From the IMG/VR virus record IMGVR_UViG_3300015371_000017, positions 1 through 64,000 of that record: 64,000 nucleotides of DNA; one strand, written 5' to 3'. This stretch comes from a virus. The notes beneath the pieces were generated by a model. The model was not told where the DNA came from. It did not search any database and was given only the letters and a program-made list of their open reading frames with translations. Below are positions 1-64,000 of this stretch, one piece after another (within the stretch, counting starts at the first letter, position 1; each line of letters begins with the position of its first letter). The position numbers were made by a program, and so were the translations under genes.

Positions 1-447
1 GTGGGCCGTCCTGATTTTCACGGTCACGGAATGGATTGGGCGCGTACCGTTGCAAAGAAACATCCAAAGTACGTTTACGGTCGCCGCCAAGGGCTTCTGA
101 TGCACGAGATCGCCACAATGAAATTGCAGTGGTGGCAACTTGGCGACAGCGGCAGTTATTGGAGGCGGCGAAAGTCGCCACGAATCACTTACTCTACAAA
201 GTGCGGAATGTTTTTCTTCGGCCCCGATCCTGAAAGTGAGTACCGCCGCGATAAACCATCAAAGGCAGTCGCTTGTGAGTTGCCACGTCCGAATGCTGTT
301 CTTTGTGGTCGTTGTCGCGGCCAAGGCCCAGTATTCGCCAAAGGCACACAACCCAAACCGAACGGCCCGACAAGATACGAGGCAAGGGAAAGACTTGGCT
401 GCGTTGTTAACGGAGTAGAGCTACCACCTGAAGCCACAGGAACTTAA
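1..447 (+). CDS. Hypothetical protein, 5' partial
   Basis: The frame is open from the first base and ends at TAA, so the true start probably lies before the window; GTG at base 1 is only the first possible codon. The 148 visible residues are basic and rich in Trp, Arg and Gly, with a CGRCRGQG motif near residue 102. I recognise no family. It is the first gene of the plus-strand early block, and composition and strand agree with the genes after it. It could also be a small complete gene starting at an internal ATG (MHEIATMK, about residue 34). Confidence 0.55.
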   Translation: MGRPDFHGHGMDWARTVAKKHPKYVYGRRQGLLMHEIATMKLQWWQLGDSGSYWRRRKSPRITYSTKCGMFFFGPDPESEYRRDKPSKAVACELPRPNAVLCGRCRGQGPVFAKGTQPKPNGPTRYEARERLGCVVNGVELPPEATGT

Positions 448-533
448 CGAGGCTCGCTACCTCAACGGAGAGGAACACAATTCAGGGATCGAAGCCACGG
501 GCAACGAGCGTTGACTAACCACGTCCAGAGTTT

Positions 534-716
534 GTGAGTCGCTTACGCGATCAAGTTGAAATGACTGCTGTTTGTTCATCTTGTCATCGTAAAGTTGAAC
601 GAGTTAAGACGCTCAAAGGCAAAGCTCCATGCTGCGGAACTTACAATGCATTAGTCAGAATTCCGGTCACTAAAAAGTCGTTGACGAAAAAGCGATCTAG
701 CGTTATTGTTGTTTGA
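534..716 (+). CDS. Small zinc-ribbon-like protein
   Basis: A 60-residue basic protein with CSSCH near residue 15 and a CCGTYN motif about 18 residues later, spacing that could bind one zinc ion. The tail is Lys/Ser rich. It starts at GTG; an in-frame ATG nine codons on (561) is an alternative, and neither has a good Shine-Dalgarno sequence. It is one of more than a dozen small CxxC proteins in this window. Function unknown. Confidence 0.5.
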   Translation: MSRLRDQVEMTAVCSSCHRKVERVKTLKGKAPCCGTYNALVRIPVTKKSLTKKRSSVIVV

Positions 717-739
717 CAATTTGATCTTTAGAGTTGCGC

Positions 740-768
740 TAGACAGCGCCCGTGGCAGCGGTTATACT
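740..768 (+). promoter_or_regulatory. Sigma70-like promoter of the early operon
   Basis: TAGACA (740-745), a 17-base spacer, then TATACT (763-768): five of six matches in each box at the ideal spacing. It lies 112 bases before the replication initiator gene, and transcription would begin just before the structured leader at 783-872. This is the best promoter-like match in the left block. Confidence 0.55.
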
Positions 769-782
769 TTGATGACATTAAG

Positions 783-872
783 AGCCTTCAGTTATGAGGG
801 CGCTTTGGACGCTATCTCGTAGTCATCCGAGAGAAACTGCCAACGCGCCAAGCGTTCTCAGAACTGAGGGCT
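783..872 (+). promoter_or_regulatory. Structured leader hiding the initiator ribosome site
   Basis: AGCCTTCAGTT (783-793) pairs with AACTGAGGGCT (862-872) over 11 pairs, one of them G-U. The 3' arm contains the GAGGG Shine-Dalgarno sequence of the gene at 880, and a T-rich tract follows at once. A smaller hairpin, TCTCG with CGAGA, lies inside. The arrangement could act as an attenuator or a translation switch. The pairing is seen directly; its role is inference. Confidence 0.45.
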
Positions 873-879
873 TTTTGTT

Positions 880-1683
880 TTGAAACACACCATCGTTGAC
901 GAAGGCGATCCGAGGAAATACTGGTCACAGATTCCGAACCTCATTTGCGATTTAGGCTTACCCGCACAAGCTCTCGCTCTCTACTTACAAATCAAACGCG
1001 CAGCCGGAGAGTCCGGTGTTTGTTTTAAGTCAACAAGAACGCTCGCACAGGCACTAAAAGTTGGAACGGGAACTGTCGTTAGGGCGAAGGCGCTACTTGA
1101 GCAGCCACTACCGCAGATAGGCAATCGCCCGCTGATTAAAACCGTCGAGAGGACGAACCCTAAAGGCGGCAAGCCTTATCACGAAATCAGAGTAACGGAT
1201 ATCTGGCACTCCAATATGAAAACCTTCACAAGTGCCAATATGGAACTTGATAGTCAAGTGCCAGAATCGGCTAGGCAAGTGCCAAATAACGGTGCTCAAG
1301 TGCCAAAAGCAAGTGCCAATATGGAACTAAAGAAGAACACAAGAGAAGAAGAACCCGTGAAGAAAAAACCACAAGAAGAAATTAGGACGCCCGCTGGCGT
1401 CACGCTCTTCCGCGACATAACAGGGTTCTATCCGAAAAAAGAACTGTTCGCATTGGTTAACGCAGCGTTTGGGGCAGCGCCAGATGAGATTTTTGCGCGG
1501 GAGTGTTATCGCGAGTGGAGCGAGAGAGGTTACAACCCGCGCTCGCTCAAGTGGCTGACCGACTGGTTTGCACACCATGCTCTGCCACCGTCTCGAAACG
1601 GGAACGGGAAAGGACACAGTAAGGCTGAGGGGTTAGATGCAGTGCGTGAGGTTTTAGCAGAGATTCGCGAGGGCAGAGCGTGA
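880..1683 (+). CDS. Replication initiation protein, winged-helix type
   Basis: A 267-residue protein. The N-terminal 80 residues (YWSQIPNLICDLGLPAQALA, then STRTLAQALKVGTGTVVRAK) fit the helix-turn-helix of phage replication initiators and replisome organisers. The middle is a low-complexity linker with repeated QVP and SANMEL units. The C-terminal part, about 170-250, is a small Trp-rich helical domain. The start is TTG with GAGGG nine bases upstream; no better in-frame start exists. It overlaps the next gene by four bases, the usual initiator-loader pairing. It probably binds the origin, and the repeated linker codons are a candidate origin. Family assignment is by pattern only. Confidence 0.65.
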   Translation: MKHTIVDEGDPRKYWSQIPNLICDLGLPAQALALYLQIKRAAGESGVCFKSTRTLAQALKVGTGTVVRAKALLEQPLPQIGNRPLIKTVERTNPKGGKPYHEIRVTDIWHSNMKTFTSANMELDSQVPESARQVPNNGAQVPKASANMELKKNTREEEPVKKKPQEEIRTPAGVTLFRDITGFYPKKELFALVNAAFGAAPDEIFARECYREWSERGYNPRSLKWLTDWFAHHALPPSRNGNGKGHSKAEGLDAVREVLAEIREGRA

Positions 1684-2192
1684 GTGACATTGATCCTAAA
1701 ATCGTGGAGTTGATCGGAGTGTTGACCGCCGTGTTTCCTAATCACTTGAACGGCGAAGGAGTTAAGACTTATGCGCGGCTGTTGTCAGATATTCCGTTGC
1801 CGCTTTTGACTATCGCAATCGAGCAGTGTGCGAACGATTGCACGTTCTTTCCCAAGCCGGTAGAGATTCGAGATCGCGTAATGAAAATTTCACAGATAGC
1901 ACCCGCCAACGCAGGGGAAGCATGGGAAGAAGTAATGATCGCAATGAAGCGCGATGGGTTTCACAAACACCCGAAATTTGACGATCCGATTATACAGCGC
2001 GCAGTAGAAGCGATGGACTGGCAAGCCTTGTGCTCTTCGGAAAACACCATCGCTGACCGCGCACACTTTATGAAAATCTACGATCAACTAATCGAGCGCA
2101 GCAAGCAAGACGCAAAACTTTTACCGAGCGCGATAGCGATGCGAAAGGAATTAACCAGTGGCACAAAACGACTCAATGAAGCCCCTCAGTAA
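1680..2192 (+). CDS. Helicase-loader-like protein (G39P-type)
   Basis: A 170-residue helical protein that starts at GTG inside the stop of the initiator gene (GTGA overlap), so it is probably translationally coupled. The N-terminal 75 residues (ELIGVLTAVFPN, then TYARLLSDIPLPLLTIAIEQC and FFPKPVEIRDRV) resemble the helical domain of phage helicase-loader/inhibitor proteins, which track fork-helicase loading. It has no Walker motif, so it is not a DnaC-type ATPase. With the initiator and no phage helicase or polymerase in view, it would recruit host replication enzymes. Confidence 0.55.
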   Translation: MSDIDPKIVELIGVLTAVFPNHLNGEGVKTYARLLSDIPLPLLTIAIEQCANDCTFFPKPVEIRDRVMKISQIAPANAGEAWEEVMIAMKRDGFHKHPKFDDPIIQRAVEAMDWQALCSSENTIADRAHFMKIYDQLIERSKQDAKLLPSAIAMRKELTSGTKRLNEAPQ

Positions 2193-2364
2193 GATCGCCA
2201 TCGCGGAGTTGGAAAAGGCGCGGGAAGTTATCGGCACGAAAGACGAAGCACCGCACTGTCCGCGTTGTCACGATACAGGATTCGAGCAATACCGCGAAGG
2301 TGGATACGTCAACTCACGCCGCTGCGATCATGTTGTAGACGACGAGAATATGGATATGTTTTGA
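2158..2364 (+). CDS. Small zinc-binding protein
   Basis: 68 residues. CPRCHDTGFEQY followed about 17 residues later by RRCDH forms a CxxC...C pattern like the zinc-binding head of primosomal loaders such as DnaI. The C-terminus is acidic (DDENMDMF). GTG start with AAAGGA eight bases upstream; an ATG at 2176 lacks a site. It overlaps the previous gene by 35 bases, so it belongs to the same transcript. A split zinc domain of a two-part loader is an attractive guess without proof. Confidence 0.55.
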   Translation: MAQNDSMKPLSKIAIAELEKAREVIGTKDEAPHCPRCHDTGFEQYREGGYVNSRRCDHVVDDENMDMF

Positions 2365-2386
2365 CAGCGAATGGAGAGGGCGCAAC

Positions 2387-2683
2387 GTGAAAATAGTTAA
2401 GTGGCTCGCGGATTCTATGAGCGAACGAATCGGTTACGCCATTGTTGAGGTTGAACCGAACGAAGCCGCCACGCTGGAAGATTTTCTCGCGTTGATTGAC
2501 GGTGATAGCGTCGGGCATTACGGCGTAAAGGCTGAACTAGTTGCGACGGGTGATTTTAGCCTAAGCGCGATTAAGAAATCAAAGAACGGCGGCACGTACA
2601 TTCAGCATCAATTCGGATTCCCGCGAGCGTCAATGCTCAAACAAGAACGACGATATTACTCAGTGATGGTCAGCCGAGATTGA
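2387..2683 (+). CDS. Hypothetical early protein, 98 aa
   Basis: Starts at GTG after a GAGAGGG ribosome site. The sequence alternates beta-strand-like stretches (IGYAIVEVEP, YYSVMVSRD) with a short acidic helix, suggesting a small single-domain alpha/beta protein. I recognise no family. It overlaps the start region of the next gene and lies in the same operon. Confidence 0.55.
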   Translation: MKIVKWLADSMSERIGYAIVEVEPNEAATLEDFLALIDGDSVGHYGVKAELVATGDFSLSAIKKSKNGGTYIQHQFGFPRASMLKQERRYYSVMVSRD

Positions 2684-2700
2684 GACATAGAGAGGGTGAA

Positions 2701-2919
2701 ATGAGCGAACCTAACTTTTACGGAACTGTGATGCTCGACGCGGCGCGGGAAGTAACGAAAGAGCCGAAAGATATTCCGCCGTCGCGGCTATCGAAAGGCG
2801 AACCGCGATGTAAATGTACTCACGGTCTAAATTCTCACTATCTCTGCGGCGGCGGCGATGAAACGCGCTGCCTGACAAACTGCGGATGCGCAAGATTTGA
2901 GCGCACTTGGGAAGGATGA
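2701..2919 (+). CDS. Zinc-ribbon protein, 72 aa
   Basis: ATG at 2701 is preceded by GAGAGGGTGAA, which fixes the start. Cysteines at CKCTHG, YLCGGG and CLTNCGC form two possible metal sites in the C-terminal half. The stop overlaps the start of the next gene (ATGA), showing coupled translation. Function unknown. Confidence 0.6.
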   Translation: MSEPNFYGTVMLDAAREVTKEPKDIPPSRLSKGEPRCKCTHGLNSHYLCGGGDETRCLTNCGCARFERTWEG

Positions 2920-3077
2920 ATATGAACGCAAAAGAAAGAAAACAAAGACGCGAGTGGCTCGCTTCTCTACCTTGCGTTGGCGGATGTCCCCATTTCGCCT
3001 TCGAGCGGAAGATGAACCGTCGCCCACTTTCGTGTTCACGTTGTCATCGTCACAAGTGCGTCCCGCGCGGACTGTAA
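2916..3077 (+). CDS. Small Cys/Arg-rich protein, 53 aa
   Basis: A short frame beginning MNMNAKERKQRREW and ending SCSRCHRHKCVPRGL, with Cys pairs at CVGGC and CSRCHRHKC. Its start overlaps the previous stop (ATGA) and the next gene begins five bases after its stop, so it fills the gap in the operon. A second ATG lies two codons in. It looks like a tiny zinc-binding or nucleic-acid-binding protein. Confidence 0.55.
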   Translation: MNMNAKERKQRREWLASLPCVGGCPHFAFERKMNRRPLSCSRCHRHKCVPRGL

Positions 3078-3081
3078 AGCC

Positions 3082-3573
3082 ATGAGTGAACCTAAAGCAC
3101 ACGAACTGAAACATTGCCCGCACTGTAACCGCGATCTACCTCTGAGTGCTTTTGGTATCTGCCGCGCACGTCCAGATGGATTAAACCTTTACTGTCGAGA
3201 GTCGATAAACACGAAGATTGCCGCTAGTCGCAAACGGCTGAGAATGTTTCACCCTAAAGTTAAAAGGACAATCATCAAGCCCAGCTATTCAGACCGCTAC
3301 ATTGGCAAGAAATTAAAATCAGTACGCGCTAGGGACCGAGTTAAAATAGCCATCCGCTTAGGTGCGCAAACCCAGAAAGAGATCATCAGAAAAACTCGAC
3401 TGCCTCAAGATGTCGTGGGTGAGCTAATCGCAGAACTGCTAATCGACCGGAATGAAATTGGCACAAGCATAATTGACGGAGTGAGAATCTACTTTATCGC
3501 TCCACGGCGTAAGCCTATGGTCAAAGCAGAACCTAGAAGCTACGGAGTATCAACGATCTATTTTGCAGCGTAA
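3082..3573 (+). CDS. Zinc finger plus winged-helix-like protein
   Basis: 163 residues. The N-terminus has HCPHCNRDLPLSAFGICRA and a later YCRE, the common phage Cx2C...C finger seen near HNH-like folds. The C-terminal part, about 85-140 (RVKIAIRLGAQTQKEIIRKT, DVVGELIAELL), fits a winged helix where a QKEI turn precedes a recognition helix. Probably a DNA-binding early regulator. ATG start four bases after the previous stop. Confidence 0.55.
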   Translation: MSEPKAHELKHCPHCNRDLPLSAFGICRARPDGLNLYCRESINTKIAASRKRLRMFHPKVKRTIIKPSYSDRYIGKKLKSVRARDRVKIAIRLGAQTQKEIIRKTRLPQDVVGELIAELLIDRNEIGTSIIDGVRIYFIAPRRKPMVKAEPRSYGVSTIYFAA

Positions 3574-3591
3574 GGTGTTGAGGGAGGCGAA

Positions 3592-4284
3592 GTGAAACCA
3601 TACTTTGACGACGGAAAGGGAATAGTGATTTATCACGGGGATTGTCGCGAGATCATTCCGCAGTTGATTATCGACCGAGGCGCGCCCTTCTGCGATTTGG
3701 TCCTTACCGATCCGCCTTACAACGCTGGCAAAGATTACGGCGGACATGATGATAGCCAGTCGGATTCGGATTACGAAGCATTCATTCGGCAAGTAGCAAT
3801 AGAGTGTCTGAAGTCCGCGCCTAATCAAGCGTGGGTTGCTCCGCGCTATAAGATGCGGCTATTTACCGACATCTTCCCATCCGCTCATTTGGTCGCAGTG
3901 CTACGTGGCGCAGCGGGCCCGTTTAGGCAAGGCTGGAGCGATCAATTTGAAACAGTTCTCACTATCGGTAAGCCGTCTCGTTGTGTTCCTGACGTGTGGG
4001 ATGACATTCGATTGAAAGGTGAGGGCTATTTCTTTCGAGAAGAAACCTTTGGACATCCCGGTTACACTCCACAAGGAATCATGTCTCGTTGTGCCTCATT
4101 ATTAGCCGTCGATTCACTTTGCGATCCGTTTTGTGGTACGGGTACGGCGTTGCGAGTCGCTAAGGACCAAAACAAGCGAGCGATAGGAATAGAACTGAAC
4201 GAAGCCTACTGCGAAATTGCGGCGAATCGTTTATCTCAAGAGGTTTTGCAATTTGCCCAAACACGCAACCATGACGAACTGTGA
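3592..4284 (+). CDS. DNA methyltransferase, beta-class, DPPY type (1)
   Basis: 230 residues. The catalytic DPPY (residues 40-43, LVLTDPPYN) comes first and the AdoMet-binding DPFCGTGT lies near residue 180, followed by RAIGIELNEAYCEIAANRL. This order marks a beta-class enzyme; DPPY implies N6-adenine or N4-cytosine methylation. GTG start with GGAGGCGAA upstream. No restriction endonuclease is adjacent, so the likely role is self-protection or regulation. It shares almost identical first 15 residues and ribosome site with the gene at 4362, which indicates a tandem duplication. Confidence 0.85.
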   Translation: MKPYFDDGKGIVIYHGDCREIIPQLIIDRGAPFCDLVLTDPPYNAGKDYGGHDDSQSDSDYEAFIRQVAIECLKSAPNQAWVAPRYKMRLFTDIFPSAHLVAVLRGAAGPFRQGWSDQFETVLTIGKPSRCVPDVWDDIRLKGEGYFFREETFGHPGYTPQGIMSRCASLLAVDSLCDPFCGTGTALRVAKDQNKRAIGIELNEAYCEIAANRLSQEVLQFAQTRNHDEL

Positions 4285-4381
4285 TCACTGTGACAAACCA
4301 ACAGTAAGCCCTATAAACCTTTGTATCGAGTGCGGCAACATCTCAAGCTCAAGGAGGCGAAGTGAAACCATACTTCGATGA
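4271..4381 (+). CDS. Tiny zinc-ribbon protein, 36 aa (copy A)
   Basis: MTNCDHCDKPTVSPINLCIE followed by CG and a short basic tail. It overlaps the end of methyltransferase 1 by 14 bases and the start of methyltransferase 2 by 20 bases, filling the junction. The same cassette recurs at 5552 with VSPxxLCIEC conserved, which supports coding. Two CxxC pairs could hold one zinc ion. Function unknown. Confidence 0.4.
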   Translation: MTNCDHCDKPTVSPINLCIECGNISSSRRRSETILR

Positions 4382-5030
4382 CGGAAAAGGGATAGTGATT
4401 TATCACGGTAATTGCCGTGAGGTTCTGCCGTCTCTGCCTAAGCCCGATCTTGTCGTCACAGACCCGCCTTACGTTGTTGGCGCAAAGGGCTGCGGCCTCG
4501 CAGGGGATCGCGCCTACTTGAAAGAGATAACCGCTCGCGACTTGGATCGTGGTTTTGACGTTAACATTCTCGCGCCCTTCCCGAACTGGTTTTGCTTCTG
4601 CGGGAAACAGCAACTGTTCGAGTTTGCGCCGTTGCTAAAGGATCGCACTTGGATGCTTCTGACGTGGAACAAGCCGAATCCGACGCCTCTCGTTAACAAT
4701 AACTACTTGCCCGATACTGAATACATCTTTCATGTTTGGGAACAAGGCCGCTTGTTTGGTGAGTATGCCGATAAGAGTCGGTTTATCGTGTGGCCTGCGG
4801 AGCAAAACAAATACAGCAACCCTAATGTGAAGCCTGCGCCTATCGTGGCAAAGTGTATTCGGCTCGGAAGTCAACGAGGCGACTTGATCATCGATCCTTA
4901 CTGCGGGAGCGGAAGCACTCTGCGCGAAGCGAAGCGATTGGGACGTCGCGCAATCGGAATCGAGAAGAACGAACGGGACTGCCAAGAGGCGGCGGAAAGT
5001 CTGTGTCAGGAGGTTCTACAATTCGCCTAA
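4362..5030 (+). CDS. DNA methyltransferase, beta-class, DPPY type (2)
   Basis: 222 residues with the same layout as the gene at 3592: DPPY at 34-37, DPYCGSGST near residue 178, and RRAIGIEKNERDCQEAAESL at the C-terminus. The central part, about 45-165, is unrelated to that of copy 1, so target recognition has probably diverged after duplication. GTG start with AAGGAGGCGAA. The stop overlaps the next ATG by one base. Confidence 0.85.
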   Translation: MKPYFDDGKGIVIYHGNCREVLPSLPKPDLVVTDPPYVVGAKGCGLAGDRAYLKEITARDLDRGFDVNILAPFPNWFCFCGKQQLFEFAPLLKDRTWMLLTWNKPNPTPLVNNNYLPDTEYIFHVWEQGRLFGEYADKSRFIVWPAEQNKYSNPNVKPAPIVAKCIRLGSQRGDLIIDPYCGSGSTLREAKRLGRRAIGIEKNERDCQEAAESLCQEVLQFA

Positions 5031-5179
5031 TGCAAATCAAAATACAATTCTACCCTACATCCTCTGGTGAGAGATTGTTGACTTATGCGATCTATCATGG
5101 AGACGTGCTGTGCGGATACTCGCGTTGCTGGTGCAGAGCAGTGAAAGCGGCTGAATGGTTAAGTCTTACTCTGAGGTGA
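5030..5179 (+). CDS. Hypothetical protein, 49 aa
   Basis: ATG overlaps the TAA of methyltransferase 2. The product has a beta-like N-terminal half (IKIQFYPTSS, LLTYAIYHGD) and a YSRCWCRAVKAAEWL motif. Coding is supported by the tight packing: the next gene begins four bases after its stop with a GAGGTGAAAGA ribosome site. No family recognised. Confidence 0.5.
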   Translation: MQIKIQFYPTSSGERLLTYAIYHGDVLCGYSRCWCRAVKAAEWLSLTLR

Positions 5180-5183
5180 AAGA

Positions 5184-5537
5184 ATGTCGCAAATTCAACC
5201 TTACATGGCATGGGCGCAAGGCCAACGGTCTAATGACTATTTCCCGCGCCAACTGATTAGTTGTGATGAAGTGATCGAGATTCCGCGAGAGGTCGCAACT
5301 TGTCCGAAGTGTGACGCCACGCTTTATGCAGAGTTTGAATCGTGGGAAAAAGAGGATGACGGAACGTGGTCAACGGATGCTGCAAAACTTCAATGCGAAA
5401 CCGAACCTTGCATTAGCGATCCTGAGTTTGAGGAATGGATGCGCTGGCACTACGACATGCCTTATGTCTACTGGTTGCCGCTTGAAGTCTGGCTGACTAA
5501 ATGGATCAATCAGCGGTACTACTTCGATTGTGATTAA
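5184..5537 (+). CDS. Acidic hypothetical protein with CxxC pair
   Basis: 117 residues. CPKCDATLYAEF (about residue 40) plus CETEPC (about 72) could form a zinc ribbon. The C-terminal half is rich in Trp and Tyr (EEWMRWHYDMPYVYWLP, WLTKWINQRYYF). Strongly acidic, 5' GAGGTGAAAG ribosome site. It looks like a real phage early protein, but no family is recognised. Confidence 0.55.
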   Translation: MSQIQPYMAWAQGQRSNDYFPRQLISCDEVIEIPREVATCPKCDATLYAEFESWEKEDDGTWSTDAAKLQCETEPCISDPEFEEWMRWHYDMPYVYWLPLEVWLTKWINQRYYFDCD

Positions 5538-5551
5538 ACCCTCGGGCAACC

Positions 5552-5728
5552 ATGCAAAGATGTGATCACCGCGACCGCGAAACAGTAAGCCCTACGCAAC
5601 TTTGTATCGAGTGTTTACGAAAAGGCCACGTCTCAGGACACTGTGATGCTTGCCGAGTTGAGGCTTGGGAAACTGTTTTAAGATTAGAGTCGGCAGAGTC
5701 AGATGATATTGAAACGAGGGCGCAATGA
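5552..5728 (+). CDS. Small zinc-ribbon protein, 58 aa (copy B)
   Basis: Begins MQRCDHRDRETVSPTQLCIE and continues with CLRKGHVSGHCDACRVEAW. It is a longer relative of the 36-residue protein at 4271: CDH, TVSP and LCIEC are shared. Four or five cysteines in CxxC spacing suggest one zinc ribbon. Its stop overlaps the next start (ATGA). A duplicated small cassette travelling with the methyltransferases is the simplest reading. Confidence 0.5.
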   Translation: MQRCDHRDRETVSPTQLCIECLRKGHVSGHCDACRVEAWETVLRLESAESDDIETRAQ

Positions 5729-5952
5729 GCACACACGTCTCACAACCCGAATACGACGATGATTATGATGAATGCGGCTGCGGCGATGAAGATTGCCCGA
5801 CTTGCGGCGGGCGTCTCTGTTGGGAATGCAACGGCGACGGGTTTGTGAGCGGCGAGGATATGAATGATCCGCTCTGGTATGACGAAGACGAATTCTACAA
5901 ATGTCCCAACTGCGGCGGGTCGGGAGACGGGAAGGATTGCACGTACTGGTAG
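5725..5952 (+). CDS. Double zinc-finger protein, DnaJ-like CxxCxG
   Basis: 75 residues, very acidic N-terminus, then CPTCGGRLCWECNGDGF and YKCPNCGGSGDGKDC. The CxxCxGxG repeats resemble the zinc fingers of DnaJ-type proteins, here free-standing. The start overlaps the previous stop and the next gene begins right after the stop. Possibly an anti-host or assembly adaptor; no direct evidence. Confidence 0.6.
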   Translation: MSTHVSQPEYDDDYDECGCGDEDCPTCGGRLCWECNGDGFVSGEDMNDPLWYDEDEFYKCPNCGGSGDGKDCTYW

Positions 5953-6567
5953 ATGAAACGCAGCACTCCATTAAAGCCGGGGAAGGGATTCAAACGGCCA
6001 TCTTTGGTCGAAGTTCGCGAGAAGCAAGCCGAGAAACGCCAAAATCGCCCTGTATCGTCGCTCAGACGCCGGACGCCTGATACTGCGTCCCGAGGGCTAA
6101 ACGCCAGCCAGGGGCTAAATGCGGCGAAATCTCGCCTATCACGGCGGACCAAGCCTCTTCGGACTAAACCGCGCAAAGGCAGAGGTAAGTTACCATCGTT
6201 CAAGTGGCTCAAGAATCGCCTCGATATCTTGACCTCACAGATCGTCCGATTGCGAGATGGTCGCTGCGTTCTCTGTGGTACTTCAGAACGATTGCAGTGC
6301 GGTCATATATTCGGCCGGCGCAGTCATGGCGCCCGATGGGACATAGAACCAGACGGCAACTGTCATGGTCAGTGCTCAGGATGCAATCAGCGTCATAATT
6401 ACGAGCCTCTAAGGTTCTATCGCTGGTTCATTCAGAAGTTCGGGCAAGAGAAGTTTGACGAACTCTATGCTCGCTGGCAAAAGGGCAGAAAGTTTACTCG
6501 ATTGGAATTAGTGAACTTGGTTGCAGAATATGAATCGAGATTGGTAGCGATGAACAATGGAGCATAG
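5953..6567 (+). CDS. NinG/Rap-like HNH-fold recombination protein
   Basis: 204 residues. A basic N-terminal tail (RSTPLKPGKGFKRPSL, many RRTK repeats) precedes RDGRCVLCGTSERLQCGHIF, HGQCSGCNQRHN and FYRWFIQKFG. The order Cx2C, GH, CSGCN matches the NinG/Rap family, structure-specific recombination nucleases with an HNH-like zinc site. It sits at the end of the early replication block, as ninG does in lambdoid phages. Start immediately after the previous stop. Confidence 0.7.
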   Translation: MKRSTPLKPGKGFKRPSLVEVREKQAEKRQNRPVSSLRRRTPDTASRGLNASQGLNAAKSRLSRRTKPLRTKPRKGRGKLPSFKWLKNRLDILTSQIVRLRDGRCVLCGTSERLQCGHIFGRRSHGARWDIEPDGNCHGQCSGCNQRHNYEPLRFYRWFIQKFGQEKFDELYARWQKGRKFTRLELVNLVAEYESRLVAMNNGA

Positions 6568-6778
6568 CTATTACATCATTTTCTTCTACGCCACTTTGTT
6601 TCCAAAGCGGACCGTCATTCACTTATCTGAGCCGATTGATTCTGAAAGAGGGATTGCGTTGGCAACGATGAAGATTGCCGAAGAGAAGAAGATCCCAGAC
6701 GCAGAAAATATCGTGATTCAGAACTGGAAGTTGTTATCTACCGGAGTCACCGTTGATGATACGCGATGCAGCCGGTAG
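6557..6778 (+). CDS. Hypothetical protein, 73 aa
   Basis: Overlaps the NinG-like gene by 11 bases and converges with the late operon, whose last gene ends at 6718, giving a 61-base tail-to-tail overlap. The product starts with a hydrophobic, Tyr/Phe-rich stretch (SYYIIFFYATLF) and continues with a mixed helix. It is the last plus-strand gene of the early block. No terminator is visible between the two converging operons. Confidence 0.45.
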   Translation: MEHSYYIIFFYATLFPKRTVIHLSEPIDSERGIALATMKIAEEKKIPDAENIVIQNWKLLSTGVTVDDTRCSR

Positions 6779-7713
6779 TTAGACATCTCCACGTGCGTCT
6801 TTCCGTCTGCGCTCCGTGCCTCAACAGGGAACTCTAAGTTATCATCGCCGCCGCCCTTTTCTACCACCTCCGCACCCGGCCTCCAAGCAACGATCCATGT
6901 GTGACTTAACCGCGCCCACCAGTCAGCGCTGACGTTCGTGCCTATCGGGAATTGCGGCACTTCGATGTTGTCACCCTTCACGTTGATTTCGATCAACTTA
7001 CCATTGTCAGCCCAAACGAAGTCCGACTCGCGCCACTTGGTTCCCTGCGTGATTCGGCGATGGAATGCATAACGTTGAACCGGATCGGTTGTGACCACTT
7101 CGGCGGACGCTAACCCGCTCGCTGTCGCTCGCGGTTCCGATGCGTCCGCTATGGCGGGTGGTTCGACAGTGTGCAACTTGCGTAATTCCGCGCCATCGCT
7201 CACGTCGGGATGATAAGTCTTGCCTTCAATCTTCCAGAACGCGATGCGTAGAGATCCAGTATCACGTTCGGCCATCACAGACTTTGGCCGATGGTTCAAT
7301 CCGAGCGCATGGCCGATGGCGTGTTCAACTACTCGTTGGAATTTGTCGCCTGAACCGGCGCGAGGATCGATGCGAATCGTTACGTTATCGATCAGAGAAT
7401 CGAACGCAAAAATCTCACAAGTTTCCAATTCGTGATCATCTTTCACAGCCGCACGGATAATGGTTACGTTCGCAGGCGCGCCTATTTCGATGATAAGATT
7501 ATCAGGAAGGAAAGGACGCCACGCTTCAATCGCTCCGTTGATGCGCTCGCGTTCCTTGTCGCTAAACCCGCGCGCCTCCACTTGAATGTGCGCGCCTGTA
7601 CGCCAGCGGGGAAGGGTTTGGGCGCGGGCGGCGGCAATCCAACCCAACACGAGTTGGATTAGCATAATTACCAGTACTAAGTCGCGAATGATTTTCTGTG
7701 TTGACGTTGTCAT
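6718..7713 (-). CDS. Secreted metzincin-like protein lacking the catalytic Glu
   Basis: 331 residues from the ATG at 7713, which has AGGAGG nine bases upstream. Residues 8-31 form a signal peptide ending AAARA-Q. Residues 131-141 read HAIGHALGLNH, the metzincin zinc site (HExxHxxGxxH) with the general-base Glu replaced by Ala (codon GCC); SVM at 145-147 fits the Met-turn. All three His ligands remain, so zinc could still be bound without proteolysis. The C-terminal half is beta-rich. The start overlaps the stop of the HNH gene upstream (ATGA). It is the last gene of the late operon. Roles could be host-surface binding or superinfection interference; nothing proves either. Confidence 0.7.
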   Translation of the reverse strand: MTTSTQKIIRDLVLVIMLIQLVLGWIAAARAQTLPRWRTGAHIQVEARGFSDKERERINGAIEAWRPFLPDNLIIEIGAPANVTIIRAAVKDDHELETCEIFAFDSLIDNVTIRIDPRAGSGDKFQRVVEHAIGHALGLNHRPKSVMAERDTGSLRIAFWKIEGKTYHPDVSDGAELRKLHTVEPPAIADASEPRATASGLASAEVVTTDPVQRYAFHRRITQGTKWRESDFVWADNGKLIEINVKGDNIEVPQFPIGTNVSADWWARLSHTWIVAWRPGAEVVEKGGGDDNLEFPVEARSADGKTHVEMSNYRLHRVSSTVTPVDNNFQF

Positions 7714-8348
7714 GCCAGAACCTCCTCTAGTGGCAACCCTGCCGCCAGCTTGCGTCCAATAGTTGAACGATGTCGCCCTACTCGTCGTGCCCATTCTGCA
7801 ACTACTAGAGTTTCGCCATCGAATGTAATAAACACATTCTTCCGAAGATTGTGCATTTGTTCTTTCTGCGTCACCCAACGACAGTTGGACGGTTCGTAAT
7901 TTCCGTTGTTGTCAATACGATCAATTGAATGTTTCGGACTGGGCTTTGTGCCCATGTCGGCTAAGAAGTTTTCAAACGAACTACGCCACCGCTCGCAGAT
8001 CGTAATTCCGCGCCCGCCATAGTTAGGGTATTCCTTGTGATTTGTGTTGCTACATCGCTGGATCATCGCCGCCCATGTCACATATTCGCGAGAACGCTTT
8101 CCCGGTTTGTTATGTCCGTGGGTGGTAGTTGCTTCGCGTCGGCGACATCCACAAGAGGTCGATATGCCGTGGACGAGATTAGCTGATGTCACTGCTTTCT
8201 TAGTTCCGCAGTCACATGCGCAAAGCCAACGATGTTCCCAATGAGGGAATTTAAGATGCCCAAGGTATGCTGCGTCGGCATACCCCAATACCGTCCATCG
8301 GCCAAACCGTTTTCCGACTGGCGGTGTGTTATATTCCGATCTAGCCAT
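7710..8348 (-). CDS. HNH homing-type endonuclease
   Basis: 212 residues from the ATG with GGAGAAAG upstream. N-terminal zinc-ribbon-like part (CACDCGTKK, STSCGCRRRE), then NYGGRGITICERW, FENFLADMGTKPSPKHSIDR and NGNYEPSNCRW, the hallmark of a widespread phage HNH family, and a C-terminal helical DNA-reading module (VVAEWARRVGRHRSTI). Relatives sit at 26575 and 55807. It carries its own promoter and leader (8349-8430). It is inserted between the secreted protein and the metzincin gene and is coupled to the latter. Confidence 0.85.
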   Translation of the reverse strand: MARSEYNTPPVGKRFGRWTVLGYADAAYLGHLKFPHWEHRWLCACDCGTKKAVTSANLVHGISTSCGCRRREATTTHGHNKPGKRSREYVTWAAMIQRCSNTNHKEYPNYGGRGITICERWRSSFENFLADMGTKPSPKHSIDRIDNNGNYEPSNCRWVTQKEQMHNLRKNVFITFDGETLVVAEWARRVGRHRSTIGRKLAAGLPLEEVLA

Positions 8349-8430
8349 GCTGCTTTCTCCGTTCAGAAAGTGGATTTGGTTAGGATCGCTCTGAGCCGAC
8401 AACTCAGGGCGATTCGACTTAATTATACCA
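8349..8430 (-). promoter_or_regulatory. HNH cassette promoter and SD-hiding leader
   Basis: On the minus strand, TGGTATAAT (8430-8422) is an extended -10 promoter 73 bases before the start. The leader holds an 11-pair hairpin (ATCGC-CTGAG with CTCAG-GCGAT, one mismatch) and a second hairpin, CTTTCT (58-53 complement) with AGAAAG, loop of six, whose arm covers the GGAG ribosome site. The same plan is found at 35069 and 55732. Confidence 0.6.
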
Positions 8431-8446
8431 TCCATCGGCGGAGTTT

Positions 8447-8683
8447 TTACAAGGCTTCTAAATAAACAAAACAGTTACCATGACAACATACCGTAATTTG
8501 TTCATAAACATGCCCATCAATCACCACGCAGTGATATTCCGATACGCAGTTTTCCGAGACAGTTGTGCCGCTTTGACAACCGCCGTCCACCGGAACTACA
8601 TCATCATCTGCTTTGGCAGGCAGCCCGATTACTCCGACAGCCAAAACAATCATTACAACTGAAAGTGCGAGTAGTTTTTTCAT
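8447..8683 (-). CDS. Small secreted Cys-rich protein
   Basis: 78 residues from the ATG with AAAAGGAGCAACT upstream. Signal peptide MKKLLALSVVMIVLAVGVIG followed by LPAKA, then a mature part of about 53 residues with six Cys (CQSG, ENCVSEYHC, VCCHGNC) that could form three disulfides. Exported small Cys-rich proteins in phages may act at the host envelope. It lies between two HNH genes. Function unknown. Confidence 0.6.
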   Translation of the reverse strand: MKKLLALSVVMIVLAVGVIGLPAKADDDVVPVDGGCQSGTTVSENCVSEYHCVVIDGHVYEQITVCCHGNCFVYLEAL

Positions 8684-8685
8684 GG

Positions 8686-8778
8686 CTAGTTGCTCCTTTT
8701 TACCGACTTGCGTTTGGGACGATTCATTCTCGCTTTCAATTCCGCGATCTCGGTTTGTTGCTTCTTTTGCCCGTCCAT
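8686..8778 (-). CDS. Short coiled-coil frame, possible fibre-end remnant
   Basis: A 30-residue frame (MDGQKKQQTEIAELKARMN, then a basic tail) overlapping the 3' end of the HNH gene at 8736. It resembles the C-terminal coiled coil of S74 chaperone domains such as the end of the gene at 9333 (KKQEKAITEQGAIIKRLQ). Upstream in frame, YLWFLF precedes the Met before a stop is met. It may be the leftover end of a fibre gene displaced by HNH insertion, or chance. Confidence 0.25.
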   Translation of the reverse strand: MDGQKKQQTEIAELKARMNRPKRKSVKRSN

Positions 8779-9320
8779 GAATAAGAACCATAGGTATCAG
8801 TAGTTCTATGGCACGGCACGCATAGCGTTCTGCCATTATCTATAGCAAACCGAAGTTCTGGGAATAAGGAGAAGGGCTTGATATGATCAGCGTTCAAAGT
8901 CACCGGCTGTCCCTTTTTACTTCTCGCCCCGCACCATATACATCTGTAATCGTCGCGCTCAAATACCGCTTCGCGCCATAATCGGTATTCCCGCGACGTT
9001 CTGATTGTTATACATTCAGGGGTGATCCCACCGCGCCACCGCACGTTCTTTTCGCCTCGCGGTGAATTTGTGTTCCCTTTAGCCGCCCGGCTCAGATTTG
9101 CCCGATGCTCTGCTGAAAACACGCGCCCTTGCATTTTCTTAATTGTTTCGGGGCTATGCTTTCTGCCTTTGCTCGTTGCCCTAATATGCTCAATTACTTC
9201 AGGGTGTGAACGTAAGTAGCGCTTGCGGCTCTCGCTCATTTTACGCTTGACGGCCCCAGGATGTTTCCGGCCTTTTTGTCTATCGCTGCGTCGCTTACGC
9301 TCCGCATCTGAAATGATCAT
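8736..9320 (-). CDS. HNH endonuclease with NUMOD3-like repeats
   Basis: 194 residues. The N-terminal half has basic repeats typical of homing-nuclease DNA-binding modules (KGRKHPGAVKRKMSES, SKGRKHSPETIKKM, RVFSAEHRANLSRAAKG). The C-terminal half is an HNH core: RDDYRCIWCGARSKKG, NADHIKPFSLFP, NGRTLCVPCHRTTD. It starts 13 bases after the stop of the S74 fibre gene with no clear ribosome site or own promoter. A different lineage from the gene at 7710. Confidence 0.85.
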   Translation of the reverse strand: MIISDAERKRRSDRQKGRKHPGAVKRKMSESRKRYLRSHPEVIEHIRATSKGRKHSPETIKKMQGRVFSAEHRANLSRAAKGNTNSPRGEKNVRWRGGITPECITIRTSREYRLWREAVFERDDYRCIWCGARSKKGQPVTLNADHIKPFSLFPELRFAIDNGRTLCVPCHRTTDTYGSYSWTGKRSNKPRSRN

Positions 9321-9332
9321 TTTAGTTCTAAC

Positions 9333-10178
9333 TCAGCGCCTTCTTTTCATCTGTGCTTGTAACCGCTTAATTATAGCACCTTGCTCTGTTATTGCTTTTT
9401 CTTGTTTCTTCACTATCTCAAACAAATAGGAAACCATCGCAGCCTCGCGATTGGAATAAGGCTTGCCCTCGTTGTCATAATTAACTAACTCAGGATCGAC
9501 GGTAGCGAGACTTTCCGCGCTAAAACCAACAACATCCCTCGCGCCGTTTTCTTTGTAATCCCAGCGGATAGGCTTGAGACTCAGAAAAGCGTTTATTGCT
9601 TGAGTATTCGGATGCCACTCTCGCACGTTCTCTTTGAATCGCAAAGATGAAGTTAACGGGCGAAGCACATTACTACCATCAATGATTACCGCCGTGCCTG
9701 TTGACGATGTTGCAGTGGTAGTAAAGGCTGGGGAAGAAACCGATGCCGTAAATGTCGCGCCATTCGTGGCTGTAAATGTGAGTGTGCCCGCTCCGTTGTT
9801 AACGGTCATACGAGTGCCGCCACCCACTCCATAATCACTTGCGCTATTCGTGGTAGTTAGAAACGCCCCACTAGACGAGGAGAATGAGTTTGCTGTGACA
9901 TTGCTTGTAGTGGAAACCGTCCCCGCACCATCATCAGTAATAGAACTAGCAACTAAATTAGTTCCATCACTTTTGGTGACGACATTTGCCCCTGCGCTAT
10001 TTGTTATTCCGCCTCCACCTGTAGCTCCTGAAAAGCCCGATTTACCAGAAAACCCAGACGTGCCGCTGAATCCCGATGTACCACTAGCCCCAGCCGCTCC
10101 ACTCGCGCCAGAATACCCAGATGTTCCACCTCCGCCGCCTCCGGGGTTCTCTCCCGGCCCGCTTTGTTGTCCTGCCAT
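9333..10178 (-). CDS. Collagen-like fibre with S74 chaperone domain
   Basis: 281 residues: N-terminal Gly-rich segment and about 12 GxSG collagen-like triplet pairs (residues 10-55), a beta-rich Ser/Thr shaft, and a C-terminal intramolecular chaperone of the peptidase S74 type (SSLRFKENVREWHP with the Ser and Lys expected for self-cleavage), ending in a coiled coil. Such domains trimerise fibres and then cut themselves off. GGAGAAAG ribosome site. Likely a receptor-binding fibre or spike. Confidence 0.8.
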   Translation of the reverse strand: MAGQQSGPGENPGGGGGGTSGYSGASGAAGASGTSGFSGTSGFSGKSGFSGATGGGGITNSAGANVVTKSDGTNLVASSITDDGAGTVSTTSNVTANSFSSSSGAFLTTTNSASDYGVGGGTRMTVNNGAGTLTFTATNGATFTASVSSPAFTTTATSSTGTAVIIDGSNVLRPLTSSLRFKENVREWHPNTQAINAFLSLKPIRWDYKENGARDVVGFSAESLATVDPELVNYDNEGKPYSNREAAMVSYLFEIVKKQEKAITEQGAIIKRLQAQMKRRR

Positions 10179-10189
10179 AACTTTCTCCT

Positions 10190-10570
10190 TTAGAAGCCGT
10201 CAAAAACGAGGTCGCCAGTAGTTCCGCTGACGCTGTAAAACCAGACCCGCGACGGATCGACAATCCCTCGACAGAAATCATCTAGCCCAAACTTGAGCGT
10301 CGCCGCCGCAAGAGCGCCTTGGTAAACTCGCGGAGGCCCAGCACTGGCAGCATCCCGCACGTATTCATCGTGGCCTACATATACATCGCCTGCGGGGAGA
10401 ATGCTTGCCCCATTGCCCTCAAACGAATCAAGAGACGGAATGGTGGTGATAGCGTTGTTTGCGCCAACCTCATAGCCCCAGCCAGCAGTCCGCATCAGTG
10501 TTTCCATTGATACTGCCGTGGCTGCGGGGATCGCTACATTTTCCGAAAACCACTTCCTAGAACTAGCCAT
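10190..10570 (-). CDS. Virion/tail-associated hypothetical protein
   Basis: 126 residues, GGAGCAAAT ribosome site, between the tailspike and the S74 fibre gene. Mixed alpha/beta composition, aromatic-rich at the end (VWFYSVSGTTGDLVF). Its place in the fibre cluster suggests a fibre connector or attachment protein; I recognise no family. Confidence 0.5.
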   Translation of the reverse strand: MASSRKWFSENVAIPAATAVSMETLMRTAGWGYEVGANNAITTIPSLDSFEGNGASILPAGDVYVGHDEYVRDAASAGPPRVYQGALAAATLKFGLDDFCRGIVDPSRVWFYSVSGTTGDLVFDGF

Positions 10571-10580
10571 AATTTGCTCC

Positions 10581-13019
10581 TCACTGTTCGTACCACACGC
10601 CGCCGAAGCGGGTGTAGCTCTTGATTGTATTTATCACTGGAGTCACGTTTGCTCCAGTTTGATTATTGATCGTTGCTCCTTGCACGATGGTTGAGTCTGC
10701 CGTAGTAAATCTTACGATGATTGTCTGTCCGTCTACTCCGCCGTTAAAGTTTGTGATATTCGTAGGAGCAGTGTTTGAAGCATTAAACAGCGACGCATTC
10801 GCCACGCTAGGACTAGTGTCCTCGTCCACAAAAGTTGTCGGGGAGTTGCTGATGATATTTGCACTTGCGGAAGTCAGCACCCCTAAATGCGTTAACGATC
10901 CGACTGTCGCCCAGGTAATCGGATTTGCTCCTGAATCGGTATAGCGGTAGCCGATGGTTGGCGTGCCTTGGATAGATAAATACACATCCCATGAAGCTTT
11001 AGTCGTGTCTGTGCGATTCCAGTTTGTTCCGTCATAATAAGCGTTTACAGTGAAGTGAAGATCGCCGTCCACAATTTGAGGAGAGCCGTTTCGGACAATA
11101 TGGTTTCCGCTGACTGGGTGTTCAAATACTGAACCTTCAAAATACTGGTTTACTATCGTGAGTAAGGTTGTATTTGAAGTAAGAACGTCCGCCGTGCTTC
11201 CCGATGCGGCGATCACCAGAACATACTGTAAGCGTCCCCTTATTAGCCCATTACTAAGTTCGCTTATTTCGGGTGATGAATACGCATACCACGCAGACGG
11301 CCCGCTTGTTCCGTTCACATATCGCTCAATGTACAGATTGAGATCAATTACTGTAGGCTGCGTGACTTCTAAAATTTTGGGGCATAGTTCAATGATGAAG
11401 TCGCCAGATAGAGGTCTAAAGCCCCGCTGCCCAAATAAAGCTGTACCACATTTGGAAATTGAAACTCGGCCATTAGTACGCGTATGCTCGGAGATCGATG
11501 CTCCATAGTAGTACCCATAAATAGAAACATTCTCTAATAAGCTTTCACTGAAGTTGGAAACAGACGGCATGTAAACGCCTACCGCCTCGCTGTGGGTTGG
11601 TTGGCTAGCAGAAGGAAATGCTATTCCCGTATCAACCATTACGTTTTTCAGGGTCGCATCAATAGCGTTGTGAAACTGAACTCCTCCCAGAGTTGGGTTG
11701 TCTGCTGTGCGCCAGCAGATGTTCTCCACCACAGGCACTACAGCATTAAAGGTCGTGGGATCGTTGAAGGTATCGCCTAAGGCGTGAGCCGCAATGATAG
11801 CGGGAGCGGTTCCTGAGCCAGTTGACGATCCGGCTTTGATGATGACTCCGGTAGAGGGAAGCGCACTGCCTGTGCGGGCGACTACTTGCCCTAAGAAGTG
11901 CATAGTGATAAGCGGGTTCCCATAAGCATTATTGGGAATGGTTAGGAGTGAGTTGTACGTTCCATCTAAAGTGCCATCTACGATGTAGATTCCCACCGGG
12001 AAATAGACTATCCCTCCCCCGGCGCTAAACACCGCCGCGATAGTCGCTTGAATGGCTGACTTGGAATTGGTCGAGTTGTCCCCGACTGCGCCCCACCAAC
12101 AAACCGAATAAGGCTGACCTGCTCTGTTTCCCGAAAGGCTAATCGTACCTTGACCGGCGGCTGAGTTATAAAAGATTTTCTGATTCAGAGGGGCGCGAAT
12201 GAATCCCGCAATCGTGATCGTGTTTCCTGTGGTGACGCTTAGACTCCCTCCTTGAAACTCTAAGGTCAACGTACTAGGGACACTAACCGTGGTGGCGGTC
12301 ATTTGCTCCGTGACAACTAAAACAGCCGTAGTGCTCCCAATCGCCGTGATTGCCGCGTTGAAATTAGCGAACTTACTTGCGTAGTAAACGGGCGGCGCAA
12401 CTCGCGCATCGTCATTTGAAACAACCTGAGAATCATTAGTGGTAGTTGTAACAATCCCCGCATTCGTTATAGATGCCAGGTCGTTTTTGCCCACAGCAAT
12501 GGGGAAGCCCGGATCGGCAGCATCTACGCTGATGGCCGTCATGCCAATTTGCGTGACCGAGGCTGTCCGTAGATTCCCTATTGCCTGATCGATCCACGCC
12601 CTTACTTGTACGTCAGTAGGTGAAGTAGCAAACAACTGCATGGGAAACTGCGTAAATAATGTCAGCAGTTCCCAAGTCGTAGTAGATGGAGTTGCAGGGA
12701 CTCCGAAGTTCTGAAGCAACGTCGCTACACTCCGTCCTTGTGCCCAGATTGTCGCGGCGTATAAGGCTACGGGAAGTGAAGAATCCGACGTTGAATCAAT
12801 CACAATGGACGGGATATTCAACACCGTGCCACTGTTGGTGAGAGTTAAGGGGACTTCGACATAAAACGCTCCTGCGCCATTACCAAAAATAGGTAGGACT
12901 AATTCACCTGTAGAAGCATAGAACGGACTGAGGGAAGCAATTTGCAGGGTGGGATCGTCGCCATCTTCGACGTGCCATGATGGAGTGGTGATTAACGGCT
13001 GTATGGTGATTTTAGCCAT
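10581..13019 (-). CDS. Tailspike, right-handed beta-helix type
   Basis: 812 residues. The N-terminal 290 residues are beta-rich virion-binding modules. Around residue 300 the motif CWWGAVGDNSTNSKSAIQAT followed by GGGIVYFPVGIYIV marks the pectate-lyase-like fold used by phage tailspikes that bind or cut surface polysaccharide. The remaining coil is repetitive Asn/Ser/Gly beta-helix and ends in ARFG-like SYTRFGGVWYEQ, a common spike C-terminus. A strong terminator precedes its ATG, and no clear Shine-Dalgarno sequence is present. Whether it is an active depolymerase cannot be read from sequence. Confidence 0.8.
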   Translation of the reverse strand: MAKITIQPLITTPSWHVEDGDDPTLQIASLSPFYASTGELVLPIFGNGAGAFYVEVPLTLTNSGTVLNIPSIVIDSTSDSSLPVALYAATIWAQGRSVATLLQNFGVPATPSTTTWELLTLFTQFPMQLFATSPTDVQVRAWIDQAIGNLRTASVTQIGMTAISVDAADPGFPIAVGKNDLASITNAGIVTTTTNDSQVVSNDDARVAPPVYYASKFANFNAAITAIGSTTAVLVVTEQMTATTVSVPSTLTLEFQGGSLSVTTGNTITIAGFIRAPLNQKIFYNSAAGQGTISLSGNRAGQPYSVCWWGAVGDNSTNSKSAIQATIAAVFSAGGGIVYFPVGIYIVDGTLDGTYNSLLTIPNNAYGNPLITMHFLGQVVARTGSALPSTGVIIKAGSSTGSGTAPAIIAAHALGDTFNDPTTFNAVVPVVENICWRTADNPTLGGVQFHNAIDATLKNVMVDTGIAFPSASQPTHSEAVGVYMPSVSNFSESLLENVSIYGYYYGASISEHTRTNGRVSISKCGTALFGQRGFRPLSGDFIIELCPKILEVTQPTVIDLNLYIERYVNGTSGPSAWYAYSSPEISELSNGLIRGRLQYVLVIAASGSTADVLTSNTTLLTIVNQYFEGSVFEHPVSGNHIVRNGSPQIVDGDLHFTVNAYYDGTNWNRTDTTKASWDVYLSIQGTPTIGYRYTDSGANPITWATVGSLTHLGVLTSASANIISNSPTTFVDEDTSPSVANASLFNASNTAPTNITNFNGGVDGQTIIVRFTTADSTIVQGATINNQTGANVTPVINTIKSYTRFGGVWYEQ

Positions 13020-13020
13020 T

Positions 13021-13066
13021 GTTTATAAAACTGCGCGACCCGCATACTGAGACACGGATCGCGCAG
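13021..13066 (-). terminator. Intrinsic terminator just before the tailspike gene
   Basis: On the minus strand CTGCGCGATCCG (13066-13055) pairs with CGGGTCGCGCAG (13042-13031): 12 pairs, one G-U, loop of 12, then TTTTAT. Minus-strand transcription entering from the 13101 gene would stop two bases before the tailspike ATG unless antiterminated. Confidence 0.75.
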
Positions 13067-13100
13067 CAAAAGGAGAAACGTGTGTTGCGCGCCGCTCTCC

Positions 13101-13415
13101 CTAAGAAGTCCTTCCGGTCAGATACCATGTATTGAGGCCATCGCTCTCGCAGTAACCAATAGCACCATCGGTAATAGCAATGGTTGTATCGTCATTTCCG
13201 AAAGTGTCAGGACTCGTCACCGCCACTGTAGTTGCTGCGCCCGCTCCTACCACGCGGATGATGTTATTCCCCTGTTCCAACGTACAAGTGCGAGCTAATG
13301 GCAGAGTGATCGTCTTGCTGCCCGCGGTAACTTTCACAACGTCTGTTCCTGCGGTGACAGTCAGATTATCAGCCGTGGAAACAATTACTTGAAACGGACT
13401 TCCGAGTAATGACAT
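13101..13415 (-). CDS. Fibre-associated protein without collagen repeats
   Basis: 104 residues. Its core (SKTITLPLARTCTLEQGNNI, then a TTVAVTSPDTF strand) matches the N-terminal domain of the two collagen-like proteins that follow it at 13465 and 14031, which read ATLPAAG/ATLPHAS and NVTIVVPSG/TLTIAVQSG at the same place. It is thus a stand-alone paralogue of the fibre-attachment domain. GGAGAAC ribosome site. Confidence 0.6.
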   Translation of the reverse strand: MSLLGSPFQVIVSTADNLTVTAGTDVVKVTAGSKTITLPLARTCTLEQGNNIIRVVGAGAATTVAVTSPDTFGNDDTTIAITDGAIGYCESDGLNTWYLTGRTS

Positions 13416-13464
13416 GACAGTTCTCCTTGATTAGCGGGGCAGCCTATATCACCCCGCCTTTGAA

Positions 13465-14016
13465 TTACGCGCCAGAGACGCCTGAGAATCCAGACTTGCC
13501 TGATGCCCCAGAGAATCCAGAGATACCCACAGCGCCAGAGACTCCTGAAGTCCCGCTAGCACCGCTGGCTCCACTAGCTCCGGTGAACCCGCTGGTTCCT
13601 ATGGCTCCCGAAACACCTGTGAATCCAGAGACTCCCGTGAATCCTGAAACACCTGTAAAGCCCGATTTACCCGACGCCCCGGTGAAGCCGGAAGTTCCAG
13701 CAACCCCGCCACCGCCCGTACCTGACCATGTAGCAGTTCCATTGCTGGTGACGGTCACAACCTGTCCCGGCTCGACAACTCCAACTCCAACAAGGTTGTT
13801 ACCAGAAGGAACGACAATGGTGACGTTTCCTACGGATGACGCATCGGAACGGATTTCTTTCTCACTCCGCTGATTCATCAAATTACACAATCCCGCAGCC
13901 GGAAGCGTGGCGTTACGTCCAGTGGTGATTAGGAATGTAATCACATCATCAGCAGGGAGAACTGTATAAGCTGCGTCTCCCGCTGCAATTTCCCGCGTGT
14001 ATGGTGAATTCAACAT
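13465..14016 (-). CDS. Collagen-like minor fibre (copy 1)
   Basis: 183 residues: a 100-residue beta domain (DDVITFLITTGRNATLPAAG) followed by about 27 GxSG/GxTG-type collagen triplets (GFTGASGKSGFTGVSG and similar) reaching the C-terminus with no end domain. GGAG ribosome site. A paralogue of 14031. Collagen-like repeats in phages form trimeric rods; Ser/Thr-rich triplets could be glycosylated by the island at 15982-20472. Confidence 0.7.
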   Translation of the reverse strand: MLNSPYTREIAAGDAAYTVLPADDVITFLITTGRNATLPAAGLCNLMNQRSEKEIRSDASSVGNVTIVVPSGNNLVGVGVVEPGQVVTVTSNGTATWSGTGGGGVAGTSGFTGASGKSGFTGVSGFTGVSGFTGVSGAIGTSGFTGASGASGASGTSGVSGAVGISGFSGASGKSGFSGVSGA

Positions 14017-14030
14017 CGCTAATCTCCTTG

Positions 14031-14606
14031 TTACGGTCTGGCTCCAGAGAAGCCACTAAATCCGCTTTGACCAGAAACTCCAGAGGTTCCCGAAGCGCCT
14101 ACCGCACCACTCGTCCCAGAGGTTCCAGCAAAGCCGCTCGTTCCGGCAAAGCCACTGATACCACTGACTCCGGTAGTACCTGAAAATCCCGATGTCCCTA
14201 CGAAACCCGACTTACCTGACGATCCAGTAAACCCTGACGCCCCAGAACCGCCGCTGTACCCAGAGATACCCGAAGTTCCCACACCACCATTGATCGTCCA
14301 GATATTCACTCCATCACCTGAGCACGTTGCTACTTCACCTGCCGCTAAGGTCTGTGCAGCGCTAGAAGCAGTCGCACCAAGTAACGTATCTCCCGACTGC
14401 ACAGCAATAGTGAGAGTATTCGAGGACGTAGAATCATTCGAGATGACTTTTTTATTCAGACCTGAAATAACTGAGCATTGAGAAGCGTGAGGAAGCGTGG
14501 CTGTCTTACCTGTGGCGATAACGAAATTAACCACCTTGTCGGCAGGGTCTAACGTATAATTGTTGGTCTTCGCTTCAAATACAGAATATTGATCGATTGG
14601 TGGCAT
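14031..14606 (-). CDS. Collagen-like minor fibre (copy 2)
   Basis: 191 residues with the same plan: beta domain (DKVVNFVIATGKTATLPHAS) then about 26 GxSG-type triplets to the end. GGGAG ribosome site before ATG. Tandem duplication with 13465 is evident at the protein level while the DNA has diverged. Confidence 0.7.
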   Translation of the reverse strand: MPPIDQYSVFEAKTNNYTLDPADKVVNFVIATGKTATLPHASQCSVISGLNKKVISNDSTSSNTLTIAVQSGDTLLGATASSAAQTLAAGEVATCSGDGVNIWTINGGVGTSGISGYSGGSGASGFTGSSGKSGFVGTSGFSGTTGVSGISGFAGTSGFAGTSGTSGAVGASGTSGVSGQSGFSGFSGARP

Positions 14607-14618
14607 TGTGAATTCTCC

Positions 14619-15098
14619 CTAGAGCGAAATCGGAGCCAATGAAGCCCCGATGCCTGCGATATTTGAAGCAGTTGACCACGGGGACTCGCTTTGAACAGTT
14701 GTCCCGCTAGTTGTCCCTGATTGAGTACCTGACGAAGTACCTACACTTCCTCGCGTGAGCCCAGCAAGAGCAAGATTCTTAGCTTGATTGATGCGATTTA
14801 CGTCATACTGTCCGGCCCGCGTTTCTGCTCCCGCCTCTTGCATTAATCCGCGCTGCCCAGAACGCCTAATGGCATCCCGAATCGCTGGCGAGACATAGCC
14901 TCCAGTGGGATTAACGAGCGATTCGTTTAGCTGGCGCTCTTTCTCTCCCAGCCTATAACCTATTGATGGGTCGATTTGTGCGCGGTCTGCGCGAGCGGCA
15001 ATGATGTCTGGAGTGTCAGGGACAGATGTGGTATTAGTCCCACTGTAGTTAGTGGTTGATGTTCCGGTACTCTTTTGTTTTTTGTCGCTGAGGCCCAA
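14619..15098 (-). CDS. Virion structural hypothetical protein
   Basis: 159 residues, TTG start, N-terminal and C-terminal segments rich in Ser/Thr/Gly (TSTTNYSGTNTTS, GTSSGTQSGTTSGTT) flanking a helical core with RLGEKERQLNESL and AIRRSGQRGLMQEAG. Proteins with this plan are common near phage tail-fibre loci. No firm family. Confidence 0.5.
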   Translation of the reverse strand: MGLSDKKQKSTGTSTTNYSGTNTTSVPDTPDIIAARADRAQIDPSIGYRLGEKERQLNESLVNPTGGYVSPAIRDAIRRSGQRGLMQEAGAETRAGQYDVNRINQAKNLALAGLTRGSVGTSSGTQSGTTSGTTVQSESPWSTASNIAGIGASLAPISL

Positions 15099-15106
15099 TT
15101 AAGGGT

Positions 15107-15598
15107 TCACCCACGGTAGCCATATTTGACGAATTCCTTCATCACGGCGGGAAGTGTACCCGAATGCGCCGCGTCTTGTCCAGCACTTTGTATCGCTAAG
15201 ACACGCCGTTCGCCCTCAGCGAATCCTAATGACTCTAAGTATCGTTTTAGGGCTAGATTCCGCTTTGTGACCCATGCATTCAGTTCGACTGCTCCATTTT
15301 CCATGAACGCATCTCGAATCTTCAGCCCTGCCTCGACCAAGGTTTCCCTTGAAGTTCCTCGCTTGGAAGTGAAATGCGCCGAAAACTCACCGGGCGAATC
15401 CTCATAGAGAAGGAACATGGCGAAGTATTCACCGTTAAATACTCCAATGGTTATCTGATGGGGATCGTCACTGAGTAAGTCTTCCAAGGTAGATTCGTTT
15501 GCTCCGACATGGCGTTTACGCCGTCGCCACTTATGGGCTTCGCGGAATAGTTCGGTATCTTTGGCGGGATCGAGAATTCTTAATTCTATGCTTGACAT
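15107..15598 (-). CDS. GNAT-family N-acetyltransferase
   Basis: 163 residues from the ATG at 15598 (MSSIELRI). The acetyl-CoA loop is probably KRGTSRETLVEAG, followed by the strand-helix VELNAWVTKRNLALKRYLES and GF, the typical GNAT motif B. Phage GNATs in virion operons are common, with substrates unknown; here acetylation of surface sugars or fibre proteins is possible. Its start overlaps the divergent promoter at 15592-15620. Confidence 0.7.
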   Translation of the reverse strand: MSSIELRILDPAKDTELFREAHKWRRRKRHVGANESTLEDLLSDDPHQITIGVFNGEYFAMFLLYEDSPGEFSAHFTSKRGTSRETLVEAGLKIRDAFMENGAVELNAWVTKRNLALKRYLESLGFAEGERRVLAIQSAGQDAAHSGTLPAVMKEFVKYGYRG

Positions 15599-15620
15599 TA
15601 GCGAAGCGGTTCGGTATTGT
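15592..15620 (+). promoter_or_regulatory. Sigma70 promoter giving a leaderless transcript
   Basis: TTGACA (15592-15597), 17-base spacer, TATTGT (15615-15620). The first gene starts at 15628, seven bases after the -10 box, so transcription would begin at or next to the A of ATG, as for lambda PRM. The perfect -35 box and exact spacing make this one of the strongest promoter matches in the window. Confidence 0.65.
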
Positions 15621-15627
15621 TCTTCAC

Positions 15628-15825
15628 ATGGAAACCAAATCATCAATGATAACAACGAGAGTTCAGCATCTTCTTAGTTCCTATAAGCTTTACGAAGAAG
15701 CGTGGAATCAACGTCCTAGACGTTCGGGATTTATCGACCAGCAACTTGAGGTAATCGAGAAGCATGAATTTATTCGCACTATGGCAATTTTAGACGCTAC
15801 GCAACCACATAGTGATGAAAAGTAA
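15628..15825 (+). CDS. Small helical protein of inverted cassette, 65 aa
   Basis: Plus-strand gene inside the minus-strand late operon. Product METKSSMITTRVQHLLSSYK continues with a helical, basic segment ending in PHSDEK. No ribosome site precedes it, consistent with a leaderless message from the promoter at 15592; an internal ATG at 15646 is an alternative. First of three overlapping genes. A small regulator is plausible by analogy with leaderless phage repressors, but no HTH is clear. Confidence 0.55.
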   Translation: METKSSMITTRVQHLLSSYKLYEEAWNQRPRRSGFIDQQLEVIEKHEFIRTMAILDATQPHSDEK

Positions 15826-15937
15826 AGTCTCGCAAGCTGCCGCCATTTTAGGCCGCAAGGGTGGCAAGGTAAAGAGCGAAAAGAAGAAGGAAGCCGCACG
15901 GCGAAACGCTAAACTTCCAAGAAAGAGGAGGCAATGA
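15815..15937 (+). CDS. Small basic LGRKGGK-type protein, 40 aa
   Basis: Overlaps the previous gene by 11 bases. The product reads AAAILGRKGGKVKSEKKK and ends in a basic tail, matching the short LGRKGGK proteins that occur widely in phages and plasmids and are thought to bind nucleic acid. Its stop contains the start of the next gene (ATGA). Confidence 0.55.
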   Translation: MKSKVSQAAAILGRKGGKVKSEKKKEAARRNAKLPRKRRQ

Positions 15938-16113
15938 TTTCAACTACAACTATCATCGTAACGGTTGTGATTATGCAAATCTTATTTGCCCTTGATGTTG
16001 CCTGCTACTTCAAAGCTACTTATCCTGCTCGGCAACGATTTATGTACGTGCCTATCGTTGGTGGTTTTATTGCTTTGCTGGCTTGCGGCAAGCAGTCTCA
16101 GCGGCGCGGTTAG
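15934..16113 (+). CDS. Small membrane protein, 59 aa
   Basis: Begins MISTTTIIVTVVIMQILFAL, one transmembrane span, then a second hydrophobic stretch (VPIVGGFIALLAC) and a basic tail. AGAGGAGG ribosome site. The 3' half runs antisense to the end of the glycosyltransferase gene 15982-16569. A regulator plus membrane protein cassette would suit a lysogenic-conversion or exclusion function; this is inference. Confidence 0.55.
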   Translation: MISTTTIIVTVVIMQILFALDVACYFKATYPARQRFMYVPIVGGFIALLACGKQSQRRG

Positions 16114-16569
16114 AATTCTTTCCACTGCCCACACTGCTTGTCTAGCGGGGACAAATACAGACGGATCGTGAGGTTCGTTGTGCCAGTCACAATACTGAAA
16201 TTGTCGGAAGTTCTTCTCGCTGACAAAGAGATTTTCGTTTTCAGGATAACCGAAAATGTAAGGCGAACTCTTGCCCCATAACACTACGCCGTTTTTCAGT
16301 TTGTAATACGCGCATAGATGCGGCAGGAAACTATCTACGCTCACCCAGACATCACACTCGCCCACCAAGTCTCGAATCCGTGTTAAAGGTAGACCAATAC
16401 GGAATTCGTCTACTCCTTCAATTCGCTGCTCGCCTTGAATGCCAATCTGGATAATATGATGCTCGTTGGCTTTCAGCATGGTAACAAGTTCGGGCCAGTG
16501 CGGATATTCCTTGGCGGACTTCGCGCCGCTTGGAAGTTTAGCAGGGTATGGCGCGATTAAAATCTTCAC
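15982..16569 (-). CDS. Family-9-like glycosyltransferase, C-terminal half
   Basis: 195 residues from the GTG at 16569, which has GGAGG seven bases upstream and overlaps the GIY-YIG stop (GTGA). KILIAPYPAKLPSG, HWPELVTMLKANEHHIIQIG, CDVWVSVDSFLPHLCAYYKL and VVLWGKSSP follow the order of the nucleotide-sugar-binding C-domain of heptosyltransferase-like GT9 enzymes, including the DS-xxxH site. The matching N-domain is the end of the gene at 17544. The last 35 residues are low complexity and overlap the inverted cassette. Confidence 0.6.
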   Translation of the reverse strand: MKILIAPYPAKLPSGAKSAKEYPHWPELVTMLKANEHHIIQIGIQGEQRIEGVDEFRIGLPLTRIRDLVGECDVWVSVDSFLPHLCAYYKLKNGVVLWGKSSPYIFGYPENENLFVSEKNFRQFQYCDWHNEPHDPSVFVPARQAVWAVERILTAPLRLLAASQQSNKTTNDRHVHKSLPSRISSFEVAGNIKGK

Positions 16570-17540
16570 GCCGCATACCTCCACACATAACCCTTAGATG
16601 TTTCCCAAGTACCACGACAGCATTGGTTGATATTCCGCGCTCCCGTTGTTCTAGCGGCGATCTGGATAGAAGGGTAAAACGCTACGATTCCGTTCTTCGG
16701 ATCGATTTGAACAACAGCCCTACGGCGGGAAGGGTAAACCAATCCTTTATGTGCGGTGCTTATATTGGCCCGTGCTTGAGCATCCATGCACCGACCTTTA
16801 TTCCACGCTCCCATCAACCCCTTAGTGCCCTTATTCCACGGTACGCGGCCTTTAAGCGAGTTATTCAGTTTTCGTCTAGCCTCTTCGCTCATTGGGACGC
16901 CTTTATTCCAGCTAGGAATACCTACCTTTTTACCTTTATTGGACGCGCTAATTTTTTGTCGCGTTTCAGCCGTAACTATTCGGCCCTTGTTCGCTTCACT
17001 GATTTTCTTTTTATGTTCATCTGTTAGAGGCCCGAAAGTTTGAGCCGCTTTCCATTTAGCAATATGCTCTGGCGATAATTTTCTGCCAGTTAGTGCCTTA
17101 CTTACCTTTGCGTATGTTTCGGGTGTTCGGATGCGAATTCGTTGGGCTGCGCTAATTTTGGCTCTAACTTCTGGAGGGTGCTTGTGACCCATGTGGGCTT
17201 TGCTGAGTTTAGCTCGCATCTCAGCAGTTTGGAATGTTTTATGCGCCGTGGGCCAGATATTATAACCATGCGCTCTTTTGGCAGCCTTGTGTTTATCAAG
17301 GTACTCTTGCTCTATATTTAATAGGGCGCTTTCTTCACATTGTGCCAAGATAACAAATTCAAACGCAGCTTCGCCGTGGCGATTAAAAGCATTTTGAAAA
17401 TAGTCGTTATCGTGAACGCCGCGTCTCAAAAGGCTAAGGTGGGTTCTCTTGCGGCTTTCAATCCAATTACTACTGCCAATATAAACTTTTCCGTCTATCG
17501 TATTTCTAAACCAATAGACTCCGCATGTACGTGTCTTCAT
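16566..17540 (-). CDS. GIY-YIG homing endonuclease
   Basis: 324 residues. GVYWFRNTIDGKVYIGSS opens a GIY-YIG nuclease domain (about 5-95), followed by many NUMOD3-like repeats (KAHMGHKHPPEVRAKISA, TGRKLSPEHIAKWKAA, NKGRIVTAETRQKISASN) and a NUMOD1-like end (SIQIAARTTGARNINQCC). It sits three bases after the stop of 17544 and four bases over the start of 15982, precisely between two halves of one enzyme. No own promoter is visible. Confidence 0.9.
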   Translation of the reverse strand: MKTRTCGVYWFRNTIDGKVYIGSSNWIESRKRTHLSLLRRGVHDNDYFQNAFNRHGEAAFEFVILAQCEESALLNIEQEYLDKHKAAKRAHGYNIWPTAHKTFQTAEMRAKLSKAHMGHKHPPEVRAKISAAQRIRIRTPETYAKVSKALTGRKLSPEHIAKWKAAQTFGPLTDEHKKKISEANKGRIVTAETRQKISASNKGKKVGIPSWNKGVPMSEEARRKLNNSLKGRVPWNKGTKGLMGAWNKGRCMDAQARANISTAHKGLVYPSRRRAVVQIDPKNGIVAFYPSIQIAARTTGARNINQCCRGTWETSKGYVWRYAA

Positions 17541-17543
17541 CGC

Positions 17544-19184
17544 TCAGTCCAGTTCATATAAAGCCTCAAACGCTTCGACTATTGGACGCTCCCAATTCTT
17601 CTCCCATGCGTACTTATAGGGATCAAGATGCTCGATATTTCCTAGCCTCATTTTAGCATCCGCGATGCTGATTATCTCAACATTTTCACCTTCAAATACT
17701 TCGGGATAACAAACTGCTAACAAGGGCGTCCCGTACTTCTTAATGAAGCGCGGGAGCAGTCCTCGGAAGATGTAGTGATCGCCAATTCCGCTGTCCAAAA
17801 CCGCGATTTTCCGTTGGGTGAACTTCTCGCCCGTCGTTGCGCCTAGCCACTCAACAAAAAGTTTATTATCACGATCCCACAAGCTGCCGTCACTAAAAGA
17901 GCGTACTCCGCCTTCGGGTTGTTGGAGATGCCACGCTTTTGCAAACGGAGTTACCGCAAGCCGAAATCCTGCGGCTCTAATCTTCATCGAAAACCAACTG
18001 TCTTCGCGGAAGCTGACGGGAGACAGTTTAGGATAACCCCCTGCTTGCCGCCCGGCCTTAGTTCTATACATAAATGCCGAATATAAATGCTGGGTTTCGC
18101 GCACCGCTCCGTTGAATGAATACCATTGAATGTTCACCCCGTTGAATATGTCTTCCACGTTGCCCTTTATGTGATCAGGAAGGGGCTGAACATGGCCGGG
18201 GGAATGAATTAGCGGAGCGATAGCGCCTAGTGTTTCGTCTGCCTCCAATTCCTTCAAAAGCTCTTCTATGACATTCGGCTCTAAAACTATGTCGTCATCC
18301 ATGCGCATCAGATAGTCTGTCGAGGCCGTGCTAAGGGCATGTTGTCGGTTAGTAGCGAGTCCGAGGCGCGGAGTAGTGAACGTCTCAATCTCAATTCCCA
18401 CCTGTTCGAGAAGTTGAAAGAGTTCTCGATAAGGTGATATGTCTCTTAGCTCTTTTTGCTCCCCATCGTCATACAGGACAAATCGCTCAGGTTTGCGAGT
18501 TTGGGTTGCGATTGACGCGATGGTTGCAGGAAGCGTGGTGAAGTATCTTCCGATTGTCGAAATCTCAACTGTGACGGTAGGCGCTGTTTTGGCCGCTAGT
18601 TTGAAGTGACTGCGCTCCATATACCGCTCACGTTCCGGGGTTGAATCACCGACTTGTTTAATTCCCGCAAAGTACAAATCTTCCATATCCCCACGGTATC
18701 CGAGATAAGATTTAGAAAAGAGATCGGGAGATAAGACTGAAGCGAAGTCTTCTACTGAAATGTTTCGATAGTGGTCAGTAGTAAACGGACTGGCGAAAGC
18801 GTCGTGGTCTGTTGTTCCATGCTCCCAGCGATTCGGAGCGGCGCAAGTAACCAAAAACAACCCTCCGTCTCTGAGGTTCCGGTACATCTGGCGTAACGAT
18901 AATTCCCAGTGTTGGTCGTGCTCCAACATCTCCGTGCAAATAATGACGTTGTACCAGCCCGGACATTCCCATTCGTGCGCTTTAGAAACACAATCAACTC
19001 CCACACCTTCGCCTAAATCAATTCCTATGTAATCACAGTCAGTAAAGAACTCCCGCGCCCCGCCGTCTATTTCCAGCGAGCCAACATCCAAGACTTTCTT
19101 TCCCGAAAAGAATTCAGGGTATTCAGCCTTGACTTGCTTGATGAACCATTTCGCTTCTCGATGCAAAGAATCCTCCAAATCCAA
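17544..19184 (-). CDS. Methyltransferase-GT2-GT9N fusion
   Basis: 546 residues. 1-190: class I AdoMet methyltransferase (KVLDVGSLEIDGGAREFF, then IICTEMLEHDQHWELSL). About 203-445: family-2 glycosyltransferase (TVEISTIGRYFTTLPATIAS, LRMDDDIVLEPN). About 455-546: KIAVLDSGIGDHYIFRGLLP, the N-domain start of a family-9 enzyme, ending at WERPIVEAFEALYEL. The partner C-domain is encoded after the GIY-YIG gene. Overlaps the upstream gene by 62 bases. Confidence 0.75.
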   Translation of the reverse strand: MDLEDSLHREAKWFIKQVKAEYPEFFSGKKVLDVGSLEIDGGAREFFTDCDYIGIDLGEGVGVDCVSKAHEWECPGWYNVIICTEMLEHDQHWELSLRQMYRNLRDGGLFLVTCAAPNRWEHGTTDHDAFASPFTTDHYRNISVEDFASVLSPDLFSKSYLGYRGDMEDLYFAGIKQVGDSTPERERYMERSHFKLAAKTAPTVTVEISTIGRYFTTLPATIASIATQTRKPERFVLYDDGEQKELRDISPYRELFQLLEQVGIEIETFTTPRLGLATNRQHALSTASTDYLMRMDDDIVLEPNVIEELLKELEADETLGAIAPLIHSPGHVQPLPDHIKGNVEDIFNGVNIQWYSFNGAVRETQHLYSAFMYRTKAGRQAGGYPKLSPVSFREDSWFSMKIRAAGFRLAVTPFAKAWHLQQPEGGVRSFSDGSLWDRDNKLFVEWLGATTGEKFTQRKIAVLDSGIGDHYIFRGLLPRFIKKYGTPLLAVCYPEVFEGENVEIISIADAKMRLGNIEHLDPYKYAWEKNWERPIVEAFEALYELD

Positions 19185-20472
19185 GCATTGATTCTGAAAC
19201 TAAAGGTGTCTCTAATGCGCGCCAGATGCCCGTATTAGGCACTTGTTCCGCGATTACCAACGAGTCAACCGCTTGAATTACACCAGGCCAATCAGAAGTG
19301 TAATCATGGCCGCAAAGTAACCCATCAGCAGTTAGACATGGACGCCAATTCATAATGTCCGCCGTGACTGAATCTACGTCATGTGCTCCGTCCACGAAGA
19401 TCATATTTACTGAGATTCTCAGTTGCCGCATCAACTTGGACGCAGCTAGGCTGTTCATGCGAAGGGGAATGACTCGCCCTGCGTCAATATGATCCCAAAG
19501 GTTTTTGCAAAACTGAAGGTATGCGCCGTCACCGTCATATTCCCTTGAAGCACTGAATGCCGGATCGTCACTCATCGCCCACGAATCAACTGCGTATAAT
19601 CGTCCGCCTTCTGGTAGGTTGTCAGCTAACGCTCGCGTACTGCGACCCATCCAGCTTCCAATTTCTACAATGACGGGATGCGTCTTTGCGGACTCCGCTA
19701 GCCATTGCAGTTCACTCTCCGACATCCAACCTTCGATTTGTTTGGCTCGTTCAATATCCACTGAACCATATCGCTGTCTCAGTAACTTCCGGTTTCTTTC
19801 AACCACTTCTACGTGATTTGGCAACTGTCCGAGCGTGGATTCTCCCTCATGTGAAATAGGAAATGACCCAACCCATCTTGATCGCTTCCACTCCGGTAAA
19901 TGCTCACTATTTGGTACGTGTTCTAATCGGCACTCTTCACCTACGGGAACTTGTACCCATTTCCATCCTGCTTGTTCTGCACGAACACAGAGATCGATGT
20001 CCTCGCCATAAAAGGGACTAAATTGCTCATCCAACCAACCGATCTCATTCAACATCTCTCTTCTTAACATCGCACAGAAGAAGATAATAAATTCATGTTG
20101 TGCGTCTTCACTCCAGAGTTTGTGTGAACCTGTTATTCCTACCTTTGGATCGGAGAACGGATCGGAGAGTAAATTAAGCCAGTGATTCTTTTCTTGAGTG
20201 AGAAGTTCGCAGTCGTCATTTAAGAGTACGACGTATTCCCCTTGCGACTCTTTTATCCCCGTGTTTACGGCGCGACTAAAGCCTTGTGGCTCATCAAACC
20301 AAAGTAATGTGAGAGGTATGCCCATTGACATAATCTCTCGCGTCTCAGGCGGAGCGCCATTTGCACATACGACAATCTCGCAATCATTCAAGTCCGTATA
20401 TTGAACAATAGATTTTAAGAGGGTTTTTAAGCCTCCTGTATTGAGGTACGTTGGGATGATAATACTTTTCAT
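19123..20472 (-). CDS. GT2 glycosyltransferase-methyltransferase fusion
   Basis: 449 residues. 1-215: family-2 glycosyltransferase (SIIIPTYLNTGGLKTLLKSI, VVLLNDDCELL, then FYGEDIDLCVRAEQAGW). About 245-420: AdoMet methyltransferase (VIVEIGSWMGRSTRALADNL, IFVDGAHDVDSV). ATG overlaps the stop of the collagen-like fibre gene (ATGA), so the two are translated together. Fibre glycosylation followed by sugar methylation is a reasonable inference. Confidence 0.75.
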   Translation of the reverse strand: MKSIIIPTYLNTGGLKTLLKSIVQYTDLNDCEIVVCANGAPPETREIMSMGIPLTLLWFDEPQGFSRAVNTGIKESQGEYVVLLNDDCELLTQEKNHWLNLLSDPFSDPKVGITGSHKLWSEDAQHEFIIFFCAMLRREMLNEIGWLDEQFSPFYGEDIDLCVRAEQAGWKWVQVPVGEECRLEHVPNSEHLPEWKRSRWVGSFPISHEGESTLGQLPNHVEVVERNRKLLRQRYGSVDIERAKQIEGWMSESELQWLAESAKTHPVIVEIGSWMGRSTRALADNLPEGGRLYAVDSWAMSDDPAFSASREYDGDGAYLQFCKNLWDHIDAGRVIPLRMNSLAASKLMRQLRISVNMIFVDGAHDVDSVTADIMNWRPCLTADGLLCGHDYTSDWPGVIQAVDSLVIAEQVPNTGIWRALETPLVSESMLGFGGFFASRSEMVHQASQG

Positions 20473-22007
20473 TCAGCCTCCCACATAAACACTTGCGCGC
20501 CGGGCGATCCGGTGACAGTCCACGCTATATCAAAAGTCGTTGCGCCGATGTTTTGCACGATTCCCACTACGCCTACGTTTGCTGCTGTGCTTATTACAAT
20601 ACCATTTGTGGTAGAAGTTGCAGCGGCCTGAGTAGTGGTGATGGCGGCTGTATTATAACTCTGAGATATGCTTCTATTCCCACTCGCATTAGCAACCCCG
20701 ATAGAAACCGTTGTTGGGGTAGCGGAGTTGTTGCCAGTAAAAGTTCCCATTCCATAAATTCTAATTATCTTTGGCGTTCTCCCCAAACCATGGGTTACGG
20801 ATGTTGTTTGCGTCGATGTAGAGGTAGTGCCCACCCCTGCTGTTGAGCCTATCGTTCCGGTTGCCCCAGACGTTCCCGAGAAACCGGAGACGCCAGAAAA
20901 TCCCGATGTCCCGCTTGCCCCTGAAGTCCCTGCGCCGCTTACCCCGGTGAACCCGGACGTGCCAGAAAAGCCAGACACTCCACTGAATCCAGAAATGCCG
21001 CTTGCGCCAGTAAAGCCTGAGATACCCGACGCGCCTGTAAATCCTGAGACTCCCGAAAAGCCAGAAGTACCTGCGGCCCCGCTGACACCAGTGAAACCTG
21101 ACTTGCCACTTGCTCCACTCGCGCCAGATACTCCGTCAGCACCAGTTGCGCCTGCTTGTCCACTCACCCCTGAAAACCCGGATGTACCCGACGCGCCACT
21201 TATCCCTGAGTCTCCTGAGAAGCCGCTTACGCCTGAAGCACCATCCGCGCCTGTTGCTCCTGCTTCACCGGAAAATCCAGATACGCCGCTAGCCCCGCTT
21301 GCACCGGAAGCCCCGTCTACTCCTATCGTTCCCGCTTCCCCGCTTACACCTGAATAGCCGGAAACACCTGAGTATCCAGAATCTCCCGAAGCCCCTGAAA
21401 CCCCACTGGCACCGGGATTCGCCCCACTAAATCCAGACTTGCCGGACGCTCCAGACGCACCCGAAAAGCCTGAAGCTCCATCAGCCCCAACTACCCCGCT
21501 TGCTCCGGTAAAACCTGATGTCCCTGAAGCGCCCGACGCCCCAGACGCTCCGGGGTTTGCGCCACTAAAACCGGACGTTCCAGAAGCCCCTGAACCTCCC
21601 GTGAAGCCACTAACGCCGCTGAACCCACTCTTACCACTTGCACCACTCGCTCCGCTTATTCCCGTGCCGCTGAAACCTGACTTACCGGAAGTTCCCGAAT
21701 ATCCACTGACACCACTCGTTCCCGGAGCGCCGGGGTTAGCTCCGCTATACCCAGACACACCAGAATAACCAGAGACTCCTGAAAACCCGGAAGCACCCGG
21801 ATTGGCCCCGCTGTATCCTGATTTACCTGAGTAGCCTGATTTGCCGGAATAACCTGACTTGCCTGAGAAACCTGAGTAGCCTGTATTGCCTACCGTAACG
21901 ACGCGGATTACTTGATCGCCCTGAACCTCAACTGTTTGAGTGTCGGAAACAGTGATGGTAGTTGGCGAACCAACTTCCTGAATAGTGATGTTGACGAGTT
22001 GAAGCAC
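20469..22007 (-). CDS. Large collagen-like fibre
   Basis: 512 residues, GTG start. A 45-residue N-terminal beta domain is followed by about 330 residues of collagen-like GxSG and GxxGxx triplets (GKSGYSGKSGYSG, GANPGASGFSG, GATGADGASG), then a C-terminal beta domain of about 110 residues (TQTTSVTHGLGRTPKIIRIY) that resembles small fibre-tip domains. It lies immediately upstream of, and coupled to, glycosyltransferase genes. Confidence 0.8.
   Translation of the reverse strand: MLQLVNITIQEVGSPTTITVSDTQTVEVQGDQVIRVVTVGNTGYSGFSGKSGYSGKSGYSGKSGYSGANPGASGFSGVSGYSGVSGYSGANPGAPGTSGVSGYSGTSGKSGFSGTGISGASGASGKSGFSGVSGFTGGSGASGTSGFSGANPGASGASGASGTSGFTGASGVVGADGASGFSGASGASGKSGFSGANPGASGVSGASGDSGYSGVSGYSGVSGEAGTIGVDGASGASGASGVSGFSGEAGATGADGASGVSGFSGDSGISGASGTSGFSGVSGQAGATGADGVSGASGASGKSGFTGVSGAAGTSGFSGVSGFTGASGISGFTGASGISGFSGVSGFSGTSGFTGVSGAGTSGASGTSGFSGVSGFSGTSGATGTIGSTAGVGTTSTSTQTTSVTHGLGRTPKIIRIYGMGTFTGNNSATPTTVSIGVANASGNRSISQSYNTAAITTTQAAATSTTNGIVISTAANVGVVGIVQNIGATTFDIAWTVTGSPGAQVFMWEAE
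20860..21890 (-). repeat. Collagen-coding imperfect nonanucleotide repeats
   Basis: About 1 kb of short, imperfect tandem repeats coding GxSG-type triplets on the minus strand. On the plus strand the same DNA gives long Pro-rich frames that are shadows. Such arrays change length by slippage. Shorter arrays of the same type lie at 13480-13720, 14035-14270 and 10020-10150. Confidence 0.8.
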
Positions 22008-22019
22008 ACGTTTATTCCA

Positions 22020-22355
22020 CTAGGAGCACTCGTTGACGAAAATTTTCCCTTCTATTAAGCACGGATTCGCATCGCCACTCTCAACAACACTTAGCTTATA
22101 AGTTCCGCTTGTCCAAGTAAGTGCCGCGGTATCCGCAGCAGTTAATGCGAGATCGTAAACACCGGGTGATGCGTTTGTGAATTTCCCATTTGCTTGTGTC
22201 CAGCTAAACGCCGCAGCGCCGTTTGGAGTCACGTCAATCTGCGCGCTACTAAGAGTAAGGGGCGCTCCCGCGTCATCGGTAAGAATGAAGGTTTTTTGAA
22301 ACACCCCACCTTTAACGATAACCGCCGTCCAACTGCTGACTTGAGTAGTTGCCAT
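22020..22355 (-). CDS. Ig-like baseplate/fibre protein, 111 aa
   Basis: Beta-rich: KTFILTDDAGAPLTLSSAQ, GVYDLALTAADTAALTW, GTYKLSVVESGD. The pattern fits small Ig-like or BppU-type domains found at fibre bases. ATG at 22355 (MATTQVSSW) is taken; an upstream ATG seven codons earlier overlaps the previous gene by 19 bases. Last conserved piece before the collagen-like fibre. Confidence 0.5.
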   Translation of the reverse strand: MATTQVSSWTAVIVKGGVFQKTFILTDDAGAPLTLSSAQIDVTPNGAAAFSWTQANGKFTNASPGVYDLALTAADTAALTWTSGTYKLSVVESGDANPCLIEGKIFVNECS

Positions 22356-22357
22356 AA

Positions 22358-22831
22358 TTAAGTAATTTGTTTCCAAACTGCCGCGCCGGTACTAGCGTCT
22401 ACGGATAAATATCCATTCTGCAAAACCGTATCCACCCACACACTTCCTATTGGATATCCGGCTGCGCCATCATCCGTGATCGCCGGAGCAACCGTCGCAG
22501 TGTGAATACGCGGAACTTCTAAACTCGATCTTGCTCCTGCTGCCGTATTTGCATTTGTGCCGCCATTGGCAATCGGCAATACGCCGCTCGGCGTTGGCGT
22601 TCCGGTTAAAGTTACCGATCCGCCTACTGCCGTAAAACTTAATCCGGTAGCTCCGCCAGAGAATAGAATCGTGGGGCCAGTTGCGCCCGCCCCTGAATCA
22701 CCATTGATCGTTGTGACCGCACCGCCCGAACTTGCACCTGAAATGTTAGTAATATCAGGCGGCGGTAATACCTCGTATGCCTGATAGGTGATTTGCGAAT
22801 CAAGCTGCGAATTGTAGTCCTCAGAACTCAT
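22358..22831 (-). CDS. Tail-fibre-like protein, 157 aa
   Basis: Contains GVLPIANGGTNANTAAGARS, the common LPVANGGTG-type fibre linker, and ends GYLSVDASTGAAVWKQIT, typical of fibre tips. Beta-rich throughout. It overlaps its upstream neighbour by four bases. Confidence 0.6.
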   Translation of the reverse strand: MSSEDYNSQLDSQITYQAYEVLPPPDITNISGASSGGAVTTINGDSGAGATGPTILFSGGATGLSFTAVGGSVTLTGTPTPSGVLPIANGGTNANTAAGARSSLEVPRIHTATVAPAITDDGAAGYPIGSVWVDTVLQNGYLSVDASTGAAVWKQIT

Positions 22832-23202
22832 AATGATTCTTCGGTTAATACCGCATCAGGAAACTTCTCTTTCAATTCAGCTAACACTTGATCTCTCTCG
22901 GACTCTTGAAATGATCTACTTTGCAGCATGGCGTTTTTCAACTCTATAACCCCCGATGGATTCTCCGGGTTAGGGGTAACTTGCGCTGTGCCGCTCTTCA
23001 CAAAAATCTTGTATCGGAACAATTTTGGTTTCTGAATCTTCACGTCTCCACGGCGTTCAATTCTAATTGCCCCATCAGGGTGATCGGCACGTAACTGATT
23101 CATTATCTTTACGGCTGTAAGTTCACCCACGCCATGACGAATAGATTCTCCCACCCATTCAGTAGACTTTACCCCGACAACATGAAAGCGAATTTGACTC
23201 AA
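22828..23202 (-). CDS. Virion hypothetical protein, 124 aa
   Basis: Starts at TTG overlapping the upstream stop (TTGA). Mixed alpha/beta protein (GELTAVKIMNQLRADHPDG, DQVLAELKEKFPDA), with a basic central strand. Its place between the stabilisation protein and fibre genes suggests a virion role; not recognised. Confidence 0.45.
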   Translation of the reverse strand: MSQIRFHVVGVKSTEWVGESIRHGVGELTAVKIMNQLRADHPDGAIRIERRGDVKIQKPKLFRYKIFVKSGTAQVTPNPENPSGVIELKNAMLQSRSFQESERDQVLAELKEKFPDAVLTEESL

Positions 23203-25313
23203 CGCCGTGCCCCCATTTGTGCTCGTTCGTACTCGATAAGATCAACGCGGTCAAGTCTGCCCGTGTCCGTACAGTCACCATCTACGCGGATTGTGTGTTC
23301 CATCGCGTTTTTAACGTTAATCTGATATCGCTTACTAAGTGCGACCCCAGTAGTGTCAGCTAATGCCATCGCCCCTGTTGCACTACCCGTTCCGGCGTCA
23401 ATAGCGTCCACGTCAATTACCTCGTTTGGCCCCCATTTGTAGACCATAAAATGAGCGGCAGTGAGCTTCCCTTGAACCCGCACAGCTTTTATGATGTCGT
23501 CTCTCAACCCACTAGACACGACAGGCGGCGTAATAAACCACGGCGTTCCTTCGCCTGCGTCGAATCTCTCAGTAGTTGAGCTTCCCGCATCAGTTCCCGT
23601 GCGTCCTCCGATAATCAAGTCCAGCCTATCACCTACGGTTGCTACACCACTTACTATCGAGTCTTTGGTGTCGCTGCTGAGATACCCATGTGAAATCCAT
23701 GCATTCTGTGAAATCCCAAACATCAGCCAACGAGTACGCCAGAACCCCGCATCATTCAAACTGTCCCCTGAGTGAAAGAACACCACGCCATCGTTGAACG
23801 GATCGTATCCTACTAGCACTTGGCCGGGATTCCAGCCGGGATTACCTATAGAGCGATCACCTAAGATTATCTCCGCTACATCCTCGGCCCAGTCTCTTTC
23901 TGCGACAATTTCATCACCATCCCCGACTGAGCGACTTGGCCCTGCGACTGGAAATCCGTAAAGAGTTCCGTTGACAAAAACTAATTGATAACGATTCGCA
24001 AACCCATCTTTCCAGAACGGACGAATGATAATAGGCACAGCATCACTCGGGGTAGATTGTGCGATTTGCAGATGATTGTAGGTAAGTAAATACAGTCGGC
24101 CCTGAGCAGTGACTACTCCAATGATCGTTTCAGGCGGTGAACTGGAGAATGCTAAATCCAAAGGCGCGGCTTCGATGTTATTTGGCTTAGACGGAACGAT
24201 GAACGGCCCCGGCGAAGTAGCTGTAGGATGGCTTGGGTTTCCCTGTCCCTGGCAGCTAATGTAAATCAGCACCGCATTCATGGACGCAACGAATTCCGCG
24301 TCCGTTGGGGGATCGTTATTAAAACTAACTATCTCATTGTTCTCTACTTCCGCGTCATACCACTGAAAATCAAAGTCACCCCCCGCTGGGCTTACCTGCG
24401 TATCATCCACCATAACTAGGTAGTGCCACGGGCCGTTAAGATAATTCAGATCAGCCCCTAAGTTATCGGCATAAGTTGTCACCCACACTTTCCACGCATT
24501 CTGTCCGTTAGTTGTGTCCATTGCGGGAAAAGTGATGCGGATTACGTCGTTTGTGGCAATCGTAACATCTGCTCGTTCGGAGGGGTTGTTGTAACCGCCT
24601 GTTTCTTTACGCGCGGGAGTGATTACAACCGAGTAGTTCCCTGCTTGCATTTTGCTACCACCACCTACCGCCGTAGCGGTTGGTGCGGTAGGTGTATCCA
24701 TTCCTAACGTGAAGTTTGTGTAATTACCCGTCGCCGCATCAAACAGGGAAATCTGAGGAGCACGAGTCATGGTCAAGGACGAACCTTGCAAGGGTGCTCC
24801 GTTAACCTGAAACTCTCCGCTTCCAGCCGAGACATACGATCCGCGATCCAGTTTCAAGGCATCGCCTGTTAGTCCCGTACCTCGTTGATCGTTTACCGCC
24901 CAGATGCTTGAAGCACGAAATCCCGTCACACCTGAAACTGTGTCTCCGGGCGCTTTCCAGACCACCATTGAATCATCAGCATCTATTCGGCGCACCACTA
25001 ACAACCACGAGTTGTCATCTTTGATAGCGACTATGAATTGACCAAGGTGACATTCATCAAAGAATGCTGTTCCTGCGCCTGTGACAGTTGTAGAGCCAGC
25101 AGTGAATTCAAGAGTGCCAGTGAGAGCAACTAAGTTCAGAGGTTCATTCAGATCGCCTAAACCTGAGAAATTTTCCTCATAAAACTTCCCCTCACGCCCG
25201 CGCGTCACCATGTTGCTCTTGCGCCAGATAACGGGAAAGTCATCACCCGTGCGCGGCAACGTCGGCACAAACGGCCCTGAGCGCATAACTCGTGGTGGTT
25301 TCTCTTGTCCCAT
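23199..25313 (-). CDS. Tail hub/DNA-stabilisation-like protein
   Basis: 704 residues, almost entirely beta-structure with repeated Thr/Gly/Asp turns (LTGTLEFTAGSTTVTGAGTA, NPGWNPGQVLVGYDPFNDGV). Length, composition and position after two small adaptor-like genes fit the large hub or plug proteins that close podovirus portals, such as the P22 gp10 class. Assignment is by position and shape, not motif. Confidence 0.5.
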   Translation of the reverse strand: MGQEKPPRVMRSGPFVPTLPRTGDDFPVIWRKSNMVTRGREGKFYEENFSGLGDLNEPLNLVALTGTLEFTAGSTTVTGAGTAFFDECHLGQFIVAIKDDNSWLLVVRRIDADDSMVVWKAPGDTVSGVTGFRASSIWAVNDQRGTGLTGDALKLDRGSYVSAGSGEFQVNGAPLQGSSLTMTRAPQISLFDAATGNYTNFTLGMDTPTAPTATAVGGGSKMQAGNYSVVITPARKETGGYNNPSERADVTIATNDVIRITFPAMDTTNGQNAWKVWVTTYADNLGADLNYLNGPWHYLVMVDDTQVSPAGGDFDFQWYDAEVENNEIVSFNNDPPTDAEFVASMNAVLIYISCQGQGNPSHPTATSPGPFIVPSKPNNIEAAPLDLAFSSSPPETIIGVVTAQGRLYLLTYNHLQIAQSTPSDAVPIIIRPFWKDGFANRYQLVFVNGTLYGFPVAGPSRSVGDGDEIVAERDWAEDVAEIILGDRSIGNPGWNPGQVLVGYDPFNDGVVFFHSGDSLNDAGFWRTRWLMFGISQNAWISHGYLSSDTKDSIVSGVATVGDRLDLIIGGRTGTDAGSSTTERFDAGEGTPWFITPPVVSSGLRDDIIKAVRVQGKLTAAHFMVYKWGPNEVIDVDAIDAGTGSATGAMALADTTGVALSKRYQINVKNAMEHTIRVDGDCTDTGRLDRVDLIEYERAQMGARR

Positions 25314-25886
25314 TTACGCCGCTGCTCCAGCCAGCTTCGCGATCTGTCCTCGTAAAGCCTCAGATAATGCTTCGTCTAAATCGCTGAGAACCTCATCCGT
25401 ACAATCAATATCGTCCGTCGCAAGTGTGGGTTTGGAAACGGCGCACGGAACTACGAGAGTACGAGCACCCGTTGCTGCTAAAGGCACACTGAAATTTGCG
25501 TTAGGTTCAACTACTTGTAACGTACCCCCACCTCGCAAAGTGTACTTGCCTAATCTTCGATCACTAGAGCGGATGAATTGAGGATAATCCCGCCATGCGT
25601 ATTTTTTACTTAAAGCAGCAGGATCGATCAGAGTTGAATCAGCAATATATTTCGTGAGGACATCACTAGTTAGAGTTGCCGTTCCTGCTACCAACGTAAT
25701 TGACTTCTCACGTCTCAATAGAGAGCGCTTGTATTCATCCGCAGCCGCCGCTTCACTAACAGACTGAGAGACAATAGGGAATAAAGTATCAGCAATTCCC
25801 ACCGCATCTATCGCGGCAGACTGTTCAGGCGGTACGCCGTGAAGCGCGTTATTAACTGAGGACAGAAGTAAATCCTGATAGCGCAT
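25314..25886 (-). CDS. Virion protein, adaptor-like, 190 aa
   Basis: Helical N-terminus (DLLLSSVNNALHGVPPEQSA, ADTLFPIVSQSVSEAAAADE) then a beta-rich domain (KSITLVAGTATLTSDVL) and an acidic helical tail. The helix-then-beta plan resembles head-tail adaptor or connector proteins. Starts directly after the upstream gene. Confidence 0.45.
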   Translation of the reverse strand: MRYQDLLLSSVNNALHGVPPEQSAAIDAVGIADTLFPIVSQSVSEAAAADEYKRSLLRREKSITLVAGTATLTSDVLTKYIADSTLIDPAALSKKYAWRDYPQFIRSSDRRLGKYTLRGGGTLQVVEPNANFSVPLAATGARTLVVPCAVSKPTLATDDIDCTDEVLSDLDEALSEALRGQIAKLAGAAA

Positions 25887-26576
25887 CTATGCTGCCTGAC
25901 TTTCCATTACCGCAGGTGGAATGCTTGCTATTGTGCTCTGAAAATACTGCGCCCAGAGTTGGGACTGTTGAAGAAATTCGTCGTCCCTGACGAGAGCGGC
26001 GCATCCGCCACAAATCACTGCCTCAACCAACGAATCAGCTAAGGTGAAGTCTCCGTTTTGATCGTAAATTGCCGTTTGAACGTCGGCATCCCACACGCAG
26101 CCGATTAAGGTTGCCGTGGTTTGAGTATGTAGAATTTTATCAGGTGTCAGAGCAAAGTAATCTGCGGGTGCTAAGTATAGCGCGGGAGCTAACAGTCTGT
26201 TTCTCACTACGGCCACGGGCATCCGCGTTAGGGTCACGCCATCTTGATCTACTGCCCCGCCAAAGTTGCCGATAAACGGCGCGCCTGTTGAATCGGTTGA
26301 AGGTAAATCCGCGCCCGACGCTAAGGCGGCAGACGTTCCCCGAAGATATGCACGTAAGACTCGGTTGCCTGAGAGTGCAATAGCTTGAGCTAGTTTCCCT
26401 TGTGCTTGAACCAGCGAATCTCTTATCGCGTTAAAAGGGAAAATGCTGGAATCGAAAAGCTCGTCAACGAGCGGGCGCGTAGAATAAGTAGTCTGTAATT
26501 CTACGGGATCAGTGCCGACTAATGCGTTGACGCGCAGACTTGCGGAAGCGATTAAATCATGGCATTGTATAGACAT
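25887..26576 (-). CDS. Virion protein, 229 aa
   Basis: MSIQCHDLIASASLRVNALV begins a helical domain; the rest is mixed with an ALYLAPADYFALTP stretch. The AGGAGG ribosome site lies 12 bases upstream, within the coding sequence of the divergent HNH gene at 26575. Probably a connector or minor virion component; not recognised. Confidence 0.45.
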   Translation of the reverse strand: MSIQCHDLIASASLRVNALVGTDPVELQTTYSTRPLVDELFDSSIFPFNAIRDSLVQAQGKLAQAIALSGNRVLRAYLRGTSAALASGADLPSTDSTGAPFIGNFGGAVDQDGVTLTRMPVAVVRNRLLAPALYLAPADYFALTPDKILHTQTTATLIGCVWDADVQTAIYDQNGDFTLADSLVEAVICGGCAALVRDDEFLQQSQLWAQYFQSTIASIPPAVMESQAA

Positions 26577-27294
26577 GCTTCAGCCTACGCCTCCTGTGAG
26601 CGGATTGCTCACCCCTGTCAGATTCATCGAGAAACGTGGACGCCGCAACTTTTGGCTATATCGTTGTGAGTGTGGTAATGAAAAGATTTTACGATCCAGC
26701 ACAGACGCCAAATCATGCGGCTGTTCTCGTAAAGGGAAAGGCGCAACACATGGACTATGGGGTACGCGAGTATACTGGGCTTGGGCCGCCATGCTCCACA
26801 GAACGCGAACGACAAAGGGTACTATGTACGAAAAATACGGCAAGCGTGGAATTGGCGTATGCGAGCGATGGCTGAAGTTCGAGAACTTCTTTGCCGACAT
26901 GGGACATCCGCCCGTTGGCCCGTACTCGGTCGAGCGAAAAAACAACGACAAGGGATATAGTCCTGATAATTGCAAATGGGCACTTCCACCAGAACAATCA
27001 CGAAACACTAGGCGCAACGTCCGTCTTACCGTTAACGGACGCACCCAAGTCTTAATGGATTGGGCGATTGAAACGGGTATTCCCCACAGAACGCTGTCAG
27101 GACGCTTCAAGCTTGGCTGGACTCCAGAAGAAATCATCGGACTTGCGCCACGGCCATCAGATCGGCTGCTCACTCTAAACGATGAGAGCCACACCCTTAC
27201 TGAATGGGCAAGACTTCGCGGAATTAAACACCAGACACTTAGCTGGCGTTTACGCAACGGCAAAACACTTGCGGAAGCTTTAATTTCCATATAG
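26575..27294 (+). CDS. HNH homing-type endonuclease on opposite strand
   Basis: 239 residues from the ATG at 26575. Zinc-ribbon-like start (YRCECGNEKILRSS, KSCGCSRKG), KYGKRGIGVCERW, FENFFADMGHPPVGPYSVER, GYSPDNCKWALPPEQS, then two similar C-terminal helical modules (VLMDWAIETGIPHRTLSGRF and TLTEWARLRGIKHQTLSWRL). It is divergent from the virion gene at 26576 with a two-base overlap of starts. No Shine-Dalgarno sequence precedes it; an alternative GTG start lies near 26596. Confidence 0.85.
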   Translation: MLQPTPPVSGLLTPVRFIEKRGRRNFWLYRCECGNEKILRSSTDAKSCGCSRKGKGATHGLWGTRVYWAWAAMLHRTRTTKGTMYEKYGKRGIGVCERWLKFENFFADMGHPPVGPYSVERKNNDKGYSPDNCKWALPPEQSRNTRRNVRLTVNGRTQVLMDWAIETGIPHRTLSGRFKLGWTPEEIIGLAPRPSDRLLTLNDESHTLTEWARLRGIKHQTLSWRLRNGKTLAEALISI

Positions 27295-27295
27295 C

Positions 27296-27556
27296 TCACA
27301 AGCTTTTCATTCCCGCGCCGCCAAAGCCCTTCGCTTCGTGTCCGCCAACACCAGCAGGAACACTTGTATGTTCCGGCATCGTTATAAGATTCGTTCCGCC
27401 ATGTCCCATGTCGGGATGCCCCGGTGCGGGTTTCTTATTACTCGCAAATCTGCTCTTTAGAGCTTGAGCAAATGGCCCTAAGTCCGGCGTTTGATTTTGT
27501 TCATCTTCATCAAACTGAACCCACTCAGGAACGTAGTTACCAAATTGATCGATCAT
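27296..27556 (-). CDS. Small Gly/Pro-rich virion protein, 86 aa
   Basis: MIDQFGNYVPEWVQF opens an acidic N-terminus, then a Gly/His/Pro-rich, low-complexity tail (GHPDMGHGGTNLITMPEH). It lies directly downstream of the ejection protein gene. Probably a small virion component; function unknown. Confidence 0.45.
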   Translation of the reverse strand: MIDQFGNYVPEWVQFDEDEQNQTPDLGPFAQALKSRFASNKKPAPGHPDMGHGGTNLITMPEHTSVPAGVGGHEAKGFGGAGMKSL

Positions 27557-27581
27557 GGCGTCAGTTTACTCTACTTTCCTT

Positions 27582-30500
27582 TTATGGTGCGGATAAAAAT
27601 CTTCGTGAAAACGGACTGCTAGGCTTTCTCTTTTGTGGGTTCACCGGCGTGATTCCCAAAGCGTTTATGCGTTGCTGAAAGTCAGCTTTCTGCTTTTCTG
27701 TAAGCGCATCAGAGTGAATAAGGCTCCATGCCTTCTTTGCCATAATGTCCGCCACCTCATCTGCGCGCGGGTCGTTGTACTTTCGCAGTCTTTCGTATTT
27801 GGTTAAGGCTTGGTCATTAAACATATTTTCAAACGTCGATTGGTAATCTGAATTCGCACCCTGTTTCTCAATCGTCCCTGCGTGGTGAGTTACTTCACCC
27901 GTTTTCGGATTCGTCGTGTCGTAACCGGCTTCACTCTTAGTGAGCACGTCTTGTTCGCGCATGGCATCAAGATCATCTTTGGTAATCTTCCCCGCGCGAA
28001 AGTCTTTAACTAGCTGGGCATCTCTGGCCTGCTTCGCCGCTTTATTTTCCTGCTCAGGGCTTGGTTTGTAAGAATGCCCCACGCGAATACCTGTCGCGGC
28101 AACTGCCATTACGGGAGCAGCCCTAGCTAATGCTTTGAGTAATCCTTTAGTCCGACCTTCACTCATTCCTTGTTCACGCATTGTGTTGTAGACATCACGA
28201 ACGCCTTCACCTATCGGAATAGGAGTCTGCTGACTTAAAACGTATTCCAACCACGAATAACGAGGTAATCGTTCAGTTCCTTCTTGTTGAGAAATCGGTA
28301 GCGGTCGTCCTGTGTAGTCAGAACGCAACGCTATATCCGCTCCTGTGCTGAATAACGGAGATAGCTTCGACCGGCCATAGTAGAAGGTTGTCTTCGCCAT
28401 ATCCTCAGCGGCCTGTTTGGGCTTCTTTAAGTCAGCATTCTTAGCTTGGCTTGCAAGAGTTCCCATGAAGCGAATAGCTGTCAGCATCCCACTCGCGGGA
28501 CTAATTGTTCGTCCTGCAACCTTGAACGCGAGAAAGTCTGATTTCGTTGGATCGGTAAAGTTGATTTTGTCGTCGCTCTTCGTCGCGGTTAGTAAACCTT
28601 GATTCATTGCCAACAGAGAGGCGTAGGTAACGACTAATTGCGCGTTCCGTGCCGCAACTCTTTTAGCCATGTAGCGAGCTTCGGGGGTGGCCTTTTTCCA
28701 ATTTCCAAAGGCTTGCAAGGCGCGAGCATTATCTCTGACTAAAAACTCCCAGCGTGAGGCTTCCAATGGAGCGGCAAACATTGCTTTACCGAGAAATCGA
28801 CTCGGCCAACCCTGCCCACTTAAAGCCTTTGAAGCGCCCGTGGAACTATTTATCTCTTGTGCAAGTAGTTCCGCCATTTTTGAGCTTCGATCTGCTTCAG
28901 GTAGTCGATTCCACGCCGAATCAAACAAATCCTGTCGCATGGTCTTGAGTGAATCGAATGCTCGGTTTCCAGAAATACCTATCTTGCCAAGAGTCTTAGC
29001 CATCCACGGGCTTTGATATTCGTCATATCCCCTTCGCGGATCGTTTGCTAATCCCGCTCTTTTTGCCATGATGTAATTTGGCGAATGCTCCAAATCCACC
29101 ATCGCTTGTTCGTGACCGCCTTTATCAACCAAAAACTTGTATGTGCGTCCAAAATTCGGCCAGAACTCCGCCCAACGAGACGGAATAAACAGATTTACAG
29201 GAGCGTGAGTAAACGGAGCTACTACACCGTGCCCTAACGTCGCTTTAATGAAAAATAACCGTCTCGCGTCCTCGAATCGTTTAGCAAAGATGTTCTGATC
29301 GGCTTGACGTACCCAACTCTCAGCATTTTGCTTCGCTTGCCGCCTGTCCGCCATCCTTTTCCACATCTCATCACTGATTCGTCTAGTGGCGGTGGTGTTA
29401 GCAAGCGAGCGTCTTACCTGCTCGGGGTTAATACCTAAATCACTCGCCACCTTCTGAGTGACATCGGCAAAGTCCGTGTTTCCTTGGTCAACGTAATTCT
29501 CCCTCGCGTATTTCCAGACTTCAGAGGCGTCTTTAGCGGAAATCTTCTTGACGCCTTGTAACCTTGCGCCAAGTGCTTCTCTGGCTTCCTTGGTTGTGTA
29601 GTCTTTTACTTCCTGACGGACACCTGTTTTTAGTTTTGCCCACTCGCTTTCAGCACGTTCTCTCTTTGGAAGTCCCGCACCCAAAATCGCTTCTGCCACT
29701 TCTCTTCTCGTTACATCAGCGAAGTCCTTAACGGTAGAATGAACATCGTCAATTAACTGTGCCGCATCGGTTACTCCCGCCTTCGCGCGATTCTTCGCAT
29801 AAGCAACTAGCTGTTTAGTGATCTCACCTTCGGGATCGAGTCTTGCTATTCCTGACGGTTGAATGCCTGTTTGAGACTTAACCTTCTGAAACGCCGCGGC
29901 AAGATTTGTCTTAATTACTGCCGCTTCATCATCAAGAGACTTACGCGTTTGCTTTCTTCCCTCACGACGAAATTCGCGAGCAGATTGATCGATAAACCTC
30001 TTGACCGCCGTTTGAATTTCTTTCGGAAGTTCAGCAATCCCCGCAGCCTTGTCTAGTTCTGCGGCTAGTCGGCTACTCAAGTCTTTAACATCAGATTCGG
30101 CTCTTGCGCTTCTGGTAGAAAGGTTCTGAAGCGTTCGTTGCTCTTGAGGAGTAGGTTCGCGGGTATGAGCATTCTTGAACGCTCGATAGAGTCCGTAGAA
30201 TGTCCCTGTATCAATATCTGTTTCGCCTTGCTGCGCGCGGCCAGTGTTTGACCACGCAGTTTGCATCGGCTTAACTGCATCATCGTAAAATTGTTGGCGA
30301 GCCTTTTCAGCGGCCTTGAATTCAGGGCTATTTAAGCCGCCCTTATCAAACGCTTGATTAGCCACACGAGCGAGTTCTTCGTGTTTGGCACGAACTAAAG
30401 CCATCGACTCGGCAGAGATCGCACCTGACTTCTGGAAGCTATCAATGGCTTCTTGTGGATCATTACCTTCGCGGAGTAGTTCTCTACCGCGTTCAACTGA

Positions 30501-33500
30501 TTCTTCAGCGCCAATAGCCTTACCGCGTATTGGTTCTTCACCTCTCGCTGCGGTTTCTACGCGATGGGCTATGCCCGTAGTAGACGGCGGCGGTTCTGGA
30601 GTCTCTTGCGGAGGCTTGGCTTCCTCTATAGGAGGAGCAGGGGAGATTGGCAGTTCATCAAGCGACGTCCTAGATTCCGGCACGGCCAACTTGAGCGCTC
30701 GTCCGTATTTACCGCCAGTCGAGCCGCCGCGGAGAAACTTAAATTCAGTAATTTCTGGATGTGCATTTTGTATGTACCGCTTCATTGCCAGAGCCGCGCG
30801 GGTGCCCATCTCTACGCGAGGCACTCGATAGTTACCCTCGTCTGCTTCTACCATAAACTCCCCACGAGGCGGCCCTATGAGCACCGTCGCGCTCTTACCT
30901 TTAATTCCTAGCATTACGCGAATAGTGGGCTTGTTTGGTGGGTTGATATCATAAGACACTACGCGATCCCATGAAGTCTTTCCTTTATCATCAAACACCT
31001 TGCGAACGCTGCCGAGAATGGCCTCAGGGGACTGATTGTGGGCCACCTGCACGCGTTCGCTTGCTGTAACGTAATTTGCAGGGTTGGCCCACGGATCAAC
31101 GCCTTCAGATGCCCTCGCTGACTTTTCAATGTAACCAGTTCTATCTCTAAGAATGCCCTGCACTCCCCAAGGGCGACCTTGTGAATCTTCTATGAACCAC
31201 CCGCCGTGCCTATCGGCTTTGACTGTCCCAGATCGTTCGCGTTCGGCATAAAACGTAACCGCATCACCTTCCTCTATGCCCGCGTTTTGTAGACTTAGAT
31301 TTGAAGGATTGTCTTTAGCGGGAACACGATTATTCACCATATCCCACTCGCCATAAGGCTTCTTATTGAACACTGCTAACTCACGCTGCAAATCAGCGTA
31401 AGTAATACGCGCGGGAGGGATGGCCGTTGTCTCTGCTCTGACAGGGTGAGCGGCCTCTGGCGGTTGTTCAGCAGGGGATGTAGCGGTTTCTGGAGAGGGC
31501 GTATTAATTCCTCTCGGCGCAGGTTCGGGAGTAGCGGACTCTGGTTTTAACGGAATAGCACTTTGATTCCGCATTGTCGAAGGTTTAATGATTACATGCG
31601 TGGCTTCAGGATTATCGACTTCGCGTACTCTAATCTCGCCTTTCGGTACTCCTGATTGATCTTCAACTGATTCCACTCGTCCGAATTTAGAATGAAGAAA
31701 CGGCAATGCTGCAAACGGAAGATTCTCAACAATCGCCTGAGTAGGCGATTCTCCGCGTTGCCATGCTTCAAATGCAGGCTGCCCCACCATCGCCCCGCCT
31801 GTAACAATCTTGCCCGTAGTTGGCAATCCTGCTTCATTAAAGGCCGCTGGCGCGCCGCTTAATACAGCTTGAGCACTTGCGCCTTGTAGTCCGCCTCTCA
31901 ATCGCTCTTCGGGTGTAGAACCTTCCAGAATCCCCAATGCAGCCAACTGCGCAGGGCCGAGCTTGTGAGTGGCAATCAGCATCGCAGCAGTAGGAACGAG
32001 TCCGCCTATCCCGGCCTTCACTTTCTCGCCAGTTGTTGTTAGTGGAGATTCTTTGTTTAGTTGTTCGCTTGCGGCTCTCTCGACTGCTGCCTGACGTTCA
32101 AATTCATTTCCTAACGAACCCGGAATGACCGATCCAAACGCTTGCGCCGCGCCCGCCGTGCCGCCGATCATTCCCCTGAGAAACGGAGAATTCTTTCCTG
32201 TTTGCATCGCTGTTTTGGCCTGAGCAACATCAGGTTTTGCGGCTTCGTAGGCTTTGTTCTGCGCAGCGATCAACTCGTCAGCTTGGCGATGGGCTTCTTG
32301 CGCTGCTACATCACTTCCTTTGGCGTAGGCGTTGATAAAATCTATCGCGCCTTTAGTCGGGCGAACATAATAGTTACCTTTGTCGTCTTGTTTTAGTGTC
32401 CCACCACCAAGGGTTAAGATGTTGTGTCCCGTTTCCTCTTTATATCGCTTGCCCAGTTCGACATAATCTTTTCCGAGCGTACCCAGATAAGCATCAACAA
32501 CCGCATCCTCATTTGGAACTGAGTCTTTTGGTAAGGGCAATGCAACCCGCTCGCCAACCTCTTGAGACGGCGTGAATTCGTATCTTCGCGCTTGAAGTCC
32601 TGCAACGCCTTTCGGCACGACTTGCCCACCAGAAGTTGCCTCGTAAACATCCTCAACGGGATTGAGGCTTACAGGCTTCGTGCCTTTGCGAAACTCAACA
32701 GGCCTCAGGACTTTGGACGCCGCGATCTCTTCTGGTGATGCCATCTCAGCACCTTCACCTAATTTTACAGAGACTTTAGGAGTCTTTAAGGGAGCGATTG
32801 AATCTAGCAGATCATCGTACTCGTCGCCTTGGCTGGGAGGAATAAACTTGTCCCCCTCCCAATGTCCTGCTTTGGCAGCATCAGCCCCTACTGCGTATTG
32901 GCTCTCGTTACTGAACGTCGGATGGTTTGGTTTCTTAAAAGTATCAGGCCAGTGCCCCGTGCGTGGATCAGGCTTCAACCCTGCTTTGAACGCGCCTCGT
33001 AAATCGTAATCCCCACCACTGTCTTTTGGCGCATACTGTTGCTTCCAGATTTGAAACTGACGTTCTTCTTGGGGCGATAATTTCGTATCGTAGCTTGACG
33101 TAGTAGGCTTGGGCGATTGTTGGCCTACACTGTCGAGTAACTGATCGTACTGGTCGCCCTGCGGTGCAATTTTCTGTACATAGTTACGAGTTTCTGGGAT
33201 GTTCTGCATCGCTCGTCGCGCTTGCTGCGGAGTAAACCCCGTTCCTGCGTTGTAAGCAGCCAAGGCTAGTCTGTTATCACCGTATTTATCAATCAAGTCT
33301 TTCATCAGTCGCGCATGGGCATCTGCGGCTTTCTCAGGATTGAACCTGTCATCCCGTCCTTTGCCAACATACAGGCCATACTTTCTCGCCGTGTCGGGCA
33401 TAAACTGTGCGATTCCCGCCGCGCCTTTAGGTGAGCGCCCTGGCCCAAAAACGAAATTAGGATTGAAATTTATTGATTCATGTTTGGCTTGATTGTAGAG

Positions 33501-33635
33501 AAGATCGGGATCAACTCCGTGCTTCGTCCCTACATCGTTATAGAGCTGTCGGAAATCAACCGTAGGTCTGGTTTTCGCCCCTTTAGATTTAGGGGTCGAG
33601 AGAGAATCTAACAAAACATCGTAATCATCTGTCAC
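27582..33635 (-). CDS. Giant ejection protein with lytic transglycosylase
   Basis: 2017 residues. Residues 30-150 are a soluble lytic transglycosylase domain: LLYNQAKHESINFNP (catalytic Glu 53), GAAGIAQFMPDTARKYG, RLALAAYNAGTGF and ETRNYV. The long middle is Pro/Gln linkers and helical repeats (about 700-1400). The C-terminal 600 residues resemble the ends of large polyvalent phage proteins (RFLGKAMFAAPLEASRWEFL, LLAMNQGLLTATKSD). Such proteins are packed in the head, cut the peptidoglycan at entry and help form the DNA channel in podoviruses such as T7 gp16. It also seems to be the only peptidoglycan-cutting domain in the window. Confidence 0.8.
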   Translation of the reverse strand: MTDDYDVLLDSLSTPKSKGAKTRPTVDFRQLYNDVGTKHGVDPDLLYNQAKHESINFNPNFVFGPGRSPKGAAGIAQFMPDTARKYGLYVGKGRDDRFNPEKAADAHARLMKDLIDKYGDNRLALAAYNAGTGFTPQQARRAMQNIPETRNYVQKIAPQGDQYDQLLDSVGQQSPKPTTSSYDTKLSPQEERQFQIWKQQYAPKDSGGDYDLRGAFKAGLKPDPRTGHWPDTFKKPNHPTFSNESQYAVGADAAKAGHWEGDKFIPPSQGDEYDDLLDSIAPLKTPKVSVKLGEGAEMASPEEIAASKVLRPVEFRKGTKPVSLNPVEDVYEATSGGQVVPKGVAGLQARRYEFTPSQEVGERVALPLPKDSVPNEDAVVDAYLGTLGKDYVELGKRYKEETGHNILTLGGGTLKQDDKGNYYVRPTKGAIDFINAYAKGSDVAAQEAHRQADELIAAQNKAYEAAKPDVAQAKTAMQTGKNSPFLRGMIGGTAGAAQAFGSVIPGSLGNEFERQAAVERAASEQLNKESPLTTTGEKVKAGIGGLVPTAAMLIATHKLGPAQLAALGILEGSTPEERLRGGLQGASAQAVLSGAPAAFNEAGLPTTGKIVTGGAMVGQPAFEAWQRGESPTQAIVENLPFAALPFLHSKFGRVESVEDQSGVPKGEIRVREVDNPEATHVIIKPSTMRNQSAIPLKPESATPEPAPRGINTPSPETATSPAEQPPEAAHPVRAETTAIPPARITYADLQRELAVFNKKPYGEWDMVNNRVPAKDNPSNLSLQNAGIEEGDAVTFYAERERSGTVKADRHGGWFIEDSQGRPWGVQGILRDRTGYIEKSARASEGVDPWANPANYVTASERVQVAHNQSPEAILGSVRKVFDDKGKTSWDRVVSYDINPPNKPTIRVMLGIKGKSATVLIGPPRGEFMVEADEGNYRVPRVEMGTRAALAMKRYIQNAHPEITEFKFLRGGSTGGKYGRALKLAVPESRTSLDELPISPAPPIEEAKPPQETPEPPPSTTGIAHRVETAARGEEPIRGKAIGAEESVERGRELLREGNDPQEAIDSFQKSGAISAESMALVRAKHEELARVANQAFDKGGLNSPEFKAAEKARQQFYDDAVKPMQTAWSNTGRAQQGETDIDTGTFYGLYRAFKNAHTREPTPQEQRTLQNLSTRSARAESDVKDLSSRLAAELDKAAGIAELPKEIQTAVKRFIDQSAREFRREGRKQTRKSLDDEAAVIKTNLAAAFQKVKSQTGIQPSGIARLDPEGEITKQLVAYAKNRAKAGVTDAAQLIDDVHSTVKDFADVTRREVAEAILGAGLPKRERAESEWAKLKTGVRQEVKDYTTKEAREALGARLQGVKKISAKDASEVWKYARENYVDQGNTDFADVTQKVASDLGINPEQVRRSLANTTATRRISDEMWKRMADRRQAKQNAESWVRQADQNIFAKRFEDARRLFFIKATLGHGVVAPFTHAPVNLFIPSRWAEFWPNFGRTYKFLVDKGGHEQAMVDLEHSPNYIMAKRAGLANDPRRGYDEYQSPWMAKTLGKIGISGNRAFDSLKTMRQDLFDSAWNRLPEADRSSKMAELLAQEINSSTGASKALSGQGWPSRFLGKAMFAAPLEASRWEFLVRDNARALQAFGNWKKATPEARYMAKRVAARNAQLVVTYASLLAMNQGLLTATKSDDKINFTDPTKSDFLAFKVAGRTISPASGMLTAIRFMGTLASQAKNADLKKPKQAAEDMAKTTFYYGRSKLSPLFSTGADIALRSDYTGRPLPISQQEGTERLPRYSWLEYVLSQQTPIPIGEGVRDVYNTMREQGMSEGRTKGLLKALARAAPVMAVAATGIRVGHSYKPSPEQENKAAKQARDAQLVKDFRAGKITKDDLDAMREQDVLTKSEAGYDTTNPKTGEVTHHAGTIEKQGANSDYQSTFENMFNDQALTKYERLRKYNDPRADEVADIMAKKAWSLIHSDALTEKQKADFQQRINALGITPVNPQKRKPSSPFSRRFLSAP

Positions 33636-35050
33636 TGAATCAATCCACGCTTACGAGCGCGTTCAACTGCCGTATCAGGGTTAAGTCCTTTTGCTTTTGC
33701 CGCGTCACGAATTTGCTGCTCAGTTACACTGGTAGGCTTCCCGTAAATCGGATGATCCAAATCGCTAGAACCTTGACGTGGCTTGGTATAAGGATACCCA
33801 CCCGTTCCCGATCCCCATTCGTTGTCAGGGTCAATACGATTCATCTTGTCTGCGTTAAGCGCACCTTCTTCAACCAAGTCTTTGCGTTTATTTTGCAGCA
33901 CCCTTAACTTGTTTGCGTCTTTCTCGTTTTTGATTTGATCATCTATCGCAGTCAACTTACGGTGAACACTATTTATCACCGCTGCTGTTTCTGCCATGTC
34001 CTTACGTTCAGCAGGAGTAATCTTGCGACCTTGCCCCGCGTTCGTTCCGCGCATTGCTGCCCGTTGATTCGCTCCCGTTTGCGCCGCCGCTGCGCGTCTG
34101 TTACGTCCGGCTTCTAGTGTGTTTTGCATGGACGCCACGGGCTTTTCACCTTGCAATACAGGTTTGTCCGCGCCCGTTCTCTTGTTCACTAAAATGTAAT
34201 TTCCGCTGGAGTCAACCGCTAATTGACCTTGAGTACTAGGTGGTAACTTAGTTCCCACAGGCAATCCCATGCGGCTTGCAATCTCGTCTCGCAAATCTTC
34301 ATTGTCATCAGCCGCGCCTGAGTTATAAAGTCTCTGGGCATCCTGAGCAGCTTCATGTTTAGCCATCGTATCCCATCGTTTGTTATGGGAGTCCATTTGC
34401 TGACGGCGAATCGACAGAGTTCCTTGCTGGCCTTGTTGTCTGCTTGCCAACACCGCCGCTGATTTCGCAGGTACTTGAGTCCACGTACCATCAGGAAGCT
34501 GAAAAGGAACCATCTGCCCTTGCTCTATCGCAACACGATTCTTATCTAATGCAACATCCCGCCCTAGTCGGTTTTCAACTTCACCCGCATCTCTTTGTCT
34601 GCGAGTCGGAAGAGAATGATAACCAAGATTAGTAGCGACGTTCTGAGCAACTAATCCTAGTTTCCCTCTTAGTCCTAAAGGTTGACTTTCAATCTCGCGA
34701 AGATGTTCCGCATCAAATGAAGTTGGATCGGCAATGCGCGGTCTGGTTTGTCCTTGAGTTAATCGATCAATGAACGGACTCTTAGTTACAGTGCGCGGAC
34801 GTGTGACGTTCTCTTGATTTGTTGGTGTAAGAACCTGCCGTTGCGGTTCTTGCGGAATATTTTCCCACTGCTGCGTTGTGTCATTGTAAATCGGATCGGA
34901 TTGAGACGATTGTTGGCCTGTGACCATTCGGGGGCGTGTTGGCTCTTGAGGCACACGTTCTAACAGGTCACCCAAATCGCCACCAGCAAAACCGGGAATG
35001 TCGTATAGAGTTGGTCGTCGTTTGCGGTTGAATGCGTCTAAAAAGGCCAT
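33632..35050 (-). CDS. Second ejection/internal virion protein
   Basis: 472 residues, Arg/Gln/Pro-rich and largely disordered (PTRPRMVTGQQSSQSD, RTVTKSPFIDRLTQGQTRPR) with a helical coiled-coil centre (DDQIKNEKDANKLRVLQNKR) and a C-terminal helix-loop (QQIRDAAKAKGLNPDTAVER). It overlaps the giant ejection gene by four bases and follows the portal, the usual place of podovirus ejection proteins. No clear ribosome site; the HNH cassette lies directly upstream. Confidence 0.5.
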   Translation of the reverse strand: MAFLDAFNRKRRPTLYDIPGFAGGDLGDLLERVPQEPTRPRMVTGQQSSQSDPIYNDTTQQWENIPQEPQRQVLTPTNQENVTRPRTVTKSPFIDRLTQGQTRPRIADPTSFDAEHLREIESQPLGLRGKLGLVAQNVATNLGYHSLPTRRQRDAGEVENRLGRDVALDKNRVAIEQGQMVPFQLPDGTWTQVPAKSAAVLASRQQGQQGTLSIRRQQMDSHNKRWDTMAKHEAAQDAQRLYNSGAADDNEDLRDEIASRMGLPVGTKLPPSTQGQLAVDSSGNYILVNKRTGADKPVLQGEKPVASMQNTLEAGRNRRAAAAQTGANQRAAMRGTNAGQGRKITPAERKDMAETAAVINSVHRKLTAIDDQIKNEKDANKLRVLQNKRKDLVEEGALNADKMNRIDPDNEWGSGTGGYPYTKPRQGSSDLDHPIYGKPTSVTEQQIRDAAKAKGLNPDTAVERARKRGLIQ

Positions 35051-35068
35051 AACGTCACACTAATCCCG

Positions 35069-35147
35069 TGTTATAATTCAGCCTGCGAGAGCGCGGTAAA
35101 CGCCCCCGCAGACCTGCCACATTCTGAAAGGAGATAGCTTTCAAAAC
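35069..35147 (+). promoter_or_regulatory. HNH cassette promoter and SD-hiding leader
   Basis: TGTTATAAT (35069-35077) is an extended -10 promoter with no good -35 box. The leader has a CTGCG...CGCAG hairpin and a second one, TGAAAG (35125-35130) with CTTTCA (35138-35143), loop of seven, covering the AAGGAG ribosome site. The start codon follows five bases later. Same plan as at 8349 and 55732. Confidence 0.65.
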
Positions 35148-35702
35148 ATGAGTAACGGCAAACCTAACCCTGTTCCACCACAACTGACAAGCGAACAAAT
35201 TCTGCGATTTTGGTCTTATGTCGATAAGACTCCCGGCCAAGGGCCAAATGGTGAATGCTGGGAATGGAAACGCTCGCTTAGACGTGGCTATGGGCGTTAC
35301 AACCTTGGACACAGAGGGCGAACATTGAAAGCAAATCGCGTAGCAATGTTTTTGACAACCGGAATATGGCCTACGCAAAACGCTCTGCATCATTGTGACA
35401 ATCCACGCTGTTGCCGTCCTAGTCATCTGTTTGAAGGTAGCAATCGAGACAATACTGAAGATGCAATGAAAAAGGGACGCTTGGCCTCTGGAGATAACAA
35501 CGGAATGAGAAAACACCCAGAAAGCGTTAGACGCGGAAGTGCCAGCCCGCGCGCCAAGCTGACGGAGAGCGAAGTGATCAAAATGAGGCAGCTTTATGCT
35601 ACGGGCAAATATGGGCATAGGACTCTAGCTCGACGGTTTGGCATTGCTCGAAGTTCAACATGGCGCATATTAAAACGAAAAGGTACGTGGTTACATGTCT
35701 AG
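35148..35702 (+). CDS. HNH homing-type endonuclease on opposite strand
   Basis: 184 residues. CWEWKRSLRRGYGRYNLG, KANRVAMFLTTGIWP, NALHHCDNPRCCRPSHLFEG and GSNRDNTEDAMKKGR are the classic HNH_3-type motif order, followed by a C-terminal HTH (KLTESEVIKMRQLYATGKYG, TLARRFGIARSSTWRILKRK). Inserted tail-to-tail against the portal gene (four-base overlap) with its own promoter. Confidence 0.9.
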   Translation: MSNGKPNPVPPQLTSEQILRFWSYVDKTPGQGPNGECWEWKRSLRRGYGRYNLGHRGRTLKANRVAMFLTTGIWPTQNALHHCDNPRCCRPSHLFEGSNRDNTEDAMKKGRLASGDNNGMRKHPESVRRGSASPRAKLTESEVIKMRQLYATGKYGHRTLARRFGIARSSTWRILKRKGTWLHV

Positions 35703-38302
35703 GCAGCTTTTGGTTTCACTTTAGGTTTGGCTTTCTGGACTTTAAGAGCATTTTCGCCAGCTACCTTTGCGCTTTCTATCGCGTTTTGCCCTTGCTGCTT
35801 GGTCACGGCCAACTGGATATCACCCTCTAGTGCTTTCGTTTTAAGTTCGTGCTCTTGTTTCGCAAGCTGACTATGTGCCTCTAGTTCTCTGTCCTGCGCA
35901 TTCTGATCGGCTTCGTGTTGGGTAGTATCCTGCTCAGGCGACTCTTGGCCTTGCAGCATCGCGCCGCCGATTGCCGCGGGTGCTGCCCCAGCGGCTTGAA
36001 CCATTCCCGTATTGATCGCTTGTGGTAACGCGGCCTGAGTCATCAGATTCTCATGTAAATTCCACATGCCCTCTGCGGCCTGACGCAATACAAGCGGCGC
36101 TTTCTGCGCAGAGTCAAGATCAAGCCAGTCGCTCCACCATTGCTGTTTCTCTTTCTGTTTGGGTTCATACCTACTTGGCGGTGGAGTAATCATGGAAACT
36201 AACTCGTTCGGATCGTTAACCCCTGCTTCAAAGTTCTCTTTCATCTGCTCTAATCGAGTTAGACACAACGTAGAAATCTCGTCCGCACTTTCTACACCTA
36301 ACTGAAGCCCTGCAAACGGTCGCGTAATTGCCTTGAATAATTCAGGGTCAGTCTGCTTCAACTGTGACAATAAAATCGGGTTTCCACCAAAGGCTTGCAG
36401 CAACGCAGTCACATCGGAAATCTGAGAATAAGGCGTAACTGGTAAATGACTGCCTTCAGCCAACTCAAAAATCACCCTACCTTTAAGCGACTTCGCATCT
36501 ACTTCTCGCCCTCTTGCGTCTCCTTTACCGGGAAAGAACCTTGATACCACACCAAATTTAGCTTGAAGACTAACAATCTTCTTGGCTATCTCCACTCTCG
36601 ATTCAGCCTTGCTCATTAACATTGGCCCATACAAAGAATTGGCGAGCGCAGCAGAAATCTGCGCGCCTGTGGCTGTCCGATTATCAATAGAAAGTAAATC
36701 TGAGAACTCCACGGCAAGAGAGGAAAGATTCGCCATGTTCTTGCCTAAGAACTCAGTTCCATAGGCCATGAACTGCTGAGAAACCTGTCCCGGTTGGGGT
36801 AAATAAATCGCATCCTGCATTCTCATTCCCACAGGAAGCATAGAAAGGTTTACGTTGTGATTTACCCCCGGCTTGAATAGATAGTTTCCACTATCCTCTC
36901 TAAGCATTCTTAGATCAACAAACACCGGAGGGGTTGCAGTGGTAGCAAGTCCCTGATAAATCTGTCCGTCTACTGCGTTAAAACGTCTCTGAACAGCGGC
37001 GGTGTCTTCCATGCCCCGCCCAGCCCCAGACTCCGCATCCATGTACCACTGGCACGTTACAACCTCTTGTTGTTGACTCTCTCCGGCGTAGGTAGCGAGA
37101 ATTAACGCCCCATCATTAAATCCCACAACACAAATTGGTTGCCCTTGGAAGAAATTACTTATCCTTCCTTTGGGCATGGTCACGCCGCAGATCGTCTCCC
37201 CTTCGTCACACTCAATCTCTGCTTGGTCTTCAGGGCTTAACCACGCCTCAAACATTGTCGGACGCTCTTTACTTTGGTCGCGTCCATATTGCGCGGTCAT
37301 GGACTGGCCTTGAAACGCTTGGCCGCTGTAGGTAAGAGCGTGAAGGATGTCTAGTCCATAATCATCTGAACTCGCACTGGCAGGGATCACCACATCACCC
37401 AAAGCTAATTTAATCGTGCCGGGAGTAACGTATTGGCGTTTAATTGCCCAACTGGATTTCTCTAAATCTACTGCCAGATTCCATCTCCACGATGCGAGAG
37501 AAGATGAAATAATCTCCGGCTCGCCCGTAGGTTGCGGTGCGCCCATTGAAATCTGACTTAGAGTTTGTGTCTCAGGCGGTCTTACGTCTGTAGCTTCACT
37601 CTGACACTGAGGACACGTATATCCAAAATCGTTCGGCTCAAAATCTTCTGCCGCGCCTTCAAAGTCACAGTCCGCACAATGCCCTTCGCCCGGATCAACT
37701 TGTTGATCTATCTTTCCTACTTGGCGAGTAGGTACAGACATTCCCTTAAAGGGATTCCACCGAACTTGATGAATGAAAATCCCGTCTGTGAGTAATCGGA
37801 TTGCTTCTCTGCGCGTAAACTTTGCCGTGTACCAATCAGTCTCATAACAATCAACTACAGGCCGACACGCTTGCGCAGCGGCGATAGCTTCCGGGGTATC
37901 GTCACCCGGTCGCATGTTCACCGTGGGATTGACGGCCATCAGTTTCGACTCGCTTATCTGCGAATGAAACGTCATCAGGTTCATTGCCGTCTGACGATAA
38001 GTATCATCATTCTGAATTGGACGGACGTAATACCCAACCTGCCCAAATGGACGACGCATTAAAAGCTGATCGCCCTTTCTGAATAACGAAACTAGCTGTG
38101 CTCGCGAGTAATGCTCATCCCAAACACGCTTTTCATAATTCAATTTGGCAGTGAGCCACTTTTGGAAAGACTCCTGAAATCTCCCTTGGGTCTTGGGGAT
38201 TTTCCGACTTTGAATTGTCTCTTCTATTGGCTTGCGAGGCGCGAAATTCGGACTAGTTCTACTGAGAACTACTGAGAGATTGGTAAAGGGATTGTCGGCC
38301 AT
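35699..38302 (-). CDS. Portal protein with inserted zinc ribbon
   Basis: 867 residues. Size, position and the large acidic, Gln-rich helical C-terminus fit podovirus portals. Stretches such as VSLFRKGDQLLMRRPFG, ADEISTLCLTRLEQ and the central FPKG-type strands fit the family loosely. Residues 209-233 carry C-A-D-C ... C-P-Q-C, an inserted zinc ribbon, in the region normally forming the wing. It would form the dodecameric ring through which DNA enters and leaves. Assignment rests on size and context next to TerL and ejection genes. Confidence 0.65.
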   Translation of the reverse strand: MADNPFTNLSVVLSRTSPNFAPRKPIEETIQSRKIPKTQGRFQESFQKWLTAKLNYEKRVWDEHYSRAQLVSLFRKGDQLLMRRPFGQVGYYVRPIQNDDTYRQTAMNLMTFHSQISESKLMAVNPTVNMRPGDDTPEAIAAAQACRPVVDCYETDWYTAKFTRREAIRLLTDGIFIHQVRWNPFKGMSVPTRQVGKIDQQVDPGEGHCADCDFEGAAEDFEPNDFGYTCPQCQSEATDVRPPETQTLSQISMGAPQPTGEPEIISSSLASWRWNLAVDLEKSSWAIKRQYVTPGTIKLALGDVVIPASASSDDYGLDILHALTYSGQAFQGQSMTAQYGRDQSKERPTMFEAWLSPEDQAEIECDEGETICGVTMPKGRISNFFQGQPICVVGFNDGALILATYAGESQQQEVVTCQWYMDAESGAGRGMEDTAAVQRRFNAVDGQIYQGLATTATPPVFVDLRMLREDSGNYLFKPGVNHNVNLSMLPVGMRMQDAIYLPQPGQVSQQFMAYGTEFLGKNMANLSSLAVEFSDLLSIDNRTATGAQISAALANSLYGPMLMSKAESRVEIAKKIVSLQAKFGVVSRFFPGKGDARGREVDAKSLKGRVIFELAEGSHLPVTPYSQISDVTALLQAFGGNPILLSQLKQTDPELFKAITRPFAGLQLGVESADEISTLCLTRLEQMKENFEAGVNDPNELVSMITPPPSRYEPKQKEKQQWWSDWLDLDSAQKAPLVLRQAAEGMWNLHENLMTQAALPQAINTGMVQAAGAAPAAIGGAMLQGQESPEQDTTQHEADQNAQDRELEAHSQLAKQEHELKTKALEGDIQLAVTKQQGQNAIESAKVAGENALKVQKAKPKVKPKAA

Positions 38303-38306
38303 TCAT

Positions 38307-38708
38307 TTAATTGGTCGCGTAAGGCTCATCATTGATTGGGATGCGCCGATTTTCAAGTTCAAGTAAAAACTGCTGTCTTGCTTGTTGCTCTGGAACTCCC
38401 GCTGCCGCTGCGTCAGCCTTCCAGAACATCTCATACTCTTGTTTGTCTGCCCAACTTAATCCATCCCACGGGTCGGTAAATTGAGTTAGTCGCGGCGGTG
38501 CGTTCACTTGCTTGACTTGCGCGGGTTCACCTCGTGCTGGCATTCCCCACAACCCACCGAGTCTCATAGGAACTGTGACTAAAGTATCTTCTCTTTCGCG
38601 ATTGCGTAGCATCTCCGCTTCTAACTTACGCTCGGCGTTTACCGCGCGCCGTCGCCAGTAGTGATATCTCCATCGCCAGAACTGCCAGCGAATAAGTCGT
38701 CTTATCAT
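38307..38708 (-). CDS. Small Arg/Trp-rich N-terminus protein, 133 aa
   Basis: Begins MIRRLIRWQFWRWRYHYWRR, an amphipathic basic-aromatic helix, then an acidic helical body (LSWADKQEYEMFWKADAAAA). The overlap with the upstream gene (ATGA) shows coupling. The N-terminus could bind membrane or nucleic acid. Function unknown. Confidence 0.45.
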   Translation of the reverse strand: MIRRLIRWQFWRWRYHYWRRRAVNAERKLEAEMLRNREREDTLVTVPMRLGGLWGMPARGEPAQVKQVNAPPRLTQFTDPWDGLSWADKQEYEMFWKADAAAAGVPEQQARQQFLLELENRRIPINDEPYATN

Positions 38709-39151
38709 GCGTTCAGTGACTTGGCATCAGCCTTGAGACGTTTCTTGATTGCCTTTTCCGCCACTGGGCCAATACCTTCAATCGTGGTTAAGTCTTCCAC
38801 TTTGTTCAACTGTCCGTAGGTATTTATTCCGGCTTCGTGTAATTTGTTGTGCGCGGGAAAGTCCTTCGGCAGCGGCCCTTTCAAATCCAAGTGCTCTTTT
38901 TCTTCCGGAGTCGTGGGTTCTTCAGGCTCATCATCCACGCGCTCAGGTTCACTTTGACTCTTTGGCCGTGTTAGGTCGTAAACCCTTCCCTCAAACGCTC
39001 CGAATGGCCCATCGGTAATCTGACCATTCATTGCGCCTGCTGCTCTCTGAGCTAAGAGATTGCGATACTCCTCAACTAGATCGTCATAGTCAGGTTGGGT
39101 AGGTTTCTTGGTCGCGTTCCATGCTTCCCTGTAAATTGCGATGTAGTCCAT
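38705..39151 (-). CDS. Helix-hairpin-helix protein, 148 aa
   Basis: Helical N-terminus, an acidic Pro/Glu-rich linker (ERVDDEPEEPTTPEEKEH), and a C-terminal helix-hairpin-helix (LHEAGINTYGQLNKVEDLTT followed by IEGIGPVAEKAIKKRL). HhH motifs bind the DNA backbone without sequence preference. Placed between small packaging-region genes and the portal, it may help in DNA packaging. Confidence 0.6.
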   Translation of the reverse strand: MDYIAIYREAWNATKKPTQPDYDDLVEEYRNLLAQRAAGAMNGQITDGPFGAFEGRVYDLTRPKSQSEPERVDDEPEEPTTPEEKEHLDLKGPLPKDFPAHNKLHEAGINTYGQLNKVEDLTTIEGIGPVAEKAIKKRLKADAKSLNA

Positions 39152-39170
39152 CGTTCATCCCTCTGGGAAT

Positions 39171-39350
39171 TTACTTTTTCTTTCGGAGGCCGCGGAGAAC
39201 TAATGCGAATCGTGCGCGTTGCCCGGTTTTGCCGCTATCGTGCTTATGAGACTCAGCAAACGCCATCGGACTTTGACCAACACGTTTCGCAGATGCGGTT
39301 AGTGCGCCCGGCTTTTTGATGGCCGACTTAATCCAGTTGACCTTAGCCAC
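39171..39350 (-). CDS. Small basic protein, 59 aa
   Basis: GTG start (39350). AKVNWIKSAIKKPGALTASA continues KRVGQ and ends RARFALVLRGLRKKK. Pattern IKKPGALTAxAKR with a basic tail is common in tiny phage structural-operon proteins that are suspected DNA-binding or head proteins. Too short to be found by simple frame listing. Confidence 0.55.
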   Translation of the reverse strand: MAKVNWIKSAIKKPGALTASAKRVGQSPMAFAESHKHDSGKTGQRARFALVLRGLRKKK

Positions 39351-39359
39351 GACACGCTC

Positions 39360-39707
39360 CTAACCGTAGATGCCGACGCCAAGATGAGACGTATTCGGGT
39401 CTTCAGAAGCCCAAGTGTCCTGAACCAGTCCTTCGACCGTAGTTGCCGCTTGGATACGACCGTCAGAAAGATCGCCAAGCGCAGCACCACGCCGAATTGC
39501 GTTGATGATGTTGATCCGTTGCGCGCCTGCTTCGGCACCCGCGTCTACAACAGCACCCTCAACGTCGGAGACTAAGTCCTCTGCCGTTGTCGCCGCCGCT
39601 ACCTGCGCGTCAGTCAAAAACCCTGCCGTGCCTGCTTGTCTTAGTGAGTAGCCGACCAGCGATGAAAGTACTCGATTTTCCGCCGGATATGTTAGAAGTC
39701 CAGAAAT
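39360..39707 (-). CDS. Tandem-repeat virion protein, likely AUU start
   Basis: 115 residues if started at the ATT at 39707, which has GGGAGG six bases upstream. No ATG, GTG or TTG lies between the upstream stop (39725-39723) and a TTG at 39617. Coding upstream of that TTG is supported by an internal repeat: RVLSSLVGYSLRQAGTAG with LTDAQVAAATTAEDLV, against RINIINAIRRGAALGDLS with DGRIQAATTVEGLV. The first repeat begins before the TTG. Function unknown; it may be a small head or decoration protein. Confidence 0.55.
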   Translation of the reverse strand: MSGLLTYPAENRVLSSLVGYSLRQAGTAGFLTDAQVAAATTAEDLVSDVEGAVVDAGAEAGAQRINIINAIRRGAALGDLSDGRIQAATTVEGLVQDTWASEDPNTSHLGVGIYG

Positions 39708-39744
39708 GGCACACCTCCCGTGTTAAGCAACCTAAGTTGCGTTG

Positions 39745-39936
39745 TCATTTGCCCATCACGCACACGTGCTTTAATCCGCGCTTCTTCTTGGAAGCGGATT
39801 CGGGCAGTCCTTTTGGTGATTGATGCCCTAACATCTCTCCGGCTTTTTCGGCTGACATTCCCGGCGCGCGAACACTTCCTGATTGCACCGCCCGGAAGAA
39901 CCGATACTGCCTTTTACTGACTGCTTTGTTCGGCAT
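39745..39936 (-). CDS. Small basic SKRQYRFF-type protein
   Basis: 63 residues: PNKAVSKRQYRFFRAVQSG, then GMSAEKAGEMLGHQSPKGLP and a Lys-rich tail. This short basic type recurs in phage head operons and is thought to be a DNA-binding minor head component. ATG start; the nearest CGGAG is 18 bases upstream. Confidence 0.55.
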   Translation of the reverse strand: MPNKAVSKRQYRFFRAVQSGSVRAPGMSAEKAGEMLGHQSPKGLPESASKKKRGLKHVCVMGK

Positions 39937-39980
39937 CGCCGCGATAGTAACACTCCGTAGCCTTTTGACACAATCAATTT

Positions 39981-41876
39981 CTATTTAAGCGGCTGGCCCC
40001 AGCAGTCAACCTCTTTTGGCGCGTCCTGCTTCACGGTCTTCCTTGCTAACCACAAAGCTAACTCTGCGCTCATTGCTGCTCGGCTAGGATCGACATCAGA
40101 TCGCTTCTGTAGCTCATCAAATCTGTACCCAGCGGGTATTGCCGCCTGAAGTTTCTGCGCTGGTGTCATACCCACACTTATTGGCCCAAAAGTTACCATC
40201 AGCATTCTCGTGGCGTCGCAAGAATCCTCGTCTTTCTTCATCGGCTGTTCAACCGTCATTCCTGATTTCGTCTCTTCAACCTTGCGCGACTTCCATTTGT
40301 AGGATTGATCGCGATGGGTTTTTAGTCCTAAGTCATCTTTAAGGCGCGCCACTGGAAACTGATCGGAGATCGTAATATCAAACCATGAGGGGCATCCGAT
40401 CTTCCACAATCCGTCCAGCTCCTTTTCATCTCTATGAAACGGGTGCGGCCTTTTTCTGTCAGGATATAAGTAGTGACGCCATTGAGACACACCAGCCCAT
40501 TTATCGCTGTCGCAAGGCTGAAAATGCCATCCTAATTCTTCGTTTAGCGTAATTCGTTCGCCTCGTTTCTCGTGCGACATGAATTGACGTTCTATTTTCT
40601 CATCAGGCCACATTCTTGCCCGCACTTGAGGCTCCATTGTGTTGAGACTGGTATTTGTAAATACACAGCCACGATAGCGAAAAATGCTCCCCGCTAACGG
40701 ATAACCCTCCGGAACTTTTGTTAAAAACGTCCACGCTGTTTGGTGTCCGGTCGTAAAACCCAAATCAAGTCCGACATCGCAAGCCCACTCAGACGGTATA
40801 CGACGTACTCCGTACAACGCCTCGAACTGATCCCAAGTAATTAGATGGGTCTTATTAGCCCGATCATCATACTCTGGCAAAACTCGGTCAATCTGTTCAC
40901 CGGAAAAATCGTGTTGGTACTCCGCCACGAACCCTTCGTATCCAGAACGATCCAGAAACGATTGACATTCAGCCATATCGATAAACGGCCACGTTGGTGT
41001 ACCTCCTACAATCACACTACGCGGCCCTTTGTCTGTCTGTTGATGCTCAATTTCAATTTCATCAAACGCCTTGATCGGATTGTCTCCGCGACGTAACGCA
41101 AGAATATCCGTTTGCCGAGTGTGTATCCGATTGAGAACCGAATTTGAGTGAATGAGATTCTGGGCAAAAACTACTTTGGTTCTTGCTGTGCCCATCGGCA
41201 AAATCTTTTTAGATATGCGCTTCTCTTTTTTAAGGATAACTTCTGGCGAGTCATCATCATCGTCAATGTCGTCAAGGATGATAAGCGACACACGAGTATC
41301 CCCACGCTTCCAACCACGAATTGCTTTATCCAAACCTACGGGCCGCACAGCCCACCCGTTACCCGTCATTAGATAATCTTGCCGCCAACCGTAGGCCGCG
41401 CCTTTGCCCTTTTTGTGCTCGCCAATTTCCGGCTTTTGCATCCCCGGATAAGCACGAGATAATTCACCCTCTGCTTCAATACGCTCTCGAATGGCCTCTA
41501 CGTGCGCTTCCGCTTGTTCCGCCGTGCCCGATACATACAATACAAACCCTTTTCCAATTAGGCATCCTTCGGCTATTGCAAGCCATTCTGCGTTTGTGCT
41601 TTTTCCTAAACCACGCCCCCATATTGCGAGATAAGTCAGGTCTTCCAAATCCATCGCTTGCCCTGCGCGTTGTTTGTTAGTAAGCGGCCAATACCAATCC
41701 CATATATCGCGATGGAAATCAGAGAAATCCCCACTGAAACTATGCGGCCCAAGAGTCTTCAGCCACGTCTCCCACCCTTGTCTCTCAAGTAACGCTCCCT
41801 TCGACGGACGAAACTGCCCACTTGCTCGTATCCGCAGGACTTCTTTTTGAATCTCTCTGAGTGTTTCAGGCTTCAT
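39981..41876 (-). CDS. terL: Terminase large subunit
   Basis: 631 residues. Walker A GRGLGKST (about 87-94 in this numbering), Walker B SLIILDDID about 105 residues later, then C-terminal nuclease residues in CDVGLDLGFTTGHQTAW and KKDEDSCDATRMLM. It packages DNA into the prohead and cuts concatemers. ATG at 41876 (MKPETLREIQ) is preferred; a TTG five codons upstream is possible. It lies 8 kb from TerS with the capsid genes in between, an unusual order. Confidence 0.9.
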   Translation of the reverse strand: MKPETLREIQKEVLRIRASGQFRPSKGALLERQGWETWLKTLGPHSFSGDFSDFHRDIWDWYWPLTNKQRAGQAMDLEDLTYLAIWGRGLGKSTNAEWLAIAEGCLIGKGFVLYVSGTAEQAEAHVEAIRERIEAEGELSRAYPGMQKPEIGEHKKGKGAAYGWRQDYLMTGNGWAVRPVGLDKAIRGWKRGDTRVSLIILDDIDDDDDSPEVILKKEKRISKKILPMGTARTKVVFAQNLIHSNSVLNRIHTRQTDILALRRGDNPIKAFDEIEIEHQQTDKGPRSVIVGGTPTWPFIDMAECQSFLDRSGYEGFVAEYQHDFSGEQIDRVLPEYDDRANKTHLITWDQFEALYGVRRIPSEWACDVGLDLGFTTGHQTAWTFLTKVPEGYPLAGSIFRYRGCVFTNTSLNTMEPQVRARMWPDEKIERQFMSHEKRGERITLNEELGWHFQPCDSDKWAGVSQWRHYLYPDRKRPHPFHRDEKELDGLWKIGCPSWFDITISDQFPVARLKDDLGLKTHRDQSYKWKSRKVEETKSGMTVEQPMKKDEDSCDATRMLMVTFGPISVGMTPAQKLQAAIPAGYRFDELQKRSDVDPSRAAMSAELALWLARKTVKQDAPKEVDCWGQPLK

Positions 41877-42138
41877 CACATTCAACGTCAATCGTCACTA
41901 AATTTCTCGTGTGATAAATTTTCTTGCCTCGGATCGTGTACAGATAAAGATGCCGTAGAGCCATCTGATTTCCATTCATCAACATTTGAATCTCAGATTC
42001 ATGCAAAGCTCCGCGACGCAATGGAGTTCCATCTCCATCGTCATAGACGTTTCCATATTTAACTATTTTCAGGGATGTACTTGAACTCGGATGAGTTGGA
42101 AGGTCTGCGCCGTTTACGAGAGGTTCTGTTTCATTCAT
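41866..42138 (-). CDS. Hypothetical head protein, 90 aa
   Basis: Start overlaps the upstream stop (ATGA). Beta-rich C-terminal half (LYTIRGKKIYHTRNLVTI) with an acidic end. It links the adaptor gene and TerL in the packed operon. Possibly a head-completion protein; not recognised. Confidence 0.4.
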   Translation of the reverse strand: MNETEPLVNGADLPTHPSSSTSLKIVKYGNVYDDGDGTPLRRGALHESEIQMLMNGNQMALRHLYLYTIRGKKIYHTRNLVTIDVECDEA

Positions 42139-42890
42139 CCCACGCACGGATTCCACCTGCGAGTGAGTGCAGGCCCAGAAAAGTTAAGCGCCGCCGCCTC
42201 GAATTGCCGTGTCAGTTCTCTTTCTTCTGCCGACAAGCTCAGCATCAGTCCTTGACGGCGTTCTGCGTTGTAAGCACGGCCATCTTTCGAATCAGCCGCA
42301 TCCCACTCTGTGAGCGGGAGTAAAGCAAGAGCACTCCGTACTTCTATCAGGTCTGCGTCTTCTGACCACTCTGGCGAACTTGAAAGCGAGTCCGTGTATG
42401 TTCCTGAATTATTCTGAAGATACTTAATTTGATACTGAGCCACCAAAAGAGGAAGTGGTTGAATTTCAATGAATGCCTGATTGTTTCGCCAATAGAACGC
42501 CACTCTCTGCGCAGTGCAATTCGATCCATCGTAAGGAATAAAAGCTGCCGCTGCGATGTTTGTCGGCCATCCCCAATCTAGCGGCATGTTCTGAGGTTGA
42601 AAGAACGGAATCAGTCGCGGAATCCACGTCACCAAATTAGGCGCGTAAGTAATCACCGCTAGAGGCGTTCCGAAATCAGCAGCGGTAATCTGATAAGTTG
42701 CCAAATTCGGCCGAACTGAGATTATCAGATCGTTGTAATTCCAGACGTTTCCAGTGTTGTGCTTATGTCGGAGGATCGTGCGCGTCTGCGTCATCACTTG
42801 ATTAAGGATGGCGTAGTACGAAGGACGCTGCGCTCTGGGGTCGCCAAGGCGCAGCATCACATTCGAGCACATTTCTTCGATGTTAGGCAT
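42135..42890 (-). CDS. Head-tail adaptor-like protein
   Basis: 251 residues. An N-terminal helix pair (EEMCSNVMLRLGD, SYYAILNQVMTQTRTILRHK), a central beta sheet with Trp/Tyr-rich strands, and a C-terminal helical tail (DSKDGRAYNAERRQGLMLSL). The helix-beta-helix plan is that of T7 gp11/P22 gp4-type adaptors. It overlaps its upstream neighbour by eight bases. Confidence 0.5.
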   Translation of the reverse strand: MPNIEEMCSNVMLRLGDPRAQRPSYYAILNQVMTQTRTILRHKHNTGNVWNYNDLIISVRPNLATYQITAADFGTPLAVITYAPNLVTWIPRLIPFFQPQNMPLDWGWPTNIAAAAFIPYDGSNCTAQRVAFYWRNNQAFIEIQPLPLLVAQYQIKYLQNNSGTYTDSLSSSPEWSEDADLIEVRSALALLPLTEWDAADSKDGRAYNAERRQGLMLSLSAEERELTRQFEAAALNFSGPALTRRWNPCVG

Positions 42891-44082
42891 TCTTCTTTAG
42901 TTCACACCATTTTCGCTCGTGAAGTGCAAGGCCTTGAGCGGTTGGGAAACTCTTACCGCAGTCACAATCAAAACTTGGCGTTTCGTCCGTGGCTGTTGCC
43001 GCCATCGTGTCCTTGTTCACGGGCACATAATGCGCTTTAACATCATCAACCGAGAACTCTTCGCCAACAATGCCAGCAGCTTGTAGACGCTCTGTTGGGG
43101 TCACTGGAACGTCTGCCCTCTGAGCTTTCCGTTCCTCGGCAATGGCCTTTGCCTCTTCAAGCTGAAGCGCGACTAGTTCCTTCTGCATCTGAGCAAGTTC
43201 AGCATCGCCTTGTGGGGCGACTTGAACGCTCTTGCGAATGTTAATGTCTTGTCGCTCCATTCCTAGCTGTTCCAATAGAACAAAATCCAAATCACTGTAT
43301 TGAGGAATGTAGCCAGTTTGAGACTTCGCTCCCAACTCCCTCATCATGTAATGCTTCTGCTCTACTGTTGCCGCGGCATAGTTCCGAAAAGCCGAAAGAG
43401 AACTCAGCATCTCGTCAATGATCGGGCGAAGCAGAGTATTACTTTGCGCAGTAAGGAGAATGTCTTCCGTCTCGTTCAAGAGAACAGGAATGAGCGGCCA
43501 CTTCGGGAAGATCGTGGTTTGAATCTTCCAAATCTCAGGATCGTGGTTTATCCCGTTACCTAAATCAGTTGGATTGTAGGGCTGCCCTCGGAGTGTCTTT
43601 AATTCCACGATGCCCATGTTGCGTCGCATCAGCGCATTGGAGCTTCCATTCACAATCGCATTGATTTGATCGGCGGGATAGGCCATCTTGCCGTACATTG
43701 GTTGAATGACAGATTTTGCCCCTGACTCGTCCTTATCCGGCGCGACGTACCCTTGAGGAACGGGACGAAGGAAAAAACTCTGATCGCTATCAGTGGCTTT
43801 CCTCCAATAATCTTGCGTCACCCAGTTATGAGTGTCTTTCAGAACCGGAGTAACTCGACCTTTACGAAGGAAGTGCTTAACGAACTTGAGACAAGAATTG
43901 TGAACCTCTATCCCGCCGTACTTAGTCCACCAGCGGTTTTGGGCAATCTCCGCTGTAATAGTCGATCCTAAGACCGTAACGAAATGCGGAGCTTCGCGGT
44001 CGCGGGATAGTTGGGGTGGTTCAAAAGGCGTCCCTTCGATAGGATAACCTTCGCTAATCTGTCTCTCAATAACGGCTGACAT
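42883..44082 (-). CDS. Virion protein ending in a C2HC zinc finger
   Basis: 399 residues, GGAGGAATAT ribosome site. A mixed N-terminal domain (HFVTVLGSTITAEIAQNRWW), a helical middle (LSAFRNYAAATVEQKHYMMR) and a coiled coil (LVALQLEEAKAIAEERKAQR) lead to a C-terminal finger FDCDCGKSFPTAQGLALHER with Cys four residues on, that is Cx1C-x12-H-x4-C. Likely a minor capsid or scaffold-like protein; function unknown. Confidence 0.5.
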   Translation of the reverse strand: MSAVIERQISEGYPIEGTPFEPPQLSRDREAPHFVTVLGSTITAEIAQNRWWTKYGGIEVHNSCLKFVKHFLRKGRVTPVLKDTHNWVTQDYWRKATDSDQSFFLRPVPQGYVAPDKDESGAKSVIQPMYGKMAYPADQINAIVNGSSNALMRRNMGIVELKTLRGQPYNPTDLGNGINHDPEIWKIQTTIFPKWPLIPVLLNETEDILLTAQSNTLLRPIIDEMLSSLSAFRNYAAATVEQKHYMMRELGAKSQTGYIPQYSDLDFVLLEQLGMERQDINIRKSVQVAPQGDAELAQMQKELVALQLEEAKAIAEERKAQRADVPVTPTERLQAAGIVGEEFSVDDVKAHYVPVNKDTMAATATDETPSFDCDCGKSFPTAQGLALHERKWCELKKNA

Positions 44083-44091
44083 ATTCCTCCT

Positions 44092-44859
44092 TCAGTTTGG
44101 CAGTAACAAACCGGAATTTGATTCTTTGAATCCGCTGGTTGACACTGGCTTCCGTTTCCAGTGATCCAGCATAAACTCATTCAATGCGCGATCTTCTTCA
44201 ATCTTCTTTTGCTGGCCTTCAATCAGTTGCGATCTTAATTTCATTTGCGCCCGTGCGGATTCTAAATGTCTAATGTCTTGAGTGGGATTAACATCTGGGT
44301 CACGTAATGCTTCCCATGATGTTTTTCTGATCCAATCAAGTAACCTTTCATTTGGTTCTAAGTATCGCCCCCAGCAATGAAAATACTCAGGCCCACATTT
44401 ACATTCATCTCCAAGACACGGACAGCACTTGCCGTCATGGTAGCACCATGCTTTCAGTTCGACATATCTTTCTGTCGGGCATGGCCCTGCCCAATCCCAT
44501 AATCGCAGAGTCTCACCGTCTGCTCCGTACATCGAATAACGAGTTGCTTCCCACGTCGGAGCGTATTGCTCAGGTTCGATTCTTTCCAAGAGAACCCAAC
44601 GGGGAGCAGAAACTTCGTTCCCTTCCGAATCGTGATAGGCAATGAAGATCGGAAAAGTGTAGCCATGAGGCTCTGTGCCGTGAGGGTACGGACGCCAGCG
44701 TAATTCCTCTGGTGCCCACGCAAGCTTAATGATGCTGCGGCCATCCCTCGTGCCGACGATTTGATCAATCAGCCTTTGGTAGGCCGCAACATCGAAATTA
44801 GACGGGCGCGGTTCGTTGGGAACCCAGCGTTCCGCGCCGTCCTGTGGTGCTAGTTTCAT
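44092..44859 (-). CDS. Virion-operon protein with Cys-rich centre, 255 aa
   Basis: Aromatic-rich N-terminal domain (ELRWRPYPHGTEPHGYTFP), then a Cys cluster (WCYHDGKCCPCLGDECKCG, then FHCWG) that could bind metal, and a helical, charged C-terminus (EGQQKKIEEDRALNEF). Its start overlaps the upstream stop by four bases. Not recognised. Confidence 0.5.
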   Translation of the reverse strand: MKLAPQDGAERWVPNEPRPSNFDVAAYQRLIDQIVGTRDGRSIIKLAWAPEELRWRPYPHGTEPHGYTFPIFIAYHDSEGNEVSAPRWVLLERIEPEQYAPTWEATRYSMYGADGETLRLWDWAGPCPTERYVELKAWCYHDGKCCPCLGDECKCGPEYFHCWGRYLEPNERLLDWIRKTSWEALRDPDVNPTQDIRHLESARAQMKLRSQLIEGQQKKIEEDRALNEFMLDHWKRKPVSTSGFKESNSGLLLPN

Positions 44860-45107
44860 GGGAAGCCGATAATCCTCAGAGTCTCACTTCCGGTTAGAGA
44901 CGCGCCGCTAATGCTCGCCGTCTGTCCGCTGAACGTAACGACAAACGGCCCTAGAGCGCGAATCGGTTGTTTCACGAATTTTGTAACATAGCTACCGCTC
45001 GTGTCACCACTCCCAGTCACGGTTACGTCTTCGTAAATCATTCCTGAGCCGTCGTTGTTCTGTCCCGGCCCCGGCTGGTAGGAAGCTAACGCAGTTGTAT
45101 ATGACAT
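44856..45107 (-). CDS. Head decoration-like beta protein, 83 aa
   Basis: Short, all-beta, Ser/Gly/Thr-rich (DVTVTGSGDTSGSYVTKFV, GPFVVTFSGQTASISGASL), directly downstream of the coat gene with GGAGGATAACG before ATG. Location and composition fit a head decoration or fibre protein. Confidence 0.5.
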   Translation of the reverse strand: MSYTTALASYQPGPGQNNDGSGMIYEDVTVTGSGDTSGSYVTKFVKQPIRALGPFVVTFSGQTASISGASLTGSETLRIIGFP

Positions 45108-45118
45108 CGTTATCCTCC

Positions 45119-46414
45119 TTACGCGCCCATGCCAACGTCAACCTGGCGGACAATGTTTGTACTTGAAGCCCGTTTGACTGTACTCACCGCGAGTGGTTTG
45201 TTCAAGCCAATAGTCCAACTTGTTCCCCACATGCGGTAGTAGTTGCGCGAACCAGTCAGGTTTACGCCGGGAAGATTTCGCCACTGGAGGTTGTCAGGTT
45301 GAATGTCGCCAAACGCGAACTCAGTGCCCTTTTCCAATGCGTCACCCTTGAAGAACGAGGAACGATCCTCTTCCCAGTTGGACATTTCAAGAATGCGAGT
45401 ACCGTCAGCGTCTTTGTAGCCACCAGCGATGTCTACTACAGGTTCATCACCGCCGGTGCGATGGAAACCATAACCCTGCACTCTCAAATCAGACATTAGG
45501 CCGGGAGTGACGAGATTCGTTAATCCCGCTCTCGCCCCCTTGTCGATGTTGAGAACGACTAATTGGGTTTTGACCTTCTCCCGATCCGAAACCGTGAACT
45601 TCGTGCCATTCAAATCAATCGACGGACAGTTAAGAACTGTGTCCACCGAAGTATCGCGGCCTTGGAAAATCCGGTTGTTGTCGTCAATACATCCCGAAAC
45701 ACCCATCGGCGCGGCCATATATCCGCCTACGTCACAGATCGGATTTCCCGACGTAACGACACCGGACAAAAGCGTAACCGTAGCTTGGGTTTTGTTATTT
45801 GACGACGTAACCAGAATCGTTCCTTCAGGAAGTCCGGTGGTTGTATCGAAACTCTGATAATACTGATTCTGCTTCAGTCTCACCGCGCCCTTGGTGTGGC
45901 CCGGTGTGGCGTCTGCTGAAGTATCACAGGTCAAAGTCTGTCCTGCGCCCACTACGGTCAGCGAAGCAGACGAATAAGCCAAAGCGCCCGTACCGTCACC
46001 ACAAGCGAAGAACTCCTGATGTTGGGCGGCAGCGTCAACGGTCTGCTTAACAATCTCTTGGATATTAAACATTGCGTTGGCTTTCTTTGGGCCGCGATCT
46101 CCTCCAGCATCCACCATCAAAAGATAGTCGATAACCATTGAGATCGAATACATCTGCGGGACAACCCACATCGAGTCTGACTGACTTGGAATTGCCCGAT
46201 TGTTATCCGGCGAAGCAAGAGTCGGTAGGGAATGCCCTCCTGCTTGGGTTTTCACGAAGTAGTACCGCCAACCCCGTTGAGAGGTTTCGACGGCGTTAGT
46301 GATCTCACCGATTGAATTCCACAAGGGGGCAGCAAGCACCGACCAATCTTGCGAGCGAATAAGCTGCTGGGCGTAGAAATCGACCCAGTTGTTTACACTA
46401 TCAACTTCTGGCAT
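45119..46414 (-). CDS. Major capsid protein, HK97-fold type
   Basis: 431 residues, acidic, no Cys-rich regions. N-terminal helix with FYAQQLIRSQDWSVLAAP, an ITNAVETSQRGWRYYFVKT strand, a beta-rich insertion (residues 160-260) and a C-terminal GTSWTIGLNKPLAVSTVKRA tail. It follows a 527-residue scaffold-like gene by 11 bases. Size, composition and place identify it as coat protein, though the fold assignment is by analogy. Confidence 0.75.
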   Translation of the reverse strand: MPEVDSVNNWVDFYAQQLIRSQDWSVLAAPLWNSIGEITNAVETSQRGWRYYFVKTQAGGHSLPTLASPDNNRAIPSQSDSMWVVPQMYSISMVIDYLLMVDAGGDRGPKKANAMFNIQEIVKQTVDAAAQHQEFFACGDGTGALAYSSASLTVVGAGQTLTCDTSADATPGHTKGAVRLKQNQYYQSFDTTTGLPEGTILVTSSNNKTQATVTLLSGVVTSGNPICDVGGYMAAPMGVSGCIDDNNRIFQGRDTSVDTVLNCPSIDLNGTKFTVSDREKVKTQLVVLNIDKGARAGLTNLVTPGLMSDLRVQGYGFHRTGGDEPVVDIAGGYKDADGTRILEMSNWEEDRSSFFKGDALEKGTEFAFGDIQPDNLQWRNLPGVNLTGSRNYYRMWGTSWTIGLNKPLAVSTVKRASSTNIVRQVDVGMGA

Positions 46415-46425
46415 TTGATTGCTCC

Positions 46426-48009
46426 TTATCCGAATTGACGCTCAATTTCCTGTCGTGTCAGAAATATCTGACCCGCAGGGCGTTGAGCGGGGGCGGTTGC
46501 CGGATTGAAGCCTGTACCGTTTACCGGGGGTCGCACCGTAGCCGCGCCGTTCAAGGTAGAGTTGTAGTTGCCAGCTTTCATCTCAAAGAAATCACTCAAC
46601 AGGGCTTTCACCGCTTTAGTAATGGCATTTCCATTACCCTTCAGGTTACTGGCGGCTTTACGAGCGTTGGACTGTAATGTTCCCAGCCCGCCCGGTACGT
46701 TACCATTCTGCCCATAACCTAATTGCCCTGCGTCACGAGTGTTGTTCGCGTACTCTTGTCTTGCTGCGTTGAACTTCTGAAGTATTTCATCAGTTACTCC
46801 CAGTCCCTTGAGTACGTCTTGAGCAAGCCAAGATGTATCAGGAACAGAAAGCGCGGCAGTGACTAGAGCCACGAAGTTTCCTACACCCGCATTTACCTGT
46901 TGAGCTTTTTGATTGAACTGCGCCACTGCCTCCGGCCCCATCTTTTGTGCCTCCGGGGACTGAGGATCGATCGGCGCGATGAATTTGCTGTTCTCTACAA
47001 CATTATCGCGATACTCGGTAAACAACTGCCTAAACCCTTCTTCCACAGCTTTGTGCCCAGCCTCTTCCGCTTGTTGGGCGTGATAGGCTTCGGCTCGTTG
47101 CTGTCGCTGGGTCTCAATTTCCCTCGCCTTCCGATTTTCCTCTTTCGTTTGGAATTGGTCTTGTTTCTCCTCAAGATATTCCTTAATGAATTCGGGATCG
47201 TTTAGCTTTAGGGATTGCCGCTTATCGTAAGGCAAATCTTTGTAGACTTTCTGTAGTGCCTCCTCTTGCGGAGTTAGGTTATCAGGGTCTACAGCGATTG
47301 CCGCCGTAATTTGCGACATCTCTTGTTCAGTTGCTTGCCAAGTTGGTGCTATCGAAGTCGGTTCAACCCCACCCAAGAGTTTTAATGCCGCTGCGCGTCT
47401 TTCTGGATCGCGTCGCATTTCTTCCAGCGCCAGATCAATTCGGGGAATCTCTCGCCCATCGTCGGTACGAGTGAGTCCATTCATTAAATCTGCGGCTAGA
47501 TAGTCTGCGACTAAAGGATCGCGTTGCGCTAACTCTTGAGCTACCTTTTCAGTGGCGGGAACAAGTTGACCATCAACCCGTTCGTATGTACCGAAAAGCT
47601 TGTCATGCCACTCAACGGCTGCTTGGAGTTCTTCAGAAGTCTGAAACCGATCTAAAATCGGTTCAGCTATCTTTAGTTTCTCTGCTTGCTCGCTAAGTTG
47701 GGGTTTGAAAGTCTGTTCAATAGCTTGCCGCATCTGTACCAGCGACTTTTTGTACTGAAGATTGTCATCTAACTGGTTGAGTTCGTCTAATGACGGAACA
47801 CCAGCGAGAATGTCATCTTCAGTTGTCGTGGTTTGAGTTGCGGTTCCTTGAACATTGGCGGTCGTATCGTGACCTTGCGATTGCTCCGTAGGTTGTGGAG
47901 CGCCAGATGTATCCGTTGTGGAGCTTGGCGTGTACTCCCCGCCTGTTGAGGCGGCAACGTCGGACTGTACGTTGGGTGCGCCAATAGAACTTTCTACTTG
48001 CACGGCCAA
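46426..48009 (-). CDS. Scaffolding-like protein
   Basis: 527 residues, Gln/Glu/Ala-rich. Disordered N-terminus (GGEYTPSSTTDTSGAPQPTE), long helical core with charged heptads (KEENRKAREIETQRQQRAEA) and a C-terminal tail with positively charged end. These are standard scaffold features and it precedes the coat gene. TTG start at 48009 or GTG at 48003; neither has a clear ribosome site. Confidence 0.65.
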   Translation of the reverse strand: MAVQVESSIGAPNVQSDVAASTGGEYTPSSTTDTSGAPQPTEQSQGHDTTANVQGTATQTTTTEDDILAGVPSLDELNQLDDNLQYKKSLVQMRQAIEQTFKPQLSEQAEKLKIAEPILDRFQTSEELQAAVEWHDKLFGTYERVDGQLVPATEKVAQELAQRDPLVADYLAADLMNGLTRTDDGREIPRIDLALEEMRRDPERRAAALKLLGGVEPTSIAPTWQATEQEMSQITAAIAVDPDNLTPQEEALQKVYKDLPYDKRQSLKLNDPEFIKEYLEEKQDQFQTKEENRKAREIETQRQQRAEAYHAQQAEEAGHKAVEEGFRQLFTEYRDNVVENSKFIAPIDPQSPEAQKMGPEAVAQFNQKAQQVNAGVGNFVALVTAALSVPDTSWLAQDVLKGLGVTDEILQKFNAARQEYANNTRDAGQLGYGQNGNVPGGLGTLQSNARKAASNLKGNGNAITKAVKALLSDFFEMKAGNYNSTLNGAATVRPPVNGTGFNPATAPAQRPAGQIFLTRQEIERQFG

Positions 48010-48111
48010 GACGATACACTTGTTTACTAAGAAAACGCAATACTCTTTTCGGGCTGTGTTGAATTGACCCTAGAGGAAGGGTAGATAGAAAGGTGTTAGT
48101 TCGTGGAATCC

Positions 48112-48279
48112 TCAGTTAGTAAACCCGATTCCGGCTCTGATAAGCGCGGCACACATGAAGAAAATCACGGCGGCGATCACCAGCAAGGATAACAGGCGCA
48201 AACGAATCGCCAAGATACCGACGTAAACGCCAAGGCTGCCCATCAGTGCGGCAAGAATAAAAAGTGACAGGGACTTCAT
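48112..48279 (-). CDS. Small two-span membrane protein, holin-like
   Basis: 55 residues: KSLSLFILAALMGSLGVYVG and LLSLLVIAAVIFFMCAALIR are two membrane spans joined by a short basic loop. ATG overlaps the upstream stop. Small two-span proteins are a typical holin class, but a holin in the head operon would be unusual. Confidence 0.45.
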   Translation of the reverse strand: MKSLSLFILAALMGSLGVYVGILAIRLRLLSLLVIAAVIFFMCAALIRAGIGFTN

Positions 48280-48488
48280 TGTTTCTCTCTAGCTGCAATT
48301 AGAGCACAGACAGCACGCTCAAGTTCGACGCTGAATCCGTATTTCGATAGCGGTTCATTGTTGCGCGCTGCTGCGTACTTACAGGCTATCGCCGCCTCGA
48401 TTACTGCTTCTTCTTTCCCGCGCAACGTATCAGGATGGCTGGGGAATCGACGTTCGTGTTCAGGGATGTCAAATATGCTCTGGCTCAT
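48276..48488 (-). CDS. Hypothetical helical protein, 70 aa
   Basis: Helical, acidic at the N-terminus (QSIFDIPEHERRFPS) and Ala-rich (AVIEAAIACKYAAARNN). Start overlaps the previous stop (ATGA), end overlaps the next start. Part of a chain of very small genes between TerS and the scaffold. Unknown. Confidence 0.5.
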   Translation of the reverse strand: MSQSIFDIPEHERRFPSHPDTLRGKEEAVIEAAIACKYAAARNNEPLSKYGFSVELERAVCALIAAREKQ

Positions 48489-48640
48489 TCGGTTACGTAC
48501 TCCGCATCTAAAATATCTTCGAGAACTATTTCAGGCCACTCATCTTCTTGCGGAAAATGTCGCGCATGAAGTTCGATCACTTGCCGTGCGTAGTATTCTT
48601 GCAGATCGCGCCAATAGTCGCCAGGGTCTAGGTAGGCCAT
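48485..48640 (-). CDS. Small acidic protein, 51 aa
   Basis: MAYLDPGDYWRDLQEYYARQ continues with an acidic helix ending DILDAEYVTE. Packed between 48645 and 48488 with an overlap at its stop. The tight packing and protein-like composition support coding. Function unknown. Confidence 0.5.
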   Translation of the reverse strand: MAYLDPGDYWRDLQEYYARQVIELHARHFPQEDEWPEIVLEDILDAEYVTE

Positions 48641-48644
48641 CACG

Positions 48645-48821
48645 TTAGCCCCGGAACATCACGCCTGATAGGTTGGCGATTTCCATGCGGTCAAACATGT
48701 CCGGTACGAACGGGGCAGCTTCGACGTACCAACACAACTCTCCGCCCGTAAGGTCATGCCATAACTCATAACACTCACGCATTATCTCAAGTTGCAGTTC
48801 GTAAATATTTATTCCACCCAT
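48645..48821 (-). CDS. Hypothetical protein, 58 aa
   Basis: ATG at 48821 follows GCGAGGTAAAA, a good ribosome site; an ATG nine codons earlier overlaps the upstream gene. The product has a helix IYELQLEIMRECYELWHDL and a GGELCWYVEAAPFV strand. Small globular protein, not recognised. Confidence 0.5.
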   Translation of the reverse strand: MGGINIYELQLEIMRECYELWHDLTGGELCWYVEAAPFVPDMFDRMEIANLSGVMFRG

Positions 48822-48835
48822 TTTTACCTCGCCGT

Positions 48836-49174
48836 TTACAATTTCCAAGATGAGTGCTCATTTAACTTATGCTCCGATGGCTCAGAGTGATCTAAGCCGC
48901 GTGGTTCCATTGGTGAACGCGAATCGATGTAAACAACGGGATCGCCGGATACACAGTCAGTGCTTAGCTGAATTTCGCGCTCGCCGACAACTTCCGCATA
49001 GCCTTGATTTGTGATCGCGAACTTTACAAAATCAAGTTTCTGATCATTCGGCGGAAAGACGCGAACGACACAAGAACCGTCTGGTTCAGGATGGTCGCCT
49101 ACTAATGCGCCGAAGTGCTGAATTGTTTGCTCCAACGCTTTAGGATTTGGCGTCCTAACGAGTAATTCTTTCAT
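48836..49174 (-). CDS. Hypothetical protein, 112 aa
   Basis: Alpha/beta N-terminal half (LLVRTPNPKALEQTIQHF, CVVRVFPPNDQKLDFVKFAI) with a beta strand EREIQLSTDCVSGDPVVYID and a polar tail. The betaalphabeta order is ferredoxin-like, unproven. Starts three bases after the upstream stop. Confidence 0.5.
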   Translation of the reverse strand: MKELLVRTPNPKALEQTIQHFGALVGDHPEPDGSCVVRVFPPNDQKLDFVKFAITNQGYAEVVGEREIQLSTDCVSGDPVVYIDSRSPMEPRGLDHSEPSEHKLNEHSSWKL

Positions 49175-49177
49175 TTC

Positions 49178-49513
49178 TCAGCGTCCTTTGGTGGTATTAT
49201 TCATTGGTTCTTTGAATCGGCAAAGGTTGAAATTCGCGTCGCACTTTTTGCAGAACCAAACCGGATTAGCAATGCCAGATCGCGCCAAGTCGTTATGCAG
49301 ACAGTCAACGGACGGGAGCGCGATGTCGGGCTGGATTTCTGCTTCAATTATCGGCGCAACGATTTCCACGAACGCATCCGCGATGTCGCCAAAGTCTGAA
49401 GCATTGCCCAAGAGAGCGCGGGTTATTTCGTGAATCGGCGCACCTGTGACGTGGCTCTGATTTAAGGCGTAGGCGATTTCAAAAGCTGCTTGTTGTGATG
49501 GTTGTCGGCTCAT
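49178..49513 (-). CDS. Hypothetical protein with Cx2C, 111 aa
   Basis: Helical N-terminus (AAFEIAYALNQSHVTGAP, DFGDIADAFVEIVAPIIEAE) and a C-terminal VDCLHNDLARSGIAN/WFCKKCDANFNLCRF with four Cys in zinc-ribbon spacing. GAGGGGATGAA ribosome site; overlaps the RHH gene by four bases. Confidence 0.5.
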   Translation of the reverse strand: MSRQPSQQAAFEIAYALNQSHVTGAPIHEITRALLGNASDFGDIADAFVEIVAPIIEAEIQPDIALPSVDCLHNDLARSGIANPVWFCKKCDANFNLCRFKEPMNNTTKGR

Positions 49514-49917
49514 TTCATCCCCTCACACTGCTTACAACCGGGAACAGGCCGAACTCCTGAGTGCATCGCGTGCGGTCTCACCCGTCCCTGAGAATCTAAC
49601 GCTTGCTCCGCCGATCCAATACCGTGATTTTCCGGCAATGGCAGTGGCTCAGTCGCGGAGTCGGAAGGGTTAAAATTTACCGCAACACTCTTCTTCTTCG
49701 CGCGACCAACCGTAATCGTTCCCTTAACAGGGGGCGCGCCAGTTTTCCAACTCTCAGGCGTAACGTCTCTCAACTCTCCCGCCACCAATCGAATCGCCTT
49801 CGACGGCATCCCTAAAGCCTGACGCAAAAGCTGATTCGCAGAAAGCTCATGCGCCTGCACTGCTTTCCATACCTCATCCTCGATCCGAAACGACCTGCTT
49901 CTTAGCTCGGTTGCCAT
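49510..49917 (-). CDS. Ribbon-helix-helix regulator-like protein
   Basis: 135 residues from the ATG at 49917. RSRSFRIEDEVWKAVQAHEL followed by SANQLLRQALGM is a ribbon-helix-helix core: a beta strand, then two helices. The rest is a basic AKKKS linker and disordered tail ending GCKQCEGMK. A perfect six-base inverted repeat (ACCGTA...TACGGT, 49926-49946) lies immediately upstream and may be its operator. Confidence 0.55.
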   Translation of the reverse strand: MATELRSRSFRIEDEVWKAVQAHELSANQLLRQALGMPSKAIRLVAGELRDVTPESWKTGAPPVKGTITVGRAKKKSVAVNFNPSDSATEPLPLPENHGIGSAEQALDSQGRVRPHAMHSGVRPVPGCKQCEGMK

Positions 49918-50287
49918 ACCGTCACACCGTAACACAGTCCTACGGTAGCTGTCTATGTCTTATTTCGTATGCCCTCTCGTGGAAATCAGTGGAAAACGCC
50001 CTATAGCGAAGTCGTGGTGAAAGAGTCCCGGCTTGCGAAACCCGGCATGGCCTCCAACTATCCGCCAGCAGGGAAGATCAAGGTGGCAGGGGGCCTGAGT
50101 AGCTTAGTATCAGTAGGTTAGCGACACTATGGCCGCACGGCACACAGCTATCTGCGTCTGATAATGTCCATTATGTAAAGGGTGTTAAACGAGCTAACTG
50201 GCTGAGGCTATTAGGGTTGGCTGTGTACGGTGTTGACATAATCTCGATTTGCCGACCCAGAAGTGTTGAAACCACAATAGGTAGTAG
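49918..50287. other. Intergenic tract with palindromes, no gene
   Basis: 370 bases between TerS and the RHH gene. It contains the inverted repeat ACCGTA/TACGGT (49926-49946), the palindrome ATAATG-tc-CATTAT (50161-50174), and GCCGGG/CCCGGC blocks near 50036. No protein-like frame is found on either strand. It probably holds the regulatory region of the downstream late genes; the promoter itself is not clear to me. Confidence 0.4.
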
Positions 50288-50983
50288 TCACTGTTCTAGA
50301 TTGCTCTCTTGCGGCGCTAACTCATTGCTGGTGTTAGACTTATCGAGCAATGAACCGCTGGGCCACACCTCTGGATGCACACTCGCGTCCAGGTCAGCAG
50401 AGTAATCCTCGTCTGACTTGTCGGCGTAGCTTATTTGATATTCTCGCTCAATCTCAAGAGGATCATCGCCGGAGTTACTGGCTAATTTAGCGATATTACG
50501 GGACATTTTAGCTTTGAAGGATGAGAAGTCGAAGGAAGAGACCGAAGACTCTACTTTATCAGTGAATAATGCGTGGATTTTACCGACATCGCGCTGAGCT
50601 TCGTGAGCGGAGTAAGTTTCCAATCCGATGACTTTGCCAGAGTCCTTATCAAACTTCAGTGATTTGATTAGTTTTGATTTATTGCGGGCTTTTGCTGAGG
50701 AAATATTAAAAGAGCCATCAGGCTCAAGAACATCAGCAATGTCAGCGCGGGCAATATCTGAGAGTCTTTCGACAACCTCGTCAGCGTCCATTTTGGCCTT
50801 ACGAAGAGCCGCTTCAGTTACTTGGTTAATCATAGCTTTGATTTTAGCGGATTTAAGCAACCGATGCGCAGTTACTCCGGCTGCGAAGTATCCTTGCTTA
50901 TAACCAGCTGCGAATACCGCCTGAACGCCATTGCCGCCGTTTCTAATGTACTCAGCAGCGAATAGTCTGTGTTGCGGCCTCAA
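50288..50983 (-). CDS. terS: Terminase small subunit
   Basis: 231 residues. RPQHRLFAAEYIRNGGNGVQ, AVFAAGYKQ, VTAHRLLKSAKIKAMINQ match the Terminase_2-type N-terminal HTH that recognises the packaging site; the C-terminal half is helical, acidic and probably oligomerising. ATG overlaps the stop of the HNH-like gene (ATGA). TerL is 8 kb downstream rather than adjacent. Confidence 0.85.
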   Translation of the reverse strand: MRPQHRLFAAEYIRNGGNGVQAVFAAGYKQGYFAAGVTAHRLLKSAKIKAMINQVTEAALRKAKMDADEVVERLSDIARADIADVLEPDGSFNISSAKARNKSKLIKSLKFDKDSGKVIGLETYSAHEAQRDVGKIHALFTDKVESSVSSFDFSSFKAKMSRNIAKLASNSGDDPLEIEREYQISYADKSDEDYSADLDASVHPEVWPSGSLLDKSNTSNELAPQESNLEQ

Positions 50984-51219
50984 TGTCTCGTGCCTCGTTG
51001 TGCATAGTTCAGAATCAGCCGACAGACCGCGATAAACTCATCATAAGACTTAGCCCGATTGATTCGCCATGTTGTTAATACCACATTTCCCTTCTGATAA
51101 GGTAGAGAACTGTCAAGGTGATCAATACTAAGCGAGTCTAATCTAATAAGCACCGTCAATCGTCGTTTCCAGCTTGAGCGGTAATGACGTTCGCCGGTGA
51201 ATTTAAGAACGGGATTCAT
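50980..51219 (-). CDS. Small HNH-like protein next to terminase
   Basis: 79 residues. LSIDHLDSSLPYQKGNVVLT followed by WRINRAKSYDEF has the DH and N-V-V-L...N-R-AKS pattern of HNH nucleases, but the zinc cysteines are missing. HNH proteins beside terminase genes assist packaging cleavage in HK97-like phages; this may be a degenerate version. First gene of the late operon. Repeat A (51219-51241) overlaps its start codon. Confidence 0.6.
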   Translation of the reverse strand: MNPVLKFTGERHYRSSWKRRLTVLIRLDSLSIDHLDSSLPYQKGNVVLTTWRINRAKSYDEFIAVCRLILNYAQRGTRH

Positions 51220-51337
51220 GTAAAATCTTCACTCGAAATAGAGTGTTGCTTGGCTTCAGTGTAAGAAATTCACTCCAAATAATCAATAGTCTTTTCAATG
51301 ACTTACAAGAATCGTGTAAATTATTCATTCCAAACGG
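51219..51337. repeat. Three 23-bp repeats at the late-operon head
   Basis: Copies at 51219-51241, 51260-51282 and 51315-51337 (plus strand), sharing TGTAA, a variable W-rich stretch, then TTCACTCCAAAT with one to three differences. Start spacing 41 and 55 bases. On the minus strand the middle copy fills the spacer and -10 of TTGATT-N17-TACACT. Operators or activator sites controlling late transcription are the simplest reading. Confidence 0.6.
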
Positions 51338-51477
51338 AATAGCGTTACAAATGGTGACGCGTTTTTGTTAGGGAATTTCACTGGTTTGCGTGGCATACGC
51401 TTCGCTGTAGAAATAACTGAAGACGCCAATCACGGCAAGCGGCCAAGCGAATCTTGGACAAATAGGAGCGAAAACGA

Positions 51478-51864
51478 ATTGAATTAACCCTTCACCGCTG
51501 GGCAGAGGCCGAATGCAACGGTGAGATTCAGCGTGAGGAAATCCCCGCTTATAGCTGTTCGATTTGCGCAGGCGAACCAACGCTTGAAATTTGCCCAGTT
51601 CACCCGGCAACGTTCGAGAAGATCTATTTGGAAGGCAAGCCACGTCGTTACTACGGTCAGAACATGGATCATAGCTATTCGATTGCCGACCGTGAGGCTG
51701 GCGCACTCAAGCGACTGAACAAGATCATGGCCGCACACCCTGACTGGCTTGCTTACCATCAAGGCGATCCGCGCGGCTGTGCACTCTACATTATCCAGAA
51801 AGAGCGGCTGGGCAACCGACCAATCGATTCTTACTACTCACAAGGCTTCAGAGTCTGCTTCTGA
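51478..51864 (+). CDS. Zinc-ribbon accessory protein, likely AUU start
   Basis: 128 residues. From the TAG at 51463 to a TTG at 51628 there is no ATG, GTG or TTG, yet the frame reads protein-like: LTLHRWAEAECNGEIQREEI and SCSICAGEPTLEICPVHPAT (zinc ribbon). ATT at 51478 has AGGAG nine bases upstream. The C-terminal part is helical with DREAGALKRLNKIMAAHPDW. Starting at 51628 would cut through the zinc ribbon. Confidence 0.55.
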   Translation: MELTLHRWAEAECNGEIQREEIPAYSCSICAGEPTLEICPVHPATFEKIYLEGKPRRYYGQNMDHSYSIADREAGALKRLNKIMAAHPDWLAYHQGDPRGCALYIIQKERLGNRPIDSYYSQGFRVCF

Positions 51865-51905
51865 TTTTCAAAGATCGCAGCCTGAATTATACACCTATTC
51901 AGGTT

Positions 51906-52040
51906 GTGACGTTTGAAAACTTCCGGCCTGTGACGCTTAACACTATCGGACTGAGACTCCGCTCCGTGAAGAGCATGAGTCAGATGCGCGAAATGATCCG
52001 AGCGGGCCGGTACACGCAGCAACCAAAGGAGCAGAAGTGA
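51906..52040 (+). CDS. Hypothetical small protein, 44 aa
   Basis: GTG start is provisional; the frame is open upstream to the previous gene and reads LNYTPIQVVTFENFRPVTLN, so the real start may be earlier at a weak codon. The end, MSQMREMIRAGRYTQQPKEQ, is a basic helix. A CGTTTGAAAACTT context precedes it. Unknown. Confidence 0.4.
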   Translation: MTFENFRPVTLNTIGLRLRSVKSMSQMREMIRAGRYTQQPKEQK

Positions 52041-52091
52041 TGATTAAACAAGGGAATTATAGCTTTAACTCCCGTACCGTAGGAGGTCACA

Positions 52092-52244
52092 TTGACCGAG
52101 AATAATCACGTTAGGTGCTTGACTCCCGCACTAGAATTTGAGAGAATCAGGGTGTTCAAAGAAGCGGCCCTGCCAGTGTTACAGCACCGACAAGGCCATA
52201 GCCACAACCTGATTCACCGTGTTAAGGAGAAAATCAAGTCATGA
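52092..52244 (+). CDS. Small basic protein, 50 aa
   Basis: TTG start with AGGAGG five bases upstream. MTENNHVRCLTPALEFERIR leads to a helical, His-rich end. The stop overlaps the next ATG (ATGA). The strong ribosome site decides the TTG start. Function unknown. Confidence 0.5.
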   Translation: MTENNHVRCLTPALEFERIRVFKEAALPVLQHRQGHSHNLIHRVKEKIKS

Positions 52245-52657
52245 CCAACCCAAATTCTAGTGAAGAGCCGCTCCGGTTTCAAGTGTATTACTCTGGCGGG
52301 CCGGGCACTGTGCCCGAATGGTATTTAGTCTCTGAATGGGCCTCGCAAGCTGCGGCTGAGGACTACATCAAACATCACGACCATTACGGTGCGCTGTGGG
52401 CCGTAATTGATTCCTTTTCTTGCGGCATCAAACATGAAATCTCGTGTGATAGCGACTGCGGTGCGGAAACAAACGGCCTAAGCCTATCGCCCGACCCGGA
52501 GAGCAATCAATGGTACGCTTTCTATTTGCATGACACCGTAGGTCGTGATGGTTACTTCGGCGCAGCGTCCCAAGTTGTAGCTGGCCCTGTACCCACCGAA
52601 TCGTCACTCAAGGCACTGATCGCAGTGGTTGGCACTGACGGGAGGTTCCGCCAATGA
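52241..52657 (+). CDS. Hypothetical protein, 138 aa
   Basis: Aromatic and acidic protein with RFQVYYSGGPGTVPEWYLVS and a Cys pair (ISCDSDCGAE). AAGGAGAAAATC ribosome site; overlaps both neighbours by four bases, so it belongs to a tightly coupled small-gene operon with the transposase. Not recognised. Confidence 0.5.
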   Translation: MTNPNSSEEPLRFQVYYSGGPGTVPEWYLVSEWASQAAAEDYIKHHDHYGALWAVIDSFSCGIKHEISCDSDCGAETNGLSLSPDPESNQWYAFYLHDTVGRDGYFGAASQVVAGPVPTESSLKALIAVVGTDGRFRQ

Positions 52658-52941
52658 CCGACGTAGCTTGCATTTGTCCCGTAGTAGAAATCCGCGATAG
52701 CGGCGATTTCGTTACTGAGGCTATGATGCTGAAGATCGCCCGTGATCTGAGAGCTACCGTCACGCTGTCAAATCCGAAGTCGCACAGAACGGTATTCGGC
52801 AAACACCTGATGACTTGCCCTTGCTGGACGCGATCATCTGAAGGCTTTAAGGCGGGGCTGTGCGTAGGCCGTTTTGGAACTAACTCAGATGGGTGTACGA
52901 AGTGCGGGCTGTCTCGCGCAGATCACGGGGAGGCGCAATGA
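52654..52941 (+). CDS. Cys-rich hypothetical protein, 95 aa
   Basis: Cys at CICPVVEI, MTCPCWTRSS, GLCVGRF and CTKCGLSRADHG; the last four could bind zinc. A basic helix lies in the middle (LKIARDLRATVTLS). Four-base overlaps with genes on both sides, including the transposase start. Confidence 0.5.
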   Translation: MTDVACICPVVEIRDSGDFVTEAMMLKIARDLRATVTLSNPKSHRTVFGKHLMTCPCWTRSSEGFKAGLCVGRFGTNSDGCTKCGLSRADHGEAQ

Positions 52942-53855
52942 GCCGCAGCACAATCTCAACCTTCCAACTATTCGAGTTAATCCCTGACGCAGAGTCGGCC
53001 CGTCTCTACCTTGAGGGCCGACTGTGGCCCAACGGTGCGACGTGTCCGACTTGCAAAAAGGGCGACCGCATCACAACGCGGAAAGGCGGTTACTATCGCT
53101 GCAACGCTTGTCAGTTGGATTTCACTGTCCGAACGGGAACTATCTTTGAGCGGTCGCATATTCCGCTTCACAAGTGGGTTTATGCGATGTATCTCATGGT
53201 GACGGCCCGCAAGGGCATTTCGTCGCTACAGTTGGCGAAGGAGATCGGGATCGGCCAAAAGGCTGCATGGTTCATGCTTCACCGTCTCCGCGAGGCTTGC
53301 GGGAAGGATATAGAGAAGCTACGCGGCATTATCGAAGTTGATGAGACGTTCATCGGCGGTCGTGAGTCTAACAAGCACGAGAACAAAAAGCTGAAACAGG
53401 GACGCGGTTCGGTTGGCAAAACTCCAGTGCTCGGAATGCGAGAGCGCGGCGGCAACACTAAGGCGTTTGTTCTGGACGGTTCCGATCTTGGCACGATTCA
53501 ACAATGCCTTTTCGATAACATCGAAATCGGATCGACCATCTACAGCGACGAGCATCACAGCTACTCTGGCCTTGACGGGCTTTTCTTCAAACACGCCGCT
53601 GTCAATCACAGTGCTGGACACTTCGCACGCGGCCCGGTTAACACGAACAGCATAGAGTCTGTTTGGGCCGTCATGAAGCGCGGCGTCAACGGCGTCTATC
53701 ACCACATCAGCAAGAAGCACACAGAGCGTTACGTTGACGAATTTACTTTCCGGCTGAACGCGGGTGACGTGCGCCGTCACACCTTAAAGCGGCTCGATTC
53801 CTTCATTGATGCCGTTAAGGACAAGCGCATCACTTACGCGGAGCTAACAGCATGA
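52938..53855 (+). CDS. ISXO2/IS1595-family transposase, operon-embedded
   Basis: 305 residues, full length. Zinc ribbon C36, C39, C55, C58 (CPTCKKGDR, CNACQLDF); HTH region SSLQLAKEIGIGQKAAWFML; DDE-type triad D135 (IIEVDETFIGG), D204 (TIYSDEHHSY) and E240 (NTNSIESVWAVMKRGVNG). Both ends overlap neighbours by four bases and I see no terminal inverted repeats or target duplication. So it is a gene in a phage operon, not an intact insertion sequence. Confidence 0.9.
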   Translation: MSRSTISTFQLFELIPDAESARLYLEGRLWPNGATCPTCKKGDRITTRKGGYYRCNACQLDFTVRTGTIFERSHIPLHKWVYAMYLMVTARKGISSLQLAKEIGIGQKAAWFMLHRLREACGKDIEKLRGIIEVDETFIGGRESNKHENKKLKQGRGSVGKTPVLGMRERGGNTKAFVLDGSDLGTIQQCLFDNIEIGSTIYSDEHHSYSGLDGLFFKHAAVNHSAGHFARGPVNTNSIESVWAVMKRGVNGVYHHISKKHTERYVDEFTFRLNAGDVRRHTLKRLDSFIDAVKDKRITYAELTA

Positions 53856-53989
53856 AACCGCGTGAGGCTTTAGACGCGATCACGGACATTGTTTTGACCT
53901 ATCGCCCGAAGTCTAAAGAGAAGAAACCCCGCAAGCGTAAGACGAAGAAGAAACGGAAGAAAAATGAGAAACGGGAGTCAAAGATATAA
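53852..53989 (+). CDS. Transposase-linked basic protein, 45 aa
   Basis: MKPREALDAITDIVLTYRPK followed by about 25 residues that are nearly all Lys/Arg. Start overlaps the transposase stop (ATGA). A helical DIVLTYRPK head with a polycationic tail suggests nucleic-acid binding. It is probably a transposase companion that moved with it. Confidence 0.55.
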   Translation: MKPREALDAITDIVLTYRPKSKEKKPRKRKTKKKRKKNEKRESKI

Positions 53990-54281
53990 TTCCCTTAAAC
54001 AAGACGACCGTACAGAGGCGCAGAAAGCAACTCATCAATGGGGCGTAGTTGCTAAGGATAAGTTTATGTCTGGCTGGGGCGGTGCAAGCAATGGTGCGTC
54101 TCGCTGTGCTTGGGCTTGTGCGCCTGATGTCAACATTGACCGTGTTGAGAATTGGGTTCGCAGCCGCTCGGAAATGATCTACGTGAACGTGGTTGACCTC
54201 AACACCTATCGGCCACCAGCAGGAACGGCTCATTTCCGCATTTACGTGGCTAATGCAGATCATCCGGCAGCGAGATACTAA
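53964..54281 (+). CDS. Hypothetical protein, 105 aa
   Basis: Overlaps the previous gene by 26 bases. Sequence includes HQWGVVAKDKFMSGWGGASN and a beta-rich end (EMIYVNVVDLNTYRPPAGTA, HFRIYVAN). It looks like an alpha+beta single domain. Unknown. Confidence 0.45.
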   Translation: MRNGSQRYNSLKQDDRTEAQKATHQWGVVAKDKFMSGWGGASNGASRCAWACAPDVNIDRVENWVRSRSEMIYVNVVDLNTYRPPAGTAHFRIYVANADHPAARY

Positions 54282-54318
54282 CCAACACACAGCAGCAACA
54301 AGCAAAGGAGAAGGGGCA

Positions 54319-54513
54319 ATGACGGACAGCAACAATTACAAGATAGAACTAACCGAGGCCGAAACACAGCGTTATCGCTCAGGCGACAAGAACGGGCTAC
54401 AGTCCGAGGCAGAGATGCAAGCCAACTCGCGCCTGTGTGATGTCTATCTGATCGCAAGCGACGGCAAGACTTTGTTTCGAGCATATCCGCAAGACAGACG
54501 TAACAGTCAGTGA
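54319..54513 (+). CDS. Small acidic protein, 64 aa
   Basis: ATG with AAAGGAGAAGGGG upstream. Begins MTDSNNYKIELTEAETQRYR; the second half is beta-like (CDVYLIASDGKTLFRAYP). A longer frame starting at 54193 is rejected because this ribosome site is strong. Confidence 0.5.
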   Translation: MTDSNNYKIELTEAETQRYRSGDKNGLQSEAEMQANSRLCDVYLIASDGKTLFRAYPQDRRNSQ

Positions 54514-54592
54514 CGGTGCGCTTTGGTAGGTTAGCGGCATCTTCGCTGAGGATGTCGCTACGTATGAACAAGCAACCAGTCAAGGAGAAACA

Positions 54593-54754
54593 ATGAACTT
54601 ACCATCTTGGATGTACAGTCAGATTATCACCGATAAAACCACTAAGGCCGTCTGGTGCTACTGCGGTGCCCCTGCAATCACCTATTGCAACGGATCGCAA
54701 TTCGTTTGCGACGGCGGTGGCTTAAGCCACGGCCTGAGTACCAAGAGCAGTTAG
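54593..54754 (+). CDS. Small zinc-ribbon protein, 53 aa
   Basis: MNLPSWMYSQIITDKTTKAV then WCYCGAPAITYCNGSQFVC, four Cys in CxC-x9-C-x6-C order with an aromatic core. AAGGAGAAACA ribosome site. It overlaps the frame 54655-54855. Likely a metal-binding small protein. Confidence 0.5.
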   Translation: MNLPSWMYSQIITDKTTKAVWCYCGAPAITYCNGSQFVCDGGGLSHGLSTKSS

Positions 54755-54855
54755 AACAGGTTTGCAAGGACGCACTAGCTAAGGCTCGCGGTGACTCTAT
54801 GCGAAAACGGAAACCACGGAAAGCAACGAGAGACGCCTACGGGCAGAAAGGTTGA
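54655..54855 (+). CDS. Possible basic protein overlapping 54593
   Basis: The credible part is PEYQEQLEQVCKDALAKARG, a helix, followed by a Lys/Arg-rich tail. The GTG start at 54655 lies in another gene and has no ribosome site; the real start is not identified. Listed because the C-terminal half is protein-like and fills the gap before 54860. Confidence 0.3.
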   Translation: MLLRCPCNHLLQRIAIRLRRRWLKPRPEYQEQLEQVCKDALAKARGDSMRKRKPRKATRDAYGQKG

Positions 54856-54859
54856 GACA

Positions 54860-55117
54860 ATGGGATTCGTCGGACAGGTAGGATTTAGACCGGGCTTTGG
54901 GCCAATCTACCGCGCTGAGAAAGTTGACGAGCCTGCGGGTTTTACAGGCCGTACCTTGACTGTTTCCTACCGATCTGAGACTTACACGCGACTGATTGAA
55001 CTTGGTAGGCCTGACCTCGCTAAACACCATTTGATTCAGATTGCCCGCAATGGCCGGACGGTTTACGCCTCGAAACAAAGTGCTTTAAGAGACGCACGAC
55101 GACGATATCAAGGATGA
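54860..55117 (+). CDS. Hypothetical protein, 85 aa
   Basis: ATG preceded by GGCAGAAAGGTTGAGACA, a block repeated before the gene at 55147. MGFVGQVGFRPGFGPIYRAE leads to a beta strand (GRTLTVSYRSETYTRLIEL) and a basic C-terminus. A small alpha+beta protein; unknown. Confidence 0.5.
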   Translation: MGFVGQVGFRPGFGPIYRAEKVDEPAGFTGRTLTVSYRSETYTRLIELGRPDLAKHHLIQIARNGRTVYASKQSALRDARRRYQG

Positions 55118-55146
55118 GATGCCCGAGCGGCAGAAAGGTTGAGACA

Positions 55147-55368
55147 ATGGACAACGAGCCGAATCCTAACAAGTTCTACAAGTGGACAGTGGAAATAGAA
55201 GTTAGCGAGGTTTGGGTTGCTGATGGCTTTGAAGTAACCGCCGAGCGGCTTCAGGAAATGTTGCAAGAGGCTATCGGCTTCTCGCACGAGAATGAAACTC
55301 GCGTTCGCGTAGTTAAAGCGCCGACCGTCAACGCAATCCGTAAGGCGCAAGGGTACGAGGCTGCATAA
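55147..55368 (+). CDS. Hypothetical protein, 73 aa
   Basis: Same 18-base leader as 54860 before the ATG. Beta strands YKWTVEIEVSEVWVADG and TRVRVVKAP flank a helix RLQEMLQEAIGF. An alpha+beta fold of about 70 residues. Unknown. Confidence 0.5.
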   Translation: MDNEPNPNKFYKWTVEIEVSEVWVADGFEVTAERLQEMLQEAIGFSHENETRVRVVKAPTVNAIRKAQGYEAA

Positions 55369-55388
55369 CATCAAGAAAGAGAATCACC

Positions 55389-55550
55389 ATGAGCAATTCA
55401 GAAATTGTTGAAGCGGTAAAAGCAAAGTTTGATGAGTTAACGCGAAGCATTCCGTTAAGTGACTACGCTGAGGTTTGCGCCGAGCTGTCTGATGACTTCA
55501 GCGTTCGATCCGAAGCCGCAGAAGCAGACTTGGAAAGCGGCCAAGAGTAA
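55389..55550 (+). CDS. Small acidic protein, 53 aa
   Basis: MSNSEIVEAVKAKFDELTRS then a very acidic end (ADLESGQE). AAGAAAGAGAATCACC precedes the ATG. Could be a small anti-host or mimic protein as many acidic phage proteins are; no evidence. Confidence 0.45.
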   Translation: MSNSEIVEAVKAKFDELTRSIPLSDYAEVCAELSDDFSVRSEAAEADLESGQE

Positions 55551-55731
55551 GCCGACTGACCGCATCCCTTACGGCGTCCGCGTGAGACGAGGATTTAGAG
55601 ACTGAAACCCTGAGAGGATAAGGTTGAGTGACGCGGAGCAGTAGCCACTCACGCTGCTGGATTTAATTCAGACCAGTCAGACTGTGCGGCCACGGGCCAG
55701 TAAAGTCAGACCCTTCCAGGTACATGCGCCG
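55551..55731 (+). other. Intergenic tract with alternative hairpins
   Basis: No gene seen. TGAGTG (55625-55630) can pair with CACTCA (55646-55651) while AGCAG (55637-55641) can pair with CTGCT (55654-55658); the two are interleaved, so they exclude each other or form a tight pseudoknot. It lies just before the HNH cassette promoter. Confidence 0.35.
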
Positions 55732-55806
55732 TGTTATAATAGCCAAAGTCGCCAACGGGTTCTGTCCGCTGACGACTCATTCCAAAACCTATGATGGAGG
55801 TTTCAG
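55732..55806 (+). promoter_or_regulatory. HNH cassette promoter and SD-hiding leader
   Basis: TGTTATAAT (55732-55740), extended -10. The leader contains a GTCG...CGAC hairpin with inner CGG/CCG, then AAACCT (55785-55790) with AGGTTT (55798-55803), loop of seven, hiding GGAGG. ATG starts three bases later. It matches the elements at 35069 and 8349 in order and spacing. Confidence 0.65.
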
Positions 55807-56281
55807 ATGGCTATTCCAAATCCTAGCACTAAACATGGACATTGCAAGCAGAAGGCAAGCCCAGAATATAACGCATGGGCGCACATGAAAGACCGCTGCT
55901 TGAATCCTCAGAATCATGCCTATAATTCTTACGGAGGTCGCGGTATTCAAGTTTGCGACCGTTGGCGCGATTCATTTCGAGGACTTTTTAGCCGATGTAG
56001 GACCTCGGCCTAGCTCAGATCATTCACTTGATCGCTATCCCGATCCAAATGGAAATTACGAGCCGAGTAATATTCGGCGGGCTACAAGAGTGGAGCAAGG
56101 CCGCAACAGAAGTAACAATCTGCGCGCCACGCTAAATGGTCACAATCGGACGGTGGTTGAATGGGTCGAAGAACGGCAGCTTGACTATAACAACGTGCGT
56201 TCACGCATCGCGCGAGGCATGACACCAGAAGAGGCGCTAACCAAGCCGTTTCGATCACGTAAACGCAGAGAACGAAACTAG
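55807..56281 (+). pseudogene. HNH homing endonuclease, frameshifted
   Basis: Frame 1 from ATG 55807: AHMKDRCLNPQNHAYNSYGG, RGIQVCDRWRDSF, then a stop follows soon after. The continuation is in another frame: EDFLADVGPRPSSDHSLDR, NGNYEPSN and a C-terminal helical module. Comparison with 7710 (RWRSSFENFLADMG) shows that one T too many in TTT at 55975-55977 breaks the frame. Either a real mutation in a decaying gene or a sequencing slip. The promoter cassette is intact. Confidence 0.7.
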
Positions 56282-56562
56282 CCCGTAACGCCGCCAATCT
56301 CTTCGCAGAGTTCGATTAGTTCAGTAACCTTGGCGGGCACTTGATCCTTGTGCGAGTTTGCTTCATCTTCAAACCAATGAAGAATCGCACTGAGACGATT
56401 AGCATCCGCTTCAGTGAGCGAGTCGCCCATAAACATAGCGAGATTGCGGGCGGCGGCAGAAGCGGACGAGACTTTTTCTTTTAGGTTAGGCGAAAGGGAT
56501 GAATCAGCGAGCGCGATCCCCACTTCCGAATCGCAAATAATTATGTACGTTGCTTTGGACAT
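56278..56562 (-). CDS. Hypothetical helical protein, 94 aa
   Basis: Beta start ATYIIICDSEVGIALADSS, then helices KEKVSSASAAARNLAMFMGD and NRLSAILHWFEDEANSHKD. It converges with the HNH pseudogene (four-base overlap). Acidic, soluble. Unknown. Confidence 0.45.
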   Translation of the reverse strand: MSKATYIIICDSEVGIALADSSLSPNLKEKVSSASAAARNLAMFMGDSLTEADANRLSAILHWFEDEANSHKDQVPAKVTELIELCEEIGGVTG

Positions 56563-56578
56563 GTCGGGGGAATTCTCC

Positions 56579-57019
56579 TTAGTTTTGTTTGCGTTTGTCG
56601 ATTAGGTCGAGTTGCTGCTGGCTTAACATGCCCTTGATTTCTTTCAAGTTGCCATTCATAACTTCGCGCCACGCTTGCATCTCGTGCTGATTGTCGGTGT
56701 CCTCTTTTTGTTTAGCCATTAAGGCTTCCTTAGTGAGTTTGAGTTCGGTCTTAATCTCGATCATGGCGTCGTGGTCGGTTGACCGTGCCCACCACGACTG
56801 CCCCATGAAAGCTAAGAACGCGCCAAGTATGCAAACAGCAACCCACTTGGGCATCGTTACCGAGTCAATTTGTTTGTTGACTGTCACGTGCTCCCAATTA
56901 GTCGGTGAAAGTGCCGCGACAAATTTAGATAGCACTCCTTGCGGCGTTTTCGGCAATGTAGTTCCGCTCCCGTCCCTAACGTGAGGGACAGCGCGAATCT
57001 GGGATGCTGGTGCTGACAT
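56579..57019 (-). CDS. Single-span membrane coiled-coil protein
   Basis: 146 residues. Disordered N-terminus, one membrane span at about 57-75 (KWVAVCILGAFLAFMGQSWW), then a charged helix and coiled coil (IEIKTELKLTKEALMAKQKE). Topology fits a spanin inner-membrane partner or an Rz-like protein. GAGGTGTAAG ribosome site. Together with the lipoprotein-like gene at 58707 it may be a lysis pair. Confidence 0.45.
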   Translation of the reverse strand: MSAPASQIRAVPHVRDGSGTTLPKTPQGVLSKFVAALSPTNWEHVTVNKQIDSVTMPKWVAVCILGAFLAFMGQSWWARSTDHDAMIEIKTELKLTKEALMAKQKEDTDNQHEMQAWREVMNGNLKEIKGMLSQQQLDLIDKRKQN

Positions 57020-57078
57020 GTGTTCAACTTACACCTCTAGCGAGAGATGGAGTATTACAGTCACGTTGTATTTTCAGT

Positions 57079-57258
57079 TTAGGCCGGAGGCGGATTCAGG
57101 TCTGCGTCTGCCGCGTCGATTGCGCTCTTGAGCGTATCAAGGTCGGCTGATTCGATTGCTTGCCCAGCGTCCACCTGTGCCTTGAGCGCGTCCACCTTTG
57201 CTTTCACGTCCGCTACGAATTTTGCGAAATCATCTTTTACGTCCTGAAGTGTTGCCAT
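57079..57258 (-). CDS. Small helical protein, 59 aa
   Basis: MATLQDVKDDFAKFVADVKA followed by repeated acidic-helix units and ESADLDTLKSAIDAADADL near the end; the same end pattern (ESADLDQLKDLIDKADEAIN) closes the next upstream gene at 57264. Short, amphipathic, soluble. A phage accessory of unknown role. Confidence 0.5.
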   Translation of the reverse strand: MATLQDVKDDFAKFVADVKAKVDALKAQVDAGQAIESADLDTLKSAIDAADADLNPPPA

Positions 57259-57263
57259 TTTAC

Positions 57264-57482
57264 TTATGCTCCTTCTGTTTGGTTAATTGCCTCATCTGCT
57301 TTGTCAATCAAATCCTTGAGTTGATCGAGGTCAGCAGACTCCTTGTTTTGTGCGGCGATGACTAACGTGCGGCGATCATAAGATCGCTGCCACCCTTCGA
57401 TGCCCTTGTTTACGGCACCCAGAAACCCGCGCAGCAGAAAATCAAGATTGCTGCCGTGCTCAACTTCGTGAAAGATTCTCAT
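57264..57482 (-). CDS. Helical protein, 72 aa, paralogous tail
   Basis: RIFHEVEHGSNLDFLLRGFL begins a helical segment; the C-terminus repeats the ESADLD-LK-ID-AD pattern of its neighbour, indicating local duplication. ATG is inside the end of the upstream gene. Unknown. Confidence 0.5.
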   Translation of the reverse strand: MRIFHEVEHGSNLDFLLRGFLGAVNKGIEGWQRSYDRRTLVIAAQNKESADLDQLKDLIDKADEAINQTEGA

Positions 57483-57648
57483 GCTTGACCCTCAATCTCG
57501 CCGCACGACAAGAGATTACACTATAATCATCTGCCTTGTCGCTCTTTATTCTGCAAGCTAAGCACTCCTCATCTAATGGCGAAATAAATTCCCGCGAAGG
57601 CTTGCGTTCTAAGCATTTCCAGCAGAGTTTCCAATCAAGGTCGTCCAT
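57460..57648 (-). CDS. Small zinc-ribbon protein, 62 aa
   Basis: DDLDWKLCWKCLERKPSREF and ECLACRIKSD give a CxxC-x19-CxxC zinc ribbon. Basic C-terminus. It overlaps the next gene by 23 bases. Another of the small metal-binding proteins of this phage. Confidence 0.55.
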   Translation of the reverse strand: MDDLDWKLCWKCLERKPSREFISPLDEECLACRIKSDKADDYSVISCRAARLRVKHENLSRS

Positions 57649-57649
57649 T

Positions 57650-58447
57650 TTAATGAAGTCCGCCTCTGCCTACGATAAACGCAAGGATCGCGAGTGTTAA
57701 CCCCAAAACGGCAATCAGGTATTTACTATTGTCCCGCTGCTCAATTTTAGTTTCTTGCGTTCCAACTGTCCGACCTTCGCCGCGATCTAAGCGTGATTTG
57801 AGATCGTTGATCTTGTCGTTCATGCTGCTAGCCGTTGAACCAATGAGCGTTCCTATTTGGTCGATTTGTTTTGTAAAAGCACTCTCACTTTTGGCAATGG
57901 CCGCTGCGTTGCTCACGTTTGTTGCGACCGCTGATTCCTTCTGCGCTTGAAGTGCGGCGGCGATAGCGGTCTTGTCAGCTATCGAAAGCTGTTCAGTTCG
58001 CTTATCACGTTCTGTGAATTGAACCTCGATACTACGGAACTTCTCATCGTCAACTACTCTGTGCTGCGCAAACTTTTCATCAACCGACTTGATCATTCCT
58101 TCAAACTTCTCGTTGACTCGTTTCTCCGCGTCGGTTAGGGCATTGCGCTGTTCGGTCTGAACCTTATCAATCGAAACAACGATACTCTTCTCGGCCTTGT
58201 CTAGTCCGGTCTGAATGTTCTGGGCAGCAGCAACCAAGGCTTCCTTGCTTCCAGTTTCAAAAGTATTGATTCGTTCGGTAAGCGCCCTCAACTTAGCTTC
58301 AAAGATTTCAGAAAGCGCGGCAATCTCCCGCTCAAGCTGGCGAGTTGTAAGTGTGGTTGGATCGGGGCGGGGCACTATGTCGCCGTGATCAACAACGTCA
58401 TCGCGGGGAATTTGGTGCTTGTCTCTGTCTTCGTCGCTTTGTCTCAT
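57650..58447 (-). CDS. Coiled-coil protein with C-terminal anchor
   Basis: 265 residues. A polar N-terminus, about 180 residues of heptad-rich helix (KLRALTERINTFETGSKEAL, DKVQTEQRNALTDAEKRVNE) and one C-terminal span (YLIAVLGLTLAILAFIVGRG). A tail-anchored coiled coil may bridge membrane and virion or act in lysis. Starts directly after the stop of 58448. Confidence 0.5.
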   Translation of the reverse strand: MRQSDEDRDKHQIPRDDVVDHGDIVPRPDPTTLTTRQLEREIAALSEIFEAKLRALTERINTFETGSKEALVAAAQNIQTGLDKAEKSIVVSIDKVQTEQRNALTDAEKRVNEKFEGMIKSVDEKFAQHRVVDDEKFRSIEVQFTERDKRTEQLSIADKTAIAAALQAQKESAVATNVSNAAAIAKSESAFTKQIDQIGTLIGSTASSMNDKINDLKSRLDRGEGRTVGTQETKIEQRDNSKYLIAVLGLTLAILAFIVGRGGLH

Positions 58448-58552
58448 TCACGATTCACCTTCTGTCTGAGGACGTAAAGGTTTGCCACAATAAGAACATG
58501 CGTATTGCTCGGATGAATTTTCCTCACCGCAATGCGAACACGTTACTGCCAC
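58448..58552 (-). CDS. Tiny zinc-ribbon protein, 34 aa
   Basis: AVTCSHCGEENSSEQYACSY followed by CGKPLRPQ: a compact CxxC-x11-CxxC zinc ribbon. GTG start overlapping the end of 58543, stop adjacent to the next ATG. Tiny but convincing by motif and packing. Confidence 0.55.
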   Translation of the reverse strand: MAVTCSHCGEENSSEQYACSYCGKPLRPQTEGES

Positions 58553-58734
58553 CGCCTAACCACCTTCCCAAACAGTCCCAGCGGCACAACCACAAACACA
58601 AACAACAATAGACCGAAGATTAGTTCGATGCGTCCCACGATCTTATCCGTGGCGCTGACATCAAGCCTGTCGCCCGCAGCAAGTTTCACAGTGTAGACGC
58701 TTCGCTTCAATCTTTCGGTACGCCGTTCTTGCAC
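58543..58734 (-). CDS. Small membrane protein, 63 aa
   Basis: Basic N-terminus, KLAAGDRLDVSATDKIVGRI, then a span LIFGLLLFVFVVVPLGLFGK and a basic end. One transmembrane segment with the pattern of small lysis-cluster or envelope proteins. Overlaps the neighbouring gene by 28 bases. Confidence 0.45.
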   Translation of the reverse strand: MQERRTERLKRSVYTVKLAAGDRLDVSATDKIVGRIELIFGLLLFVFVVVPLGLFGKVVRRWQ

Positions 58735-59153
58735 TTCTCTGGATAATAACCACAGCCCCAGACCGGCTTAGCAGCGTACTCCGCCAGCACTGAGTTCTCT
58801 TGGCTCGCGATAATCGACGGCGCAGGCGGAAAATGATTCAACAGAATATGGAGGCCGATGTCTACGAGTGCCAGCCCTCTGCTTTGACCATGCTGGGCAA
58901 CGAAGGCATCGAACCGTGGCACAAAGGCTCTCAACAGACCAGGTACGATGTCCTTCTTTCCGTTGCGCACAGCATCGCAGATTACGTGTCCGTCTCTGCT
59001 CAACTCCGCGAAGATAGGATCGTTTGGAAACTGAGTTGACGCTAACTGAAATCCTGTCATTACGTCATCACAGAGCATAGCCTTGTTGCAGCTAAAACCA
59101 AGTGTTGCGTAAGCCAGGACTGCGACTAAAGCAATCGATGTGAGTCTTTTCAT
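58707..59153 (-). CDS. Secreted/lipoprotein-like protein, 148 aa
   Basis: Signal peptide MKRLTSIALVAVLAYATLGF ending at Ser-Cys, which could be lipidated although the site is weak. The mature part is helical (ELSRDGHVICDAVRNGKK, GLLRAFVPRFDAFVAQHGQS) with Cys pairs. A candidate outer-membrane spanin partner for the gene at 56579. Function not demonstrated. Confidence 0.5.
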   Translation of the reverse strand: MKRLTSIALVAVLAYATLGFSCNKAMLCDDVMTGFQLASTQFPNDPIFAELSRDGHVICDAVRNGKKDIVPGLLRAFVPRFDAFVAQHGQSRGLALVDIGLHILLNHFPPAPSIIASQENSVLAEYAAKPVWGCGYYPEKCKNGVPKD

Positions 59154-59162
59154 AGATTCTCC

Positions 59163-59384
59163 TTAGCAAATCGAATGTAATCCACCCTGCGCGAACTGAA
59201 TCAAAAGGATCAGTAACAGAATCAGCGCGATCACTAATACGATCCACTGAGCGTAAGCGTTGATTGGCGCGGGTAGTTTGCTCAGAATGAGCCACAGAAT
59301 CAAAAGAAAGACGACGACAATCAGCGCCCAAATTAGAAGGGTTGGCAAACACGACAAGCCTAACCCTGCAAGTAATAGAATCAT
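59163..59384 (-). CDS. Two-span membrane protein, holin candidate
   Basis: 73 residues: MILLLAGLGLSCLPTLLIWA, IVVVFLLILWLILSKL and IVLVIALILLLILLIQF give two or three spans in 73 residues with a short polar turn. This is the size and shape of small phage holins. It overlaps the next gene by four bases and sits with the other envelope-type genes. Confidence 0.5.
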   Translation of the reverse strand: MILLLAGLGLSCLPTLLIWALIVVVFLLILWLILSKLPAPINAYAQWIVLVIALILLLILLIQFAQGGLHSIC

Positions 59385-59533
59385 TTCTCTTCCTCCTGCT
59401 TTTTTGGTTCAGTATCGAGGGGTTCGATGTAGACGGTTTGATGTAGATCAGTCTCGTCTCTAGTCGAGACTTTATGAGTGCGCCGATTGATCGGAATTAC
59501 GATTGTCTCGTCGTCAGGGTCGATTACTTTCAC
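59381..59533 (-). CDS. Hypothetical acidic/basic protein, 50 aa
   Basis: The GTG at 59533 with GGAGGCGCG directly upstream fixes the start; KVIDPDDETIVIPINRRTHK leads to a polar tail ending in Glu/Lys. A longer reading from an upstream ATG is possible but ignores the ribosome site. Unknown. Confidence 0.5.
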   Translation of the reverse strand: MKVIDPDDETIVIPINRRTHKVSTRDETDLHQTVYIEPLDTEPKKQEEEK

Positions 59534-59705
59534 CGCGCCTCCATCTCGGCACAATCCGCGCAAACCCAGCGTGTCCACCTCCGTGAACCTGATTCATTGC
59601 GAAAGCGCATAACTCCGCGCCGATGAAGGCGGAATAAACAGTGAAGCCAGATACCAATCTTATAGCCAATGGGTTGAGTTCGCACGGGCGGATTGTACGC
59701 CGCAT
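59514..59705 (-). CDS. Hypothetical protein, 63 aa
   Basis: RRTIRPCELNPLAIRLVSGF, TVYSAFIGAELCAFAMNQVH and a basic end. Weak start context and overlap with the next gene make this provisional. It is the first gene of the minus-strand cluster and borders the large non-coding tract. Confidence 0.4.
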   Translation of the reverse strand: MRRTIRPCELNPLAIRLVSGFTVYSAFIGAELCAFAMNQVHGGGHAGFARIVPRWRRGESNRP

Positions 59706-59755
59706 TTAGTAGGGATGTCTATGAAATTCAATGAGGTTGCTGGAGAAACACGAAA

Positions 59756-60297
59756 CCCGCTAGGTGCTGCTTAGGAACCTAACGGGCCGTGCTGATTGTT
59801 GAGATCAGGTTGAACGAGCTTGCTCACTTAGAAGCCTATCAAAAAAAGTGTTGCGTTACAACTTAAATCGGCGTATCTTGGGCATGTTGAGACTAGGTTG
59901 AAAATTGAAGTCCTTCCGATTCCTTTCAACCCGTACTAAATCAACTTTTGTCGGATGCTTTACCTATGACGCTTTTGAGTAATAGCGTAGAACCCTATCG
60001 GTTGGCTGCTTGGCTGATAGGAAAACGTGCCGCAGGGCGCAACGGAAGTTGCGGGGCAGACTGTCTGAAACTTCGGTAATTCCGATCCCTAGTAACGTCC
60101 CCTGACCATAGTAGGGCCGCAAGGATAAGACAAAGCAGCGCGCGAAAACTGAGACACCTCAGCGGGCTCACACCTTAAATCCGACAAGACGCAATCGCGG
60201 TTAAATCTTTGCGCCGTTTAGTAGACGCCGTGAAGTTGGGCAAACCACGTACTTACGTTGCCTAGCGTCTCACACCTAAAAGCGAGAGGATGGTTGA
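59756..60297. ncRNA. Large hairpin-rich non-coding tract
   Basis: About 540 bases with no gene on either strand, between divergent genes. Hairpins read by eye: CCCGCTAGGT/ACCTAACGGG (59756-59786, one mismatch); GGTTGAAA/TTTCAACC (59896-59932); CCTATC/GATAGG (59993-60021); CGCAAC-GGAA-GTTGCG (60038-60053, GNRA loop) inside TGCC/GGCA; CCCTA/TAGGG (near 60087-60116); CTGAG-ACAC-CTCAG (near 60149-60162). Direct repeats TGTTGAGA..AGGTTGAA at 59797 and 59885. It could be a large structured RNA, a replication origin or both. Strand unknown. Confidence 0.45.
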
Positions 60298-60300
60298 GTG

Positions 60301-60624
60301 ATGGCAATAGACAAGATTCCGAAGGTTGGACGGTTCCTTTTCACGGAAAGTATGTTACGAGATGGCTTCTTCCGACGCACGGGAACAATCACTAAAATAT
60401 CGGGTAAGCGCATTTACTACGACGAGCACAAGGACAGCACAATTAACACTGAGCGGTTTATTCATCGTAAGACGCTTGCCGCCGTCTGTGACACGTCGGA
60501 AGAAATTGAGGCGTTGCGATCATTCAACAGCCGCGCCTTAGCGGAAGTGGGCGCACTGAAAGCACGTCACAAAGAGGAAGCCGCAAGATTTTTTGACAAT
60601 GAAGTGTCTGATTTGCCGAAATGA
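60301..60624 (+). CDS. Hypothetical protein, 107 aa
   Basis: ATG with GAGAGGATGGTTGAG upstream. KIPKVGRFLFTESMLRDGFF, RTGTITKISGKRIYYDEH suggest a small beta-barrel or SH3-like N-half, then a helix (EIEALRSFNSRALAEVGALK). Possibly binds RNA or protein; unrecognised. Overlaps the next gene by 26 bases. Confidence 0.5.
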   Translation: MAIDKIPKVGRFLFTESMLRDGFFRRTGTITKISGKRIYYDEHKDSTINTERFIHRKTLAAVCDTSEEIEALRSFNSRALAEVGALKARHKEEAARFFDNEVSDLPK

Positions 60625-60826
60625 CGCCGACTACGGCGACGTATGTAAGAGTTGCTATCGCGGTCTTGAGGCGTTCAAGCGAAACACAAAGTATCTTGGG
60701 CGAGCGATAAGTTATCTGAAAAAGAAAGCGAAGCTGATAACGAAACACGACCGCCGCGCGAGGCGAAAAAGAGCGGTAGAATTACGCAAGTTGATCGCGG
60801 AACAAAAAGCAGACCGTAGATCGTGA
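60599..60826 (+). CDS. Zinc-ribbon basic protein, 75 aa
   Basis: MKCLICRNDADYGDVCKSCY gives CxxC...CxxC, followed by a long Lys/Arg-rich helix (RAISYLKKKAKLITKHDRRA). ATG at 60599 chosen over a TTG two codons earlier. A zinc ribbon with a basic tail suggests nucleic-acid binding. Confidence 0.5.
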   Translation: MKCLICRNDADYGDVCKSCYRGLEAFKRNTKYLGRAISYLKKKAKLITKHDRRARRKRAVELRKLIAEQKADRRS

Positions 60827-60843
60827 AGTGGCATGACAGATGA

Positions 60844-61296
60844 TCACCCAGAGCTATCGTAAGTGGCTTCAAATCCGCAATCAGGGCACTTTACGTGCTG
60901 GTCGTGCATTCGCGGTGAGTCCCATTTCCAATTTGGATGCTGACAGCCCAAGAGATAGAAATGCACGTCGTAACCATAGCCGTCGCCATCTTTGCTGATC
61001 CACGTTCCAGCCTTTGGCGGATCATCCGATTTCTTCATATAGCGTTCGGCTACCGCGACAGCTTCACGATGAAAAAAGTAGTAATGCCACGAATACCACC
61101 ATTGACGGTCATTAGGATCGGCATCGGGCAGCGGCGCGGAGCCACCGTAGTTCAATCCTTCCAATCCCCAAGGCCCACAATGGAAGTAACGAATAAAATC
61201 ATTCTGAGAGATTTCAGTTAGCGGCGATGCCGCTCGATTCGGGCCGTTCTCCCATTTGATGCCGAAAATATCAGGCTTGCTCCACTGGATTCTCAT
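60844..61296 (-). CDS. Hypothetical protein with zinc-ribbon end, 150 aa
   Basis: ATG at 61296 with GGAGGAGAAT upstream. Aromatic-rich body (WYSWHYYFFHREAVAVAERY), and QHVKCPDCGFEATYDSSG at the C-terminus forming one CxxC; another Cys lies upstream in LLGCQHPNW. Overlaps the upstream small gene. Not recognised. Confidence 0.5.
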   Translation of the reverse strand: MRIQWSKPDIFGIKWENGPNRAASPLTEISQNDFIRYFHCGPWGLEGLNYGGSAPLPDADPNDRQWWYSWHYYFFHREAVAVAERYMKKSDDPPKAGTWISKDGDGYGYDVHFYLLGCQHPNWKWDSPRMHDQHVKCPDCGFEATYDSSG

Positions 61297-61424
61297 ATTC
61301 TCCTCCACCACCTCAACAACCTGCGCCAAAGAGGAACAGGCGTGTCTTGAAGGGCATAGCTGGCAACCTTCTTCTCGTAATTCAACACGATCTCATTTGG
61401 TATAAGGCGTCCTAGATGTCGCAT
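61293..61424 (-). CDS. Small basic amphipathic protein, 43 aa
   Basis: MRHLGRLIPNEIVLNYEKKV and a C-terminal RRLLRWWRRI, a Trp/Arg-rich end like a membrane-active peptide. GAGAGGAGTAACC ribosome site, stop overlapping the next ATG (ATGA). Too short for ordinary frame calling but well supported by the site and coupling. Confidence 0.55.
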   Translation of the reverse strand: MRHLGRLIPNEIVLNYEKKVASYALQDTPVPLWRRLLRWWRRI

Positions 61425-61454
61425 GGTTACTCCTCTCAGCCTTGAGTATTGAAG

Positions 61455-61558
61455 TTGCGCGACCCGGCTTCGTCATGAAACCAGCCTGAGCGTATCGCCC
61501 TTCCTAGGTGACGACCGCCTAACCCGCTACGGCAAACCGCAGGGACGGAGCCGCGCAA
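61455..61558 (-). ncRNA. Structured module closed by TTGCGCG/CGCGCAA
   Basis: The 104-base block begins and ends with perfect seven-base complements (TTGCGCG, CGCGCAA), as does the tRNA-like block 22 bases away. Inside, GGTTTC-ATGAC-GAAGCC makes a 6-pair hairpin. No D- or T-arm is recognisable. It lies in the leader of the gene at 61293. Confidence 0.35.
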
Positions 61559-61580
61559 AACTTTTCAAATATCAGGACAG

Positions 61581-61681
61581 TTGCGCAGCGGACAGGACTC
61601 GAACCTGCAATCGAGCACCTCATCGCGTTTAGTGCTCACGGGCATTCCGCGCGTCTGCCATTTCCGCCACTCGCCGCGCAA
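61581..61681 (-). tRNA. Degenerate tRNA-Leu-like gene
   Basis: Minus strand. A Leu-type D-arm (TGGCGGAAATGGCAGACGC) and a T-arm (GCAGGTTCGAGTCCTGT) are clear. The acceptor pairs as GCGGCG-a-G with CCGCTGC, one bulged A. A long variable arm GAGCAC...GTGCTC is present. The anticodon arm is shrunken (CGG-AATGC-CCG) and offers no normal 7-base loop with U33, so no anticodon can be named. CCA is not encoded. Inverted repeats CAGGACAG/CTGTCCTG flank it (61573-61580, 61699-61706). Confidence 0.5.
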
Positions 61682-61736
61682 CATCTGGTAGGCCGAAGCT
61701 GTCCTGTTCGGTAGCGGAAAGCCTCGACCTGAAAGT

Positions 61737-62366
61737 TCAACCTTCGAATTGAAATACTTCCTGACTCATTCGCTTCGCTGCTATCTCGCAATACTTTTCT
61801 GACTTTTCTATGCCGATTGCCGTTCTGCCGAGATCCTTAGCGGCTCGAAGAGTTGTGCCTGAGCCCATGAACGGATCAAGGATCGTTTGCGCTTTCGTTC
61901 TGTTAATAAGCCACTTTGCCCACTGAAGAGGCTTCGGGCAAGGATGACCATTCGGCGGTACTGGTTGAGCATAAAAGTAATCGTGCATCTGAAGCCCCTG
62001 AATCTTTCCGTAAACTAGCAGAGGCTCCCAATCATTGAATCCGATATACGCTGCGTGTCCGGGCGATCCTTTGTACCAACAAATCAACCAATCGGGCGGG
62101 ATTGTTTTATAAATCCACTCGAGCTGATTTATCTGACATGACGGCAAAATGCCCATGTCGGCATTCGCTTTCACCCATCCCACAAGAAGCAGCATCAGAG
62201 TGCGCCAACCTTCCAAGTTGTCATCGTGCGAATCATATTGAAAATCCACGCCATAAGGCGGGTCAGTCAGCACTAAATCAACCTTCGGCAAAGACAGCAG
62301 AATCTCACGACAGTCTCCGTGGTAAATCGTTACTGCTTCGTCTTGGTAATAAGGGGTCATTCCCAC
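61737..62366 (-). CDS. DNA methyltransferase, beta-class, DPPY type (3)
   Basis: 209 residues. DPPY at 35-38 (LVLTDPPYGV) precedes DPFMGSGTT at about 165, then RTAIGIEKSEKYCEIAAKRM. The opening (VTIYHGDCREILLSLPKVD) and end (SQEVFQFEG) match the two early methyltransferases, whereas the middle differs. GTG or ATG (62360) start. Third paralogue, again without a nuclease. Confidence 0.85.
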   Translation of the reverse strand: MGMTPYYQDEAVTIYHGDCREILLSLPKVDLVLTDPPYGVDFQYDSHDDNLEGWRTLMLLLVGWVKANADMGILPSCQINQLEWIYKTIPPDWLICWYKGSPGHAAYIGFNDWEPLLVYGKIQGLQMHDYFYAQPVPPNGHPCPKPLQWAKWLINRTKAQTILDPFMGSGTTLRAAKDLGRTAIGIEKSEKYCEIAAKRMSQEVFQFEG

Positions 62367-62395
62367 ACGCTTGCGCGTCAGCTTCGACCAGAAGT

Positions 62396-62566
62396 TTAAT
62401 TCACAATCGTGCGCACTTCTTGAAGTCGCTGATTATAGGCCGTAGCAGCCTGATCGCGGTCAAGATACATTTGAGTCAGCCGTTCGATTGTGTACGGCGT
62501 AAATTCGTCGTCCGGATTTCCTCTGTAGTGAAGAATCCCGTTAATCACTTTTTCTTCGTAGTACAT
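62396..62566 (-). CDS. Small hypothetical protein, 56 aa
   Basis: ATG at 62566 with GAAAGGGGAATC upstream. YYEEKVINGILHYRGNPDDE and a helix TIERLTQMYLDRDQAATAYN. Short alpha+beta protein. Unknown. Confidence 0.5.
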   Translation of the reverse strand: MYYEEKVINGILHYRGNPDDEFTPYTIERLTQMYLDRDQAATAYNQRLQEVRTIVN

Positions 62567-62717
62567 CTGATTCCCCTTTCGCAGCCTGCTCCTTAACGTA
62601 ATCGTCGTAAGCACAATCAGCACACAAAGCAGTCGCTCCTCGGTGGCAATGCGTCAATGCGCAGTCCTTGTCCTCTTCGCAGCGCGGACAATAATGAGAA
62701 TGAAATCCGTTAACCAT
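62541..62717 (-). CDS. Zinc-finger-like protein, 58 aa
   Basis: ATG at 62717 with GAGAGGGGTGAG upstream. VNGFHSHYCPRCEEDKDCAL, THCHRGATALCADCAYDD contain six Cys and three His arranged as two metal sites. Unknown small regulator or adaptor. Confidence 0.5.
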   Translation of the reverse strand: MVNGFHSHYCPRCEEDKDCALTHCHRGATALCADCAYDDYVKEQAAKGESDVLRRKSD

Positions 62718-62857
62718 CTCACCCCTCTCAACTTCGATAAATTCCAAATCGAGTAGCGATGCTCAGGCGTGTCGTCGGCATCGCATCCGGCCTGTCGGAC
62801 ATGTTCCCGTTCAGGCTTCGCATAATGGCCGTTATCCCGAATGCCCTCGTTAAGCAT
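62654..62857 (-). CDS. Possible protein overlapping 62541
   Basis: 67 residues, MLNEGIRDNGHYAKPEREHV then a basic end. No good ribosome site and a 64-base overlap with the zinc-finger gene. Composition of the first 40 residues is protein-like. Weak call. Confidence 0.3.
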   Translation of the reverse strand: MLNEGIRDNGHYAKPEREHVRQAGCDADDTPEHRYSIWNLSKLRGVRWLTDFILIIVRAAKRTRTAH

Positions 62858-62901
62858 CGCTAGTTGTCACGCCCCAATTCAGCGACTCTAAACCGCCTTA
62901 C

Positions 62902-62985
62902 TCATTCGGAATGCAGGCGGTCGATTGTCTTGATAGCTGGCTGAAAACGATCCAGCTCAACGGCCTTGGTGAATCTCGATTTCAA
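62902..62985 (-). CDS. Possible tiny protein, 27 aa
   Basis: TTG start with GAGAGG nine bases upstream, following the direct repeat. LKSRFTKAVELDRFQPAIKT then IDRLHSE, an amphipathic helix. Only the ribosome site and composition support it. Confidence 0.3.
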   Translation of the reverse strand: MKSRFTKAVELDRFQPAIKTIDRLHSE

Positions 62986-63024
62986 AGAACTAGCGCCTCT
63001 CAGCTTCGACCAGAAGTTAAAGAA

Positions 63025-63429
63025 CTAATCCTTAGTCGCATAATCTGGATGTTTCGTCGTCATGTGCTGATGTAGATTGCTGAATGAACGATTGCAGCAC
63101 GGGCAGACACCTTTCGAGACTCGGTTCTTGAGTTTGGTAATTTGCCCCTTCTTGGCAATCAACTGTTTCTCGGCAACCAGCCGTTGCCCCTTTTGCCATT
63201 CAATTTCCCGTTGACTGCTTGCCTTCACGCGCTCAAGCTCCGCCCTGAGTTTGTCCACTTCTGACTTTATGAATGCCTGACTATGACCGTTCGGGCAATA
63301 GAATGAATCGCCAGTTTCACGAAGGCGGCGCAAGAAGTCCATCGGCATTCCAAACACCATCGCGCACTTGTAGCACTCAATCGTGTCGATCCAAACGCTG
63401 AAATTTAGTAGCTTTGCTGTTTTCGCCAT
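63025..63429 (-). CDS. Zinc-finger coiled-coil protein, 134 aa
   Basis: A Cx2C near IECYKCAMVFGMP and FYCPNGHSQAF, a long coiled coil (KLRAELERVKASSQREIEWQ), and a C-terminal VCPCCNRSFSNLHQHMTTKH, a C2H2-type finger. Probably DNA-binding. ATG at 63429 (MAKTAK) is used; a GTG two codons earlier is possible. Confidence 0.55.
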   Translation of the reverse strand: MAKTAKLLNFSVWIDTIECYKCAMVFGMPMDFLRRLRETGDSFYCPNGHSQAFIKSEVDKLRAELERVKASSQREIEWQKGQRLVAEKQLIAKKGQITKLKNRVSKGVCPCCNRSFSNLHQHMTTKHPDYATKD

Positions 63430-63452
63430 CACCACTCCTTCACGCTGAAAAT

Positions 63453-63668
63453 CTAACGCTTCTTTTTAGGCCGACTACCGTTTTCGCCATTACCCGACTT
63501 CGCCCGATTGCGTTTTAAGCCAGCAACGGCCTGTGGCGTAAAGAATGCCTGCCGCCCAACGATAATCTCGGCCTCGATGTCGCCCCGTTTGTACATTTTG
63601 ACGAATCCTGGCCGTGTCACGCCGAGTATCGCCGCTGCCTGCTCGGGATTTAGTAAGGTTTTGCTCAC
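63453..63668 (-). CDS. Excisionase/MerR-like HTH regulator
   Basis: 71 residues. LLNPEQAAAILGVTRPGFVK and MYKRGDIEAEIIVGRQAFFT with a beta wing AVAGLKRN fit the winged HTH of AlpA/Xis-type excisionases. Basic end (GSRPKKKR). No integrase lies near it in this window. Divergent from the gene at 63774; the 63669-63773 region contains the operator-like GTTTC-N6-GAAAC. Confidence 0.65.
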   Translation of the reverse strand: MSKTLLNPEQAAAILGVTRPGFVKMYKRGDIEAEIIVGRQAFFTPQAVAGLKRNRAKSGNGENGSRPKKKR

Positions 63669-63773
63669 GGAAACAGACCTTAACAGAAAAGTTTCAGAGA
63701 TGCAACTTATTTCCTTGACTCTGAGTTTCTTTTATGAAACAATGCCCTTGCTCGTTTAGGGCAGATAAACGCA
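63669..63773. promoter_or_regulatory. Divergent promoter-operator region
   Basis: TTGACT (63715-63720), 17 bases, AACAAT (63738-63743) for the plus gene; GTTTC-N6-GAAAC (63725-63740) overlaps it. A hairpin CGTTTA/TAAACG (63753-63771) ends two bases before the ATG. The HTH protein is the obvious candidate regulator. Confidence 0.4.
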
Positions 63774-64000
63774 ATGGCAACTTGCTTCATGCAAACAAAC
63801 CCTTCCGCCGGATTCATTGGCGACCATGCAGCCAAGTGCGCCAACGTAGTCGCGCATCTTGATGGCGAAATAACCGTCAACGGTCACTCAACCCATCACG
63901 TTCAATACGGAATTGCAAAAGAACATCAGAACGGCGCGGGTTGTATGTTGGTGTGCGGGAAGTGTGCTGCGAAATATGAGAAGCGAAATGATTGCGTCAT
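63774..64000 (+). CDS. Hypothetical protein, 3' partial
   Basis: Open to the window end, at least 75 residues: MATCFMQTNPSAGFIGDHAA, HVQYGIAKEHQNGAGC, MLVCGKCAAKYEKRNDC. A CGKC motif near residue 65 indicates a zinc ribbon. Promoter and operator-like signals upstream. Complete length unknown. Confidence 0.5.
   Translation, partial: MATCFMQTNPSAGFIGDHAAKCANVVAHLDGEITVNGHSTHHVQYGIAKEHQNGAGCMLVCGKCAAKYEKRNDCV

Follow-up and report, generated by a model that had tools for sequence, protein, structure and literature searches.

A predicted leader RNA that partly covers the ribosome-binding site precedes endonuclease genes and unrelated genes of phages and mobile elements

Two of the three reported HNH endonuclease genes of a soil phage, and one unrelated gene of the same phage, begin with a predicted folded leader RNA of about 70 nt that partly covers the Shine-Dalgarno (SD) sequence. 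This fold is a widespread, apparently unnamed RNA element found in front of many unrelated phage and mobile-element genes in two bacterial phyla. The analysis was performed on a window of 64,000 nt (positions 1 to 64,000) of the 75.1-kb virus record IMGVR_UViG_3300015371_000017, to which all coordinates refer unless specified.

Results

Three HNH genes with a promoter-like sequence and an SD hairpin

An initial annotation had proposed that three HNH genes, here named A, C, and D, share an extended -10 promoter followed by a first hairpin and by a second hairpin enclosing the SD, that structure rather than bases is kept, that the whole cassette travels with the gene, and that the arrangement recalls I-TevI of T4. 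The observation itself was confirmed, as the three promoter-like sites and the three SD hairpins lie exactly where they had been placed. The features of the three loci, together with a fourth leader that had not been noticed, are as follows.
35069-35077 (+), extended -10 promoter-like TGTTATAAT of leader C, a consensus match only
35076-35150 (+), leader RNA C, with a first hairpin (CTGCG 35083-35087 with CGCAG 35107-35111), a linker, an SD hairpin (TGAAAG 35125-35130 with CTTTCA 35138-35143), and the ATG
35148-35702 (+), HNH endonuclease gene C (HNH_3; PHROG 1872/59)
8422-8430 (-), extended -10 promoter-like TGGTATAAT of leader A
8346-8419 (-), leader RNA A, with the CTAACCAA linker and the SD hairpin CTTTCT/AGAAAG at 8353-8370
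7710-8348 (-), HNH endonuclease gene A (PHROG 374/3377 family)
55732-55740 (+), extended -10 promoter-like TGTTATAAT of leader D
55741-55809 (+), leader D, with an AGTCG/CGACT hairpin and the SD hairpin AAACCT 55785-55790 with AGGTTT 55798-55803
55807-56281 (+), HNH gene D, same family as A, broken by a frameshift (two frames, 55807-56013 and 55916-56281)
52162-52243 (+), fourth leader RNA, ending at the ATG of a non-HNH gene
52241-52657 (+), gene for a 138-aa protein of unknown function behind the fourth leader

The complete SD hairpins (arm/loop/arm) are TGAAAG/GAGATAG/CTTTCA (C), CTTTCT/GAACGG/AGAAAG (A), and AAACCT/ATGATGG/AGGTTT (D). In leader C, two SD hairpins compete, TGAAAG/CTTTCA or the family-like TCT/AGA. 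The HNH assignment was supported for all three proteins, with C matching PF13392 over its cut-off, A matching PHROG 374 (E 8.5e-72), and D matching PHROG 3377 in both frames.

The motif TGNTATAAT was found four times in the window against 1.06 expected (3 of 100 shuffles reached four), and the same four times in the whole record, three of them just before genes A, C, and D. The leaders of A and C folded better than shuffled sequences, with minimum free energy (MFE) z values of -2.15 (A) and -1.51 (C), but only -0.60 for D, whereas 21 other genes of the window averaged -0.08. Among 31 window genes with an ATG and an SD, A was the only one in that scan with a perfect SD hairpin of 5 bp or more, C having been left out because its SD lies 14 nt from the ATG.

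These three genes do not represent all endonuclease genes of the phage. A second HNH gene (8736-9320, -; NUMOD3 and HNH) has the fourth TGCTATAAT 50 bp upstream, inside the preceding tail-fibre-like reading frame, and no hairpin leader. An HNH gene of the same family as A (26575-27294, +), antisense between two structural genes, has no visible SD or leader, and a GIY-YIG endonuclease gene with NUMOD3 repeats (16566-17540, -), directly after a glycosyltransferase-like gene, is without a leader of its own. An AP2-HNH gene outside the window (71921-72415 of the record, 7921-8415 of locus L089) carries TGTTATGAT and a different, very stable leader of 130 nt (z -3.6), in which a CCCTGTCGA hairpin is followed by six T, and GTGCAACAG is repeated at the SD with CTGTTGCAC between, an arrangement that looks like an attenuator or switch. 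Elsewhere in the window, three related DNA methyltransferase-like genes with nearly the same N-terminus (3592-4284, 4362-5030, and 61737-62366) and collagen-like GASGFSG repeats in several probable tail-fibre proteins (20469-22007, 13465-14016, and 9333-10178) were observed.

The leader in relatives and in unrelated contigs

To determine whether the layout is found in relatives of the phage, we retrieved and read contigs with a related capsid or terminase gene (among them G003, G005, G007, G008, G009, and G010 below). Their HNH genes show the same layout, namely, a -10 such as TGnTATAAT or TGnTAAAAT, a GC-rich hairpin, a linker, and then a hairpin around the SD, with 65-73 nt from the -10 to the start codon. 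Folding energies of the leaders of this group had z values mostly near -2 (range -0.4 to -3.2). In contrast, HNH homologues taken by protein similarity alone mostly lack the promoter and leader (few of 93 genes have TGnTATAAT), so the leader does not simply follow the protein family. A search of viral contigs with P0001 returned few relatives.

Among HNH genes of the A family from unrelated contigs, several share the layout and the linker CTCTnACCAAGCC. We scanned all viral contigs for linker, SD, and ATG, with nothing specified about hairpins or genes, and obtained 12 places. Five have neither hairpins nor a sensible gene and are chance, whereas seven (six distinct) fold into the full structure, and every one of these precedes an HNH gene, of three different kinds (zinc-type HNH_3, the A family, and AP2-HNH). 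An MFE/RNAalifold consensus on a plain MAFFT alignment of 16 leaders gave no structure because the arms are misaligned, which was solved by a hand-set structure on eight leaders and realignment. The resulting alignment of eight leaders (A2, from which the covariance model R1 was built) shows 10 of 18 pairs with changes on both sides, with a covariation score of 0.427 against 0.134 for shuffled sequences and at most 0.115 when the partners are slid.

The leader is not restricted to HNH genes

R1, whose best hit in the window is leader A, found the leader in 23 of 397 genomes of the order of Rhizobium subbaraonis (E at most 1e-3), again ending at start codons but mostly before other genes, including tyrosine recombinases, small prophage proteins, and membrane proteins. 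Lack of covariation among homologues had been named beforehand as an outcome that would count against the hairpins. In an alignment of 32 leaders (A3), which contains no window sequence, 17 of 18 pairs show changes on both sides, 85.9% of cells are paired (58.4% when shuffled), and the covariation score is 0.551 against 0.148 for shuffled sequences and at most 0.088 for slid controls, with all four SD-hairpin pairs covarying. Part of A3 was fitted to the structure, so the slid and shuffled controls matter.

The covariance model built from A3 (R2) found the leader in 22 of 385 alphaproteobacterial and 11 of 296 actinobacterial (Actinomycetota) genomes at E of 1e-4 or better per genome, although the models were calibrated briefly and E-values are therefore rough. 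Of 83 leaders, 73 end exactly on a start codon and 69 are followed by an open frame of at least 50 codons. The downstream proteins are unrelated (mean column identity 8%), and the named families among them are HNH endonucleases, phage integrases, excisionase/AlpA-type HTH proteins, and an IS1380 transposase. The HNH share is inflated because some loci were fetched by HNH homology. Small genomes with two to six leaders each were also encountered (loci L275, L281, and L261; genomes G736 and G656), and in some of them an inverted repeat CTCATTGTGAG/CTCACAATGAG, a candidate repressor operator, lies at the leader start, the genes behind the leaders being short and alike. BLAST searches with single leaders found mainly fragments but led to P1312, Yong-M3-232, Che8, and TM4. 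In Thermobifida phage P1312 (locus L205, 1440-1590), a full first hairpin and a linker-like stretch precede a 30-codon frame and a replication-type gene, with no HNH gene.

A blind search of the phage record

R2 contains no sequence of this phage group and thus offers a blind test. On both strands of the 75.1 kb, it returned exactly three hits with E up to 10, all ending on start codons: leader C (24.0 bits, E 9.6e-5, the best hit), leader A (24.0 bits, E 9.8e-5), and 52162-52243 (23.9 bits, E 1.0e-4). The 138-aa protein behind the third hit has no recognised family. Behind this gene, 52893-53855 encodes a protein that resembles IS1595-type transposases by eye (a zinc ribbon and then a DDE-like part), for which PHROG gives unknown function. 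Leader D was not found even with filters off, although its architecture is similar by eye. It is therefore not confirmed as a family member and is either a look-alike or a diverged copy in front of a broken gene. Among the relatives, leader G003b scored E 4.5e-7, and both G009 leaders were hit at exactly the coordinates read by eye, though weakly (9.4 and 9.3 bits). G003a, G005, G007, and G008 were not recognised at their leaders despite sharing the architecture, and like leader D they score below or near noise.

The cassette at site C and its promoter

To evaluate whether promoter, leader, and gene move together, we compared the flanks of the insertions with those of relatives. At site C, the flanking genes (portal-like, 35699-38302, -, and 33632-35050, -) are 2, 3, and 0 nt apart in G003, G009, and G010, respectively, whereas in the window the following segment lies between them.
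35051-35698 (+), 648-nt insertion holding promoter, leader, and HNH gene C, on the strand opposite to that of the flanking genes
The promoter is 18 nt from one boundary, and the HNH stop codon overlaps the portal stop codon, which supports the claim that the unit moves as a whole. No flank homologues were found for sites A and D. The gene next to insertion C has no obvious SD (35020-35050), having lost the one that its relatives place in the end of the portal gene, so the insertion may reduce its translation.

In 22 leaders of HNH genes, a -10 of at least 5/6 matches lies 0-4 nt before the first hairpin in 20 (shuffled mean 4, maximum 9), and an extended TGn is present in 13 (shuffled maximum 2), although some of these leaders were noticed because of TATAAT. 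In the wider family, a fixed -10 was rejected. Promoter and RNA are therefore separate modules joined in the HNH cassettes.

Discussion

The interpretation given in the initial annotation was only partly supported: structure is kept rather than bases and the cassette carries its own promoter-like sequence and leader, but the findings do not support that the leader belongs to HNH genes or that it parallels the T4 device. The reading we favor, with reasonable confidence, is that of a structured 5′ untranslated RNA of about 70 nt comprising a stable first hairpin (P1/P2, with a 6-7-nt loop), a single-stranded linker (consensus CUnACCAA-CC), and a weak hairpin P3 of about 4-6 bp with a 6-7-nt loop that holds the SD, followed by the start codon. 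The family form of P3 pairs AACCU with AGGUU or AGGUC. By ensemble calculation, the mean probability that the SD is paired is only 0.53 over 60 leaders, so hiding is partial, suggesting tuned initiation rather than a tight lock. In this view, transcription of this phage's HNH cassettes most likely starts just after TGnTATAAT, so that the transcript begins at P1, and the cassette moves as one piece of promoter, leader, and coding region, without a terminator of its own at site C. In this reading, the RNA element itself is older and wider than the HNH genes, and the many unrelated genes of phages, prophages, and other mobile elements that it precedes seem to have picked it up repeatedly. P1/P2 would keep the 5′ end closed and the linker open, the linker would be a landing (standby) or regulator-binding site, and P3 would lower and tune initiation, giving a gene placed in a foreign or antisense context its own modest, self-contained expression. 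Conservation of the structure, its exact position at start codons, and insertion of the whole unit are established by our analysis, whereas the start of transcription, repression by P3, the role of the linker, and any cleavage or homing activity of the HNH proteins are inferred from sequence alone.

Other readings of the element were considered. It is possible, though tentative, that the leader is a standby or enhancer device in which the first hairpin and the open linker let the 30S subunit wait next to a weak SD hairpin, ensuring efficient translation of a lone gene rather than repressing it. The weakness of P3, the half-time pairing of the SD, and the conserved linker, unpaired in the model, agree with this, but a conserved linker sequence is more than standby needs, and covariation of the four P3 pairs suggests that pairing at the SD itself is selected. 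A trans-acting RNA or protein regulator shared by mobile elements, binding the linker and the P2 loop to open or lock P3, could explain the unpaired bases conserved beyond what folding needs (GC before P1, AA at the end of the P2 loop, and the CUnACCA linker). This remains doubtful, as no partner was found, without a systematic search, and as the unrelated downstream proteins make simple self-regulation unlikely.

A DNA-level element, in which the inverted repeats are operator or promoter sites for a DNA-binding protein and the RNA fold is incidental, is unlikely. Pope et al. preferred DNA binding for the ESAS repeats of cluster K phages (PMC3203893), and A-rich sequence and promoters lie at the start of the element, but its arms differ freely between members while pairing is kept, whereas an operator would keep its sequence, and the element ends exactly at start codons and includes the SD. 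An I-TevI-like timing switch, in which the hairpin blocks translation from read-through early transcripts and a later promoter escapes it, appears very unlikely. HNH genes and an SD in a hairpin are found in T4 and Aeh1 (PMC2988022), but here the promoter-like sequence lies upstream of both hairpins, so its own transcript would carry them, and the same leader precedes non-HNH genes. Chance selection by eye of ordinary structured leaders, which D alone would not contradict, is refuted for A and C by the blind search, and covariation far exceeds both controls. A loop-linker pseudoknot (UGGU with ACCA) was dropped because it fits some members only, as judged by eye, and pairing of the P1 3′ arm with the SD fits members with GAGG in P1 but not A.

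These results link scattered endonuclease cassettes, integrases, excisionases, and unknown prophage genes through one RNA fold that can be searched for, and show an HNH gene inserting together with its own promoter-like sequence and putative translation control. They also offer a testable explanation for the start-associated sequences (SAS) of mycobacteriophages, unexplained since 2011. Covariation gives a concrete structure to mutate, and because TM4 and Che8 are grown in the laboratory strain M. smegmatis mc2 155, the question can be tested directly. A broader reading, which we consider possible but less likely than not, is that the leader is an unnamed, widespread class of cis-acting RNA serving as a standard portable 5′ untranslated region for genes of phages and other mobile elements in Alphaproteobacteria and Actinomycetota, that it works through one shared mechanism acting on the linker and the SD hairpin, and that the SAS are a fixed-sequence offshoot of it.

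The leader was compared with several known systems. No Rfam 15 family reached the gathering threshold in the window, and none matched the leaders in 5 and 16 related loci at E up to 1 and 10, respectively, although earlier notice of this motif in published motif lists cannot be excluded. The radC RNA motif (RF01754) is also a 5′ element of Proteobacteria and is present elsewhere in two of the same genomes, but it spans 149 positions and none of its significant hits coincides with the present leaders. Among the structured candidates associated with mobile elements or repeats (Narunsky et al. 2024, PMC11109978), MRSC-65-2 was set aside as a single long stem, a comparison that does not extend to the other 249 such candidates.

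The RBS-sequestering hairpins of T4 and Aeh1 homing endonucleases (I-TevI, I-TevII, I-TevIII, segB, and mobE) likewise combine a homing-type endonuclease gene with an SD in an RNA hairpin linked to a nearby promoter (PMC2988022), and enclosure of the SD, although partial, was also found here. However, the free-standing T4 endonuclease genes are promoterless or use middle and late promoters, seven of them appearing to be promoterless cassettes, and the hairpin forms on early and middle read-through transcripts, whereas the late promoter's transcript lacks the 5′ arm and escapes it. In the present leaders, the promoter-like -10 is not placed to allow such an escape, a second hairpin and a conserved linker exist, and the leader is shared with unrelated genes.

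The nearest known elements are the SAS, with or without ESAS, of cluster K mycobacteriophages (PMC3203893), with similar motifs in cluster EF Microbacterium phages (PMC7302621). The SAS is a short element with the SD inside GGG-ATAGGAG-CCC just before the start codon, present in multiple copies before unrelated genes and of unknown role, and putative promoters lie within ESAS of Adephagia (PMC11373665). It differs in having a nearly fixed sequence within a phage cluster, whereas the present family varies in sequence and keeps pairing, and RNA hairpins were doubted for ESAS repeats (PMC3203893). The 13-nt GGGATAGGAGCCC, allowing at most two mismatches before the start codon, is absent from leaders A, C, and D. 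Homology is suggested but not proved, as the two best plus-strand hits of R2 in TM4 at annotated start codons, 46450-46520 (E 0.026) and 40653-40732 (E 0.52), are SAS sites but weak matches. R2 also hit a site in Che8 with E 1.9e-5, and a BLAST match to the same region of Che8 occurs in 87 mycobacteriophage records. The Che8 leader lies at 46407-46479. Moreover, several TM4 SAS sites (locus L295, 32437, 40710, and 47735) have a strong GC hairpin and an AC-rich linker upstream, the same layout as the leader family.
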